Assembly: GCA_029582155.1 (NCBI GenBank)
Contig: CM055894.1
Span: 29,195,707 to 29,259,706 of the forward strand
Length of the DNA: 64,000 nt
Reading direction: 5' to 3'
Source of the DNA: Panopea generosa
Taxonomy: Eukaryota > Mollusca > Bivalvia > Adapedonta > Hiatellidae
Below are positions 1 to 64,000 of the stretch, piece after piece. Each line of letters opens with the position of its first letter. Within the stretch, counting starts at the first letter, position 1. The notes beneath the pieces were generated by a model. That model was not told where the DNA came from. It saw nothing but the letters and a program-made list of their open reading frames with translations, and made no database searches. Both the position numbers and the translations under genes were made by a program.

Positions 1-345
1 TCAATAGCTTTCCATTCCTCTGTCTTATTACTAATAGCCCATTTCTGCTGAATCACTACTTTCAAAGAATATATACTTAATTGTGATGCAAATAAAACAA
101 GCCCATGAAGCAGTGTCTAATTTGACTTGACAGGTGTATTTGATTTATTTTCTTAGCGGTTTACATACTGGGGGATATGTACCATAGATCTTATATATAT
201 TAAATTTCAATCTCGTTATGTTTCGGTTATTTGTTAAATACTTGTAGCTGACTTGACAGTCTGGTATTTAACTGTAAAAAAGAAGTCAAAACTTTTTATA
301 ATTGATGGCATCACTAATAGTTTCAAAACATTGTTTCTATTTTAG

Positions 346-534
346 AAGAATGTCAACAAAGATGGGCTAGTCTATGCAGACTTATCTTTCAAACCTGATC
401 CAAAAGGACAAGGGAAACTGGTGATTCATGGCCTGGATGACATGACAGAGTATGTCCAAGTCGACTTCACAAAGAAGGCTGAACCTCTCCCTGATAGTGA
501 CGAAGAGGACCAAAATGCCAATACAAAAAAATAG
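346..534 (+). CDS. Last coding exon of a receptor-like gene: cytoplasmic tail with ITIM-like and ITSM-like motifs
   Basis: The exon starts after a TTTTAG acceptor (AG at 344-345) and reads 62 residues to TAG at 532-534; the rest of the gene lies left of the window. Frame and start phase are inferred because this is the only long open frame. It has no hydrophobic segment and is rich in Lys, Asp and Glu, with an acidic end (PLPDSDEEDQ), so I read it as the cytosolic tail of a membrane receptor. It contains LVYADLSF, matching the ITIM consensus (S/I/V/L)xYxx(I/V/L), and TEYVQV, matching the ITSM consensus TxYxx(V/I). The two tyrosines are 26 residues apart. Such motifs recruit SH2 phosphatases or adaptors in vertebrate immune receptors. 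In form it resembles tails of molluscan Ig-superfamily adhesion receptors, but the ectodomain is not visible, so the family is inferred. No canonical AATAAA lies within a few hundred bases downstream. Confidence 0.7.
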   Translation, partial: KNVNKDGLVYADLSFKPDPKGQGKLVIHGLDDMTEYVQVDFTKKAEPLPDSDEEDQNANTKK

Positions 535-1490
535 AATGAACATTCAGAATTCCAGATATGATAAAATATTTTTTTAAATAGATTCTATTTTTTATTGTTG
601 ACTTCATATTATATTTTTTTGTACTGAGAATTTATAATTGTTAGATGTTTTGATAAAAATATACAATATATCGTATTTGCTTTGTAAATATGCAAGTAAT
701 ATATAATATTTTGAAGTTCACTTTCAATCAAACTGGACTATGTTTTAAGAGGTGCCGGTATATCTAAGCATGGCGGTAGTAAACTAGAAAGAGTGTTAGC
801 CACTTTGTGTGCTTAATCATCTTATCTGGGATACGCTAGGTGGTTAACTAGTACTAGACATACATTATGTCAGCAAGTCACTGACTATTTCCCCATACAT
901 TAAAAGTTTGGAGACTCGTGGTCATAGAATAATGTTCATGGATAATCACCACAGAAACTGGGCTGGAATCAGACTCCAGGATTGACAGGCACATGCATTA
1001 CTGACAAGGAACAGCTAAGAAATAATGTTAAATGGTTAATAAATTGAATGAAGAATGTGTTAAAAATGTTTATGTTAATACAGGACATGTATTGCATACA
1101 CTTGCCAGTTGATCAGTCAGATAAAAGGTGATGCTAGAAAATGTTGTTTGAATTTAGATTGTTTGATTATACATGTATGATGTAATGTATAACATCTAAC
1201 CTTACAATTATAATTGAGAAATGGTATTGTAATTTTGTATAAAATAACTCATGCAATATTTAAAACAAAAAGACGAAATCAGAAAATAAATCTTGTATTG
1301 TGTTAATGTTTTAATTTGAAGTATCACCATAATTTGGATACAGTTAATGTTATAGAATAATATCTTCGTTGTTTACATATTTTAGTCTCCTACCAGTTTC
1401 AACAGAGTTGACTAAAGGTTCACCCTCTTTCTGAAAATTTTATTTAGATAGTATCAAAGCTAGGTTTATGAATTTTGCATTTGAAAAGGT
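535..1490. other. 3' flank of the tail exon, no gene seen
   Basis: AT-rich sequence presumably holding the 3' UTR of the preceding gene. I see no conserved coding frame, no RNA gene and no obvious repeat. A possible AATAAA signal occurs only near 1284. Confidence 0.4.
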
Positions 1491-1735
1491 AATAAGGAGA
1501 TAATGCTGGTCATTATATTTTTTTCAGTCTGACAAAAATTGTGGTTGCTATGGCAACACAATTGATAAAATTAGAGATACAACCTGGATCCTATTATGGC
1601 ACAAAAGTGTCCAGGCTACATTTGTGAAAACACAACATGTGGATAGAGAGCAATAAGGAGATTATGCACATCATTTTTTTACTTTTTCAGTCGAGCAAAA
1701 ATTGTGGTTGCTATAGCAACAAAATTAAAAACCAA
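1491..1735. repeat. Two diverged direct repeats 161 bp apart, each with an X-box-like palindrome
   Basis: Both units begin AATAAGGAGAT(T/A)ATG and run through TTTTTCAGTC(T/G)G and ATTGTGGTTGCTAT. Unit one carries GTTGCTATGGCAAC (1544-1557), and unit two carries the perfect 14-bp palindrome GTTGCTATAGCAAC (1707-1720). The palindromes resemble the RFX-factor X-box consensus. The rest looks like an old dispersed repeat rather than a gene. Confidence 0.55.
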
Positions 1736-4379
1736 TAAAACGGTAGGGGACTTATATATTACTCGCAATACTCCAAAATGTGTTGCTTGCAATACTACAG
1801 CATCTTGTCATTGTAAATTTTCATGAAAAGTTTGAGCAAATGGAAATGCTAAATTCTGTTATAATTTTTCATGAATATCAAATACTATTAAGTAAAAGAA
1901 AAAATATTGAGCAAAGGTTTGATAAAAATATGCATTTAGTTGTCTCCTGCAGAATGTTGGAATTGGTATTGTTTGATAACAGTGTGCCAACCTAGAGATG
2001 ATGTGTTTGTAGCCAAAGAAAAATGATTTATCAAAAGATAATACAAAATGCAGTTTGAATAGCTTAGTGAACCAAACTCATAGGTAACTGAATATTGTAT
2101 CAAGTTGCACTAGAGCTTTATGACAAATGAAATCATCTGACCTGTAAGCAGAAACCACGTTTTTATAACACTTCATTTTGGAGGCAGTACAATAAATATG
2201 GACAAACCAAGAACTCGTGCCGATTTAACAGTATTTTTCATAATAAATGAGCAAGAACGGAAAGCTGTCCTCAGTGTCCCCGTATAATAAAGAGATTCAA
2301 ATGCCAGAGAATTGCATTAACGTTGATAATGATATTAATACACATTTTACTATACATGTATGTAGTAACAAAAATGAGTGTTTTTAGCTGGTTATTGCCT
2401 TCACAGTGATTATCACTTATTGGCCGGCGTCGAAAATTCATAATCGGCCCGGTGATACTTCAGCGCGTGAACTCAATGGCTACGTAGAACTCTATCATTA
2501 TCAGTGTGTTTTTTAACATGCCAGTACATTCTCTCACTGAAAAAAAATGTTCTCTGTTAAAAAATTCGCTGATATGGTAAGTGTTTGCGTACATTCTTTT
2601 AGTTTAGTATTTCCCTTCTGTTTCTAATGTAAACAAATCAAGGGAAGCAACTGCATAGCAACCCACATATTAAAAATTAAAGGCAATATGGAATACGAGG
2701 AGAACGTCAGAATGACACAATAGCTTGATAGGTTAGCATGTGCGTCATGTCACATTTTATCAATCTGAACGTCCTGTGTTGAAGACAGTTTTTATTATTA
2801 TTATTATTCTTTCATTTTAATCTAGATTAAAATATAAATATATATAAGTATGTGTACACATAATTTATAAGCGCTTGTAATAAAGAGGTTAATAAATGGA
2901 TGAATATTGCCTTGTAATGATGACAGTTTCGGTGAGTGAAAATGTAATTAGGCTACTCCCTTTAAGTGGTGCAACCAAGCATGTGTATTAAAGACATTAA
3001 TACACGACTGGTTCTGTCGTGTCTATATGAAATGTAAAATAACTGTTATGGAAGCAGATTTACACAAGCTTCTAAAGCTTTTTTCTGTTTACTTTCCACA
3101 TAATTTGTTAAACATATGACTTTATGCTTTACTGTTAAATGTATGCTAAATATATGTATTTGTGTGAATAAAATATTGTTTAAACTATAAACCTCTAAAT
3201 AATCCATTCTGATGTTTCAATAAAATCTTTTTTTTAATTTTGTTTTTGAAATGTTTATACTACAGTATTTCTAAAGAAGAAGAATTTGTAAATAGTACTT
3301 AATTTAATTAATACTTAAGAAATATATACATGCTTAATTTAAGTAACATTATTTTGAAATGTGAACATCTGCTCTAGTTTGATTTACTAATATGTGTATT
3401 CAAGACATTAAAGGACACTGTTATATATAAGCAGTTCTATACTTAGAAAAAAAATTAAGTCAGTATTCGATCTAGTCTCAAATTGCCAATTTTAACCTAA
3501 CATATAGAATCTTCAATTCGTGCCTAGACGTTCACATAAACTGTTATATCGACTTTTCGAAATTCACCTATTGCATGTGCCTGGGTAAATTGGTATGATC
3601 ATTCTTGCAAATAAGGATGCAATTCTATACTGTTGTGGTCACATCCATTGAAATAAGCTGGACATAAAACCTTGACATGTACAATGAAACATCGCTATTA
3701 GAAGATTATTATACTATAGATTATTAGATTATTGACATAGGCAGGAATTTTTATTTCGACACTGAGATAAGAGAATCAAATTGATTAATTGGAATAAATC
3801 AATATTTTTGGTTTAAAATGTGAACAAATGTTGGATATAAACTTTTAAGTAAATTATTTGTTTTTACTTTATTTGTTTCCTGTCTTAAATTCTATGTCTT
3901 AATATAGTATCCTTACTGACACAAATTTTTCTTCTGATTATAGTTTTATATTGTGCTTCAGTCTATATTCAAAGTGAAGTTTTGTGATTGTGTGTTTCAT
4001 TTAGAGATAGGACATTTGACATAGTCATGCTTGCAATATAGGTTATGTGTTTGGAAGAGATACATTTATGTCAGTTGTTCTAATGGCATTTATTTATTGC
4101 CAATTCTGAAACATTGGATGACTGAACTGTATTGTCTTCCAACAGCTCTTTGTTTTATATTTATGTACAAAATATAATGTTCAATTAAAAAAAGTTAACC
4201 ATTAATCACCAAATTCTGTGAGAGTTTAAGATTTGCAACTTCACTTGGCCTCAAACATTATCACCCATTGCTATTTTAGTCTTTTACTCAGAATGGTTTT
4301 ACTTACATGTAATATTTGACCTTTGATTTGCAACAATTTATATTGTACTCATAAAACAGTAGTTGAATGATTTTTGTAG
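1736..4379. other. Intergenic sequence, nothing coding recognised
   Basis: AT-rich sequence with short stop-bounded frames only. A third loosely X-box-like motif (GCAACTGCATAGCAAC) lies near 2646-2661, and a short TTA run near 2793. No domain, tRNA or transposon signature was found. Confidence 0.4.
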
Positions 4380-4382
4380 TAA

Positions 4383-6263
4383 GGGCTTTTCCAGAATTAA
4401 ATGTATGGGGGGGCGGGGGTTTCGGACGGCAGTATAATTAAAATTTTATGCCTGGTGGGTGTTTTCATAAAAAAAAATGATGCCTTGTGGGGTAAAAGTT
4501 TATTAAAATTTGATGCCTTGCCGGTATTTCCGTCTCTGAACCGAATTTTTTCTTCAACACCGTTTTTCTTCTCGAAACTTTATACTTTTTTGCCCAGATA
4601 TTTCCTCCCGTCGTATACAAAAACATAAAATTGTCCTTCCCAATGCACCGCAGCGAGTCAATATCCCTCATCGTCAAGATTTCGGCGAACTTTTATCTTT
4701 ATCGCAACAGAAACTGCAGGTCTTTTAAATTTACCTTGATTTGACCTACATGTTTGTCACTCACACGCGTGTTGTAACGATTGTAGTACACAACCTCCAG
4801 ACATCAGGACCAAGTGAACGTTTTACGTGACTTCACAGTTGGACACTCGATAAGCTGGTGTTGTTTATGTTGAGGATTGTGTTCAATTTACTTTATCATC
4901 TCAAACTGATTGATATTTTTTGTTAAGACCGCCATAATATAATTACATCACCCTACAACAACATATGATTTAATTTGTTTGTTTAAAACAAAGTATAATT
5001 ATCTACCCTCGGACTTCCCGAAAAGTGACAAGAAACATACTCTTGATCGTGAATAAATTATTAACACGGAAATGTACGAGCTAATCAGATGGCGGAATAC
5101 GCTCGTGGCAGGCCGTAACCCCGTCTGCTTTATTAAATTGATGCCGAGATGCCGTGTCACAAAGTTATCTCCTCAAGTAAATTTCACGAATTATATATCA
5201 ATATTTGACGTATCGGGTATATTTACAAATACTCCAATACGGATATGAATATACAGACGTGTATAATATTAAATTCTGCAAAAAACTACGATTCAACTCT
5301 ACGGCGGCATTGTTATAATTGTATGCGTATCCACGCTGTTTGTCAAATGGTGTAAAACGCTAATTTATTCGGCACAAAAAGAAACACCAAGCAATGTTAA
5401 GTCTATTGTGACAAAAAATTTAAATTGGGACATTGCGTCATCAGTGAAAATAACATCCACATTCTCAGATTTGTCATCCCATGCCCTACGCCTCATTCTT
5501 ACCCCAGCGTCTGAAAAAATCATGGGGAAAAGCAGGTTTTTTTTTATTAGCTGTCATACAAAAACATAAATTGGACTGTGAAATTGTCTTTGAGCATCCA
5601 TTACCAGATTGTTTGCCATCGGGTGTGCGAAATGAGGTCAAATTAGATTAAACCTTTATCGATAGTTGGGAGTAAATAACATGTGTCATAATAATGTTTG
5701 TTTCACTGTCAGAGTGACGTCATCGGACATTGGCACAAGGCGTTAAGGAAAGGGACAGCGTGTTCATTCTGTGCATAAATTTAGGCATGGTGTAGTTATA
5801 AACATAACTCTCTTTACGGATTGTATCAATTTAATAGTTATTATTTTTTTTAAGAAATTAGTATACTGAAAATAAACATTTTAGAAGACTACTAGTTACA
5901 AACAAACACTAACCATTATTATTATGTTGTTGTTTTTTTTTCGTTTGTTATCTGTAGTGCCCCTTTATTTAATTCTCGACCTGAGGTAAATTGTGACGTA
6001 ATCACTTGCATATCGGCATTAGATCAAAAGTGTAACGTCGGCGTTCTTCAAAGAAAGTAGGCAACCGTTTAGACTAGTAATTTTGCAAGCGTTACAATGA
6101 GAAAACATTAGAAAGGGGATTTTAGCCTTTTTGTGCATGGTGGTATTTTTTCAAATTAAAATTTTATGCATGGTGGTATATATCACAATTAAATTTTATG
6201 CTCTGTGGGTAAAAAAAATAAGTGCCGTCCGACACCCACATACATTTAAATCTGGAAAAGCCC
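4383..6263. mobile_element. 1.88-kb non-autonomous TIR transposon with TAA target duplication (PIF/Harbinger-like spacing)
   Basis: The left end reads GGGCTTTTCCAGA, followed by a variant of TTAAATGTATG, a G-rich run and CGGACGGCA. The right end is its inverse, ending CTGGAAAAGCCC at 6263. The element is flanked by direct TAA on both sides (4380-4382 and 6264-6266). A 3-bp TWA duplication is characteristic of PIF/Harbinger elements. Inside both ends, the motif AATTAAAATTTTATGC and GGTGG-type tails recur in direct orientation (left near 4434, right near 6156 and 6190), like subterminal repeats. No transposase frame is visible, so it is non-autonomous or badly decayed. The superfamily is inferred from the duplication only. 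Confidence 0.7.
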
Positions 6264-6610
6264 TAACGTGATTGTATATAATGAAACTAAGTTGCTAAGT
6301 TTTGATTTACTGATAGTATCATTAGGAAATTTAGTACAATTTTTTAATACTGTTTTGTTTATAACCAGAAACAATGTACATATTTATGTAATCATTCCTA
6401 AAAACTAAATATGTGATATGTATAAACAGTCTTACTTGCGTAAGTGTCTGCTTAATTGATAAGTTAATTAACTATGTGAACTAAGTAGCTGATAGCTAAT
6501 TTCCTAAACTTTCATGAGACCTTGTTTTTTATCATCAATGTTCATTTGTTTAGCTGATCAACAACAAGAAAGTTTTTTTACACATACTCTTTGTCGAGCC
6601 CTTGTGCGGT
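6264..6610. other. Spacer between the TIR element and the tandem array
   Basis: Starts with the 3-bp TAA duplication and continues as AT-rich sequence without a recognisable feature. Confidence 0.4.
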
Positions 6611-7612
6611 CTGTGTCTTCTCCTGTAAACCACTGAATATATTTTGAAATATCATTACACAAATAATTATCGTAATCAGACAATTTGTCCCATGCAAAAC
6701 CCAGGCCCCTGGCTCAAAGGTGAAGGTCATTTTTTGAGGTTAAAGTTCAGAAATACAAAATGTGTCTGCTCCATATCTTCTTAACCACTTGATAAGATTT
6801 TGAAATAACATACACAAATGTTCACCATAATCAGACGATGTGTCGTGCGCAAGACACAGGCCCCTAGTGCAAAGGTCAAGGTCACCCTTAGAGGTTAATG
6901 TCAAAAATAGATACAAAATTTAGTGTCTGCTCCATATCTTGTAAACCGCTGCATACATTTTGAAATACCATGACACAAATATTCACCCTAATCAGAAAAT
7001 GTGTTATGTGCAAGACCCATGGCCCTGACTCAAAGTTCAAGGTCACACTTGGTGGTTAAAGTTCAGAAATTATTACAAAATTTCGTGTCCGCTCCATATC
7101 TTGTACATCAAATAATACATTTTGAATAACATGGCACAACTCTTCACTATAATCAAACGATGTATCTTGCTCAATACTAGGGTCTGTAGCTCAAAGGTCA
7201 AGGTCACACTTAGATGCTAAAGATAAGAAATACATACTTAATTTTGTGTCCGCTCAAAATCTTGTTAATAACATGACATATTTTGAAATAACATGACACG
7301 AATGTTCACCGAAATAAGAAGAGGTATCGCACGCAAGACCCAGGTTCCTAGCTCAAATGTCAACGTCACACATAGTGGTTAAATGTAAAAATAGGTACAC
7401 AATTTCATGTCCGCTCCATATTTTCTAAACCACTTGACAATATTTTGAAATAACATGGAACAAACTTAATGTTCACCATAAGCAGATGATGTGTCAGGAG
7501 CAAGACCCAGGTCCCTATTGCAATTGTCAAGGTCACATATAGAGATTAAATCTAAAATAGGTACACAATTTTGTGTTTGTTCTATATTTTGTAACATGCT
7601 ATAAGTATTCAC
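6611..7612. repeat. Tandem array of ~161-bp monomers (six and a part) with AGGTCAAGGTCA boxes
   Basis: The phrase GTGTCTGCTCCATATCTTG or a variant recurs near 6611, 6762, 6923, 7085, 7245, 7407 and 7572, at spacings of 151 to 165 bp. Each monomer also has TTTTGAAATAACATG, a CACCATAATCAGA block, a CAAGACCCAGG block and an AAAGGTCAAGGTCAC block. Monomers are diverged from one another, so the array is old. Length and bivalve context bring to mind the widespread ~160-bp bivalve satellite described as BIV160, but I cannot confirm identity from memory. The boxes resemble nuclear-receptor (ERR/NR5A-type) half-sites. Confidence 0.8.
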
Positions 7613-8552
7613 CATATCGAGAAAACAGGTCTGTACTGGTGGGGTTGACGTTGTTACTTTTATCTTTCCGTATATCGAAGAATATTGTTTTTTAATATTA
7701 AACAGCAATTAATGATAAATAGATATATTTTGTATTAAAGGTTTAGTATAAAGAAATATGTTGTTTATTTTGTTTAAGTATTGAATTGTTGTACATGCAT
7801 ATTGCAAATGGGTGGTGCTATATGTTATATTCTTGGGACACATATTTAAGTAATGTAGACATTATACATGATATGATTATTGAATGTGAAGTCAAGAGAG
7901 GTACAAAACTTCAAACACCGTAACAGTAAAAAAATGTAATGCTTACCTGTTTATTTAAATATAACAATAACATAACAGAAAACTTTAGGTCAACTGTTTA
8001 TACAAGAGTGACTTATCAATTTAGCGCTTATCAAATTATTTTCCTATTATAAATAATATATTCACTATTATAGCTTTGATCTATCGCTGCATATAAGTAC
8101 AGAACTGTTATTACTCCCCAAAAAATGATAACATTATAACACATCAAATGATTGGTGCACATTAGATAGAAATACATGTAATATGGCATATTGAACTTGC
8201 CAGTCGTGGGTGGGGTCTTCTTTACTAAATCTAGATAACATGACAAAATACATCATTTTTCACCTAATTTATATTTTATTAAAGTGGTTAAACACAACAA
8301 TTAACTTTCAGAAATAATGCAGTTCTTGCTTTCAATAACAGTATTTTCATATTACATGTACTAATCTCCTTTGTTTAATCTTTTTGATTTTTTAAATGTG
8401 TTTTATAAATATAATATATCAATATAGTCTTGACTTACTGAAACTATAACTGTATACACTCTGAATATATAACCTGTATTTTAGAGTTTATATAATCCAA
8501 TGCAGCTTTTGAAACAATCCACATTGTGTTAACACTTAGTCACACTGTCACA
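7613..8552. other. AT-rich spacer, nothing recognised
   Basis: No coding frame with family resemblance, no tRNA and no clear repeat on either strand. Confidence 0.4.
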
Positions 8553-8720
8553 CTTATATATAGTGAACGGAACAGCTAACCTGCTACTTCATGCACTTAC
8601 TATACAATTATTCATGCCCACCTGTTGGCACGAAGTGTATATTCTGGACGTGCACCATGGATCGTTTTTTTAGAAAAGATATAAAATGGCTGGTTAGCTG
8701 TTCCATTCAGTCTATATGAG
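8553..8720. mobile_element. 168-bp inverted-repeat unit, MITE candidate
   Basis: The arms 8553-8581 and 8692-8720 are inverted copies, matching at about 24-25 of 29 positions; the inner part GGAACAGCTAACC is perfect. The ~110-bp middle is unique. I see no convincing target duplication. It may be a small MITE or part of the neighbouring mariner relic. Confidence 0.45.
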
Positions 8721-8956
8721 GGATGATCAATATTTTCTTGGACAACTTCAATTACAATAATACTTTTAATCTGAAACTTTACCATAAGAAATATCAATAA
8801 ATTAGAAACTAATTGACAGACGTTGATACTAATAACGGCATACATATGTCGTTGATGTCACACAAAGATTTCATATGAATCGCGAACCCTTATATAATAG
8901 ACAATGGCAATATTTCAGAGGGATTGCAGAGCAGCGCATGGTAATACAAACATAAC

Positions 8957-9749
8957 ATTAACCTGGGTAAAACACCAAATATAATAGAAATGAATCTTTG
9001 AACTGTGTATGCGGAGTATACTCATTTTTCAAAAATTGCTATTTACAAGTGGTATAATCGATTCAGTGGAGGTAATCAAAACAAATGATGACGACAGCTG
9101 TGGTCGAAAAGTTACTGTAATTACTGAGAAGTTGGATTCAGCTGTTGCAGAGTATGTAATGGAAGATATATTAATAACTGTCCGGCAACTAGCAAATAAC
9201 TTGAACACAAGCTATAATATTGCTTGACAATTTTGACAAACTGGTTAAGAATGATACGTGTTTCAGCTAGATAAGTACCCATCTGCTAGTCCTGGAACAG
9301 AATAGTGTAAGTGTAGATCTATGCCAAGAACCTTCTGGTGATGGCAAATTAATTATACTGAATCACATGGTACCTACAAAAACCACAGTCAGTTTGGTGT
9401 ATTATGTTTATCTATTTTTGATTTTATTTAGAAGAGCATTTTGAGATAAGCAAGACAGTATTTTTATTTCACCAAGATCATGCATCAGTGAACGCAAAGC
9501 TACTATTTAAAGACAAGATGCGTGATGAAAATGCTACCACATCAGCCCTATAGTTCAAACTTGGCTATTTATGACAGCTTCATGTTCCGAAATGTCAAAA
9601 GTCACCTACTAAGAAGAAAATTTGAGTCCTGTGAAGAATGGTTTCGCAAAAATGGAGGCGTTGAGGGAGGTGTCTCCTAACGGCCCACGTGGATGGAAAC
9701 ATGCAATAAGTGCATTCTTGCGAATGTGTCATACTTCGAAAAAGAATAA
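8957..9749 (+). pseudogene. Decayed mariner (DD34D-type) transposase
   Basis: Three frames together spell a mariner transposase. The N-terminal part includes VYAEYTHFSKIAIYKWYNRF, followed by GRKVTVITEKLDSAV and ITVRQLANNLNTS, which match the helix-turn-helix and linker of mariner proteins. The catalytic region reads FHQDHASVN (family FHHDNA), then YSSNLAIYDSFMF (family YSPDLAPCDFFLF) and RRKFESCEEWF. The C-terminus reads CNKCILANVSYFEKE before TAA at 9747-9749, the usual mariner ending. The central part (about 9230-9450) is poorly recognisable. At least three frameshifts or stops make it inactive, and the span is shorter than the usual ~1.0-kb mariner gene. Terminal repeats were not identified. 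Confidence 0.8.
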
Positions 9750-11924
9750 CCATTAAATTTGAATAAACGAAATTGTTAAAAAAGTTACCTGGGTTGTCCA
9801 CGAATAAATTGATCATCACTTGTGTGAAGATGAATGTACTGCATTTCCCTGATCAAAAAACAAATAATAGTGTGTTTAGATGATAAACTTTTAATATATT
9901 GAACTGTACAGCTGTTCTGCAGTGACACCTTTATAGACAAATGTTTTGTTTGTAGATATGATGTTGTGGTTAAGTGTCTGTTTATAAACAAGTCATAACT
10001 TTAAAATCTCCCGAATGGAGAAATAATTTAAATATTTTTTTTTTAAAAAAAATGGTCGCAGAAATGTTTTATTTTGACCAGAATCATTTCAAAACCTTCA
10101 ACAAAGGAATTTGAAAACATATAAAAAATTCTAGAGCTGAAGAAATTACATGAACAAACATTTTGTCCATACATTGATGATAAAATTGCTTTGGACCACA
10201 CCATGAACAGTTAATCAAATATTAAGCTCAGTATATAAAAATTATTTTGACAGCCAAGCTCTGTGCTTGTTGAGTGTTCAAAATTTGTCGATGCAGTTAT
10301 TAAACTAAGATTAGTCATCATCAGTTTACATTGTTTAAAAATGTCATTTGTCATGCCAGCCTACATTGTTTATTACACATATACTAGTACGTTTCTATGC
10401 TTTTCAAACAGATTCTTTTTTTATCATTATTTTGTGTGTTAAAATCTCTTCAATTCAAATGCATGTATTGGTCTCTACACAAAAGGACCTTGTTAATTAT
10501 AGATAAAATCCCAGTCAGTGGGTTCAGTTTTAAAGTAAATGTGTATAAACAACGACTACGCAAAACTTGGATTAAGTATTTCAATAAGTGAATTGTTTTT
10601 ATAAGTTTTTGTCCTGAACCTTTTGCATTTGAAATGTTGAAAAGTGACTAATTGTGATGATTGTAATTTTCTGCTTGGGAAATAAGGAATATATACAAAT
10701 CATTTGTGTCAATTGCTCCTAAGGTGCGAATACAAACTGTATTTTGTTAAATAGATCTCTATACAAATTAAATTTTATTTTAAGATCAGATGGACATTTA
10801 TTTTTAAAAATGACCAATTTAAATGTTTTAATGTGTGAAATGTCCAATATGTTGTGATCATTTGTGCTTGGCTAATGAAAAAAATTAAATTCAATATAAA
10901 AATTCAATTCAACAAAGGTTTTCTGCCATATATATGATGTTTGAATTTTGGCCATTATGGAATAATAAAAATGCGTTATTTTACCTTGATTTACCTTGAT
11001 TTCACTCCAGCACCCATACATTCATTGGATGATCACTAATATCTGAATGATGAGGAGTCATATATATTGTTTGGCCTCATGTGCACTTGCATTTGAGTTG
11101 CATTTTAATCAAACTTTTGTGGTAGTTATAAAACCATAGATCTTTGAAGATTTACTTAACAAAGCCAACCTGAGCTATAAAAATAGCTTTATTAGAACAT
11201 GTGCATCTTGTAAGTCCTAGTATACATATCACTGAATCTTGACAAAACATACGTAGCAGGCGTAATATGATAATGCCTTTGTTGCAGTCATTGAATTATT
11301 AAAAACTTTCATTTTGTCACAGGTGAGTGATTGTGTACCAGTGGCTTTACATTTCTCTGTATAAAGTTATTGTGCATGTCCTTGAATTTTTTGAACATTC
11401 CTCATTCACATAATAAACACTTTTTGTTATTTGTCAATATTAAATTATCAGATAAAACTATTATTTGTACTGTAAGTCAATGCTATATAATTATGTCTTC
11501 CATATCATTGCTATGTTTTCAATAAAATCGCTTTAAAAAAGTTGGTGTCTGTTACGTTATAATTTATTGCTAGTTTAAATTAACAGCAAGACAGTTTCCT
11601 CGGTTCAGAAATAGAGCTGTTGGAATGGACATTTATTTTTGCGATGGGCCTTTGAACTGCATGTGCTGACTCACTGAAATTTTCCCAATGCTTTGAGAAT
11701 TGGTCTGATTGCCCATAAAAAGGCTCCATATAACCTACTTTGACAACCATCTGTGACATGTCCACCATTCATATCAAAATATAGCAAACTCCAGCAGCCT
11801 ATTGACCTCTCTTTAATTCTTTGAATTAACTTAATTAATGATTACCCTTGATTCGTCACATACTGCATTGCGTTCTAAGATCTGTGTTTCGTTGGATCTT
11901 GGATACAATTTTACAAAGACATTT
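9750..11924. other. Intergenic AT-rich sequence
   Basis: Contains a T/A homopolymer boundary near 10038-10052 and no recognised gene, RNA or repeat. The few ORFs are short and without family resemblance. Confidence 0.4.
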
Positions 11925-14228
11925 TTAGCTCTACTGGCCAAAGGCCAGAAGTGCTTATGTGATGACGCCAAAGGCCAGAAGTGCTTATACGATGGCGCGT
12001 TGTCCGTCGTCCGTCGTCTTTTAGCAGCACTTTCTCTAAAACCACTAGGCCAATTAAACTGAAACTTTACATGGATGTTTCTATTGCATAGGAGACTATA
12101 CAGAAGATTTTTTTTTTATCTGAAATTCAAGATGGCCGCCATTACAAAAAATAGTCCAAAACTTAAAAAATCTTCTTCTCATGAACAGCCAAACAGATTT
12201 TCAAAATGTTTATGTAGTAACGATGACCAACTATAGTTTTGTTAGATTTGTTCAAATGGTGTCCCTAGGGTTAAAAATGACCCCGCCCCGAGAGTTCAAT
12301 TAGGGGATACATGTCGTAATTTTTTTATTTTTTTTAAAATGGAAATGATTTTGCCTATATCTTCACAGAAGCATTGTCTGGTGAAGGAGGATTAGATTTG
12401 TAAAAATGACATGGTTCCACTATCTTAAGGGGTCAGGAGGGGCCCCAAAAGGGTAAGAGTTGGAAATTACTAAAATTGTTTTCTTAAGAACCCATATGTC
12501 CGATTATTTCTTATTTGGCATAAATTACCCCTATGTGTAGGAGTTTGATTGCAGATAAGAATTTAGGAGCTAAAATTTATAGGGGCCCTGTGAGGGGAAT
12601 AAGAATTTGACATGGGATCTATGGGAAAACAGAAAATTCTCTTCTTTTTTTTTCCATCTATTCTGAAACCACAAGGCCAATTTACCTGAAACTTCACATG
12701 GATGTTTCCATTGCATAGGAGACTATACAGAAATTTTTATTTTTTTTAGATTTAAAATTCAAGATGGCCACTGTTACTAAAAATAGTCCAAAACTTAAAA
12801 AATCTTTTCATGAATGGTCCAACACATTTTCAAATTACTTAATATGTAGTAATGATGACCTACTATAGTTTTGTTAGATTTGTTCAAATGGTGTCCCTAG
12901 TGGTAAAAATGACCCTGCCCCGAGAGTTCAATTAGGGGACACATGTCATAATAATTTTTCTTTTTTTTTAAATGGAAATGATTTCGGCTATATCTTCACA
13001 GAAGCATTGTTCGGTGAAGGAGGTTCAGTTTTATAAAAATGACTGGGTTCCACTGTCTAAAGGGGTCAGGAGGGGCCCCAAAAGGGTAAAAATTGGGAAT
13101 TACAAAAATCGTTTTCTTAAGAACCGGTATGTCAGATTTGTTCATATTTGGCATAAATTATCCCTATGTGTAAGGGTTTGATTGTAGATAAGAATTTAGG
13201 GCCTAAAATTAATAGGGGCTCAGTAAGGGGACTTAGAATTGTACATAGGCATACTATAAGAAAACAGAAAAAAAAATTTTTTTTCATCTACTTGAAACCA
13301 TAAGGCCAGTTAATCTGAAACTTCACATGGATGTTTCTTTTGCATAGGAGACTATACAGAAGATATTTTTTTTTCGATCTGAAATTCAAGAAGGTCGCCG
13401 TTACTAAAAATAGCCCTAAACCAAAAAAAATCTTTTCATGAACGACCCAACAGATTTTCAAAATGTTTATGTAGTAATGATAACCAATTATAGATTTGTT
13501 AGATTTGTTAAAATGGTGTCCCTAGGGTTAAAAATGACCCGCCCCATGGGTTCAATTAGGGAACACAGGTCATTATAATAAATATTTTTTCTTTTTTAAA
13601 ATGGAAATTATTTTACCTATATCTTCACAGAAGCATTGTTCGGTGAAGGAGGTTCAGTTATGTAAAAATGACATGGTTCAACTGTCTTAAGGGGTCAGGA
13701 GGGGCCCCAAAAGGGTAAAAAATGGGAATTACAGAAATCGTTTTCTTAAGAACCAGTATGTTAGATTTGTTCATATTTGGCATTAATTAACCCTATGTGT
13801 AGGGGTTTGATTGCAGATAAGAATTTAGGGGCTAAATTTACATAGGAATATTATAGGTAAAACTGATTTTTTTCATTTTGCATCCATGTGTACAAAAAAC
13901 ATTATTTTTAAAAATTGAATCATTTCTGCTCATAACAAATCACTAAGAGTGGGTGATTGAAGTTCTGACAAATTAAAGGGCTGGGTTGTATAAGGGCTCT
14001 GTACAGGGGACTATATTTTTTTTAAAGATGAATGGTATGGGAATTTAAAGTATTTCCTTTTCATACTCAAGCAACTAAGTTTTTGTTCAGTATGGGTGTG
14101 GTGGGGGTATTTATCCAGAAGTTGTTAAGATGACCCCCCAAAGAGGGTAAATATTGTAAAATTTCAAAAAGTGCTATGGTCACTATGAGTCAGTAGAGCG
14201 TCCTCAGGCCTTCTTGGGCCTCTTGTTA
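11925..14228. mobile_element. 2.3-kb dispersed repeat with a terminal hairpin, possibly Helitron-like on the minus strand
   Basis: The left end is TTAGCTCTA followed by the perfect hairpin CTGGCC-AAA-GGCCAG (11934-11948). The right end reads GTAGAGCGTCCTCAGGCC, TTCTTGGGCCTCTTGTTA, ending at 14228. I associate this end pair with a repeat family common in bivalves (inference from memory). Read on the minus strand, the hairpin lies about 6-10 bases before CTAA, the arrangement of a Helitron 3' end, but the opposite end lacks the usual TC. A 30-bp tandem duplication of the hairpin segment lies at about 11938-11997. No transposase or helicase coding sequence is present. The class is therefore open. 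Confidence 0.6.
12038..13855. repeat. Three tandem ~628-bp units inside the 2.3-kb element
   Basis: Units begin at about 12038, 12665 and 13294 with AAACCA(C/T)(T/A)AGGCCA. Each runs through ACATGGATGTTTC, GGAGACTATACAGAA, a GATGGCC block, TTTGTTAGATTTGTT and GGGGTCAGGAGGGGCCCC. The third unit fades into the tail near 13855. They are diverged copies with small indels in A/T runs and have no coding capacity. Confidence 0.85.
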
Positions 14229-15767
14229 TATATTGTGAGAGTTTCTCAATCTCAACCCAATTAATGTTTTGGGATAATTACACAATTCACAAGAATATTC
14301 ATACTTTTCCGGAATGATACCAAAGGCAGATTATTGTTAGTAATACATATTTGGGAATTCTTATTGTTGAACAATCAGACATCAATCTACATGTCAGACT
14401 ATGACGAACGTGCCCAGCTACAATGCAAACTAAGTACACAAGATTATAGAATCAACTTCTTCTTCTTCCAGTTAAAGGTCAGGAGTCTTCTTAGACTGTA
14501 AGGTTGACCTGGTAGCTCGATAGAAATGATTTCAAATAAAGCTTATATACAATGGTCTAACACGTATTATATCTGCACTGTAGGGTCAATTTACTTTCAT
14601 GAACTGATAGTTTTATATGAGGAGAATTGAGTTAAGGGTTCACTTGTAGTGTAAGCAAATCATATAACTTAAGATACAAGGGAGATAATGATTATCGTAA
14701 ATTTAAAGCCAATCAAAGAAGAGTTGTCTGCACACATGCATTTATTATCGTAATATACTCACAATTAAAAATTGCAATAGGGATTATTCCTGTTGCTGCC
14801 ATATTATGAGTGTCAGGATGACACATTTCGGGTCTGTCACGAAAACACATTTTACTGTAAAGTGTCACAAGTCTTCTCTACCCAATACTTTGACAGTGTA
14901 CGGATGAAGTTGTTAGAAAATATTAGTAATGATGTGATTAACCTCTACTGTCTCTTGGAAACTTTTGACAAATAAGCCCCTTGTCTTTCACTGTGACCAC
15001 CATTACTTTAGTGTTAAGGCTGACACTGCTGAAGAGTTTCTTATTAAACTAAATGTTCAAATGTTTCTAATTCAATGTATCTATTTTTGTGTTATTTTCC
15101 AGATACATATGTAAACAATTATGTAATATAACAGTCACTAATTTTTATCACTGGAAAAACGTATTATGCTTTGATTAAATTATGTTCATGGTTTTGACAA
15201 ACTCAGAGATCGAAGTTGCAAATCTCATCATTACCAATATCATATATGTTGGTTCCTCACAAAAGTAGTGATACACATGTTATTCATAGTTTACTCGACA
15301 ATTGGGGTCCAAAATTAAAACTTTAAAGTTCATGCTATGTGTTACACTTGTTTTTGTGTACGCCTTCATTTTTTCCCTGCAGTCTACTAATTCAAGCCTC
15401 CTTTGTCGGGACAACCCAAAGTTATCAGAGATGTATAGCCAAACTCGGCACTACATGGGTAAAATAGGACATGTCGAAACGTCTGCTTATAAGAAATAAC
15501 GGTTAACCTCTTAACTAATGCGAAAATATTGAACATTGACTTTATCGGAGTGTGTGTACTTTTCCTGCTATTTGTTATATGTAGATGGCACAGGACACTA
15601 TGAGCATTGTTCCTATCATGATGGTGTATTTGGTAATATCGGGTTTAGTGTTAGTGAGTCACCGGCTATAACAAGGACATAGTCTTGTCATAGAACTGCC
15701 ACCTCCACGGATATTTTATGACCCAATAGCGCTTTTTATGTTTCACCCTTAACGCCGATTTTCAATC
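14229..15767. other. Intergenic sequence with two unassigned short ORFs
   Basis: A 60-codon ATG frame at 14793-14975 has four cysteines, and a 65-codon frame at 15302-15499 (TTG start) has a hydrophobic segment. Neither resembles a family I know, and neither has convincing splice context. A perfect 7-bp TTCAATC at 15761-15767 is the left target duplication of the SINE that follows. Confidence 0.35.
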
Positions 15768-16079
15768 GACCGCAGCTGTAGCCAAGTGGTAGAGCATCTG
15801 CCTCGCATGCGAAAGATCTTGGGTTCAATCCCTGGTCGGGTCATACCAAAGTCTTGAACAATGGTACTAGAGACTTTCACGCTTGGCGCTCAGCATTTAG
15901 AGGTTAGTTAGGTAAGCCCTTTGTCAGTATAATGTGACGGAGTGAGGTATCATACCATGTGATTCGACGTGATACTCCAGTGAGCCAGCACCAGGAATAC
16001 TGTCCCAAGTAGAAATCGTCGCAATATGACTAAAAAATTGTTGAAAGCGGCACTAAACACCATATAACAACAACAGATA
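15768..16079 (+). mobile_element. tRNA-derived SINE (family A) with target duplication
   Basis: The head is tRNA-like: A box TAGCCAAGTGGTAGAGC and B box GGGTTCAATCCC, both readable as polymerase III promoter boxes. The body follows, and the 3' end reads AAAGCGGCACTAAACACC followed by an (AAC)n tail. TTCAATC flanks both ends (15761-15767 and 16080-16086), so the insertion boundaries are clear. It is not a functional tRNA gene because the head continues into a SINE body. Relatives lie at 26149-26395 and 50203-50480. Confidence 0.85.
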
Positions 16080-16671
16080 TTCAATCATATATTGCAACTT
16101 GCATGGTACGAATATTCCAATAGGGTAATTTATAATAAAAATTACTCTCCATTGTTTGGTAAACATATTTAAGATGATGGCGGCTCCAGCAAGTCATGAT
16201 TAAATCTCAATATTATTGTGAATACGTGTATATGCACGCAAGTACAGTTGTGTGTTATGCACGATCATGAATTTGTAAGACTGATGATAAAGCGGAAAAT
16301 AACAGATACGCGTGAAAGAAACTAATATTTAAAACGCCTATGTATGTTTTGTTCTAAACTTTATACACCGAGTCATGTATGCAAATGATAGCATTGACTT
16401 AACGCGAAACAATGAGAAATATTTTAATTAAACATGCAGCATGTTTGCAAAATTACACATGTACATGCTCAATTTGGTCACAAAACTAACGGAAATTATC
16501 CGAAAATCCAACATTATCAAGTCCAGAAATTGTTATAAAATAAAATGGATTTGGTTGTGCTAAAATAATTGAATAGCGCATTATGATGTGTGTATCTTCT
16601 GCACAATACCGGGCAGGTATAAAACCTGGCGGTAGTGTTAAATTTAGTTTTTACAGAAAGAGAAGCAGGCG
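16080..16671. other. Short intergenic stretch
   Basis: Begins with the right SINE duplication. AT-rich sequence without a recognised feature leads into the LINE relic. Confidence 0.4.
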
Positions 16672-16957
16672 ATGAATACCGGTACTAACTTCTTTATTTA
16701 TCAACCGATTTTAAAAACAAGTTTTGAAATGAGATTTTTTTTTATTTTATCGCTGAAAGGAAATTGTAATAGTGTAAGGGAAATAACTCGTACTATATAT
16801 ACATACAAATGGAAAGAAGAGTATAAAGACAACTTCTTACACGATATTACTCGGGATATACATTTAATTAATGATTTAATCAACAATACAGAAATGACCC
16901 CCGAGGGCTTACAGAATATAATTAAAACAATTTTGTGACGTGCAGAGCTGACCCATA
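16672..16957 (+). pseudogene. LINE ORF2 relic, part 1 (region between endonuclease and reverse transcriptase)
   Basis: The frame from 16672 includes YKWKEEYKDNFLHDI and INDLINN, typical of the linker before the reverse transcriptase of non-LTR elements. After a stop at 16936-16938 a shifted frame reads ADPYFK up to the insertion point. The coding sense resumes at 19087 after the Mutator-like element: ignoring that insertion and one duplication copy, the local reading is PYFKKSFKLRDH in one frame. No endonuclease domain is present upstream, so the copy is 5'-truncated. Confidence 0.7.
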
Positions 16958-17621
16958 CTTTAAAAGGGTGACGGTCACTTCGTCAACATGCCATCTCGTC
17001 AACATGGAGATTGTGCACAAAGGTGGTAGTCAGGTCGTCAACCTGGCAATTGTGTATAGATCACACTTGATGGGGTGATAATTGACGATAATTGTCGTCA
17101 TTACTTATTTAAATAACGGTTGATGTTTACGATTAGATAAATTAGGCTTATAATATAATTGTTTGGATGCCAATCATTTGGGATTTTTTTTAAACTATAT
17201 ATAAATATATAAAACTATTTCTTTTCAGGTTTCCTGTGGACGAAAATGTAATTTAATGTGGATGTAGTTGTTAGACCCATAATTCTAGGTATATTAAAAA
17301 AGGACGGTCATAAAACGACATGATTGTGTATACGATAATAAAATGTTTATTCAACATAGCACATATATGGATAGCACATACAGGAAATGACAATAATACA
17401 TGATACACAACAAAACATACATATAATTATACAGGAACTCTGAGAACTGACAATAAGATATAATACACAAAAAAACATACACACAATATTACAAGAAACG
17501 ACAAGAGACCCTGAGCAGACGCATTTGGGCATAAAATCTCAGAGAACGTCACATATATGTAAATACATCAGTCTGTAACACTCGGCTTCTTCACCAGTCT
17601 GCATCAGTCATCGTGTTGTCC

Positions 17622-17869
17622 TCACTCCTCCTCGTCGTATATGGGGTCCGTGGGCGCGGTCGGGGCAAGTCCGGCGATAATGCTGCACGTCCGCAACATC
17701 TGTACTGTGGTCAGCTCCCCGTCCTCGTACTTGTCCCATGCGTTGAACAGCGCTCCGTAGATCTTCTGGTAGCTGGCCCTGTGCAGTCTGGTGAGCAGGT
17801 GAGCGGAGACCAGGCGGATCTGTAGATCTACGGTCTCAGCCTCGCCGCTGTTGATCCTCCGGTGCCACC
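17622..17869 (-). pseudogene. MULE gene exon 3: transposase C-terminal region
   Basis: Starts after TTTTCAG and ends at TGA (17622-17624). Joined to exon 2 it gives NNDVEGWHRRINSGEAETVD, LQIRLVSAHLLTRLH, then FNAWDKYEDGELTTVQMLR and an acidic end. The VEGWHRR block is a hallmark of the C-terminal part of animal MULE/FLYWCH-type transposases. The exon itself is intact and GC-rich, suggesting a fairly recent insertion, but the gene as a whole lacks the DDE core. Confidence 0.75.
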
Positions 17870-18092
17870 CTGAAAATGAATAGAAGAAAGCAATTATGAT
17901 ATGTAAAATAAAAATATAAATATATAAATCCCTTAATTGTCTGTAAGATTATTTATGTGGCTGCCTAATACACACATGACCAGTGTTTACCGATTTTACA
18001 GCATAAGAAAACAAATAAAAATTCTAACTCGGAAATTTCATAAAGCTAGATTTCGCATATACTGAAAGTACCAATACATATAAAATACACAC

Positions 18093-18186
18093 CCTCGACG
18101 TCATTGTTGGTGCGCACTGTCTCCCGGAACACGCTCCAGCTCCAGCGTCCCTTGCATTGCAGCCCGATACTGCTCCGGTGTGACTC
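18093..18186 (-). pseudogene. MULE gene exon 2: chimeric exon across an internal deletion
   Basis: Bounded by TTTTTTCAG acceptor and GTGTGT donor. In the frame coming from exon 1 it reads VTPEQYRAAMQGTLELE and then hits a stop. In the frame leading into exon 3 it reads WSWSVFRETVRTNNDVEG. The first half thus belongs to the N-terminal zinc-finger region and the second to the C-terminal transposase region, in different frames. The simplest reading is that the MULE catalytic domain was deleted, leaving an out-of-frame fusion near 18125-18150. Confidence 0.65.
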
Positions 18187-18429
18187 CTGAAAAAACAATA
18201 TAATAATATAAATTATAAGCTCAAATTTTGGTCTGCTTCAAAAAAAAATATAATTCAAACAATATTCTTCTTCTCAGCATTACTACAATATGGATCCAAA
18301 TTGTTTGGAAATGGCATCACCTATTAGCTATTACCTTTTAAATTTCAGATTCATTTATATTTTGGACTGACTGAGTGTCAAACAGCTTTGATCCGGATGA
18401 GACTAAATATATTTATCTGCAGTTCATAC

Positions 18430-18532
18430 CTGTTTTGCATTTCCGATGTTGCCACATCTCGCATCCGTCACACTGCAAGGCATGCATCCTCTTCGTGATA
18501 ATTCTCGAGCATCTGATACAGTCCGCATCCAT
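18430..18532 (-). pseudogene. MULE gene exon 1: PHD-like zinc finger start
   Basis: Reads from ATG at 18532 (context ACCATCATGG) to a GTATGA donor. The product has CIRC, then LQCDGCEMWQHRKC, i.e. Cx2C ... Cx2Cx4Hx2C, the first half of a PHD-like finger often found at the N-terminus of bivalve transposon proteins of this type. It ends in phase 1 and joins exon 2 as KCKT-G-VTPEQYR. This is part of a three-exon gene inside the element; role inferred as DNA or chromatin binding. Confidence 0.65.
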
Positions 18533-19086
18533 GATGGTTTTTGATTTTCGTCCTCATTTTTGCCGTTTATATACAAAACCTTGGTTGACATGTGTACCTC
18601 TTTCGCCAAACTGATGAAGTTTGAATTTCTTTAATTACAATTAACCTTTAATTGTAATTATAAAGATAATCCACCGAAGTCACGTGCAAACAGGCACGTG
18701 TTTGTTAAAGGCATGCCTTTGACGGCGGTTCATTAGATGAACAAGAATTCATGTTCACTTTAATTACTAAATTACCCAATTAACAATTAACAATTATTCA
18801 ATTAATTGATTAAGGTAATTATTGTGATTTCACGTGGAAGAGGTCAGGGTCTACACTGTTTGCATAGTATGTTTTAAAAAGGTATCCGAACTATAGAGGC
18901 GCCTCAAAGGCGACAGTCGTCAAGATGTGATAAACTGTTTCACGCATAGCCCATCCCGCCATTGTTTTGACGACTCTATGCCCAAACATCAGTTTGACGA
19001 GGTTTGACGAGGTGACTTATTTTTTGCTATATATTATCATTTTGACGAGATGGCATGTTGACGAGGAGACCCGAACCCCTTTAAAA

Positions 19087-20480
19087 AATCATTCAAATTA
19101 AGAGATCACTATGCGTTCACTGATTGTAATATGAAAGAGCGGTAACAATGGTTTGATGACGAATGTAAACGGAAATTATAATAAGTCATTAGAAATATAT
19201 CTGTGTGACTGTACCGCTGAAAATAAGAATATTTTAATGCAAAAGAAAAAATACTATAGATATTTTATCCGAAAATAAAAACAGAAATTTAACAGAGATC
19301 GCTATTTACAAATGAACGACCTTAGGCGGCGAAACCCACGCGAATTCTTTAAAATGTTCAAACATAAAACAAAAAATGCGGCCAGTGTGCCTTTAATGGA
19401 TTTTTATAATCATTTTAAAAATGTGGCGTCTGAATTGATTGCATCAGAGGACGTTAAATAGAAGAATTATCGAATGATTTGATCAAAATGAGGAAGAGGC
19501 TATTTTCTAGGAGCTCGATGATCCGATTTCACAATCAGAAATAAAATCCGCAGTGAAATGTATGAAAAGATCAAAAAGTGTTACAGAAGACTGTCTGATG
19601 AACGAATACTTCATAGAAACTCTAAACATTATAGCGCCTACACTAGAGAGACTATTTAATAGAATATTAAACTGTAAAACTTTTCCGAAGCACTGGCCAC
19701 GGGGCATTATAATACCAGTACACAAAAAAGGATCAACAGATGATCCAAATAACTACAGGGGAATAGCCTTGATCACTTGTTTTGCCGAACTTTTTACGAC
19801 AGGCGTAAACAATAGGTTAAACAAATGGTCGACAGATAATGATAAACTTTCAGACGCTCAATTTGGCTTCAAGGCCAATCATAGTAAAACGAATGCCATA
19901 TTCATTTTAAATACACTGATACAAAAATATATCAATAATAATAAAATTATACCGTGCGTTTATAGATTTGCAATAGGCATTCGACTCAATATATAGAAAT
20001 GGGCTGTGGTACAAAATTATAAAGTGTGGCATAAATGGTAAATTACTATCGGTTGTTCGATCTATGTACACAGATGTTAAATCGTGTTTAAAACCATTCA
20101 ACACCTTATCAAATTTCTTTAGCTGCGATATTGGATTGTTTCAACAAGAGGAGATTACTTATCGATTATTATTTTCTCTGTTCCTTGACGACTTTGAAAT
20201 TACCCTCCAGGGTGACCTCGATGTGGGTAAAAACTTGTAAATAAGAAGCACTGGGTAGCGATTACTTCAATGCGATTATCTTCACACGGACTGCAAATTG
20301 AAAAAGGTCGACATAGAACTGTTCCAATTCCAAGACAAGATACAAAATGTACAGTTTGCAATAGCCAAGATATTGAGGATGAGTCCACTTTATCATAATA
20401 TGTGATCATTATTCAAACATAAGGAGACAATTTGTACCAAAATATTATTATTATAATCCAAGTGTTTTTCATTCAGTTAC
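19087..20480 (+). pseudogene. LINE ORF2 relic, part 2 (reverse transcriptase and C-terminus)
   Basis: Continues the LINE after the nested MULE. Readable blocks are SFKLRDHYAF, WFDDECKR, NPREFFKMFK, the RT finger region WPRGIIIPVHKKGS, DPNNYRGIALI, LSDAQFGFKANHSKT and, after a break, RNGLWYKIIKCGINGKLLS and MYTDVKSCLK. The YADD box region is missing: about 20150-20230 jumps to a short FLDDF segment. The C-terminal block RLSSHGLQIEKGRHR with CTVCN follows at about 20270-20390. Many stops and frameshifts make it dead. Clade not assigned. Confidence 0.8.
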
Positions 20481-20778
20481 TGAACTGTAATAAAGTTAGA
20501 ATCTTAAATAACTGAGCAAAATATATAACAAAAGCTTCTCAAGAAAGGACACTAAAATTAAATACTATGACTTAACAATTTAATTGTCATATTCACTCTC
20601 GTTTATATAACCTGCATTTGAATTTTCATGTTTTGTTGTTCTATGCATGTACATGTATTGATATGTTTTTTGGTGTATTTTTCTTATTTCATAGCAACAG
20701 TTTAACAATACCAGATGTAAAGAAACACATTATACTATAATATATGCAAAATTCAACATTTTCACATTTGTAAAATTA
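20481..20778. other. Possible LINE 3' tail and flank
   Basis: AT-rich sequence after the LINE C-terminus. The last three bases (TTA, 20776-20778) are the left duplication of the next small element. Confidence 0.35.
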
Positions 20779-20942
20779 AGGGCAAACTTTCCAAGTCTTT
20801 TAGTGAATTTGTTAACTCCCATTCTTTATATATATATATATTGTTATTGATATCAAACAAGTTATACAATGACTATATATACCATATTGTTTCATTTTGT
20901 ACTAACATGTTTTTTATTTATTTTACAAGGAAAGTTTGCTCT
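20779..20942. mobile_element. 164-bp MITE candidate with TTA duplication
   Basis: Ends are AGGGCAAACTTTCC and its inverse GGAAAGTTTGCTCT, with one mismatch. Direct TTA flanks both sides (20776-20778 and 20943-20945). The interior is AT-rich with a (TA)n run and no coding potential. The 3-bp duplication fits Harbinger-type MITEs. Confidence 0.6.
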
Positions 20943-20945
20943 TTA

Positions 20946-21457
20946 GTCTGTATGTGAAAAAGAAAAAGATCCTCACAAACAAAAACCCTAAAAAACAACA
21001 ACAACAGAGAGCAGGCTTATGTTTCATCAACACACTCGGGTATTCGTAGAAGTATCTATAATAAACTTAAGTTTAAAGAAATATATGTAAACGTGGTGGC
21101 CTGCACTGGATTAAAAAGACTGCGTTACTTTTACTTTACTTTTAATAGTTGAATCACCATTCTACAATCGGTTAAAACGGTAAACCAAAGAAAATGCTAG
21201 TGAAAAAGAAACCCGCTCTCAGTTCGTTGTATACAAAATAAGATAACTTCATTGAAGTATTCAACATAGACATATATGTTGTATGTTACATATATGTACA
21301 ATATATATTATCTCGAAGAATGACTATGTTACATTATATATTTCTAATTTCAATAATTATGTAACATTTACTTATTTATAGACATTAAAATCATCTGAGA
21401 CTGATAAAACTGCTTGTTTTTTTTCATATTCTTTAATTACTAAATAGAAGCATTTTT

Positions 21458-21459
<2 letters not shown>
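20946..21459. other. AT-rich spacer
   Basis: No gene or repeat recognised; lies between the MITE candidate and the 3' side of the minus-strand LINE. Confidence 0.4.
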
Positions 21460-21519
<60 letters not shown>

Positions 21520-21553
21520 TAATAATAATAATAATAAAAATAATAATAATAAT
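21460..21553. repeat. (AAT)n microsatellite, about 94 bp
   Basis: Nearly pure AAT repeats with two interruptions (AAC and AAA). It lies about 190 bp beyond the 3' end of the minus-strand LINE coding region, where it reads (TTA)n, so it may have grown from the LINE tail. Confidence 0.9.
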
Positions 21554-21744
21554 TGTATGAAAAAAAGATTAGAAGGATCAATTCTGCTGTACTTGATTGT
21601 ATAAACATTTAAAGCAATTTAACCACAAAACACCGGAAGGAAATCAATAATGTATCAGGTTTATAGACCTCCCAAACAGCATCAAATCCTACCAAATTAA
21701 AGTTTACTTTTGCTATATATCTTTCTGTGTTATAAAGATTTCGA

Positions 21745-23985
21745 ATATAATGTTTAAAGTTTGTTAAACAGAGTTCTTTTTTTTAAATTTATGGTTGAAG
21801 ATGATTTTTTTGTTATCAATAATAATTTATTCAACACTGGGTCAAACTCTTTGTTTCCAAATAGAATATCAGTAATTGACCAGTTTGTAATAATAGCACT
21901 GTTCTTTTCTTTGATATAGTCAACAAGACTAGACATACATTGTTTTGATGTTGCACAGTCTATAAATAGATGTTTATGGTTTCAATTTCTGCCTGACAGA
22001 ATGTACACATTTCTGAAACAACGATATTCATTTTCTTCAGGAGTGAGTTTGTACCCATTATTTTATTATTGATTCTATATTGAAATCATTGTAAATTCGT
22101 ATCTGTAGTGAAACTAAATGGTAGAGCATAATATTTTGACCATCTTAAATTAATTCTTATATCTAACTCCTCTTCCAACTTACATTTTGAAGAAGGTTCA
22201 CTATTTTCTGAAAAAAAAAAAGTTTTATATATTGCTCTACAACCTTTTTATCATTAACAATAGTCAAGACTGGAAGTGGACATATAGGGTTCTGGCAATT
22301 ACTGGCTAAGTGTTGACACTTAAATTTATTTATGTATTGTCTTGCTAATGCAATAAGCCATTCAAATTCAAGAAAACTTTGTATTGATATTATACTTGTT
22401 GATGAATTCTCTGATGGTATACAAATTGCCATTGCTGTTCATTAGGTCATTTATAACTCATATTCCTTTAGAAACCAATGATTATAAAAATGCTCGAGCC
22501 TCCGACCTGAAGATTAGGGTTGTACCAAATGTATGAACTTTGTAAACCAGACCATGTGGTAGGTTCGATGTTTGATGAAAATATTTTGTATGACATGAAA
22601 ATATCTTTCCAAAAAAGATTATGAATTCTATTGATGTGGTTGTTAATAAAATCTGAACCAAATGCGGTGAAGTTTAATATAAACGGATACATTGTTTTAA
22701 AAATATCCAAATATTTTTTGTCAGTTGTTAATAAACGTCTTATCCATGTCAGTTTTAGAGAGGAAATAAATAATTCTAAGTTAACCATTTTTAAACCTCC
22801 TTTCATGTACGACTGGCAAATTACCGAACGTTTGACTTTATCAGGTTTCCCTTTCCATAAAAAATTAAATTCTTTTATTTGATTATCTTTTGGATTCGGT
22901 AATGTTAAAATTAAATTATTTATTTTCGATATTGTCAGACTTTTTAAAACTGTATTTTTTCCTCTTGGGGTAAGGATTCTCTTTGACCAATTTATTAAAA
23001 GTTGTTTAATCTGTTGTATTTTATCTTCATAGTTTATGTGAACAATTTTATCTAAATCAACAGAAAAGTGTATTCCCAATACCGTAAACTCATTAACCCA
23101 AGATAGATTCAATGGTTCACATAATTTTACGTCACTTGTTTTCATTGAACGTATCCAAACTGCTTTTGTTTTTTCGACATTTACATTAAGGCCGGAGATC
23201 TCTGCATAAAATTTTAATACATTAAGGGTGTTTAATAAAGATTTCTCAGACTCATCCAACATGAGTGAAGTATCGTCAGCATATTGTGAAATAAAAAATT
23301 CTGTATTGGCAATTTTTATTCCTTTTATATCAGGGTTGATTCGAATCGGGACAACAAGGGTCTCTGCACATATGATGAAAATATACGGGGATAATGGATC
23401 ACCTTGTCTACAACCGCGTTGTGGATAAAACCACTCAGATAAATGCCCATTAACAATAACACATGATTCAACATTTGTATAAAATAACTGTTTCCATTTT
23501 TTAATTGAAGAGCCAAAATTGAAAAAGTCTAGAACTGAGAAAATGAAAGACCAACTAACAGAATCAAACGCTTTCTCAAAATCGATTAAAAGAAGCATTC
23601 CAGGTAAATGTTGTTTTCCAACATAAAACATAATGTCATACAATAATCTAATATTTTCACCTATATATCTGCCAGATAAAAAACCTGTTTGGTCTTCATT
23701 AATAATATGTGGTAAAACATGTTTTACCCTTTGTGCTTTACTTGCTGATGCCAGTTTGTATGACCCATTTAAAAGAGATATTGGACGCCATTTTTTAAAA
23801 GTTGTTTATCTTTATTTCCTTTTGATAAACATGTAATGACTCCTTGTCTTTGGGAAATGGACAGTTCACCTTTGATAATACCTTCGTTTATAGCACGAAT
23901 TAAGAAATTCCCTATATCATACCAGAAAAAACCTAAAAAACTCAACAGTAAAACCGTCTAGACCTGGACTTTTATTATTCTGCAT
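21745..23985 (-). pseudogene. L1/Tx1-like LINE ORF2 relic: reverse transcriptase to C-terminus
   Basis: From the 5' side it reads NKSPGLDGFTVEFF, SQRQGVITCLSKGNKDK, then after a frameshift near 23800 PISLLNGSYKLAS and EDQTGFLSGRYIGENIR. The long open frame 23643-22468 holds LLLIDFEKAFDSV (motif A), GCRQGDPLSPYIF (motif B) and QYADDTSL (motif C, catalytic Asp pair), then the thumb and KGGLKMVNLELF. The C-terminal continuation, in shifted frames, includes IREFINKYNINTKFLEFEW, RWSKYYALPFSFT, FQYRINNKIMGTNS and the CTFC block. This order is normal for the family. No endonuclease or ORF1 is seen on the 5' side, so it is a 5'-truncated dead copy with few lesions. Confidence 0.88.
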
Positions 23986-25728
23986 TGTATTGTATTGATA
24001 TGTTATTATTTATGATGATAAGCTATGTAATATGCTTAATTCCGAAATAAACTATTCTGTATTCTGTTTAGGATGGCATGATTAAATTTCTTAGTTTGAT
24101 TGGTGAATCATTGAAGAATTTATTAACCATTAGCCATATAAGCCAATCACGTAGAGTGAATATTGGCTTTTCACTTAATTAATGACAGGTCAACAAGACA
24201 CTATACACACGTGTCACAGGTAAAACCAAAATAGCGTGAAATCCTGTTCCGGTAGTGTTTATTAGATGGCATTTCATTAATCCAATTAAGTTTGTTTAAA
24301 CAACAGATCGTATCAAACTAATCTCATTAATCTCTCCGCAGCCAAGTAAAATAATATTTCAGTGAACATTTCATATAGTATTCATAAATATTACAATTAT
24401 ATATTTATTAGGAATTATGAAATAAATTTTAAATTTTCTTTAAAATATATTTCACTGCCGCAGTCGTTTAGATGAAACAATCGATGACATTTGTGGACAA
24501 AATGATTACTTAGATTTTTGTAGTTTCGCAATTGCATTTCTAACTGTAAACATTGAATTTGATATAAGTCCGTGTTGTTTTGATATCCAAGAGTATGAAG
24601 ACCCATTTACGAAATTGTTTAAACAATGGTTATTTTTAGTATTTTTCTAAAGGTTGAAAAGATGCCCAAAAATGTTACAAGTCGAGTTAAAAATTAAAAA
24701 AATATATCAAAATACATTGTATTTGCACAAAATCAGTTAGATAAACTCATGTACTAAATTTTCTTCCATGAATTATGTGATGTTTCTTATTTCTTAGTTG
24801 TCACTTATTTATAAAATATTATTTATTATATATGTAAATCCAATATGTCAAATTATTTCATCATGCATTGAGGTAAGCCTAATACACGTATGAACAAGTT
24901 CTGTTCTGATATATATTATTGAAAATGTTTTATAATTATATAATAAATATTGATCAATTATAATCATCAACATTTTTAATTATAAAGTGTTCATATTAGT
25001 GTGACGGATTATGTTCCACACCTTTCTCTCTTACTAAGGAAACCGTTTACCACTATCGGCCGATAGTCACAATTGTAGGTAAACTAATTGCTCAAGTTTA
25101 ACACTCCATAACTTCTTTATTTTTGATCCGATTTTAATTTTGTTTATATCACACAAAAAGTGCAGAACATCAGCATGGCAAGCATGTAAAAATAATTTAA
25201 ATCAAACACTAAATAAAGATTTTCCACCAGCAACTTTTTAATGTGAAATAATATATTTTTATTACCTATTTCGAAGTACTGCATCTTCCGTAATTCTTGA
25301 TCGATTTTTCAAAAATTTTTGCTTTTTTAAAACTACATTACATTACCTACATATAAATATAAAACATATTAAATTCTAAAAGTTAAAGGGTACCGCCAGT
25401 TTTTTCGGGCGAAAAATATTGTGTAAATTTAATGGTAATGACCTGCTATTTTCAACTGTCTGAATCTAATTCATTTGATAACGGATTTTAATTATCTTTT
25501 CAGTTTAAACTAGATAGTCTAAGCTTTCTAAAGATATAAACATGTTTAAAATCGGTTGATAATCAAAGAAGTTAGTGTGCATCGCCAGCTACTCTTTCTA
25601 AAAAAACTAAATTTAACACTTCCGACAGGTTTTACACCTGCCATACAATACCGTTTAGTTAGAGAGGAACAAGACATATTCATATCTGAATCGCGGCCGA
25701 TGAAACGACATTTTTTTACTTGCTCTGA
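23986..25728. other. Intergenic AT-rich region
   Basis: No gene recognised. It contains a perfect 16-bp palindrome, ACTATCGGCCGATAGT, at 25052-25067, GC-rich against an AT-rich background. Otherwise it holds only short stop-bounded frames. Confidence 0.4.
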
Positions 25729-25729
25729 C

Positions 25730-25809
<80 letters not shown>
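25729..25809. repeat. (CTGT)n microsatellite
   Basis: About 20 uninterrupted CTGT units. Looser TCCG/CTGT-like runs continue to about 26130 (GTCCGTTCGTCCGTCTG and similar). ORFs on both strands across it are translations of the repeat and not genes. Confidence 0.95.
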
Positions 25810-26148
25810 ATCTTCATAAAAAATGACCATACATTGATTGAAGTGCTTGTCCGTTCGTCCGTCTGTCTGTATGTTTGCTTTGTTGTTAGTAATACTATGT
25901 GACTCCACCATGTATAACTCATGTGGTACTCAATCACTATCCTGTTATGCTCATTATCTTGATTAAAGATAATCGCACATTGAAGTGTCCGTTCGTCCAT
26001 ATGTCCAGGCCTGAAGCCACATTGAAAAGGAATAGTATGTATTTCCGTCCGTCCGTCAATATATCTGTAAGTTCGTCCGCAGAGCCGATGCCCGTCCATC
26101 TATCAGTCCAGCCGTCTGTCTGCCTGTCTGTAACCGTAGCGATGGTCT
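25810..26148. other. Spacer with TCCG-like simple repeats
   Basis: Contains scattered GTCCGTCCGTC-type words and no gene. Confidence 0.4.
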
Positions 26149-26395
26149 GGTGAAAGAGTGCCACCTCGCATGCGGAAAGTCTTGATAAAATGATACTAGA
26201 TTCTGAAGCTTCCTCCCTCGTCGTTCAACATTAAGATGATAGTGCTTGGTCTGATCAGCTCGGTGTCAGTATGATAATTAAGGGTGGGATACCATATCAC
26301 GTGCCTAGTGATGCTCTAGTGTTGCAGGTCTCAGAATACTGTCTCATGTAGATAGCACTGATATTTTTAAAGCGACGCTGAACACCATACAACAT
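26149..26395 (+). mobile_element. Decayed family-A tRNA-SINE
   Basis: Shares with the SINE at 15768 the CCTCGCATGCGAAAG-like head remnant, GGTGTCAGTATGATAAT, GATACCATATCACGTG, GATGCTC and the AAAGCGACGCTGAACACCAT end. The B box is eroded. No clear duplication. Confidence 0.65.
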
Positions 26396-28879
26396 GCTTG
26401 TGTGTGTATATATGTCTGTCTCATGTGCTGTAGCACTATGTGAGGTGTGCTCAATTACTTTTCATAAATTTTACTACTAAGGAAAGCTCATGTTAGGCCT
26501 ATCCATTAATGCTCTGTTACCCTTTACGTAGAATAGTGGCTGATTGATTTCTTGATTGACTGATGATTGTAAAAGTTAAAAACCTACATTTCATTTGTAC
26601 TTACACAGTTTAACCTAGTATTTCCTTTAACCAAACTGACTTCTTGGCAAACAATAATTTATTGTCTTTCATCTTGCCGCTTCCTTTCATATAAGTTCAA
26701 AATCACAAAGCTAACATTTTAAACATGCTACGGCTAGGCTAAAAACCAACCAACTCAACCAATTGACATGTCAATCTCAACAAGGTTTTCCTCTAACTGA
26801 CCAAAATTCCATCCTACCAAAGAGGCCTCAAGCTCTTTTCGCTGATTAGTCACCTGACTATTGGTCAGTTTCTTAATTACTAAGTCCATTTGAACCTGCC
26901 CATATCTTATGAAAAAAACAATATGTCATCTCTTCATCATGATAAACCTACAACTATATTGTATATCTATCTACCTGGAATCTTATCTCCATAACCAGTC
27001 ATATATCACCTCATTTATTGCCATGATTGATCTTTGATAAATCAATTTCTTAACTCTTCTTTAAATTCCATCTTTGAAATATTACAACAATTTGAGAATT
27101 TCATACCTTATAAGAATTATTAACTACCATAATATAACATTCCTCCCTTGTTTAAGATAAAATATTTATTTACAAATGTATTTTTGTCGATTCTTTATAA
27201 CTTCCTAAGTTAGTAAACTCTTGATTTGTAATTAAGGTTATTTTGATTACACTTACTTAAAACAGTTTTGCTTGTATCCTGTTATGGTAACCGGTAATAA
27301 TTAAGCAATGCTTACTTTCTCACCGAGGTGTCAAACTTAGGATATGCCAATCTCTGATAAATAAACGTCTGATTGTAAATTTATTAAGATTAAATCATTT
27401 TGATTGTTATCCTACGACAATTCACATTACATTATTTTTTTTTCATTCTATTATAATATTCTAACATTTTTATACTGTTATCTATACGTATGCCAATTCT
27501 TATTACATACTATATTTTCATTCTGTTATATTTTTGTTTTGTTTTATCACAACTGATTTTTATTCTAATTATATATAATTTTCTAACATTGTGTAGGCGC
27601 CAGACTTTCTGTTGAGTATCTGTTGCTCTTTTCATATGCACCAAACAACTGCTTCCTTACGGTTTCAAAAAGTAGTTCTTAATTATTTATGTATCTGTCG
27701 GATGATAGTAACTTTTTACTGTTAAAAAAAATAAATAATGACGTTCAAACGTGTCAGAGTCATTACTGTCTCAGTCTGCACAAGATTGGTATTTAACGGA
27801 GCGTAGCGAAGGGTGAAATGCAGGAGTGTCAATAGTAATTAGCATATCGCATAGCAACAATAAAAATAGTCATGAAGCTAATGTTACCGTCTTTCTGCTT
27901 GAAAAGTTTAAGTTGTCGCCAATATAAATTTCAACGTTCGATTCAGAAATGTATAACATTATCACAGAAATGTTCTGTAATAGGCCAGGTACGTCGTTTA
28001 GATTCAGATCATTTCATTTTAAAGTAACATTTGTACGTAATAAAGTCGCGGAAGATCGCCTTTTTCGGCCGGCCTTTCGCCGAACTAATCTTAATCGTAG
28101 CGTATTATCGAAGGCATTTTACAAGTAAAGAAGACAATGCAATCGTAAATGGTTTTCCCATCATCTTATTTCAACTAAGATAGCATAAAAGCACCACTCA
28201 AATAGTTTATTTTGTAAATAAATTTAAGAATATGTGTGAAGCAAAAATACGAAACTACCAAGAGGTCTCTCATCGGATGTTGACAAATTTGAGAAACCCG
28301 GTCCAAAAGTCGGATGCTTAAAGTCGGTGCATAGGTTAATGCAGTCCCGTTTGTTAGGCATGTTTTAAGACTTAACTATATTAATGTCTACCTTTTAAAA
28401 ATTTATATTTATTTCGAAATAAACAGATACCTAATGAAAATATTCTTCATTACAGAATCAAACATTAAAGATACAAACATATCAATTGTATTAACCTGAT
28501 AACATATTACAAGTTGTCCATTAAGAAAAACACTGCTTTACTTTTGTTGTATGGCAACACTTTTTAAATATAGAATAGAAACAAATATTTGAAATACATC
28601 ATCGGATACCCGGGCTTGTCAATTTTATACATCGTGATGGACGGAGAGTGTCAATTGATATCTTGGGTATCCGTCAATTCATTAATGAACACAAAACCTA
28701 AATCTTTTTCAGTACAGGATAGGATACCCATCCCTTACCCACCCCATCTTATTTCTTGTTTTATGTATTTCTGAGAGAAACACTGAAATGTGTCTATGTT
28801 TTTTTTATTTGAATTAGATACGATTTTCTAATAAGAATTGCTTCATAAATAATCAATACCAGTATTCCCCCCCACCCCT
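26396..28879. other. Intergenic region, nothing firmly recognised
   Basis: Long AT-rich stretch. Loosely repeated phrases such as TACTGTTATCTATACGTATGCC (near 27473) reappear near 29178. A 61-codon frame at 28589-28774 has no recognisable family. No RNA gene found. Confidence 0.35.
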
Positions 28880-29094
28880 GTGGTAAGCGTATTACTATCT
28901 ATCTTTGGTTCGTGAGTTTGAATCCCATCCGGTCACAGTCTTCGTTGATTGATATATGATATTACTTCTGATTGACACGTCTCTCACCACTGATTCAAGT
29001 GGCAAAGATATCTGTTACTTGCTAAGATGGGTTCCCTCAAATACTGGTTAACCTTTCGGGATCCCAGGAAAAATAAGTTAGGTTAACTAGTCGT
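28880..29094 (+). mobile_element. Strongly decayed SINE-like sequence
   Basis: A B-box-like GAGTTTGAATCCC is followed by CTCACCACTGATTCAAGTGG, then CCCTCAAATACTGGTTAACC and CGGGATCCCAGGAAAA, words I associate with bivalve SINE bodies. The A-box side is weak and no duplication was found. Confidence 0.4.
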
Positions 29095-29224
29095 TTTTTA
29101 GCCCTAGATGGCATAGCAATAACTTTAAATTTTCAAAGAAACAAGTGGTGCCTCTCAGGACCGTTAGTCCTTTGATTTATACTGTATTATCTATACGTTT
29201 GCCTATGCTTATTAGTAGTATTGG

Positions 29225-29490
29225 GGCCGCTTTGGTTGTAAACAAACGGGCGCCATCTTGTTGACCTAGTTACTATTTATAGTAAGTCATTTGCATATAA
29301 GCGATTTGGATCATAGCGCATGTGCGACATTGACAACAGGTGCGCGGCGGCCATTTTGGATGTGTGCGCAGCGGCCATGTTGAACGCGTGTCGGAAGGCG
29401 GCCATCTTGGATGACTACTGATGGTAACACGTTTGCGCATGTGCGGTGGCCATTTTAGATAACGTCGTATGTGAGGCCATAGTTTTAATA
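29225..29490. promoter_or_regulatory. GC-rich cluster of GCGGCCATNTTGGAT and GCGCATGTGCG motifs
   Basis: In an AT-rich neighbourhood, this stretch has four GG(C/T)GGCCAT(T/G/C)TT-type words (near 29346, 29371, 29398 and 29445), a GGGCGCCATCTTG word at 29248, and two GCGCATGTGCG words (29317 and 29434). The first class resembles YY1 sites and the second NRF1 sites, both common near animal promoters. No downstream gene was recognised, so it could also be an old tandem repeat with ~25-bp units. Confidence 0.4.
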
Positions 29491-29627
29491 TAGAAGTCAT
29501 ATCTAAGTTTAGAACGATAGTCATGCTTTTAGTAAAAACGTCTCAAAAGTATTCCGAGCTGACTTGTATACTCAATCTAGGGCGTGGTCGCAGACATTAG
29601 GGGGGTCAGGTCCTCAGCCATAGACGG

Positions 29628-30107
29628 AGACGTTTTAGAAACAACCGTTTCTTAAAAAAAATAAACATGAACTACATCTATTTTATATAACAACTACGAC
29701 TAAAAATATAATAACAAATAATTAAAACTAACTTTAATAAATAACTTAATAAATAATTAAAACTGTTATGAACAAATAACTGAATAAATAATTAAATATA
29801 GACTCTATAAATATTTTATATGTTTCTTCTCCAACGGCCAACACTCAAAAGAACGTCCTACGTTTATGAGACGTTTTAGTGACAACCGTTTCTAAAAAAC
29901 TAAACATGGACTACATCTGTTTATATAATATGTTTATGTAATAAATTAAAACATAATAATAAATAATTAAAACTAACTGTAATAAATAACTGAAAATATA
30001 AGTAAATACGAATGAACAAATAACTGATTAATAATTGAAATTAAATATAGACTCTATACATAACTTACATGTTTCTTCTTCAACGGCCAACACTCAAATG
30101 AATTCCC
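29628..30107. repeat. Tandem duplication, two ~240-bp units
   Basis: Both units start GAGACGTTTTAG(A/T)(A/G)ACAACCG (29628 and 29868), pass through AACTACATCTATTT-like and AATAAATAATTAAAAC blocks, and end TTTCTTCT(C/T)CAACGGCCAACA. They are diverged and without coding potential. Confidence 0.75.
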
Positions 30108-30720
30108 TACGTTACACAAGATACAAAGTGACTTTGCGCACGACTTTTCTATTTTTAGATATAGCATTTTACAACCATTGCATCAGTCGAACCCCGCGCT
30201 AAGAGATTAGTGTCAAGCCTAGTATATGTCTCCTTACTGTCTGCTCTTGTATTGACACGAGACATAATCCCTTAGCGGATTAGTCAACATACGCTGGATA
30301 CACCACAATGGCCTATTGATATGTCAGAGTACCTTTACGTGACCCCAGTATGTCTAGCGTCTACCGGATATGAACACAATAGCCCATTCATCAGCCAAAA
30401 GTTAATCTCCTTAACGTCGTCAGTATGTCTAGCGTTTGTTTATTTAGGCACGGAAGTGTAACAATGGTGTATTCAAGTGTCAAACTTATTCACTGTACAA
30501 TAGATCAAAAGATCCTTAATGTACACGTTCTATTGAAAGACAACGACCGTTCAGTACATGACCTGGCTTGTCGAGGGGTATGCTGTGTGTGATCAAAGCT
30601 AGCGGAACTATTTTGAACAAAAGATCAATAGGTTCTTTGTGTGCACGTTCTATTCATGAGTGTACGGGTCTGGACAGGTTTGAATTTGTTTGAACAAGTA
30701 TTTCTATTTTTAATCGACCA
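30108..30720. other. Intergenic region with diverged short repeats
   Basis: CAGTATGTCTAGCGT occurs twice (about 30347 and 30421). A pair of blocks with AAAAGATC and CACGTTCTATT(G/C)A occurs at about 30497 and 30617. No gene recognised. Confidence 0.4.
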
Positions 30721-30891
30721 ATGAGAATCGATGACGTGTGTCATTGCTGGACATACCGTACCATTCAGAAGAAAACGCCGACTATTGTTAAGTCAGGACA
30801 AACTTATCACGAGACTACTACGAGCATTCTATTTAAGACATACAGTACGAGCAGAAATAAGTACAATAGAAGAATAAACGAAATACTGACA

Positions 30892-30996
30892 CCACCACCA
30901 CAGCCACCATCAACATCACCACAGCCACAACCACGACCACTACCACCACCACCACCACCACTAATACCACCACAACCACCACCACAACCACCACAA
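30892..30996 (+). repeat. Degenerate (CCA)n microsatellite inside a 102-codon ORF
   Basis: Imperfect CCA/CAA triplets. The surrounding ATG frame 30721-31029 (102 residues, proline-rich second half) follows a CCAATGAG and TGACGTG pair, but nothing else supports a gene. I treat the proline tract as translated microsatellite. Confidence 0.7.
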
Positions 30997-31029
30997 TTGG
31001 CAAACGTCAACTGGGAAATTAAAATCTAG

Positions 31030-31788
31030 TTTAAGGTGCACCAAACCTCACTTTAACCCTCCTCTTAAAATTAAAAGTTGCCATATAATGTATTTGTAAA
31101 CCACTGTAAACTGAACATTGGTTTCGAAATCTCACAGAACGAATACTGTGTACTGCTCTCACGCTGGTTTACAAAATGTCCGTGTTTTTAACCATGGCTG
31201 TTCCTTCACAAATTAATACAAGCTGAAAATCTTCATATTGTAACACGAGAGTATAACACATTCTTCCTCTGATAAGACATGTTTTATGACTACTAGATAC
31301 TCGGACGGACGAATAGACGGACGACCTAATTTAAAACAATACGCATCTTATGTGACGCATAATAGACATGCATTGCAAACAGGGATAACGATTTCACAGG
31401 ATGATGAATGGCCTTTCTACGCGTAAGGTGTCGTTGTTTTTACAGCAATTTCGACGGTGGATCATTTGCAAATGTGAAATAATGATCGAAGGTAACATTT
31501 TCGACGTTAAGTAATGAATGACCAAGGGGTTCCAAAACTGTTCGTAACCAACGGTGTGAGTTATTGAAAACACATCGCCAAGGTAAACAACATCACAGTC
31601 AAGGCTTTTGGTTGGATATTGCCTTGCAATACAGAAACTTTTTTGTAATGCATACGATTTTACATATGCTTTACATGTATTTCCCTATAGAGTAATTTTC
31701 TTTCGTTGTCATGTATGCATTGTTATTGAATATGTTTTAATCCCTCTATTTTTATTTGTAAAATTTATATTATTGCTAGATTAAAGCT
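31030..31788. other. Intergenic spacer
   Basis: No feature recognised. It ends with AGATTAAAGCT (31778-31788), the left target duplication of the following SINE. Confidence 0.4.
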
Positions 31789-31996
31789 TAAAGGTTCTCA
31801 GTAGCCAAATGGTCTAAGGCGTCATTTTAAGATCACTTACATATGAGATCATAAGGTCGAATCCCGCTCGGTCCAAACATCTTATGTGAGAAGATTTGCC
31901 AGTTACTTACGGAATGGCTACTCAAACGCACCCATCAGTAAAACTAAATATGTATAATCCGAGATGTGTTGAAAATGGTGTCAATTTTCAATAACA
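31789..31996 (+). mobile_element. tRNA-derived SINE (family B) with 11-bp target duplication
   Basis: A-box-like TAGCCAAATGGTCTAAGGC and B-box-like GGTCGAATCCC with an intervening variable-arm-like stretch suggest a leucine- or serine-type tRNA ancestor. The body has GCCAGTTACTTACGGAA and CAGTAAAACTAAATATG. AGATTAAAGCT flanks both ends (31778-31788 and 31997-32007), fixing the boundaries. The same family recurs at 47085-47308. Confidence 0.85.
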
Positions 31997-32007
31997 AGAT
32001 TAAAGCT

Positions 32008-34813
32008 ATCCTCTCTGCACGTATGAAATATATCAATTTATATAATGTTACATTATTATCGGCAGAGACGTTTTTTTCTGTTTTATTTACGTATCAAATA
32101 CAATGTTATGTAAAAGCCTTAATGCTATAATTTTAAACATGTTCACGAATACAAGTCATTTGTGTTAATATTTGATGGAACTAAAATTATAGCAGGTTCA
32201 ACATAAAACATAACTTTTTCAATTGATTGTAAGAGCTCAATTTTGAATAGATTGGGCATTAAATAATAAAACAGAAATGTGTACTTCAGCTATTCTAATA
32301 TTTTTTTATCTTGTATAAAAGCATACTGATGTTATTTCCTTTAATAATGTTGAGTAGTATACACTTTTAACTGTTCCCGTATATAAACATTTAGGTAAAG
32401 GGTCAGCTGACAATCAAATGTATAAATATAACATGTTTGTGTTACAGTTGCATTTATACTGATTTATTTTTTTTTTCAGTGTATAATATTTGCGAATTCT
32501 CCGCTACATTCCACTATGATCATCGATTATAATTAGACTTTAAATCGTCGTAATGAAATAACGCTTTCTGTTATTAGCAGCTATCACTTCCTTGTGTTTA
32601 ATCGTTCTTTGGATGCAGATCCTTTACATTTATTCTAAGCGTTACAGGGTGCTTCTTACAAGAGTGTTAAAATAATGCACCTTTCAAACTTTCTGGAACT
32701 AGAGGTAATCTAAAAGAATTATGTAACGGCAAAATTACAATTTGTTTATTATAATGAGTTAAACAATACAACGATATTGATGAAAATGATGGCTTCGGTT
32801 GTTCAAGGATTACCGAAAAGATTTTGGAGCTTGTCTCAAATTTCGAATATTGGTATTTGTCCCCTTTAATATTAAGAATAATTGTTTAGAAACTATTCAT
32901 TAGGATCGCAGTGTTGTAATGGTCTTGTCTTTTCTCATTGATTATCTATGCAACAGATGTTATACGGATCATAAAAAATATCTAACTACATTATTTTATC
33001 TTGATCCGTTAAAAGAGTGTTTATTCATGTTCTGTCATACACACTGGTCCCACAAACCCTCCTGTTTAGAACAAAAAAGCGGGGTATCAGAAGGCTAGAT
33101 TTTATATGGTCTGTATATATAATGCAAACGAGAACAACAGAAACATATAGGACATTGACTTGCATATGTTGCATGATACACAGTATCAATGAAAATGAAA
33201 ATGTTGTTTTGGAAAATGTATGGTTATATTTTTCAAGAGTATATGTAAATCAGTACCTGATTATCTTTGGAATAAAGTTTAAATCCAATTTCACAAATAC
33301 ACAATTTATTAAAACTACATCTGCGCTCCGTTCATTACTGGTTTCGGGCGATATACGTACCTCCTTTTATGCACACGCAAAAAAAGTAATTTTATTTATA
33401 TAAAATCTATATATCTATTGGCCAAAGGTGTCACGTGGTGTCACGTGATTGTTAAAGCTATGTATTTGGCATTGCCATTTTCTGTTAACATTATGCGCCC
33501 ACAGTGTCTCAGACCTGATGGGTGGACCAGGATATTCACCTCAAGTGATTCGCTTACGAAACATACGATTACATACTAACATACGACTGCATACATACAT
33601 ACGACTGCATACGGTGAATTAAAGTCTTCATATTACAATTAATCTTTAATTAAGTAACACAGTTGAACAATCCTCTGTATCATTTAAAACACTGTTAATT
33701 AATAAAATCAAAAGCACCGAATCCATATAGTTAACTAGTTGAATACATAATTAAAAAGACTAATATAATAAACTAGTACCATCATTAATTAGTTCACCGA
33801 AAGTTTCATCACTCATCGATCATCAATCATTCATACAGTACAAATTTATAATACTCATCTTTTTAAATTATCATTTTTCCTGCTCTCCAAAATGCCCAGC
33901 GCAAAACGGTAAATATAAACTTTATTCTCAAATAAAGTTAATTACATTGTCTAACAGGGCCATCGAAACTAGTGGGCAAATTAAAAACAGCAAAGTTACT
34001 TATAATTACGTGAGTATATACGACGATGATAAGTAAACAACTATAGAAAATGATGCATTGTAACTAGATGGATGCATACACGTAACAAAATATTATATGA
34101 TTCACTCTGTACTACATTGATATCAGTAAAAGCTATTATTTTAGATGTGAGCAACAGATATTAGTAATGATCATATACATAATTTTAAAGGATATTGAAA
34201 TACGTTCATTTGTCTAGAAAGCATTCCAGCCATTCTTAGACTGCTATTTATAGCTAGGTCTGTAATCAACATATATCACGCCGTTCTATTTTAATACAAA
34301 TAGTATTGCTTGTATTTCGAAAGCATACATAATACAACGGACTCGAGTCGGATGCAGTGGCACATACACTTTCTAAAAAACAAGAGCCAAACGGCTTTTA
34401 ACAAAATGTATTAAATTGCTACATCTGCATTGACAAATATATGAACATCATAACAAGATAGGCACGCGTCTACAGTTTACACCACATACACCCTGACTAT
34501 AATAATTTGCACACACGTATAACGTTTATCTATTTTTAGCGAAAGCCGATATTTAAACAGACCGGTTTTCCCATACATTATTAAGTTATTGTTTAATTCG
34601 CATGTGTATGACCACCAATGGTATCATACCATTTTTTCAATCCGATACCTTATTGGGCATAACATTTACTTGTGTATTGCTTTTCATAATGCTGTTATCG
34701 AAATAGCTAACACATTAACTAACACACCATAGTAATTTTAAATACAATAGAACTCGCATCATTATTTCTAACACAGATCCTTCGGAATTAATTATATTAT
34801 CATTATTTAAGGA
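32008..34813. other. Intergenic region; duplicated CACGTG box at 33428-33447
   Basis: The 10-bp word GTGTCACGTG occurs twice head-to-tail, giving two E-boxes 10 bp apart. A 128-codon frame at 33017-33403 begins only with GTG and has no family resemblance. A short ACATACGACTGCAT tandem lies near 33578-33613. No other gene seen. Confidence 0.4.
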
Positions 34814-35086
34814 TTGAAGCCGAAATGTGAGTTTTCATCAGGTGATGATGTTGCCGAGAAGTATAGTAGGCATGTGACGTGTGCACACAACGGCAGAACA
34901 TATTCCGGTCACTCGTGCGACCGCAAGTATAGCGCACTGTTTGATTTAAAAGAAGACAACATCACAACATCAACATGTACTCAGATGATATGTAAAAAGT
35001 CAATCACTTTATGGCAGACTAAAAATATGTACAGGTCAAAGTATCGTAACTTTGACCGACAACAACCACCCTACGCACAAAAATAA
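34814..35086 (+). other. Unassigned 90-codon open frame, cysteine-containing
   Basis: Opens after a TAA at 34808-34810 with a TTG and runs to TAA. It has six cysteines in the first 60 residues (CEFSSGD, VTCAHNGR, HSCDRKY, STCTQMICKK) and a more balanced base composition than its surroundings. There is no ATG start near its beginning and no family that I recognise. It could be an exon or a decayed element fragment. Confidence 0.2.
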
Positions 35087-35167
35087 AAACACAAATCTTG
35101 TATTTGTGTGTTTGATGTTCATTTGAAATATTATATGTATCCATTGTATACCTAATACCGCGATATA

Positions 35168-35361
35168 CCTATTACCGCGAATGCCCGTATAAAAACAATA
35201 TCCATGACATACGCAAAGCTCCAACTTCCGTTAACGTTGGCATTTGTTTACATTTCGTACCGGCATCTGTTTATTACTCAGCACTTAAGTAACTTTATTA
35301 CTGTTTATTATTGATGCCGTTATTTACATGGTTGACAAAGTTTTAGATTCGCGTTAATAGG
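35168..35361. mobile_element. 194-bp MITE candidate with TA duplication
   Basis: Ends are CCTATTACCGCGAAT and the inverse ATTCGCGTTAATAGG, one mismatch in 15, flanked by TA on both sides (35166-35167 and 35362-35363). This is the form of Tc1/mariner-type MITEs. The interior is non-coding and includes a small palindrome around CGTTAACG. A partial copy of the left end (CCTAATACCGCGATA) precedes it at about 35150. Confidence 0.6.
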
Positions 35362-35363
35362 TA

Positions 35364-36188
35364 TGGCCAGTATATATGACATATTTTATTTTCTTCAAAT
35401 TAACATATAATCTCATAACATACTATTTTGTGTGGGTGAGTAGGGTGGATAGGGTTGGTCCAAGGTGCGATACTTTGACCTGTGTAAATAGGCACATCTC
35501 CAGAACCCTAAGTATACTTGCGGGTAATTAATGGAACGGTGAATGTACTGTTGTGGTTTGCAGAAGAAGAAATCAATACTTTATGAAGTTTATTAATTGT
35601 ATTCGTTATTCGTAAATGTTAATATATCAAAAAGAGCACGTACAAAGTACGAATTATAAATAGAAACACATGAAGCCGTAGAACAGCACAATACTTTTTT
35701 AAGTCCAGTAATCGTGATGAACGTAGTATCGATGTCCAGTAACGAAGTTTCTAAAAATATTAATTTATCGGAGTATTTCCAATTGTTTTTAATTGAAGTA
35801 AATACAATAAAGTTGGTTATGGTTATCCAGCTTAAATTTAGAAAATATAAATATTTTTGAAATTTTAGCAAGAACGGGAAATATCCACTTCTTATAGAGA
35901 CGGTATAATTACATTACGTTCGAACTCTTTAACTGCCGAAATTAGAATGTATTGTATCGATACTATAGACGTATTAAAACTGTTGTCACAGAAATTAAGA
36001 CACAACGCTGACCTGTTTGATAAGCCTTAAATGCAGATATAGACTAACAAAGGTGCGAAACAGGTGTACACTATCTAAAAGCATAATCGCATTGTGGTCT
36101 AAGACTACATAATAAAGACGGAAATTAGAAGATATAATCTACTTAAGGAATTAATGAAATGTTTAAGTTGATAAAACTGATAAAGAAT
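35364..36188. other. Intergenic spacer
   Basis: AT-rich; a 92-codon minus frame at 35593-35871 has no recognisable family. Nothing else seen. Confidence 0.35.
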
Positions 36189-36473
36189 TTATATACACAG
36201 TGTGCAAGGCAGAGAAACAGCCTTGGAACAATCATCTTTAGTAACACTTGATACACATCCGGTAGGTTTCCTGGAATGGTCTAAGTTGTTGTTGCTGTAT
36301 GGACATGATTTGGCATAATGTCCATAGTTTCTGCATACAAAACACTGTCTTGATAGAGCCTTGCAATAGTGGTTATAAACAACATACTCACTACATCTCC
36401 GGCACCTCCTGGCTTTTAATTTCCGCTGTTGAATGCTAGGCACTCGCTTTTTGGGTATTTGAAAACAATCCAT
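36189..36473 (-). CDS. Small protein with a CCHC zinc knuckle
   Basis: 94 residues from ATG at 36473; the frame stays open back to a GTG at 36515. It is basic at the start (IPKKRVPSIQQRKLKARR), then CRRCSEYVVYNHYC and the knuckle CFVCRNYGHYAKSC, i.e. Cx2Cx4Hx4C, the nucleic-acid-binding motif of Gag/ORF1-type proteins and some cellular RNA-binding proteins. A further pair of cysteines ends the protein. It could be a small gene, one exon, or a remnant of a retroelement ORF1. No transposon neighbours on this strand were identified. The coding sense is supported by the intact motif; the function is not. Confidence 0.5.
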   Translation of the reverse strand: MDCFQIPKKRVPSIQQRKLKARRCRRCSEYVVYNHYCKALSRQCFVCRNYGHYAKSCPYSNNNLDHSRKPTGCVSSVTKDDCSKAVSLPCTLCI

Positions 36474-36515
36474 TTTGTGAGAGGGAACCGGAAGCACGAT
36501 ACCTTGATTCTCCAC

Positions 36516-38600
36516 CAGTTATTACGTAACGATTATGAACGGGGAACGATTCGTCGTTAACGTAACGTGCGTGGGCGGACGTACCGATGCGTTGAGCGTT
36601 GTTTATTGATGAATGAGTAAATTTTTGTAGATGAAGTTGAAGATACTAAATCAATATAATATCGTTTAAGTTCACAGACAGCAAATACGAAGATACTTAT
36701 CAATTTATATCAGTTTTAATTGTTTCAAAAGTCACACAGTTTATAATAAAATAGTTCCAAGGAAATAGATATAATAAAAATCACAGTATTGCATCTAAGT
36801 TGTTATACCATTCACTAAAATCACACTATAAAAGCGGTGTCCATAACATAGGCTATTTACGAATAAACTTAGATAAAAACACTGTCCAAATATCGGATAA
36901 TATCCAAATATATATAAAGTTCAAAAAGTTAAATTAAATTTTACAAAGTACTGACGGCTTTCCAATCTGTCTGGTAAACTATCCAGACAGTAACTACGTC
37001 CTAAAAAGTTATTCTATTCATCCTCTATTAACTTCTTCCTTAAATACTAAAATTGTATTGTTTGCACATACATGGCTTTGGTATGGTTTAGATACCTAAT
37101 CAAGAAAGGAAACATAAACGCAAACAAGATATACTGGACAATACATGGTAAAACTATTATGCACACCAAAATCAAAACGTTTTCACACCTTCAATTGCTG
37201 TAATCAATTAGGCTTCAACAGTATATACATGAAATGAAAGTTTGAAATATTTTCACATAATACTTGATTAATAATCAGTTTAAGCTAATACGTTTTTACA
37301 ATACTAATTAAGATATTATGAACTTGGCATTGAGCAGGTTTAACAAGAATTGACATGTTGCATTTGAAGATAAAATGTAATAAAATATTTATAAATAAAC
37401 TAAAAAGTTGCAAAAGATATTTTCATAAATTTAAAATCACTCCATAATATTCACGTTACACTAACTTGTCTTTCGTGTTTTCCCTGCAGATCATCATAGT
37501 TTGTGTATGCATTTTGTTTTATTATTTCATAAAAAAACAAATATAACGTTACCAGAAATGTTGTGTTTTATAAATCTCGAAAAGTTTGAAATCCGAATCT
37601 CCAACTTGGGCAGTTGATTGAGAACAAGACATGCATCATTCGATGGGCTTGATAAATACATCACTCAAAATGTAAATAGGGTAATACATAAAAAAGTGTC
37701 AATTTGTCCCAAGAATGATTCGTTTTAATTATGTATAGTTTTAAACTGCCAGCGGACGTCTCACTAAACACGACTATTGCTGTTTGGATGAAAGTACCGA
37801 GATATTGTTTTGCTTCAGTGTCAAATCTAACTTTCACCCACTTAGTCCGTTACGTTACGTCAGCTTTCCTTTTTGATGATCTAGTATTATATGCCAAACA
37901 GCCTCCGTGCGAGACCCGAAGTGTAAATGGCAGTAGGCATAATATTTTACTATTCTACAATGTTAAAACTATCAACATTGAATCTGTGACATTGAAATAA
38001 GGATCAACACGCCTGTCATCACAAAGCTGTGACATTTTAAAAATTAGAAATTTATATAAACGGATAAATGCGTATTCTGGCATTACCAAAACTTAGCAGT
38101 AAAAGTGACTACATTTATTTATGCTGGTTGTGATTTGATGTGGTAGTTGTATCAGTTATTAACATATATTAAAAAAGCCCCAATGGCTGAGAAATGAAAT
38201 TAAATTGCTTTTAAACTGAAAGAAAAAGTCATATTCAAATGTTTAATTTGATCGCATTTTTCTAATAATACTTGAAAAAATCCCCCCGAATGTAAAAAAA
38301 AATATACTTCATAGCAAAAAATAAATTTCGGAAGGTTCATCGAGATACTGTTCAAACTTTTATAAATAGCATAGAGCGAGAAATTGATTATGCGGCTAAA
38401 AATGGACAATAACGCATTTTGGAAGCGTAAATCAAACAAGAAATCTACTCCTATATTTAAGATGAATTTTAAGGGGGAATCATGCGACAACCCTTAATAT
38501 ATTGATACTGGCTGGAAAACCTATTTCTCTGAACTGTATTGCCCACCAGTTAATGGCCCCTTGGACAGTGACAATTTGTTAAGAAGCAAAGAAGTGTAAT
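36516..38600. other. Intergenic region
   Basis: AT-rich. An 89-codon ATG frame at 37731-38000 and a 96-codon minus frame at 38200-38490 have no recognisable family. No RNA gene or transposon signature found. Confidence 0.35.
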
Positions 38601-38751
38601 TCCATAGTATATAAGTCACGGTCGACACCAAATTTATTGGTTTGGCAGAGATCTTGATATTGTATCTATGGTTTGCATTGTAGCTAAGCGCATTTGCCGT
38701 GGTCTGGTCTGTACATTTATGTCTTGGTAATTCACAAATGGTTGTCTCCAT
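38601..38751 (+). repeat. Direct repeat copy 1 (A-rich version)
   Basis: Aligns over its full 151 bp to 39010-39161 with one gap. Differences are almost all A here versus G there (21 sites, against 3 of the reverse). Contains no gene. Confidence 0.85.
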
Positions 38752-39009
38752 GTATATGTCATGCATTGTGAGAGGTCATCTGACGGGGTCCCAAAGGTCG
38801 TGAATTCCGTTGTTGTGAATTTAGTTGTCTCCCTTTGTGAAATTATATATATATGCATTCACTGTATCTGTGTGGTCCAACGGGTTTGTGAATCTGTCCT
38901 TTATGTGGCATGTGAGTGATCATGAATCCTTGACTGGATCCTGCTCATGTGGAGCTGTCAGTTCATGTGTGTGGGTTTGTCAACCCAGTCCGGATGTGTT
39001 GCATGTGGT

Positions 39010-39161
39010 TCCATGGTGTGTGGGTCGTGGTCGGCACCAGATTTGTTGGTTTGGCGGAGGCCTTGATGTTGTGTCTATGGTTTGCATTGTGGCTGGGCGC
39101 ACTCGCTGTGGTCTGGTTCTGTGCATTTGTATCTTGGTTGTTCACAGGTGGTTATCTCCAT
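39010..39161 (+). repeat. Direct repeat copy 2 (G-rich version)
   Basis: Partner of the copy at 38601, 409-410 bp away. It sits in a G/T-rich stretch (about 38870-39165) whose ORFs (114 and 77 codons) have no family resemblance and are probably by-products of composition. Confidence 0.85.
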
Positions 39162-40079
39162 ATAATTAATTTATTATCATAGTTCTATTCATGAAGTGCG
39201 AGGTCAACAAGGACATCCGACAGGAAGATTGACTATACTCGGATGGACAGGTGTTCAAGACAAGAAAGACCATTACCAAAATGCTAATTACCATACATAC
39301 TTTCTGTAGAGCGATAACAGTCTTGATGATCAATTAAAACAATGATGGGAGATAGATAACATACATGTATGAAGTACTGAAGGTCAAAATATGTCTCAAA
39401 ATGACTATGGGGTTGATATCCTCCACAATGCAAATTGCTATATTGCATATTTCAACTTGGTTATCACAAAATTCCATTCATCTAAATGATAATTTCTAAC
39501 TTCCATGTGTGTAAATGAAATGTTGCAACTGGACAATTACAAATTACATTCACCCAAATTGGTAATGCTTATAAATTAAATGTCATAATCTTTATAAGTG
39601 TAAATTGTGTTATTGCAAATGCGTGATTTCTAATTACAAATTACATTCACTGAAAAATCAACTTTGCTTTCTCCCAGGCGTATGCAAATACGTGACATTA
39701 CTTATTGATGTTATCTAAATGTAATTTTCTTAATTCTGTGAATGAATAAACTTTCAAACTCATTTTTGTTACTTCATAAGGTTTAGAAAATCACAAGAAT
39801 AAAATAATATGCAGTTAACACACCCACTGCACACACACTCATGTCATGTCAGAGATTTCGAGTTACATACCTAGCAAGTAGATTCAAGATCGGTGCATAT
39901 AAGCAAGGAGTTTTCTTCGCAATCAAGTTAACACAATTCGTATAAACTAATGTGACAGGAGGAACACTCTACCAATGTCACAATGTCACCACAATAGTTT
40001 GTATTATTTTGTGAATGAATGAGAAGACAATAACATGCATAATTTATGTACCTTATTACATTAGTCTCCAAATGGACAA
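39162..40079. other. Intergenic region with a short AT-rich tandem
   Basis: AATTACAAATTACATTCAC occurs at about 39534 and 39634, so about two loose ~100-bp units. No gene recognised. Confidence 0.4.
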
Positions 40080-41012
40080 ATTCCATAAAAAAACATTTAC
40101 CGAAAACTATAAAAAATACCCAAGAATTCCTACACATTATCGTGGGATTAGTCTTATATCTACTTTATGTAATCTTTATACAAATATACTTAATAAACTT
40201 TAAGTAAAATATCTAGAAACAAATGAAGTTATAGAAGATGAACAAAATGGTTTTCGACAAAAAAAAGGTCTTGAGAAGAAGGCATATTCTCATTAACATC
40301 GATTATAAGAAATGGGAAAACACAGAATTTAGACAATTTTGCGTGCTTTGTTGATATTGCGAAATCGCTTGATTGTGTCAATAGAGATATTTTATATATC
40401 AAACTTTTGCGTATCGGGCAATATCTTTGGATCACTTAAAAGTCTATATGACGAATTTAAAGCCACCATTAATGTTAATTAATCCAGTACAGCTTTTTCT
40501 AGTCTTGTATCAAACCTGTTCAATAAAAATTACTTAATGTTTTTTACATACATTTTTACATGATGTGAGAATAGTACCTAGTATAATGTACTATGCATCT
40601 TCGGTATGGGGATGCAAAAGTTATTCTAAGACACACTACACAATCTTGTTATCGAATTATTTTTAGGTGTACATAAATGTCCATCTTCTTCAGTAAATGA
40701 AGGTGATATTGGTTGGGAAAACCCACTTATAAGACGTCAACTAAATGCTTTACCGTTTTTGGGAAAAAAGTATATCTGTGGACGATAAAATGTTAACATT
40801 AAATAATTTTTCATATGATTTTTTTAGATGTAAACATATTGGTCTTCAGATGTTAAATCTATATTTAAAGAAATCTATAAAGAAAGTGACTTTATTTCCT
40901 TGTCTATAAGAAGTTTCCCTATGACCACATTTACCCAAGATGTGCGTTATCTTCTATTACAACATTATAAGGCAAAATGGACAAATGATATAAATTCTCA
41001 AAAAAGGTTAAT
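40080..41012 (+). pseudogene. LINE ORF2 relic (reverse transcriptase and C-terminal part)
   Basis: Readable blocks in shifting frames are HYRGISLISTLCNLYTNILN, DEQNGFRQKKG, FACFVDIAKSLDCVNRDIL (motif A with the normal DxxKA altered), then VPSIMYYASSVWGCKSYSK, NYFLGVHKCPSSSVNEGD and NPLIRRQLNALPF, the usual C-terminal order of CR1/I-like elements. The catalytic YADD region is missing between about 40470 and 40540. Stops and frameshifts are numerous. It ends where a mariner-like terminus begins near 41020. Confidence 0.8.
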
Positions 41013-41344
41013 TACAAGGGGGTTGCAAAACAAAAAGTTCGCGGAAAATAATTATAACTATTTTATCATTTCAGTTTAAATCATAATATTTCATATTGAT
41101 ATAAATACATATATCGACAACGACTACTACAAAGTTCACTAATATATCTTCAAAACTGAAAATGTTACAGTAATTTTAGTAACGCCTAGTTAAACAAACA
41201 GAAAAAAAAATGTATGAATAGTAAAGATTGTGTTGTGCATGCCTTTGAATAGTAGTTAAAACTGATTATAGTTCCTATGATATATAATATATGTAGGCAC
41301 AAGTCAAGACACTTTCAACGTCGTAGAAACCGATAAAAATCTGC

Positions 41345-41760
41345 TTCTTCGCTGAGCTTCTTTGGTGTTGGGAATGCTGGTGTTTACCAAACTGATAACA
41401 TTTGTTTGTTTTTAGGATCGAACGTTGATACCCATGTATCATCAACTGTTACTATTTTATTTAGATATCTCATACCACATTTACCATATTTCATAGAAAT
41501 CGTGTAACCGCCGCCATTCTCATCTTTTTGTATTCGCTTGAAAGTAACATAGCTGCAACGCGACGCATTTTCAATAATCCGTAATACTAGAGTAGGCACT
41601 TCCTGTCAAACTGTCCAGTTTATTTGCTAAATCTGTAACAATTAGGCGTCTATCCCCATTTAGAATCGTTAAGGCCCTAGAAAGGAGTCTGCGTTTTTTG
41701 ACGTTGTAGGACGTCCGCCTTTTCCATGTCTGATGGTTAACTGACGCATGTTGGTGTTAA
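41345..41760 (-). pseudogene. Mariner transposase fragment
   Basis: Reads, from 41760 downward, WKRRTSYNVKKRR, LNGDRRLIVTDLANKLDSL, then KRIQKDENGG, and NKIVTVDDTWVSTFDPKNKQ with W and TPAFPTPKK. The VTVDDTWV segment carries the first catalytic Asp of the mariner triad (family motif TGDESWV/TVDETWV). N-terminal helix-turn-helix and the C-terminal half are missing. GGTTGCAAAACAAAAAGTTC at about 41022-41041 may be the 3' terminal repeat; no partner was found. Confidence 0.75.
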
Positions 41761-44700
41761 ATTTTGTTTACATGTGTTTCCACAAAGTTATTTATAGCGC
41801 CGATATAACTATCGATCCTCTTGCTGGTTTCAGTGCTTTAATCTAATAACCGATGATTATACAAAATAAAATACATGAACAGGAACCATTCCTCCATAAC
41901 ATACGTTATCGAGGAGATTTCGGAGAAACATAGCAGCGATCACAGTGTTGGTGAAACATTCAGAGAAAGAATCTAAAAGCTGTAACCATTTCTCGTTTTC
42001 ACAATTGAATACTGTGGTACTAGCGGTGGGTTTGTACGGTTTATGATATGTTGACCTACATCGCGATATTCGACTATACGTTTTTCTTATATGTGAATCT
42101 AGATAATTTAAATAGTACAAGTAGATATAAAAATTCTACTCTATTTATCCTATTCACCTATTGTTAAATTTATTTAGTGTTTTTTTGTCGTTGTTGTTTA
42201 CTTCCAGTGTATGTATATTCTTTATTATATGAGAATAATGTTACATATAAAGTGCACAGTATATTTGTATATATTTGGTGAAAACTGTAAATTTAATAAT
42301 AATCATAAATTTTGATCCGAATTTCAACTTAACACAAAATAAAACACTGTTCAACTCCAATTCTGTTTACAAAATATACTATCATATTATCGCTTAAACT
42401 CCCTGCCAATTTTCATTGTAATGCCTATTTTGTAATTCAGCTCATTTCAGTTTAATTAATCTCAATATATGTGTAAGGTCAACATGTAGCCCTGCATTTA
42501 CACTATATGCCACGAGATAGTAGAATATATTGTAATAATTATAAAATGCAAATGTATATTATTTTGTGATAATTGTCTTAATTACATGTATATATATCTG
42601 TCTGCGTTGACTAACGACATTTGAATGGTAACGTGTGTATTATTGTGTGTGTGAGTGTGTGTGTGTAAGCATAATAGTCGCTCATGTCCATGTAAAATCA
42701 CAAATACTTATAAATTGTTAGCACACTTCACCACGAGCTGAAATGTACACGCACCCTAACTAAAACATGTAAACTAAAATTACGAAAATTCTACTGCATA
42801 TAGCTTTTCGTCTGTAATTTTCTATATCTCTTATATGTATCTTTGCTCCTTCTTTATTCTTTTTAATTCGTCTTGATTGTTTTATTTTTTATGCTCACCC
42901 TTCAACTATTACTTGCAAGACATTATATAAATGTCATGTTATCTACAGTGACCATATACCATGTTAAAATATATAGTTTGTATTGATAACTGCACTGTTT
43001 TTGTATAACATTGTATTATGTATCACATGGAATAACAGATATTCATCACAAAAAAACGGTATGAACAGGGTGTTCTTTTCTCACAATTTTAAAATGACAT
43101 AAGGCATTTATCCATATATATCATGCTTTGCTATGCTCACTGAGGCATAATTGTCTAACGAGACATATACCAAAACATTACGAAACGAGATGTTAACATG
43201 TTGGCTGCTTTTAAAATGCGTTTGATGGTTAGGTCTTATAAAGGAATTGGCAGTAATAGTAAATGATAATGTTATTTAGAGTTTGTACGAAATATGTTTG
43301 TTTAATGGTGTAGGATGCATTATTTGAGTTAATGTAAGGAAATATTGAAACAACTGCGCACCGAGTACTGATTACATGGGTGAAACCAAACCCCGATCAG
43401 GTTCCAGGTGACTCGGTCAAAATCCAGCTACGGGGAAAAAACAAATGTGGTATGTTTAATATTAAGTATAGTGTTTAAATGCACAAATCATTACACATTT
43501 CAATTTGGATATTCAATTAAATATCAGGAACAATGTCTTGAAACTTAGTTTTATTATATATTTACAAATTTATTGACTATAAATGTTCTATAAAATTTAC
43601 TTTTGTGAAAATATTTTTTAAATAATTTGTGGATACATTTATAATAAAAAAAATAAAGAAATATACTCATCAGATATTGTACAAGTTAGGCGATATGTCA
43701 CACCGGTAAAACAACACCAATTAAACCGCTTTGTTTTTAAAGAAAATATATGTCCTTTTCATTGAGTAAAATTGTAGCTTTATGACTTTATTATTAGTTT
43801 CATTATTATGGGTTCAGCATATCAAAATCTTTTAAACATTTGATTAAAAACATGTTTATTTGAAAATGTTTTACATTAACTCAGCAGGAATTTGGCAAAA
43901 TATCGTCAAAAATGAAAAGTTTCAAGACCTTAATAATTTTTTATTTTATTTTTCAATATTTTCTTATTTGATATACAAATGGCAAAACATAACCCGTTTT
44001 AATTAGTGTATTAAAATACCACAATCACTACAACATACACCGCATTTGCCTTCTAATTGAAGCCGGAAACTGGCCGGTCAGCCCGAACCTGGCCTGATTT
44101 TAATATTACCCCAATTCCAGGCACTAATTTGAAACTCAATGGCAACTTTCTTATTGGGAATGCAAATGTTTTGAACACCTGTTCGTGACATTTCAATAAG
44201 GCAGCGCCCACTGTCAATTTCTAAAGTGGCCCTTATATAGGATTCGGTCACTCATGCGACCTAACCAACAATGTATTTCCTAACTAGGCTAACTCACCCA
44301 GTTTAAACTAAAGTAATATTTCGCTTTTAAGCGGCATATCCAATATCTGGAGATATTTCGTTATGAAGAGAGAAACAACTAGTTTATGAATGACAAACAT
44401 GTTCCCCTTCGATGTATTTATAAAAACTGAGAACTCTCTTAAACGTAAACAAATCATGTTTAAAACCTATATTTATGAATCACTTATCTCTAATATGCAA
44501 AACTACTGCTTCGCGGACGGAAACTATCATAAAGCTTCCGATTCAGTCGTATATACTTGGCCAATTCCGTCATCCCTCGGTATCTGCGTTACAAATCTAA
44601 TTTTAAAGCGCTTACCTGGATTTAATAAATGATTCTCGGAAATTTTCGAACGTTTTATGATATAACTACTTAATTACTTGGTACGTTTTGGGTCATATTT

Positions 44701-46858
44701 TGCCCATTTATAAAATGGTATAAAAGAGCTATATTGATAAAATGAAACATCTTAACTTGTATTTATTATCAAAGCATCATTAAACTTCCAAAATGCAAAT
44801 TGTTTGATAATAACAAAAATGTTTGTAATTAAATGTGTTCATAGTATAGCTAAAAACATTCCAGTAGACCCGTTAGTGACTGATTTTGAAAAAGCGAATA
44901 CACAAATAACTTCGATATAAATGATTGTTTCTATTGTTGACATTTTTGATATTCTGTAAATGACTCGGTTGTTTCCCGACTGTTTCTCCCCCAGTGTTCG
45001 GAAATACACAAATCGATATGCACATAAATTACCGTCCGTCGCCTTTCTGAATGGACTCGTCGGTACCCATTTTATGCCGAATGTGTTTATCGGAAAGAAA
45101 CGGTCATTGATTTGTAAACAAACACCCGTTCGCAATTATTAAAAATAATGCATAATTTATTAATATCTATGTTTGCATACTTCCTCAGAGGTAAAGAAAT
45201 TCATGCAATCTTTACACTGGAAAAGTTAAACAGACTGAAATTATAATTGGTCATTTCAGAAGTTTAATGAGCCTTTAAGATATGTTCATTTCTTATTATC
45301 TTATCGTTTAGACAGACAGACAGACAGACATACGGATGGACGTTCTGGTGGAAGTTATGTTGTGGGGTGCGGTTTTTATATGTTATAAAAACATATTTTT
45401 TTCATAAAACAAAACAAATCCTATTTTCTTTCTAACCCTAATGTCACAAACCTTGAGATCCAACCCTAATGACACAAAAAAAAAAGAATAAAAAAAGGTG
45501 AAAAAAAATTACCCACAACTGCTGCTCCAGAAGAACGGACGGACGGACGGACGTCCGGACTGTTCTTTGTTTGTTTTAGACCTGAATTTTCGCTTTACTT
45601 GTTATGATTTTATATAAAAATCTTATTTGAGCCATTTTGAAAATGTAATGAACTACACAGTGACAGTGTTTGTATTATACGGACATGTTGTTCACAAGGG
45701 CAAACACAAACTTATGTAAGGAGATGTCATACATTTTTAAAAGGAAACACAGACGTCAAAAAAAGATATATCATAAACAATAGCTTTAACAAATAGTTAA
45801 CTATGCTATATAAGCGTTATTGATAACGTAATATATGTATACATATGGAATTAAATGATTACTGTGCTTTAAATAACGATGTGCAATATATGCTATAGGA
45901 TATTTGTAGTTTTAATTTGAATTTGTGTATCGACAACTTTGCCATACTTGTATAACACGTTATGTTATATATTTTTGAATACCATTACAGTACTATTTTT
46001 GAAGGGTATTTGCCACGAAGATCGAGAAACAAACTTGTGATAGGTTTATCAACCTATAACCACTTGGTTTTGTTGTAAAATACAATTTCTATTATTTGAA
46101 TGCAATGTACATGTTTCAGGTGCGTTTTTAGTATTTCTTTCTATTCATATTAAACCTTTAGACCACTGAATACGCGAGATTGTATTTAAAATCAATATTA
46201 TTAGTTTAAAGCTAATACATTTAAACTAATTAAAGATAAAGAACTTATCGTATTGCTCAAAACATATTACATTGTATTGATAGACAGAAAATGCATTATA
46301 CAAATTCTAAAACAAAATGTGTATTTTTAATACATAAAACTTACAAAACTGTCACTAAAATCAAATAATTGGGTTCACATACAAAATGACTGTGGTATGT
46401 GAATTCAGGTCCCACTCCACAGTTCAACTTTGCTCTATGTTCCCATGGTAAAAAATCAACATATTAAAGTGTTTTTTTTTTGTTTTTTTGTTTTTTTCAT
46501 ATCAGAAATATATCTGCTCATAAAAATAACAATAACCGCCGTTTTATCAGTGTAGTTACTCCACTTAGTGCTTTTTGACATACATCTTTAAATACTCCCG
46601 TCTTTTTCAAATCAATAACAATTCTTTTATTGTCTTACTGAGCTTGTGCTCTGTCAGCCTTTGCTCTGAACAGCTGTGGCAAAAAATCATAGTCTTGATA
46701 ATAACTTAGAAACAAACCAAACAAAATTACAAAGGGTTTTATAAGCGGCACAAGTCTGTAAATATAAAACTATCATGCAATATTAATTGTATTAACTTTA
46801 ACGCTAAGAGTTTTAATAAAATGTTAATGGGTACGAGGTCGCATGCGTACATGTATAC
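41761..46858. other. Long region without recognised genes
   Basis: AT-rich sequence with small simple repeats: (GT)n near 42640-42666, GACA at 45311-45330, GGAC at 45537-45555, and poly-T near 46471-46497. ORFs at 44390-44632 and 44839-45142 (both strands) show no family resemblance. Upstream exons of the receptor gene could hide here, but I could not identify any with confidence. Confidence 0.35.
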
Positions 46859-46869
46859 GTGTGTGTGTG

Positions 46870-46901
<32 letters not shown>

Positions 46902-46918
46902 TGCGTGTGTGTATGTGT
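46859..46918. repeat. (GT)n/(GTGC)n microsatellite
   Basis: A GT run followed by GTGC units and back to GT. Confidence 0.95.
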
Positions 46919-47084
46919 CTATGTCTGCATTTTAATTCCAACCCTCATATATATTGTCATGGAACAGTATTACTCAAAACGCACAGAGTAAGAGTTACGC
47001 ATTACTCTTGATGATGAGCATATATCTTATTTATATAGTACCATATACTATTCTGGAAGATGCTTTTCCTCAAATGGTTCCTTC

Positions 47085-47308
47085 GTGGCCCAATGGTCTA
47101 AGGCGCCGTCTCTAGATCACAACCTCTCACCGCTAAGGTCGTAGGTTCCAGTATCACTCGCTCTTAAAACTGTATGTTCGAATATTTGCCAGTTACTTGC
47201 GGAAAGACGTTGGTTTTACTCAGTCTGATTCAGACTGAGGTTACCTCTACCAGTAAAACCTGATATGCCATATATAACCTAAAATGTGTTGAACATGGCA
47301 TTAAACCT
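47085..47308 (+). mobile_element. tRNA-derived SINE (family B)
   Basis: A-box-like TGGCCCAATGGTCTAAGGCG and B-box-like GTAGGTTCCAGTATC head, then GCCAGTTACTTGCGGAA and CAGTAAAACCTGATATG shared with the copy at 31789. It carries a small internal tandem (TCAGTCTGATTCAGACTGA, itself an imperfect inverted repeat). It lies ~570 bp upstream of the Ig exon. No clear target duplication. Confidence 0.75.
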
Positions 47309-47875
47309 ATTATCTTCATATATAGCATAGAACAAGCACAATTTTCAGTAGATAGTTTATTCACCAATAAAAATAATTCCAGAAAATTGACATACTTACT
47401 CAAATCTACAAAAGAACAAGTAATCTCTGTCGGCACCATATATATATGACAACAGTCGTTGTTACCAAAACTACAAATATATAACACACTTTGAGACATA
47501 TTGAAACAAATTATAATTATATTTCAATATAACTGCGTTTGACAAATACGTCTGTGGAAATAGGACATCCTACCATTAATCTATAACATATTAGTTCTAC
47601 TTTTAACATTTATACTTTTATTATGCAGATGTAATATACACATGATTAGCTTCTGTAAATGTTAATGTTTGATAGGCAGCATTACTCATTATGCTTTCAT
47701 GCTCATATTTATTAAATAGAATTACATCGTTACATTTTAAATCTCAATATTGATTGTTTTTGTCATTTCACTCCGAACGTCAAACTGTTTTCACCTGTTA
47801 GGAAGTTCCGAATCAATCAATATTTGCATAAATGCATGATGTAGTTAAGTTTTGATAGCTCTTGGTTCATTTCAG
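47309..47875. other. Spacer or intron before the Ig exon
   Basis: No exon-like sequence recognised; ends in TTCATTTCAG, the acceptor of the next exon. It is probably intronic because the Ig exon starts in phase 1. Confidence 0.4.
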
Positions 47876-48172
47876 GTTCTCCGCGCTTGTCTGAAGGTAT
47901 TCGTACCAATATCACTAGTGCCCAACACGAGGCAGCAAGTGTTAGTGTGACTATTGTAGCTTATCCAGAGCCATCCATCTATGTATGGGCCAAGTTGACT
48001 GGATCTGCATGGACCAGTCTGACTTCTAACAGAAACGTGCAGATATCACCCCGCGGTCTACAGTCTAACTTCACCATTCTTGATGTAAAACAGACAGACT
48101 ATGGTCAGTATAGGTTGACAGTAACCAATACTGTCAGTGAGTTTCAACAACTCGTCTATATTACAGCACAAG
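47876..48172 (+). CDS. Receptor gene, exon encoding an Ig-like domain
   Basis: 297 bp, phase 1 at both ends (TTTCAG acceptor, GTAATA donor), the standard layout of extracellular domain exons. The product, about 98 residues, has the I-set skeleton: VSVTIVAYPEPSIYVWAK with the core Trp, FTILDVKQTDYGQYRLTVTN with the DxGxY tyrosine corner, and final beta strand QQLVYITAQ. Both disulphide cysteines are absent: the B strand has Val/Ile and the F strand has YRL in place of YxC. N-glycosylation sequons NIT and NFT are present. It is likely the membrane-proximal Ig domain of an adhesion- or immune-type receptor; earlier exons are not identified. Confidence 0.8.
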
Positions 48173-48800
48173 GTAATACTGGTTTTACGTTGATAAAATT
48201 AAGCATATTCAGGATGATTGTTGTCGTGGGCGTTTTTTTTAAAATACTTCATTGGGGTTATTTATAGCTGAATAAGTGCGCATTAAGCACGAAAACATTA
48301 TTTTATTTTATATTAAAGAATACATTATTTCATAGTTATGTTCGGAAGAATTCAACTTGATATTGGTCAAATTGTTCAGTAAAAGTTTAATTGTATAAAT
48401 TCAGACAACCAATGCCTCTTTACAAAAAATTAAAAGCCGAATATGACACCTGGAGTTCACACAAATATGACGTTATCGTTTGCGGCATGATTAATTCCGA
48501 CCTAATCGTACTTTCAACTGTTTTACCTTTCTTTTCTTGTTTAAATAGCATGGGTCTCAGCAGTTGCCCCATACCAACAATTCTATATACGATTATTCAA
48601 CACATACTGATAAGCTTTGTAAAACAATGATTGAATTATATACATAATCCATCAGACATTGATTATAACGAACCTGCTTAATATACCGCCTTACTAACTG
48701 TTCAGTTTGAAGAGATACTGCACATGCAACGACTATTTTTAATATATATTGATATTGCACTATCCTAAATCAAGGTATTTCTAAACATTTTTATTGACAG
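48173..48800 (+). other. Intron between Ig and FN3 exons
   Basis: 628 bp from GTAATA to TTATTGACAG. AT-rich; a 79-codon frame inside (48391-48630) has no family resemblance. Confidence 0.6.
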
Positions 48801-49091
48801 ACAAACCCGATGCATCGACAGATTTTAAACATATTCCAGAGTCTGTCTCTGAAACATCAGTTGTTATAAAATGGACTCCCGGGTTTGATGGCGGTCTCCA
48901 ACAAACGCTCTACGTATACTATAGACCAGTTTCTACAACAATGTGGACCATTGCAACTCCAACTTATGGATCAAAGTCAACGAACGCTACTTTGACAGGC
49001 CTAAATGCAGGGTCAACATATGAAGTCCAAGTTTATGCCATCAATGCTATCGGAAGTAGTTCTTCAGTGATCATTACATTTTCTACTCATG
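48801..49091 (+). CDS. Receptor gene, exon encoding a fibronectin type III domain
   Basis: 291 bp, phase 1 to phase 1 (acceptor GACAG, donor GTAAAT). About 97 residues with FN3 hallmarks: SVVIKWTPGFDGGLQQTLYV (W after strand B and the G-G turn), VYYRPVS, LTGLNAGSTYEVQVYAIN (strand E leucine and the YxVxVxAxN strand F), and a final GSSSSVIITFST. A sequon NAT is present. Ig followed by FN3 and a single membrane helix is the common plan of invertebrate cell-surface receptors of the Ig superfamily. Confidence 0.85.
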
Positions 49092-49428
49092 GTAAATTTT
49101 AAATCATTGAAGTATTACTTTAACCTGTGCCGCCATAATTCGCTATTTTACTTTAAATGCATGTTTATGCATACATACCTGATGGAGATGTTTTATTGTT
49201 CAGATGTAGGTAAGAGATATTTTAGCTCTACCTGTATACTGTATTATATGCATGTAATAGTAATGCTTATATTGCTATTAACGTTGGAAAGATCCGTTTT
49301 AAGCTTTAAGTTAACACGTTTCTGGAAATACTGTTACTTATATCATTAAGTTAATTTTATTTTATTTAGTGATTCATATTTAAGAGTGTTTAGTTCCACG
49401 CAAACGTAATGCACATTTATAATAACAG
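49092..49428 (+). other. Intron between FN3 and membrane exons
   Basis: 337 bp from GTAAAT to AATAACAG; no feature inside. Confidence 0.6.
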
Positions 49429-49578
49429 AGTCAACCAACCCGACAGAGAACGGATTGTCAGCCGGGGTTATTGGTGGAATTACAGGAAGTCTGGTTGCTG
49501 TTGTATTGGTTATACTGGCTGTCGTTCTTGTAAGGAGATACAAACTGAAGATTTATTGTGAATTTGAAAAGGACGATG
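49429..49578 (+). CDS. Receptor gene, transmembrane exon
   Basis: 150 bp, phase 1 to phase 1 (AACAG acceptor, GTATGT donor). The product has a short stalk STNPTENGLS, the membrane helix AGVIGGITGSLVAVVLVILA continuing VVLV, then the stop-transfer RRYK and the start of the tail KIYCEFEKDD. The helix has no charged residue and includes a GxxxG-type pair. It therefore does not look like a receptor that relies on a charged membrane adaptor, which fits a signalling motif in its own tail. Confidence 0.85.
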
Positions 49579-52126
49579 GTATGTTAACACAACCTATACA
49601 CCTTACACATGTTCTATTCAAGTGTTTACATAATTGGTTTTGGCTGCTGTTTTAAGGTAATTAAAGGAATAAATACAAAATATCCTGTCTTTATATAGGT
49701 GACTTTCACGTGTGTGTTAATATAACCTCACACCAAACGGTTTCTGACAGAAGTAGATGAAAACGTTGTCTGATAATGGAACCGCAGACATAGCCCTTAA
49801 ATAATAATAATTACCTTTAACAAAAGTCCTATTGTTTCAAAGAAGCACTTCACCTACTTTTTCTGGACATCTGTTTTTAGTTTTTTTTCTACAATGTTCT
49901 TTAATGTAATCACATATATGCAGTGGTGTTATACTTTTATAACTGGATAGGCAAAGTTTACAATTTTATGGAACAATTGAATAAATAATTATTTTGGTTC
50001 ATCATGTGTCTCAATATTACCTACATGTACAGCAATCCATGGTTATTCATAATTTATACAGTGTAATGGAAAACATTACGATTATTTGTCAATTCAACCA
50101 AAATACTGAATTGATTGTGTTTTCATTGCAACAATCAATCACTGTACATAAAAAGATGTGATTAATAGGAATTTAAGTGATTGTCTTCTCATATTTAATA
50201 AAGCAGCAGTGGTCGAATGATAGAGCGTCCGCCTCGCAGGCAGAAGGTCGTGGATTCGATCCCGGCCCTGTCTTACCAAGTATTTGAAAAATGATACTTG
50301 CAGATTCCCTGCTGCTTATTGTCAGCATTTATAGAGTAGCTGTAGGTCTTGTCGGCCTGGTGTCAGTATAATATGATTGGATAGAGTATCATACCATATG
50401 TCTTCCCCATGATACTCAAGTAGACACCGTCGCGATATGACTGAAAAATGTTAAAATCGATGCTAATCACCATACAACAACAACCACGGCCAACAACAAC
50501 CTCCCATATTGAATACAATATAATTACAACATGTCGGTTATCGACTCATTATATGTTTATTCCATGTATATGTTCATGTCTCATTATCATAACATTCATA
50601 TATTTTACTTTTCATGTGTTGACATATTTTTAGTTAATCAGACGGCCATGCTGCTATGCGGTAAGTTTGTATTTACTTTATCATTTAACTGTAGTATTGT
50701 AGTTGTAATAATACCTGGGAACCAGAAACTCGTGGCTTCTGTATTTGCCGATCAGAGTACTTTTCCAATATATTGCCTTATTGGGTAATGAAATACGTTT
50801 TAGCAGGGACGTTTTGCAAGTGAAAATGAAAAACATTTCTTAGTTTTAAAATGTCTATATGAACATACACACCCATAATGATGTTGCTCCAAATTAAACT
50901 ATTGTTGCCAATTTTAATAGCCATCCTTTCACTTAAGTCCCAATATAAAAAAACTATCTGATCTGCATTTGTCCGTCATATTTTCCTACGTCCGTCCGTC
51001 ATTTTCGTTTACTTACAAAAACTAATCTCATTAGCTTTGTTAAATGTTCCTGTTTTCAGGTTTGATCCCGTCTAACATGTTGACATTTGGCTTCATAATA
51101 AATTTCTTTAAAGAAGTTCAATTAAAAAATCCGAGCTTCATTGAAAAAAGATCTGAATTGTCTAGACATATCGATAGCCCTTTTTTTAAAAAAAAAAATA
51201 AATTTCCAAGACGTCGTCAGTGGTCTTGAAAGGTGTGAAAATGTGAATTGTCATTTTTTTCAGAATCCAATTTGTTTTGATAAGCTAGTAGTTATAGTTA
51301 ATTCGATGCTATGATATGTGATTACTGATTGATACATCAATTAAGAAAGATTTTTTACCTGTCAGCGCCTGCGGACATTTTGGGCAACTTGTTTTCTGTG
51401 CTCCCCGAATAAATACTCGTGAGCGTATCATTATATTTTCCGCTTCAGAACTTTTCTTTCCTGCATGTTTGTCCGAGGCATGACTTTAAATTGTAAATCA
51501 TTTAGAATTGTATAATTTTTTAAACGCCAAAGAGTCGTGTTTCAGCATATTAGTATAACTCTGCGGTTGCTCAAGGTTTAACTTAAGAATAACCTCCCAC
51601 ACATGACGGTAGCAAGATTCTCATGCTCAAGAAGCCGAGTAAATGTTGTTGTAAAAAAAATGCACAAAATGTCATATTATGTTGTGCATATGGAAAAATT
51701 GGAACATTTTAATGATTTATGCCAAGTTTGGATGACACTGGGAACTGCTTGATAAATCAATTACAGTTTAAAGATGCGTAGTGATACACTGCAACAAATG
51801 AGCAGAATTGTCAAAAATGAAGTGGTGCCATCAAACCATCGAAGTTGTGAAAAAAACACCTGGTCAACCCCATGCATTTTTCTGCATAATTGGACCAATA
51901 GAGGACTATCTATGGGAACAAGGCACTTTAAGAACGATTAATAATGTATCAAGTGTTACAGAAGTGCATGACTCTATGTGTAGAACAGCACAAAATTAAT
52001 TGTTGTGTGAGACGTTTAATCGTGCCTAATCTTGTGAGAAGCGACCGTTAATCATATTCTAAAGAGATCAATGATCGGAGGAATCGTTTTGTGGAAAACG
52101 ATAACAAATCATTTAGAAAACAAAGT
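49579..52126 (+). other. First part of the large intron before the satellite
   Basis: AT-rich, holding one SINE (50203-50480). A 27-bp segment 50635-50661 with AG and GTAAGT edges would keep phase 1 but encodes nothing recognisable. A frame after TTTTCAG at 51060 ends at TGA 51227-51229. Phase arithmetic requires one more exon (length 3n+1) between 49578 and 58952; I could not identify it. Confidence 0.5.
50203..50480 (+). mobile_element. tRNA-derived SINE (family A) in the receptor intron
   Basis: Head with A box GTGGTCGAATGATAGAGCG, the anticodon-like CCGCCTCGCAGG and B box GGATTCGATCCC. Body with GGTGTCAGTATAATATG and CATGATACTCAAG, and end TGCTAATCACC plus (AAC)n tail. The head is better preserved than in the copy at 15768. 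Confidence 0.8.
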
Positions 52127-52310
52127 TTAACCGTGTACAAAGGGAAAACTGATATCAACCAGAATTACCATATGGTAAGCATATACAAAGTATGTTGGAA
52201 ATAAAGTCTGATCGCGTGGTAATTGTTTACCACATTTTAAACAAATATATATACTGTTGAAAACAAGACAAATGATGGTGTAAACAAAATCTTCTCGTGT
52301 CGTAAGCGAA

Positions 52311-54715
52311 TACATACAGTATTAAATATAAAGAATGACAACGCCTACTTAAAACTGTTGAAAGCACAGACATAATGGTGAAAACAAGGTCAACTCCTGT
52401 CGTAAGCGAATACTTATAGTATTGAATATAAAGATTGATAACGACTTATTAATATTGTTGAAAGCACAGATAATCATGGTGTTAACAAGGTCTATTCGTG
52501 TCGTCAGCGAATACTAGTAGTATTGAACAAAAAGACATATCGACTACTTAATATTGCTGATGGCACAGCTTATCATGTTATTAACAAGGTCTACTCGTGT
52601 CGTAAGCGAATCCATATAGTATTAAAAATTAATACTGATAGCGACTACTTATCACATTGTAAACAAATATTGATACTGTTGAAAACATGACTTATCATGG
52701 TGTAAACAAGGTCTACTCGTGTCGTAAGCGAATACCAATAGTATTGAATATAAAAATTGATAGCGACTATTTAATACTGTTGAAAACACGACTAATCATG
52801 GTTTAAACAAGGTCTACTAGTGTCATCACCGAATACTAATAGTATTGAATATAAATATGATAACGATTATATAATATTGTGGAAAACACATCTAATCATT
52901 GTGTAAACATGCTCTACTGCTGTCGTAAGCTAATCTTAATAGTATTGAAAAATAAAGAGTGATAACGACTACTTAATATTGTTGAAATCATAGCTATTCA
53001 TTGTATAAACATGATCTACTCACGTCTCAAGCGAATACTTAAAGTATTAAAAATAAATATTGATAACGCATACTTAATACTTTTGAAAGCACAGCTAATC
53101 ATGTTGTAACAAGGTCTACTCGTGTCGTTAGCCAATACTTATAGTATTGGAAATAAAGACTGATATCGGCTACTTAATATTGTTGAAAGCAAATCTAATC
53201 ATGGTGTAAGAATGTCTATTCGTGTCGTTAGCGAATGATTATAGTCTTGGAAATTAAGACTGATATCGATTACTTAATGTTGTTGAAAGCACAGCTAATC
53301 ATGGTGTAACGAGGTCTAATCGTGTTGTAAGCGAATACTTATAGTATTGGAATAAGACGGATATCGACTAATTGATATTGTTAAAAGTACAGTTAAGCAT
53401 GATGTAAGAAGGTCTACTCGTTTGGTAAGCAAATACTTATAGTATTGGAAATAACGACTGATATATACTACTTATTTCTGTTGAAAGCACATCTAATCAT
53501 GGTGTAACAAGGTCTACTCGTGTCGTTAGCGAAAAATTATAGTATTTGAAATAACGACTGATATCGACTACTTAATACTCTTTAAAGCACATCTAATCAT
53601 AGCGTAACAAGGTCTATAAGTGTCGTTAGCGAAAACTAATAGTATTGAAAATAGGACTGATAGCGACTTCTTAATACTGTTGAAAACACGACTAAGCATT
53701 AAATAAACAAGGTCTACTCGTGTCGTAAGCGAAATAAATAATATTGAAAATAAAGACTGATAACGACTACTTAATATTGTTGAATGTACAGTTAATCATG
53801 GTGTAAACAAGGTCTATTAGTGTAGTAAGCGAATACTTATAGTATTGAATATAAAGACTGATAACGACCACTTAATAATGTTGAATGTACAGCTAATCAT
53901 GGTGTAAACAAGGTCTATTAGTGTAGTAAGCAAATACTTATAGTATTGAATATAAAGACTGATAACGACCACTTAATAATGTTGAATGTACAGCTAATCA
54001 TGGTGTAAACAAGTTCTATTAATGTAGTAAGCGAATACTTATAGTATTGGATATAAAGCCTGATAACGACCCCTTAATAATGTTGAAAACACAGCTAATA
54101 ATGATGTAAACAAGGTATTCTCGTGAAGTAAGTGAATTCTTATAGTATTGAAAATAAAGACTGCTCTTGTCTTCTCGTGTCGTTAGCGAAAAATTATAGA
54201 ATTGGAAATAACGACTGATATTAACTTCTTAATACTTTTGAAAGCACAACTAATCATGGTTTAACAAGGTCTATGCATGTCGTAAGCGAATACCTATAAT
54301 ATTGAATATAAAGACCGATAATGACCACTTAATAATGTTAAAAAACACAGCTAATCATGGTGTAAACAAGGTCTGCTCGTGTAGTAAGTGAATACTAATA
54401 GTATTGAACATAAAGACTGATATCGACTGCTTAATATTGTTAAAAGTACATCTTAAAGTGGTGTAAACAAGGTATACTCGTGTCGTCAGCGAATACTTAT
54501 AGTATTGAACATAAAGACTGATATCGACTGCTTAATATTGCTGATAGCACAGCTAATCATGTTGTTAACAAGGTATACTCATGTAGTAAGCGAATCCTTA
54601 TAGTATTAAATTAAAGACTGATAGCGACTACTTATCAAATTGTAAACAAATATTAATACTGTCGAAAGCACGACTTATCATGGTGTTAACAAGGTCTACT
54701 CGTGTCGTAAGCGAA
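52311..54715. repeat. Higher-order repeat unit A, 2405 bp
   Basis: About 24 monomers that recur in the same order and with the same private variants in the next 2405 bp, including a truncated monomer at TAAAGACTGCTCTTGTCTTC (54163). Confidence 0.9.
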
Positions 54716-57120
54716 TACATACAGTATTAAATATAAAGAATGATAACGCCTACTTAAAACTGTTGAAAGCACAGACATAATGGTGAAAACAAGGTCAACT
54801 CCTGTCGTAAGCGAATACTTATAGTATTGAATATAAAGATTGATAACGACTTATTAATATTGTTGAAAGCACAGATAATCATGGTGTAAACAAGGTCTAT
54901 TCGTGTCGTCAGCGAATACTAGTAGTATTGAACAAAAAGACATATCGACTACTTAATATTGCTGATGGCACAGCTTATCATGTTATTAACAAGGTCTACT
55001 CGTGTCGTAAGCGAATCCATATAGTATTAAAAATTAATACTGATAGCGACTACTTATCACATTGTAAACAAATATTGATACTGTTGAAAACATGACTTAT
55101 CATGGTGTAAACAAGGTCTACTCGTGTCGTAAGCGAATACCAATAGTATTGAATATAAAAATTGATAGCGACTATTTAATACTGTTGAAAACACGACTAA
55201 TCATGGTGTAAACAAGGTCTACTAGTGTCATCACCGAATACTAATAGTATTGAATATAAATATGATAACGATTACATAATATTGTGAAAAACACATCTAA
55301 TCATTGTGTAAACATGCTCTACTGCTGTCGTAAGCTAATCTTAATAGTATTGAAAACTAAAGAGTGATAACGACTACTTAATATTGTTGAAATCATAGCT
55401 ATTCATTGTATAAACATGATCTACTCGCGTCTCAAGCGAATACTTAAAGTATTGAAAATAAATATTGATAACACCTACTTAATACTTTTGAAAGCACAGC
55501 TAATCATGTTGTAACAAGGTCTACTCGTGTCGTTAGCCAATACTTATAGTATTGGAAATAAAGACTGATATCGGCTACTTAATATTGTTGAAAGCAAATC
55601 TAATCATAGTGTAAGAATGTCTATTCGTGTCGTTAGCGAATGATTATAGTCTTGGAAATTAAGACTGATATCGATTACTTAATGTTGTTGAAAGCACAGC
55701 TAATCATGGTGTAACGAGGTCTAATCGTGTTGTAACCGAATACTTATAGTATTGGAATAAGACGGATATCGACTAATTGATATTGTTGAAAGTACAGTTA
55801 AGCATGGTGTAAAAAGGTCTACTCGTTTGGTAAGCAAATACTTATAGTATTGGAAATAACGACTGATATATACTACTTATTTCTGTTGAAAGCACATCTA
55901 ATCATGGTGTAACAAGGTCTACTCGTGTCGTTAGCGAAAAATTATAGTATTTGAAATAACGACTGATATCGACTACTTAATACTCTTTAAAGCACATCTA
56001 ATCATAGTGTAACAAGGTCTATAAGTGTCGTTAGCGAAAACTAATAGTATTGAAAATAGGACTGATAGCGACTACTTAATACTGTTGAAAACACGACTAA
56101 GCATTAAATAAACAAGGTCTACTCGTGTCGTAAGCGAAATAAATAATATTGAAAATAAAGACTGATAACGACTACTTAATATTGTTGAATGTACATTTAA
56201 TCATGGTGTAAACAAGGTCTATTAGTGTAGTAAGCGAATACTTATAGTATTGAATATAAAGACTGATAACGACCACTTAATAATGTTGAATGTACAGCTA
56301 ATCATGGTGTAAACAAGGTCTATTAGTGTAGTAATCAAATACTTATAGTATTGAATATAAAGACTGATAAGGACCACTTAATAATGTTGAATGTACAGCT
56401 AATCATGGTGTAAACAAGTTCTATTAATGTAGTAAGCGAATACTTATAGTATTGGATATAAAGCCTGATAACGACCCCTTAATAATGTTGAAAACACAGC
56501 TAATAATGATGTAAACAAGGTATTCTCGTGAAGTAAGTGAATTCTTATAGTATTGAAAATAAAGACTGCTCTTGTCTTCTCGTGTCGTTAGCGAAAAATT
56601 ATAGAATTGGAAATAACGACTGATATTAACTTCTTAATACTTTTGAAAGCACAACTAATCATGGTTTAACAAGGTCTATACATGTCGTAAGCGAATACTT
56701 ATAATATTGAATATAAAGACCGATAGTGACCACTTAATAATGTTAAAAAACACAGCTAATCATGGTGTAAACAAGGTCTGCTCGTGTAGTAAGTGAATAC
56801 TAATAGTATTGAACATAAAGACTGATATCGACTGCTTAATATTGTTAAAAGTACATCTTAAAGTGGTGTAAACAAGGTATACTCGTGTCGTCAGCGAATA
56901 CTTATAGTATTGAACATAAAGACTGATATCGACTGCTTAATATTGCTGATAGCACAGCTAATCATGTTGTTAACAAGGTATACTCATGTAGTAAGCGAAT
57001 CCTTATAGTATTAAATTAAAGACTGATAGCGACTACTTATCAAATTGTAAACAAATATTAATACTGTCGAAAGCACGACTTATCATGGTGTAAACAAGGT
57101 CTACTCGTGTCGTTAGCGAA
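54716..57120. repeat. Higher-order repeat unit B, 2405 bp
   Basis: Second copy of unit A, directly adjoining it. In the parts compared by eye the two differ about once in 60-100 bases, so the duplication is much younger than the monomers. After 57120 the array continues with unrelated monomer variants. Confidence 0.9.
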
Positions 57121-58951
57121 TACCAATAGTATTGAATGTAAAGACTGGTAGCAACAACTTAATACTGTTGAAAACACGACTAGTCATGGTGTAAACAAGG
57201 TCTACTCATCTCATCAGCGAATACGTATAGTATTGAATATAAAGACTGATAACGATTACATAATATTGTTGAAAACACATCTAATCATTGTGTAAACAAG
57301 GTCTACTACTGTCGTAAGCGAATAATAATAGTATTGAATATAAAGACTGATAAACATTATGTAATATTGTTGTACACACATCTAATCATAATGTAGCAAG
57401 ATATACTGGTGCTGCAAGCGAATATGTACAGTATTGAAAATAAAGACTGACAACGCGTACAAAATACTGCTGAAAACATATCTAATCATGGTGTAAACAA
57501 GATCTACTCGAGTCGTAGGCGAATATTTATAGTATTGAAAATAAAGACTGGACTGATAACGACTACTTAATAATGTTGAAAACACAACTACATGTAACCC
57601 TGGTGTAACAAGGTCTACTCGTGTCGTAAGCGAATACTTATAGTATTGAATATAAAGACTGATAACGACTTCTTAATAATGTTGAAAACACAGCTAATAA
57701 TTGTGTAAACAAGGTCTATTCGTGTAGTAAGTGAATACTAATAGCATTGAAAAAAAAGACTGATGATAACGACTATTTAATATTGTTGAAAGCACCGATA
57801 ATCATGGTGTTAACCAAGTCTGCTCTTGCCATCAGCGAATACTAATGGTATTGAATATGAAGACTGACAACGACTTCTTAATACTGTTGAAAGTACATAT
57901 AATCATGGCGGAAACAAGTTCTACTATTGTTGTAAGTGAATACTAATAGTATTGAAAGTAAAGACTGATAACGACTACTTAATATTATTGAAAGCACCAA
58001 TAATCATGGTGCAAACAAGGTCTACTCTAAATACTTGTAATCAGCGAATACTAATGGTACTGAATACAAAGACTGACAACGACTACTTAATACTGTTAAA
58101 AGTACAGATAATCATGGCGGAAACAAGTTCTACTAGTGTTGTAAGTGAATACTAGTAGTATTGAAAGTAAAGACTGATAACGACTACTTAATATTGTTGA
58201 AAGCACCAATAATCATGGTGTAAACAAGGTCTACCCTTGTCATCAACGAATACTAATGGTATTGAATACAATAACTGACAACGACTACTTAATACTGTTG
58301 AAAACACAGCTTATCATAGTGAAAACAAGGTCTACTCGTGTCATAAGTATATACTAATAGTATTAAATATAAAGACTGATAGCTACTAATTAATACTGTT
58401 GACAACATAGCCAATCATGGAGTGAACAAGGTCTGCTCGTGTCATAAGGAAATACTAATAGTATTGAATATAAAGACTGATAACGACTACTTAATACTGT
58501 TGAAAACACAACTAATCATGGTTTAAACAAGGTTTAATCTTGTCGTAAGCGAGCACTAATAGTATTGAATATAACGACTGATAACGACTACATAATACTG
58601 TTGAAAGCACAGTTAATGATAGTGTAAACAGAGACTACTCGTGTCGTAAGCGAATACTAATATGATTGAAAATACACGACTAACCGTGTTGCAAGTGAGT
58701 ATAAACATGAATGAAACAAAGACTTTTAAAATATACTGTTGTATATGCATATTAATTGTGTTGGTAATACTGTGTGGTACATATAAGCCCATACTAAAAC
58801 AACGAAGAGTAAGCATGTGATAAGCGTATAATCATTATGTTTGAATAAAACCATTAGTAAGGTTAACAGAAATCTAGCATGTAAAGAAATGCTACACATT
58901 ATATAAATATTGACTATGCGATATATTTATTAATCATGTCCCACGTTTCAG

Positions 58952-58992
58952 TGACACTGGTAAAGACGAAACGGAACAAGATGCACAGACAG
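58952..58992 (+). CDS. Receptor gene, small cytoplasmic exon
   Basis: 41 bp between CACGTTTCAG and GTAAAA. In the frame required by the following exons it encodes DTGKDETEQDAQT, a hydrophilic acidic linker, with phase 2 in and phase 1 out. Phase 2 does not match the phase-1 end of the membrane exon, so an intermediate exon is expected. Confidence is limited by the small size. Confidence 0.55.
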
Positions 58993-59216
58993 GTAAAACA
59001 ATTCATATTATTTGAGATATTAAAAAATTAACTACGGATAAATGCATAGAATTGGACTGGTATTTATGTTTTAGCATTGTCACGTGATCAATGTTATATG
59101 ATAAACCGTATTTAAAAGATATTGTTTATGTATATGTATAATTTGCGTTTAGCTCATTTATTTTTGCATCACCTGATTTTTCTGTACTTTTAATTATAAT
59201 GATATATTTATTACAG
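58993..59216 (+). other. Intron between small tail exons
   Basis: 224 bp from GTAAAA to TTACAG; nothing inside. Confidence 0.5.
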
Positions 59217-59250
59217 AGTCAGTGTCTTACTACAATACAGTAGATGTAAC
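59217..59250 (+). CDS. Receptor gene, small tail exon with SYYNTV
   Basis: 34 bp between TTATTACAG and GTAAGT. Phase 1 in, phase 2 out. Encodes ESVSYYNTVDV plus two bases of the next Thr codon. SYYNTV fits the ITIM-type pattern SxYxxV, and the double tyrosine followed by Asn also gives a YxN (Grb2-type SH2) site. Confidence 0.65.
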
Positions 59251-60214
59251 GTAAGTATATGCATTTCACATTAAATTATTAGAAATACTGAGTTTAAAGT
59301 TATTTCTATTTTATTTCTGTTTAAATGAACAGCATTTTATTACCAGTAGCATGTGTTAATGAACATTTTAAAGCGATTTTATTTGACAGAGACACGCCTT
59401 TTTTGGGAATGAATAATGATGTTTGCATATTCATATTCATAATCTGCTACTTTCAAACATATTGTGTTCTTCAATATACATATATGATTGTTCTTTCTAT
59501 GTTTATAACTTTAATATAATGTACACGTCATTTATAATTGATATACTTTGAGCTAATGGGAAATATTTTACATTAATATTAACTAAATATGAAACTTGAA
59601 ATTCCGTTAGACTTAAAAAGTAGGCTTTTCTTATGTTGTCTGATCTTCAAAGCATAAAATAAAATAAATAAATCTTATAACAATGGTACCTAACAAAAGA
59701 GAAATGAATTATTTTATCCTCTTGACCGTCGATGTACACCTTAGACTAATACACAAAAATGTGTTTAAATCATAATTCCAATAATAAATAGCTCTTTAGT
59801 AAATATAGATACACAAACAAGTTTTTATCTAAATATTAAAAATATTTATTTTGTTCAGAGGTCACGCCGCAGTGTTATATATATTTCTACTTGGATTCAC
59901 ACATTAAATCTACATATGATGATACAATACCATGTATACATTAGAACTTTTGTACATGTATACTCATCTATATATAACGTCAATCTATATTTGCTATCAG
60001 TATCATATTTTGTAATAAAAGTAACAATTGAGACTGCGGTGTGCCTGTTTAATATTAATATAAACATAACTATATACACAATATAGGTACGGTTTGTTGA
60101 AGGGTGGCCCACCCCGACCATTGCAAACCCATTACGGGTCAAATATATGGATTATTATTAAGAGATTGAACACTTAAAATTTTTTTTTAAATATACTTTT
60201 CGTTATCTTCCCAG
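59251..60214 (+). other. Intron between tail exons
   Basis: 964 bp from GTAAGT to TTCCCAG. AT-rich, without recognised elements; ORFs inside have no family resemblance. Confidence 0.5.
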
Positions 60215-60288
60215 TGAGCCACCGTCCCAGTACACATCGTTGCAGTTTAGTCCAACAACCGATGCCTACGACAGTTTACAAAATATAG
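60215..60288 (+). CDS. Receptor gene, tail exon carrying an ITAM-like motif
   Basis: 74 bp between CTTCCCAG and GTATTG. Phase 2 in (completing the Thr codon of the previous exon), phase 1 out. Encodes EPPSQYTSLQFSPTTDAYDS followed by LQNI. YTSL and YDSL are separated by exactly eight residues, which satisfies the ITAM consensus YxxL/I-x6-12-YxxL/I, and the whole motif lies in one exon, as ITAMs can. The first half also reads SQYTSL, an ITIM-compatible pattern. Known ITAMs bind the tandem SH2 domains of Syk-family kinases; for this protein that is inference. Confidence 0.7.
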
Positions 60289-60810
60289 GTATTGTATATT
60301 GTTCACAGTCGCAATATCAGCGAAACATCAACGAATTGAAACCTCGCAAAAATGGACATTATTCGAGATGTGCCTAGTCTGTAAAACAATATAATTTTTG
60401 TATTTAAACTATTAACGCAATAGTGATTATTTTCTATATATATTTGTGTACGTATATGTATATACAAGTCCACAGAGCCTCTGTTAGTATGTTATTTTAT
60501 TAGTATTTACATGAAAGGAATTCTCACCAATGGTATTCAAATGGTGTTGCAATAAATGAATTCATGTTACAGGAGCTTAATAGAAAAAAACTCATGATAG
60601 GAAACACGTTTTTTTTAAAAGAATGATTCAACCACGAAGCTGATTATACTTTAATGATGATTTTAAAAGTTATTTTAGATCGTTTTAAATATACGTCAGC
60701 TTTACGACGGAGTGTCGTTATAATTATATCAAATCACATTAAAGAAAATACATTGCAAGCACTAGAATAGACCTTTAAAATAGTTCATTTACCCTTTTTA
60801 CTTTTTTCAG
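60289..60810 (+). other. Last intron of the receptor gene
   Basis: 522 bp from GTATTG to CTTTTTTCAG; nothing inside. Confidence 0.55.
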
Positions 60811-60866
60811 AATTGCAAGAAACACAGCCCACGAAAACGAAATACGAAAATTTGAAAATTAACTGA
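60811..60866 (+). CDS. Receptor gene, terminal coding exon
   Basis: 56 bp from the acceptor to TGA (60864-60866), phase 1 in as required. Encodes ELQETQPTKTKYENLKIN and stop. TKYENL adds a fourth tyrosine module (YxxL, also YxN), 18 residues after the last ITAM tyrosine. The three terminal exons keep one open frame across three introns with good splice sites, which supports the model. Confidence 0.7.
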
Positions 60867-61442
60867 TGACATACTCTGATACATGTTAAGTAGTTAGTGG
60901 TACATGTATTTAAATGGTGAACCATACAGGCGATTAAAAGACAGTACTCAAATGAAGTGTAGTGCGAGAGACAGTATACTTATTTATTGCCTAATGATAT
61001 CAATCTCCCTTGGTGACCTTCTTCAGTAACCTCTGGCAATGTCTGAATTGTTGTAAGATTCTCGCAATATTTAATAGCTCGTACATCGGAAAAATAATTC
61101 AAGGTTATTTCATCCTATTCCAATATAATTAAATTTTGTATTTTATTTACATAATTTCTTTAAACATTGTTCTATTTACTTCCGTGCAAAACAGTATAAC
61201 GCATATAATCTACTTAAAATATATTTCAGCAAATATGGACGCTGAATGGTGATTTGGATGAAAATAAAGTTGGACTACTATGTCATGATTTTTATGTATG
61301 GGTAAATTAGATATTGCAAGAATCTTACAAAAGTTAAGATGTAGACAGCCGTTAATGGCACGTTTTTAATGGACAATGAGAGAAAACGTAATGCTATATA
61401 TTCAGATGTTTCTGCGTGTTCCAGAAGTCCAGCATGTTACTT
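60867..61442 (+). other. 3' UTR and flank of the receptor gene
   Basis: A canonical AATAAA lies at 61263-61268. An ATATTTCAG acceptor-like site at 61221-61229 could give an alternative 3' exon. No other feature. Confidence 0.4.
61263..61268 (+). terminator. Candidate polyadenylation signal of the receptor gene
   Basis: AATAAA about 400 bp after the stop codon; first canonical hexamer seen downstream. Confidence 0.35.
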
Positions 61443-61782
61443 AGTAAACACATTTATACACTTATCATTATATATACGTGACAGAACATTAAACTATATT
61501 CGACTATGCACATGTGAATTATACCAATATACATGACATTGCAATATAGTCAAAGTAAACACATTTATACACTTATCATTATATATACGTGACAGAACAT
61601 TAAACTATATTCGACTAATGCACATGTGAATTATACCAACATACATGACATTGCAATATAGTCAAAGTAAACACATTTATACACTTATATATACGTGACA
61701 GAACATTGAACTATAATCGACTAATGCACATGCGAATTATAACAACATACATGACATTGCAATATAGTCAAAAGTAAACATT
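61443..61782. repeat. Three tandem units of ~111 bp
   Basis: AGTAAACACATTTATACACT starts units at 61443, 61554 and 61666, and a partial fourth begins at 61772. Units share ATATACGTGACAGAACATT and CATGACATTGCAATATAGTC. Highly similar, so recent. Confidence 0.9.
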
Positions 61783-63597
61783 TTTAACAATATGATTCTA
61801 CATGAGAAAGTGACATAGTTGATGTTTGTGTTTTTAATAAAAAGAGATGTGTACTTATTATACTCATTGTCTAAAGTGATATTCGTATTTAACTTGTACC
61901 TCACATATACAATTGCTTATTGAAATGAACGTTAATACAAATATACTGTATATAAGATTATGTTTAATGATTTGAAATCAGTGACAAATATATACACAGA
62001 TATACAGCAATGAGGGCAATTTTACCCTGTAACACAATAGTCAGTGCTCATTTACTTTCCCAGTTTCAGTTCGTTTTTATTTCTTTCTCTCTATTATACT
62101 ATATTATATTGTACATGTAATTAACTAAAATGAGCATTATTTAATAAGAATGTTATTATATATGTTTAATTCAAACACAGGTGACTAATATAGGTAGCTC
62201 ATGTAACCTGACGCAAATAACATTGACAGTGTATTTGTGTACATAAATGACAACGGGATATGTTTAAATTAATTCAATTCGGATTTCGTATACAGTTTTC
62301 AATTATTCACCCACTCGAGTGTGCGTGCAGTATCCAATGTGCATATTATAGCTTACCAGTATGTAATGATACTATTATATTTAATGCCGTACCAGATAGC
62401 GCCAGTAATACATGACGATAAATTCGTAACTGCAGTTAGGTATATTTATGATGGTTTGATCAGATAGGTAAATACAAGCCAGGCCAGGAAGAATGTAGAG
62501 TATCCAAATGCCCAACTACAAATATTGACAGTCACGCTATCAGCGCAGAATTAAAAATAAAGTAATAAATCTGTACAGCCGTAACTTATGTGGGTATAGG
62601 CGATAAAAATAATGTTGAATGACAAGAACACCAATGCGAAAAAATATGTTGTTCAAAATATAATCACGTGCTGTTCGTATGAATACAACTATTAGTGTTG
62701 TATTTGTATCGGTATATCTGAGTAATAATTCCAAATTATATGTACAATTGCTGGCGAATACAGATTGTTATAAAATAATGGAGATGAAGACGATTTAATA
62801 AATAATACTATTATAATAACCACCAATCCTGTTGTATACTACTATATTATGATTCAACCTTCTACTTTCTTTTAATAGTTCCTATAGTACCTAAAGTATG
62901 TACTTTTGTTCATTTTTAACGCTTTGCATATCTCTTAAAATGTAACCAAAAAAGGTATGTATTAAACTGCTGTGTTGCCTTTTACTGCTGTTGGTTTTTT
63001 TATATTTGTTGTTGTCTTCGTCGTCATTGTTGTTGTTTCAGATGCTTTATTATTGAATACATTTTGCTTATATGCATATTGACATGTAATAACAAACACA
63101 AATTTAAATGTGTTCGGTTAATAACTCGGCATATGTTGAAAAACACCCGTCCAATTGACAACATGTATCAAACCTACATTCACAGATAACGTACAGAATA
63201 AAATTGTAATAGTTATTGATAGTGGGTCATTTCGTGAAAAAAAAGTGCTATTATTTTAGAAAGACACACAACTTAGAACAAGGTTAACTAACTATTTCAA
63301 CACCGAGACCAACATTCAAATTGACAGAAAATCCAAGATGGCTGCCAAAATGGTCGTCAAATTAGACAAAATCGATATTGTTTTTATATTTACAGTAGTT
63401 AATGATATTTGATAGCTCTTTACAAATAATGTTATTCAAACACATTTATATTTGTTTGTTGTAATGCTTTTATTGCAAACGAATAATTTAAAATATAAGA
63501 ATAAGCAAAACATAGGCTTAAATTCTTAAAAATAATAACAATTTCTATAAATTGAATATTCTATTGTAATTTCCTCTTTTGCATAAATATTTAAAAA
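61783..63597. other. Intergenic region
   Basis: AT-rich, without recognised gene or transposon. A CCAAGATGGCTGCCAAAATGG stretch near 63331 echoes the motif cluster at 29.3 kb. Confidence 0.35.
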
Positions 63598-63845
63598 AAT
63601 ATAACAGTTACACACTCACGGAGATGAACGACCCGGACGTACGTATCCTGGCGATTAGACGTTACGCGTGGACGTCCTGACCGAGGCTGGTCTCTGGTGG
63701 TCCCAAACTGTTGGTACCGTCTCCACAAGGCGTTTACAGTATTTCTGTGCACACCAAATTGTTTGGCAACGTCAGTATGACGTACACCAGCTTCAATCAT
63801 GCCTACGGCGCGGCATCTGTCAGTTTCATTATGCTGGTTTTGTGT
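63598..63845 (-). pseudogene. Tc1-type transposase, N-terminal fragment
   Basis: Reads from the right: CRAVGMIEAGVRHTDVAKQF, GVHRNTVNALWRRYQQFG, TTRDQPRSGRPRV, then VRVVHLRE. This is the paired-like helix-turn-helix DNA-binding region and the GRPR (AT-hook-like) linker of Tc1/mariner transposases of the Tc1 branch. The sequence stops being transposase-like at about 63612 and the catalytic DDE part is absent, so the copy is truncated. The start codon region and terminal repeat to the right were not resolved. Confidence 0.85.
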
Positions 63846-64000
63846 CTTACAGGTATTAACACTATGCTTTTACACAGGTTTAGGCGACAAACGTGCTTGC
63901 GATTGACTGCTGGCCGAAAAAAATGTGAAAACGAAGACGTTGGCCAGACAGACAAACTACCCGTACAACTCATGCACTGACCATTGTAAATGACCGAGAG
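63846..64000. other. Right edge, possible Tc1 5' region
   Basis: Less AT-rich than the surroundings, in keeping with transposon sequence; no inverted terminal repeat identified before the window ends. Confidence 0.3.

Follow-up and report, generated by a model that had tools for sequence, protein, structure and literature searches.

An ITAM-type tail exon under selection in a predicted multigene family of Ig/FN3 receptors

The stretch of DNA analysed here (the window, 64,000 nucleotides; C1:29,195,707-29,259,706) lies within a 1.474-Gb genome of 39 contigs. On its forward strand, a 74-nt exon at 60215..60288 (phase 2 in, phase 1 out) encodes YTSL-x8-YDSL. Its 24 full codons read EPPSQYTSLQFSPTTDAYDSLQNI, and the ITAM proper (60231..60278, forward strand) spans residues Y284-L299 of the predicted protein. 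The exon is preceded by a pyrimidine-rich acceptor (TTCCCAG), followed by the donor GTATTG, and joined in phase to the last exon (60811..60866, forward strand), which yields ELQETQPTKTKYENLKIN and a stop and carries YENL, a YxN site of the Grb2 type. A candidate ATTAAA polyadenylation signal at 60933..60938 on the same strand was identified by pattern match only. Splice sites were scored with a simple matrix. The acceptors of the ITAM exon and the last exon scored 4.4 and 5.6, above the 99th percentile (3.56) for AGs in the window; at -0.77 the donor of the ITAM exon was ordinary, falling in the range from the 75th to the 90th percentile. The fit of 60215-60288 to the ITAM form, proposed earlier from the letters of the window (the sequence-only reading), was confirmed, with sound splice sites on either side.

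Three predicted exons further upstream on the forward strand, all entered and left in phase 1, encode an ectodomain and a membrane helix. The first (47876..48172) is an I-set Ig exon that contains no cysteine, canonical or otherwise, corresponding to the third Ig of the full-length paralogues (Pfam E 4.3e-8, 33.6 bits against a cut-off of 23.7). The second (48801..49091) is a fibronectin type III exon (Pfam fn3 E 1.8e-12), and the third (49429..49578) carries the helix AGVIGGITGSLVAVVLVILAVVLV, followed by the stop-transfer sequence RRYKLK. With a mean hydropathy of 2.8 over 21 residues and RRYKLK next to it, this segment has the characteristics of a single-pass helix. That the helix is uncharged, as had been claimed, was borne out, suggesting that the receptor would need no ITAM adaptor chain. 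The placement of the ITAM-type motif within the receptor's own predicted chain, together with Ig, FN3 and helix, is likewise supported.

The membrane exon ends in phase 1 and therefore cannot be spliced straight to 60215; a direct join was rejected, as it reads VSHRPSTH... or SHRPSTH... and contains no ITAM. The best three-exon bridge, with all phases in agreement, consists of a predicted 19-nt micro-exon (50642..50660, phase 1 in, 2 out), a predicted exon encoding DTGKDETEQDAQT (58952..58992, phase 2 in, 1 out) and a predicted exon encoding SVSYYNTVDV (59217..59250, phase 1 in, 2 out), all on the forward strand and each retained by all seven close copies of the locus. The sequence-only reading had held that the phases agree with the exons on both sides. 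This is so downstream, to 60811-60866, whereas upstream it holds only by way of the three predicted exons and not directly from 49429-49578. The resulting tail of 89 residues would read RRYKLKIYCEFEKDDDGHAAMRDTGKDETEQDAQTESVSYYNTVDVTEPPSQYTSLQFSPTTDAYDSLQNIELQETQPTKTKYENLKIN; a comparison with solved structures gave no match for it at E up to 10. The 962 nt of exons in the window copy are open, and their splice sites are all intact.

Splice scores alone were dropped as support for the bridging exons, since 27% of 60 randomised introns equalled the chain. When a coding score was added, none of 100 randomised introns did so, this null being one without GC islands. If four exons were allowed, the best chain by coding score also took in 50244-50279, which seems to be part of a tRNA-derived repeat. 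Because of the missing GC islands and the inclusion of this segment, we preferred the paralogues over the coding-score null.

The motif itself required similar caution. An ITAM spacing of 6-8 residues is demanded by the strict rule and 6-12 by the loose one. YTSL and YDSL form a YxxL/I pair in one predicted tail, and their x8 spacing lies inside the strict rule. The pattern YxxL/I-x6-12-YxxL/I was matched 57 times in the window (six frames, ORFs of at least 20 amino acids), against an expectation of 35.2 +/- 5.8 from 60 order-1 random sequences; the raw match is therefore no evidence and was dropped as support. Within the 89-residue tail, a pair at x6-8 arose in 0.9% of shuffles, and three or more YxxL/I motifs in 1.4%. 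The regular series Yxx[LIV]-x8-Yxx[LIV]-x8-Yxx[LIV], formed by YNTV, YTSL and YDSL, arose in 2.5 per 100,000 shuffles, a figure for a pattern chosen post hoc.

The long intron that precedes the ITAM exon consists mostly of a satellite-like array with a unit of about 100 bp (52251-58674), in which an identical 82-amino-acid ORF occurs at 52442 and 54847, 2405 bp apart, a sign of recent duplication within the array. Just upstream of the ITAM exon, 60102-60200 belongs to a dispersed repeat found on many contigs, and just 3' of the gene a 106-bp tandem repeat is present in three copies matching at 94% (61443-61780). By eye, 50206-50280 and 47080-47160 have the look of tRNA-derived repeats, without an Rfam match; Rfam gave nothing at the gathering threshold over 47000-62000. 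Elsewhere in the window we noted reverse-transcriptase ORFs at 22468-23805 (reverse strand, RVT_1 at 3e-34) and 19511-19996 (forward strand, weak, 0.006), a transposase-like helix-turn-helix ORF at 63591-63869 (reverse strand, HTH_23 at 1e-7) and, at 36189-36518 (reverse strand), an ORF resembling a zinc knuckle at a level (0.003) that does not reach the Pfam cut-off.

A query of the genome with 301 nt around the ITAM exon gave 40 matches. Apart from the window copy (W) itself, seven copies with 89-96% identity were found, all on the same contig (A, B, C, D, E, F and G at 44.25, 44.42, 44.79, 45.21, 45.32, 46.84 and 48.48 Mb of C1). The other 32 matches cover only about the first hundred bases of the query, which are dispersed repeat. 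All seven copies retain the five tail exons with their AG/GT sites, lengths and frame, and they settle the predicted exon model of the tail. The Ig exon (at 89-92% DNA identity), the FN3 exon and the whole membrane exon are each present in six of the seven; copy F lacks the Ig and FN3 exons and has a partial membrane exon. G has YISL for YTSL and YNTL for YNTV, F has YYSL for YDSL, and YENL is identical in all eight copies, the window included. The last exon of G ends with the stop TAG. Its FN3 exon contains an in-frame TAA and has lost the acceptor (CAA), so that G resembles a pseudogene.

In six copies compared with the window (E left out), divergence was 2.0-5.4% in the tail exons and 3.8-14.7% in their introns, the gap being significant in three of the six. 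Among the close copies (G excluded throughout, F used for the tail only), pN/pS was 0.54 for the Ig exon, 0.92 for FN3, 0.54 for the membrane exon and 0.55 for the tail. As a test of motif conservation, the comparison within the eight close copies was set aside, the motif residues being no better kept than other tail positions (p = 0.30).

In full-length paralogues the order is Ig-Ig-Ig(no Cys)-FN3-helix-tail. Copies A, B, C, D and G possess the two leading Ig exons (Ig1 and Ig2), which contain cysteines and pass Pfam Ig_3 (1.1e-9 and 1.9e-9 in copy A). In the stretches fetched, E has Ig2 only, and F neither. Both are absent from the window copy, and a tblastn search of the window and the preceding 10 kb for Ig1 and Ig2 returned only matches with E above 6. 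Homology between window and A ends at window position 42762, which corresponds to 6124 in A, and leaves a gap of 0.8 kb to Ig2. Ig pattern matches further upstream in the window (two in one scan, eight in another) do not have the look of Ig, and an in-frame stop in copy D (45.21 Mb), close to where Ig2 begins, was discounted, as it lies before the apparent acceptor (judged from copy A). A scan of the window for a signal-peptide exon gave one weak and unconvincing candidate (39066-39147); of five copies put through the same scan, G (48.48 Mb) yielded one and the other four none. The Ig and FN3 domains of the proposed type I receptor are supported, but the term 'type I' was overstated for a copy that may be partial, with two Ig exons absent and no convincing signal-peptide exon found.

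Because two Ig exons of five close copies are absent from it, the window copy may be 5'-truncated, or its Ig exons may lie further off. That the family is real and this member truncated or dying is an explanation to which we give somewhat less than an even chance. The loss of Ig1 and Ig2, and of homology to A, would then mark decay, whereas the open exons and intact sites of this copy, and the chance that the absent exons lie further upstream, argue against it. This explanation is compatible with the reading we prefer for the family, in which the window copy may be a truncated member of a working family.

In order to look beyond the close copies, we searched the genome with the 25-residue peptide of the ITAM exon at E up to 10. 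All 22 matches lie on C1, namely the 8 close loci and 14 at 63-75% identity. Taken singly, 12 of the 14 distant ones exceed E 0.01, and being weak by score they rest on position and exon structure. Each of the 22 is preceded upstream by a match to FN3 or to the membrane exon on its own strand; for 11 of the 14 distant ones this is a membrane-exon match at a distance of 2.5-4.7 kb, and for the other three an FN3 match at 6.5-14.6 kb. The AG acceptor and the phase-2 start are kept in 14 of 14, and the last exon was found in 11 of them, as YQNL, YENL, YENV or YENI; it was looked for and not found in L044-L046. L044 also has an in-frame stop between the two YxxL motifs. Among viral contigs, five pattern matches were tried as relatives and none was confirmed.

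Both YxxL motifs are kept in 22 of 22 relatives (window included), and only six of the 25 columns (Q, Y, L, Y, L and I) are invariant. Four of these six are the Y/Y/L/L of the motif (p = 0.0012 if columns are exchangeable). Between lineages (W, L033, L035, L037 and L045 compared), pS of the ITAM exon was 0.65-0.97 and pN 0.14-0.36; the closer pair L035-L037 gave 0.29 and 0.02. High pS with low pN between lineages indicates that selection preserves the predicted exon, and we conclude from these alignments that it is under purifying selection with both YxxL motifs invariant. The sequence-only reading had offered conservation of the pair and its spacing in orthologues as a test. Run in the paralogues, it was passed by the pair throughout but only by half for the spacing, which is x8 in 10 of the 22 loci (window included) and x9 in 12; all 22 lie inside the loose ITAM rule, and the 12 with x9 fall outside the strict one.

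It is this conservation in 22 of 22 relatives that constitutes the decisive evidence for the predicted ITAM exon. If the motif were a chance match in non-coding DNA, the excess of raw pattern matches over expectation and the inability of splice scores to support the exon chain would cause no surprise, but 22 relatives, highly diverged at synonymous sites, retain the exon with its splice sites, frame and motif, and this contradicts the explanation, which we regard as almost certainly wrong.

The same alignments bear on what the tyrosines may do. The ITIM consensus is S/I/V/L-x-Y-x-x-I/V/L, and tandem ITIMs are usually further apart than x8-x9. SQYTSL and SYYNTV in the window have this form, the latter lying in the exon 59217-59250 with YNTV 12 residues before YTSL (SxYxxV, ITIM-like). 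We therefore considered an inhibitory or dual-mode receptor, in which these tyrosines would recruit SHP-type phosphatases, alone or when partly phosphorylated. In keeping with this explanation, 20 of the 22 copies have S two residues before the first tyrosine, and SYYNTV is found in six of the eight close copies, with SHYNTV in one and SYYNTL in one. In addition, the reference list of PMC11999971 includes titles that describe oyster IgIT receptors as inhibitory, and Draper-II replaces the ITAM by an ITIM through splicing (PMC4503800). On the other hand, YDSL (D at -2) and YENL (T at -2, K at -1) do not fit the ITIM form. Across the 22 loci the second tyrosine, with D, G-A or A (mostly D) and not S, I, V, L or T at -2, is as invariant as the first, and the x8-x9 pairing is the arrangement of an ITAM. 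We consider an inhibitory function unlikely.

Sorting signals for endocytosis have the consensus YxxPhi. YTSL, YDSL, YENL and YNTV could all serve as such signals for AP-2, which also keep Y and the residue at +3. Endocytic sorting would not require two copies at the nearly fixed distance that 22 of 22 loci show, and it would not call for a conserved YxN either; as an explanation of the tail we find it very unlikely.

An ITAM-type tail is the preferred reading of the exon, and the question arises what kind of receptor carries it. A search of the genome with the FN3 and membrane-helix protein gave 254 candidates, of which the best 150 were scored; 140 of these 150 lie on C1. Among the matches listed, 19 are to the membrane exon and 131 to FN3 (121 on C1), most with less than 50% identity, and those on C1 are grouped at about 1-5, 14-15, 25-36, 40-51, 80 and 99 Mb. 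The picture is that of an allorecognition complex in so far as a clustered multigene IgSF family with tyrosine motifs was found, in one assembly, with 22 ITAM loci on one contig. The proteins might instead be neural or tissue adhesion molecules, with tails signalling for adhesion. Chains of Ig and FN3 domains are typical of these, and when the joined ectodomain was compared with solved structures, titin, myosin-binding protein C and NCAM2 matched best. Such matches tell only the type of domain, however, and neural adhesion genes would not usually form so large and recent a multicopy family on a single contig, so that we judge adhesion to be quite improbable as the primary role.

Returning to the receptor family, six of the eight close loci (W, A, C, D, E and F) have an FN3 match on the opposite strand (42-47% identity) about 15-30 kb downstream. 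The match at C is partial, and there is none near B and G among the matches listed. Two of these partner regions, D and W, were read. In D, the partner has Ig exons (C2-set_2, 2.9e-12 and 1.1e-7), an FN3 exon (2e-15) and the helix GLVLGAFVGGIAVTVIVIAAIVIF. The partner of the window copy lies just past the window end (C1:29262100-29287900, L049-L051), on the opposite strand and tail-to-tail, and its alignment with D begins at the third Ig-like ORF; the first two Ig exons of the D partner were unmatched in the piece of W fetched. The predicted tail exon of the partner reads DTGTTTYESTISNNPKEHVYTDLQAHPQ in D and has YKST in W, and in both it is in phase with a last exon ending in MEMYENLKI and a stop. 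The tail of the window's partner would contain YKST-x9-YTDL, then YENL. It was rejected as a true ITAM, since the first motif has T at +3.

We tentatively propose that C1 holds a complex of paired activating and partner receptors resembling Botryllus fester and its co-receptors but arisen independently, with at least 22 ITAM Ig/FN3 loci among at least about 120 FN3 exons, many of the ITAM genes lying tail-to-tail with a partner carrying a degenerate motif (YxST-x9-YTDL, YENL). Taken as a whole, this proposal is possible but doubtful.

For the locus itself, we consider it probable that the window contains the membrane-proximal and cytoplasmic part of a single-chain ITAM receptor with Ig and FN3 domains, from a multigene family, that would signal as follows. 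A ligand would cluster the receptors, and a Src-family kinase would phosphorylate YTSL and YDSL. Once both tyrosines were phosphorylated, the pair might dock a kinase of the Syk or Shark type through its tandem SH2 domains, and YENL, 18 residues on, could become a Grb2 site feeding Ras/ERK, as does the tail-tyrosine motif of IgG beside the BCR ITAMs. The predicted exons and the multigene family are established at the level of genomic sequence; the Src, Syk and Grb2 steps we infer from named precedents.

As regards these precedents, the IgG tail-tyrosine motif works with Grb2 (PMC4263166). According to PMC5978004, Syk/Zap70 in invertebrates is confined to lineages that have CARD-CC and Bcl10, and molluscs belong to those with Bcl10. 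The sequence-only reading had treated ITAM-bearing Ig receptors as best known from vertebrates, which overstated the case, as receptors with an ITAM or hemITAM are on record in reviews for oyster, Hydractinia, Botryllus and Drosophila. We are dealing with a real, selected ITAM-type tail in a predicted multigene Ig/FN3 receptor family, and given these precedents its newness is moderate. No description of a large mollusc cluster of ITAM Ig/FN3 receptors was found in titles and abstract openings, a weak negative, as most subscription literature lies outside such a search; PMC9505182 mentions ITAMs only for lectins in general. What began as a motif match becomes a signalling tail under selection that is common to a large family on one chromosome. 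If the host is a mollusc or another lophotrochozoan, the family would offer a genetic system in which to ask whether one-chain ITAM receptors are older than the split chains of vertebrates, and whether invertebrate receptor clusters use activating and partner pairs.

A close counterpart by description is the oyster (Crassostrea gigas) Ig receptor CgIgIT2, which has a classic ITAM and is linked to ERK (PMC11999971). It is activating according to that review, yet inhibitory in titles that the review cites. Like the receptor predicted here, CgIgIT2 is a single chain with an Ig ectodomain, one membrane helix and an ITAM in its own tail. It is described with five Ig domains and no FN3, whereas the present family combines Ig (three in the paralogues) with FN3, is present in many copies on one contig and has an additional YxN. 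The oyster hemITAM lectins CgCLec-TM1 and CgCLec-HTM, which signal through Syk to ERK (PMC13027682), are also molluscan membrane receptors with a YxxL-type tail, but have a C-type lectin ectodomain and half an ITAM.

In Botryllus, FcoR is a multigene family of type I IgSF co-receptors, described in PMC12065747, where Hydractinia ITAM/ITIM genes are cited as well. As described, FcoR resembles the present family in being multigene and IgSF, with tyrosine motifs in the tails and each member beside a partner gene. It differs in having an ITIM, hemITAM or core motif and a sushi domain, as opposed to a full YxxL pair, and the fester partner is described without a known signalling motif, whereas the partner here itself has YxxL motifs. 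The Alr genes of Hydractinia are likewise clustered IgSF genes, some with ITAM or ITIM, by the descriptions in PMC11999971 and PMC12065747; they are cnidarian, and allorecognition has been shown there, while the family here is known from sequence.

Drosophila Draper-I is a single gene, in contrast to the multigene family found here. It is not known to be an Ig receptor. Both are invertebrate single-chain ITAM receptors, and in Draper a Src kinase is followed by a Syk-like kinase, its ITAM acting with Src42A and Shark (PMC4503800).

The ITAM chains of vertebrate BCR, TCR and Fc receptors share the YxxL pair with the tail described here, and IgG also has a nearby YxN site for Grb2. In vertebrates, recognition and ITAM are usually placed on separate chains joined by charged helices. 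Unlike in those systems, the receptor predicted here would combine both on one chain, with a helix that carries no charge.
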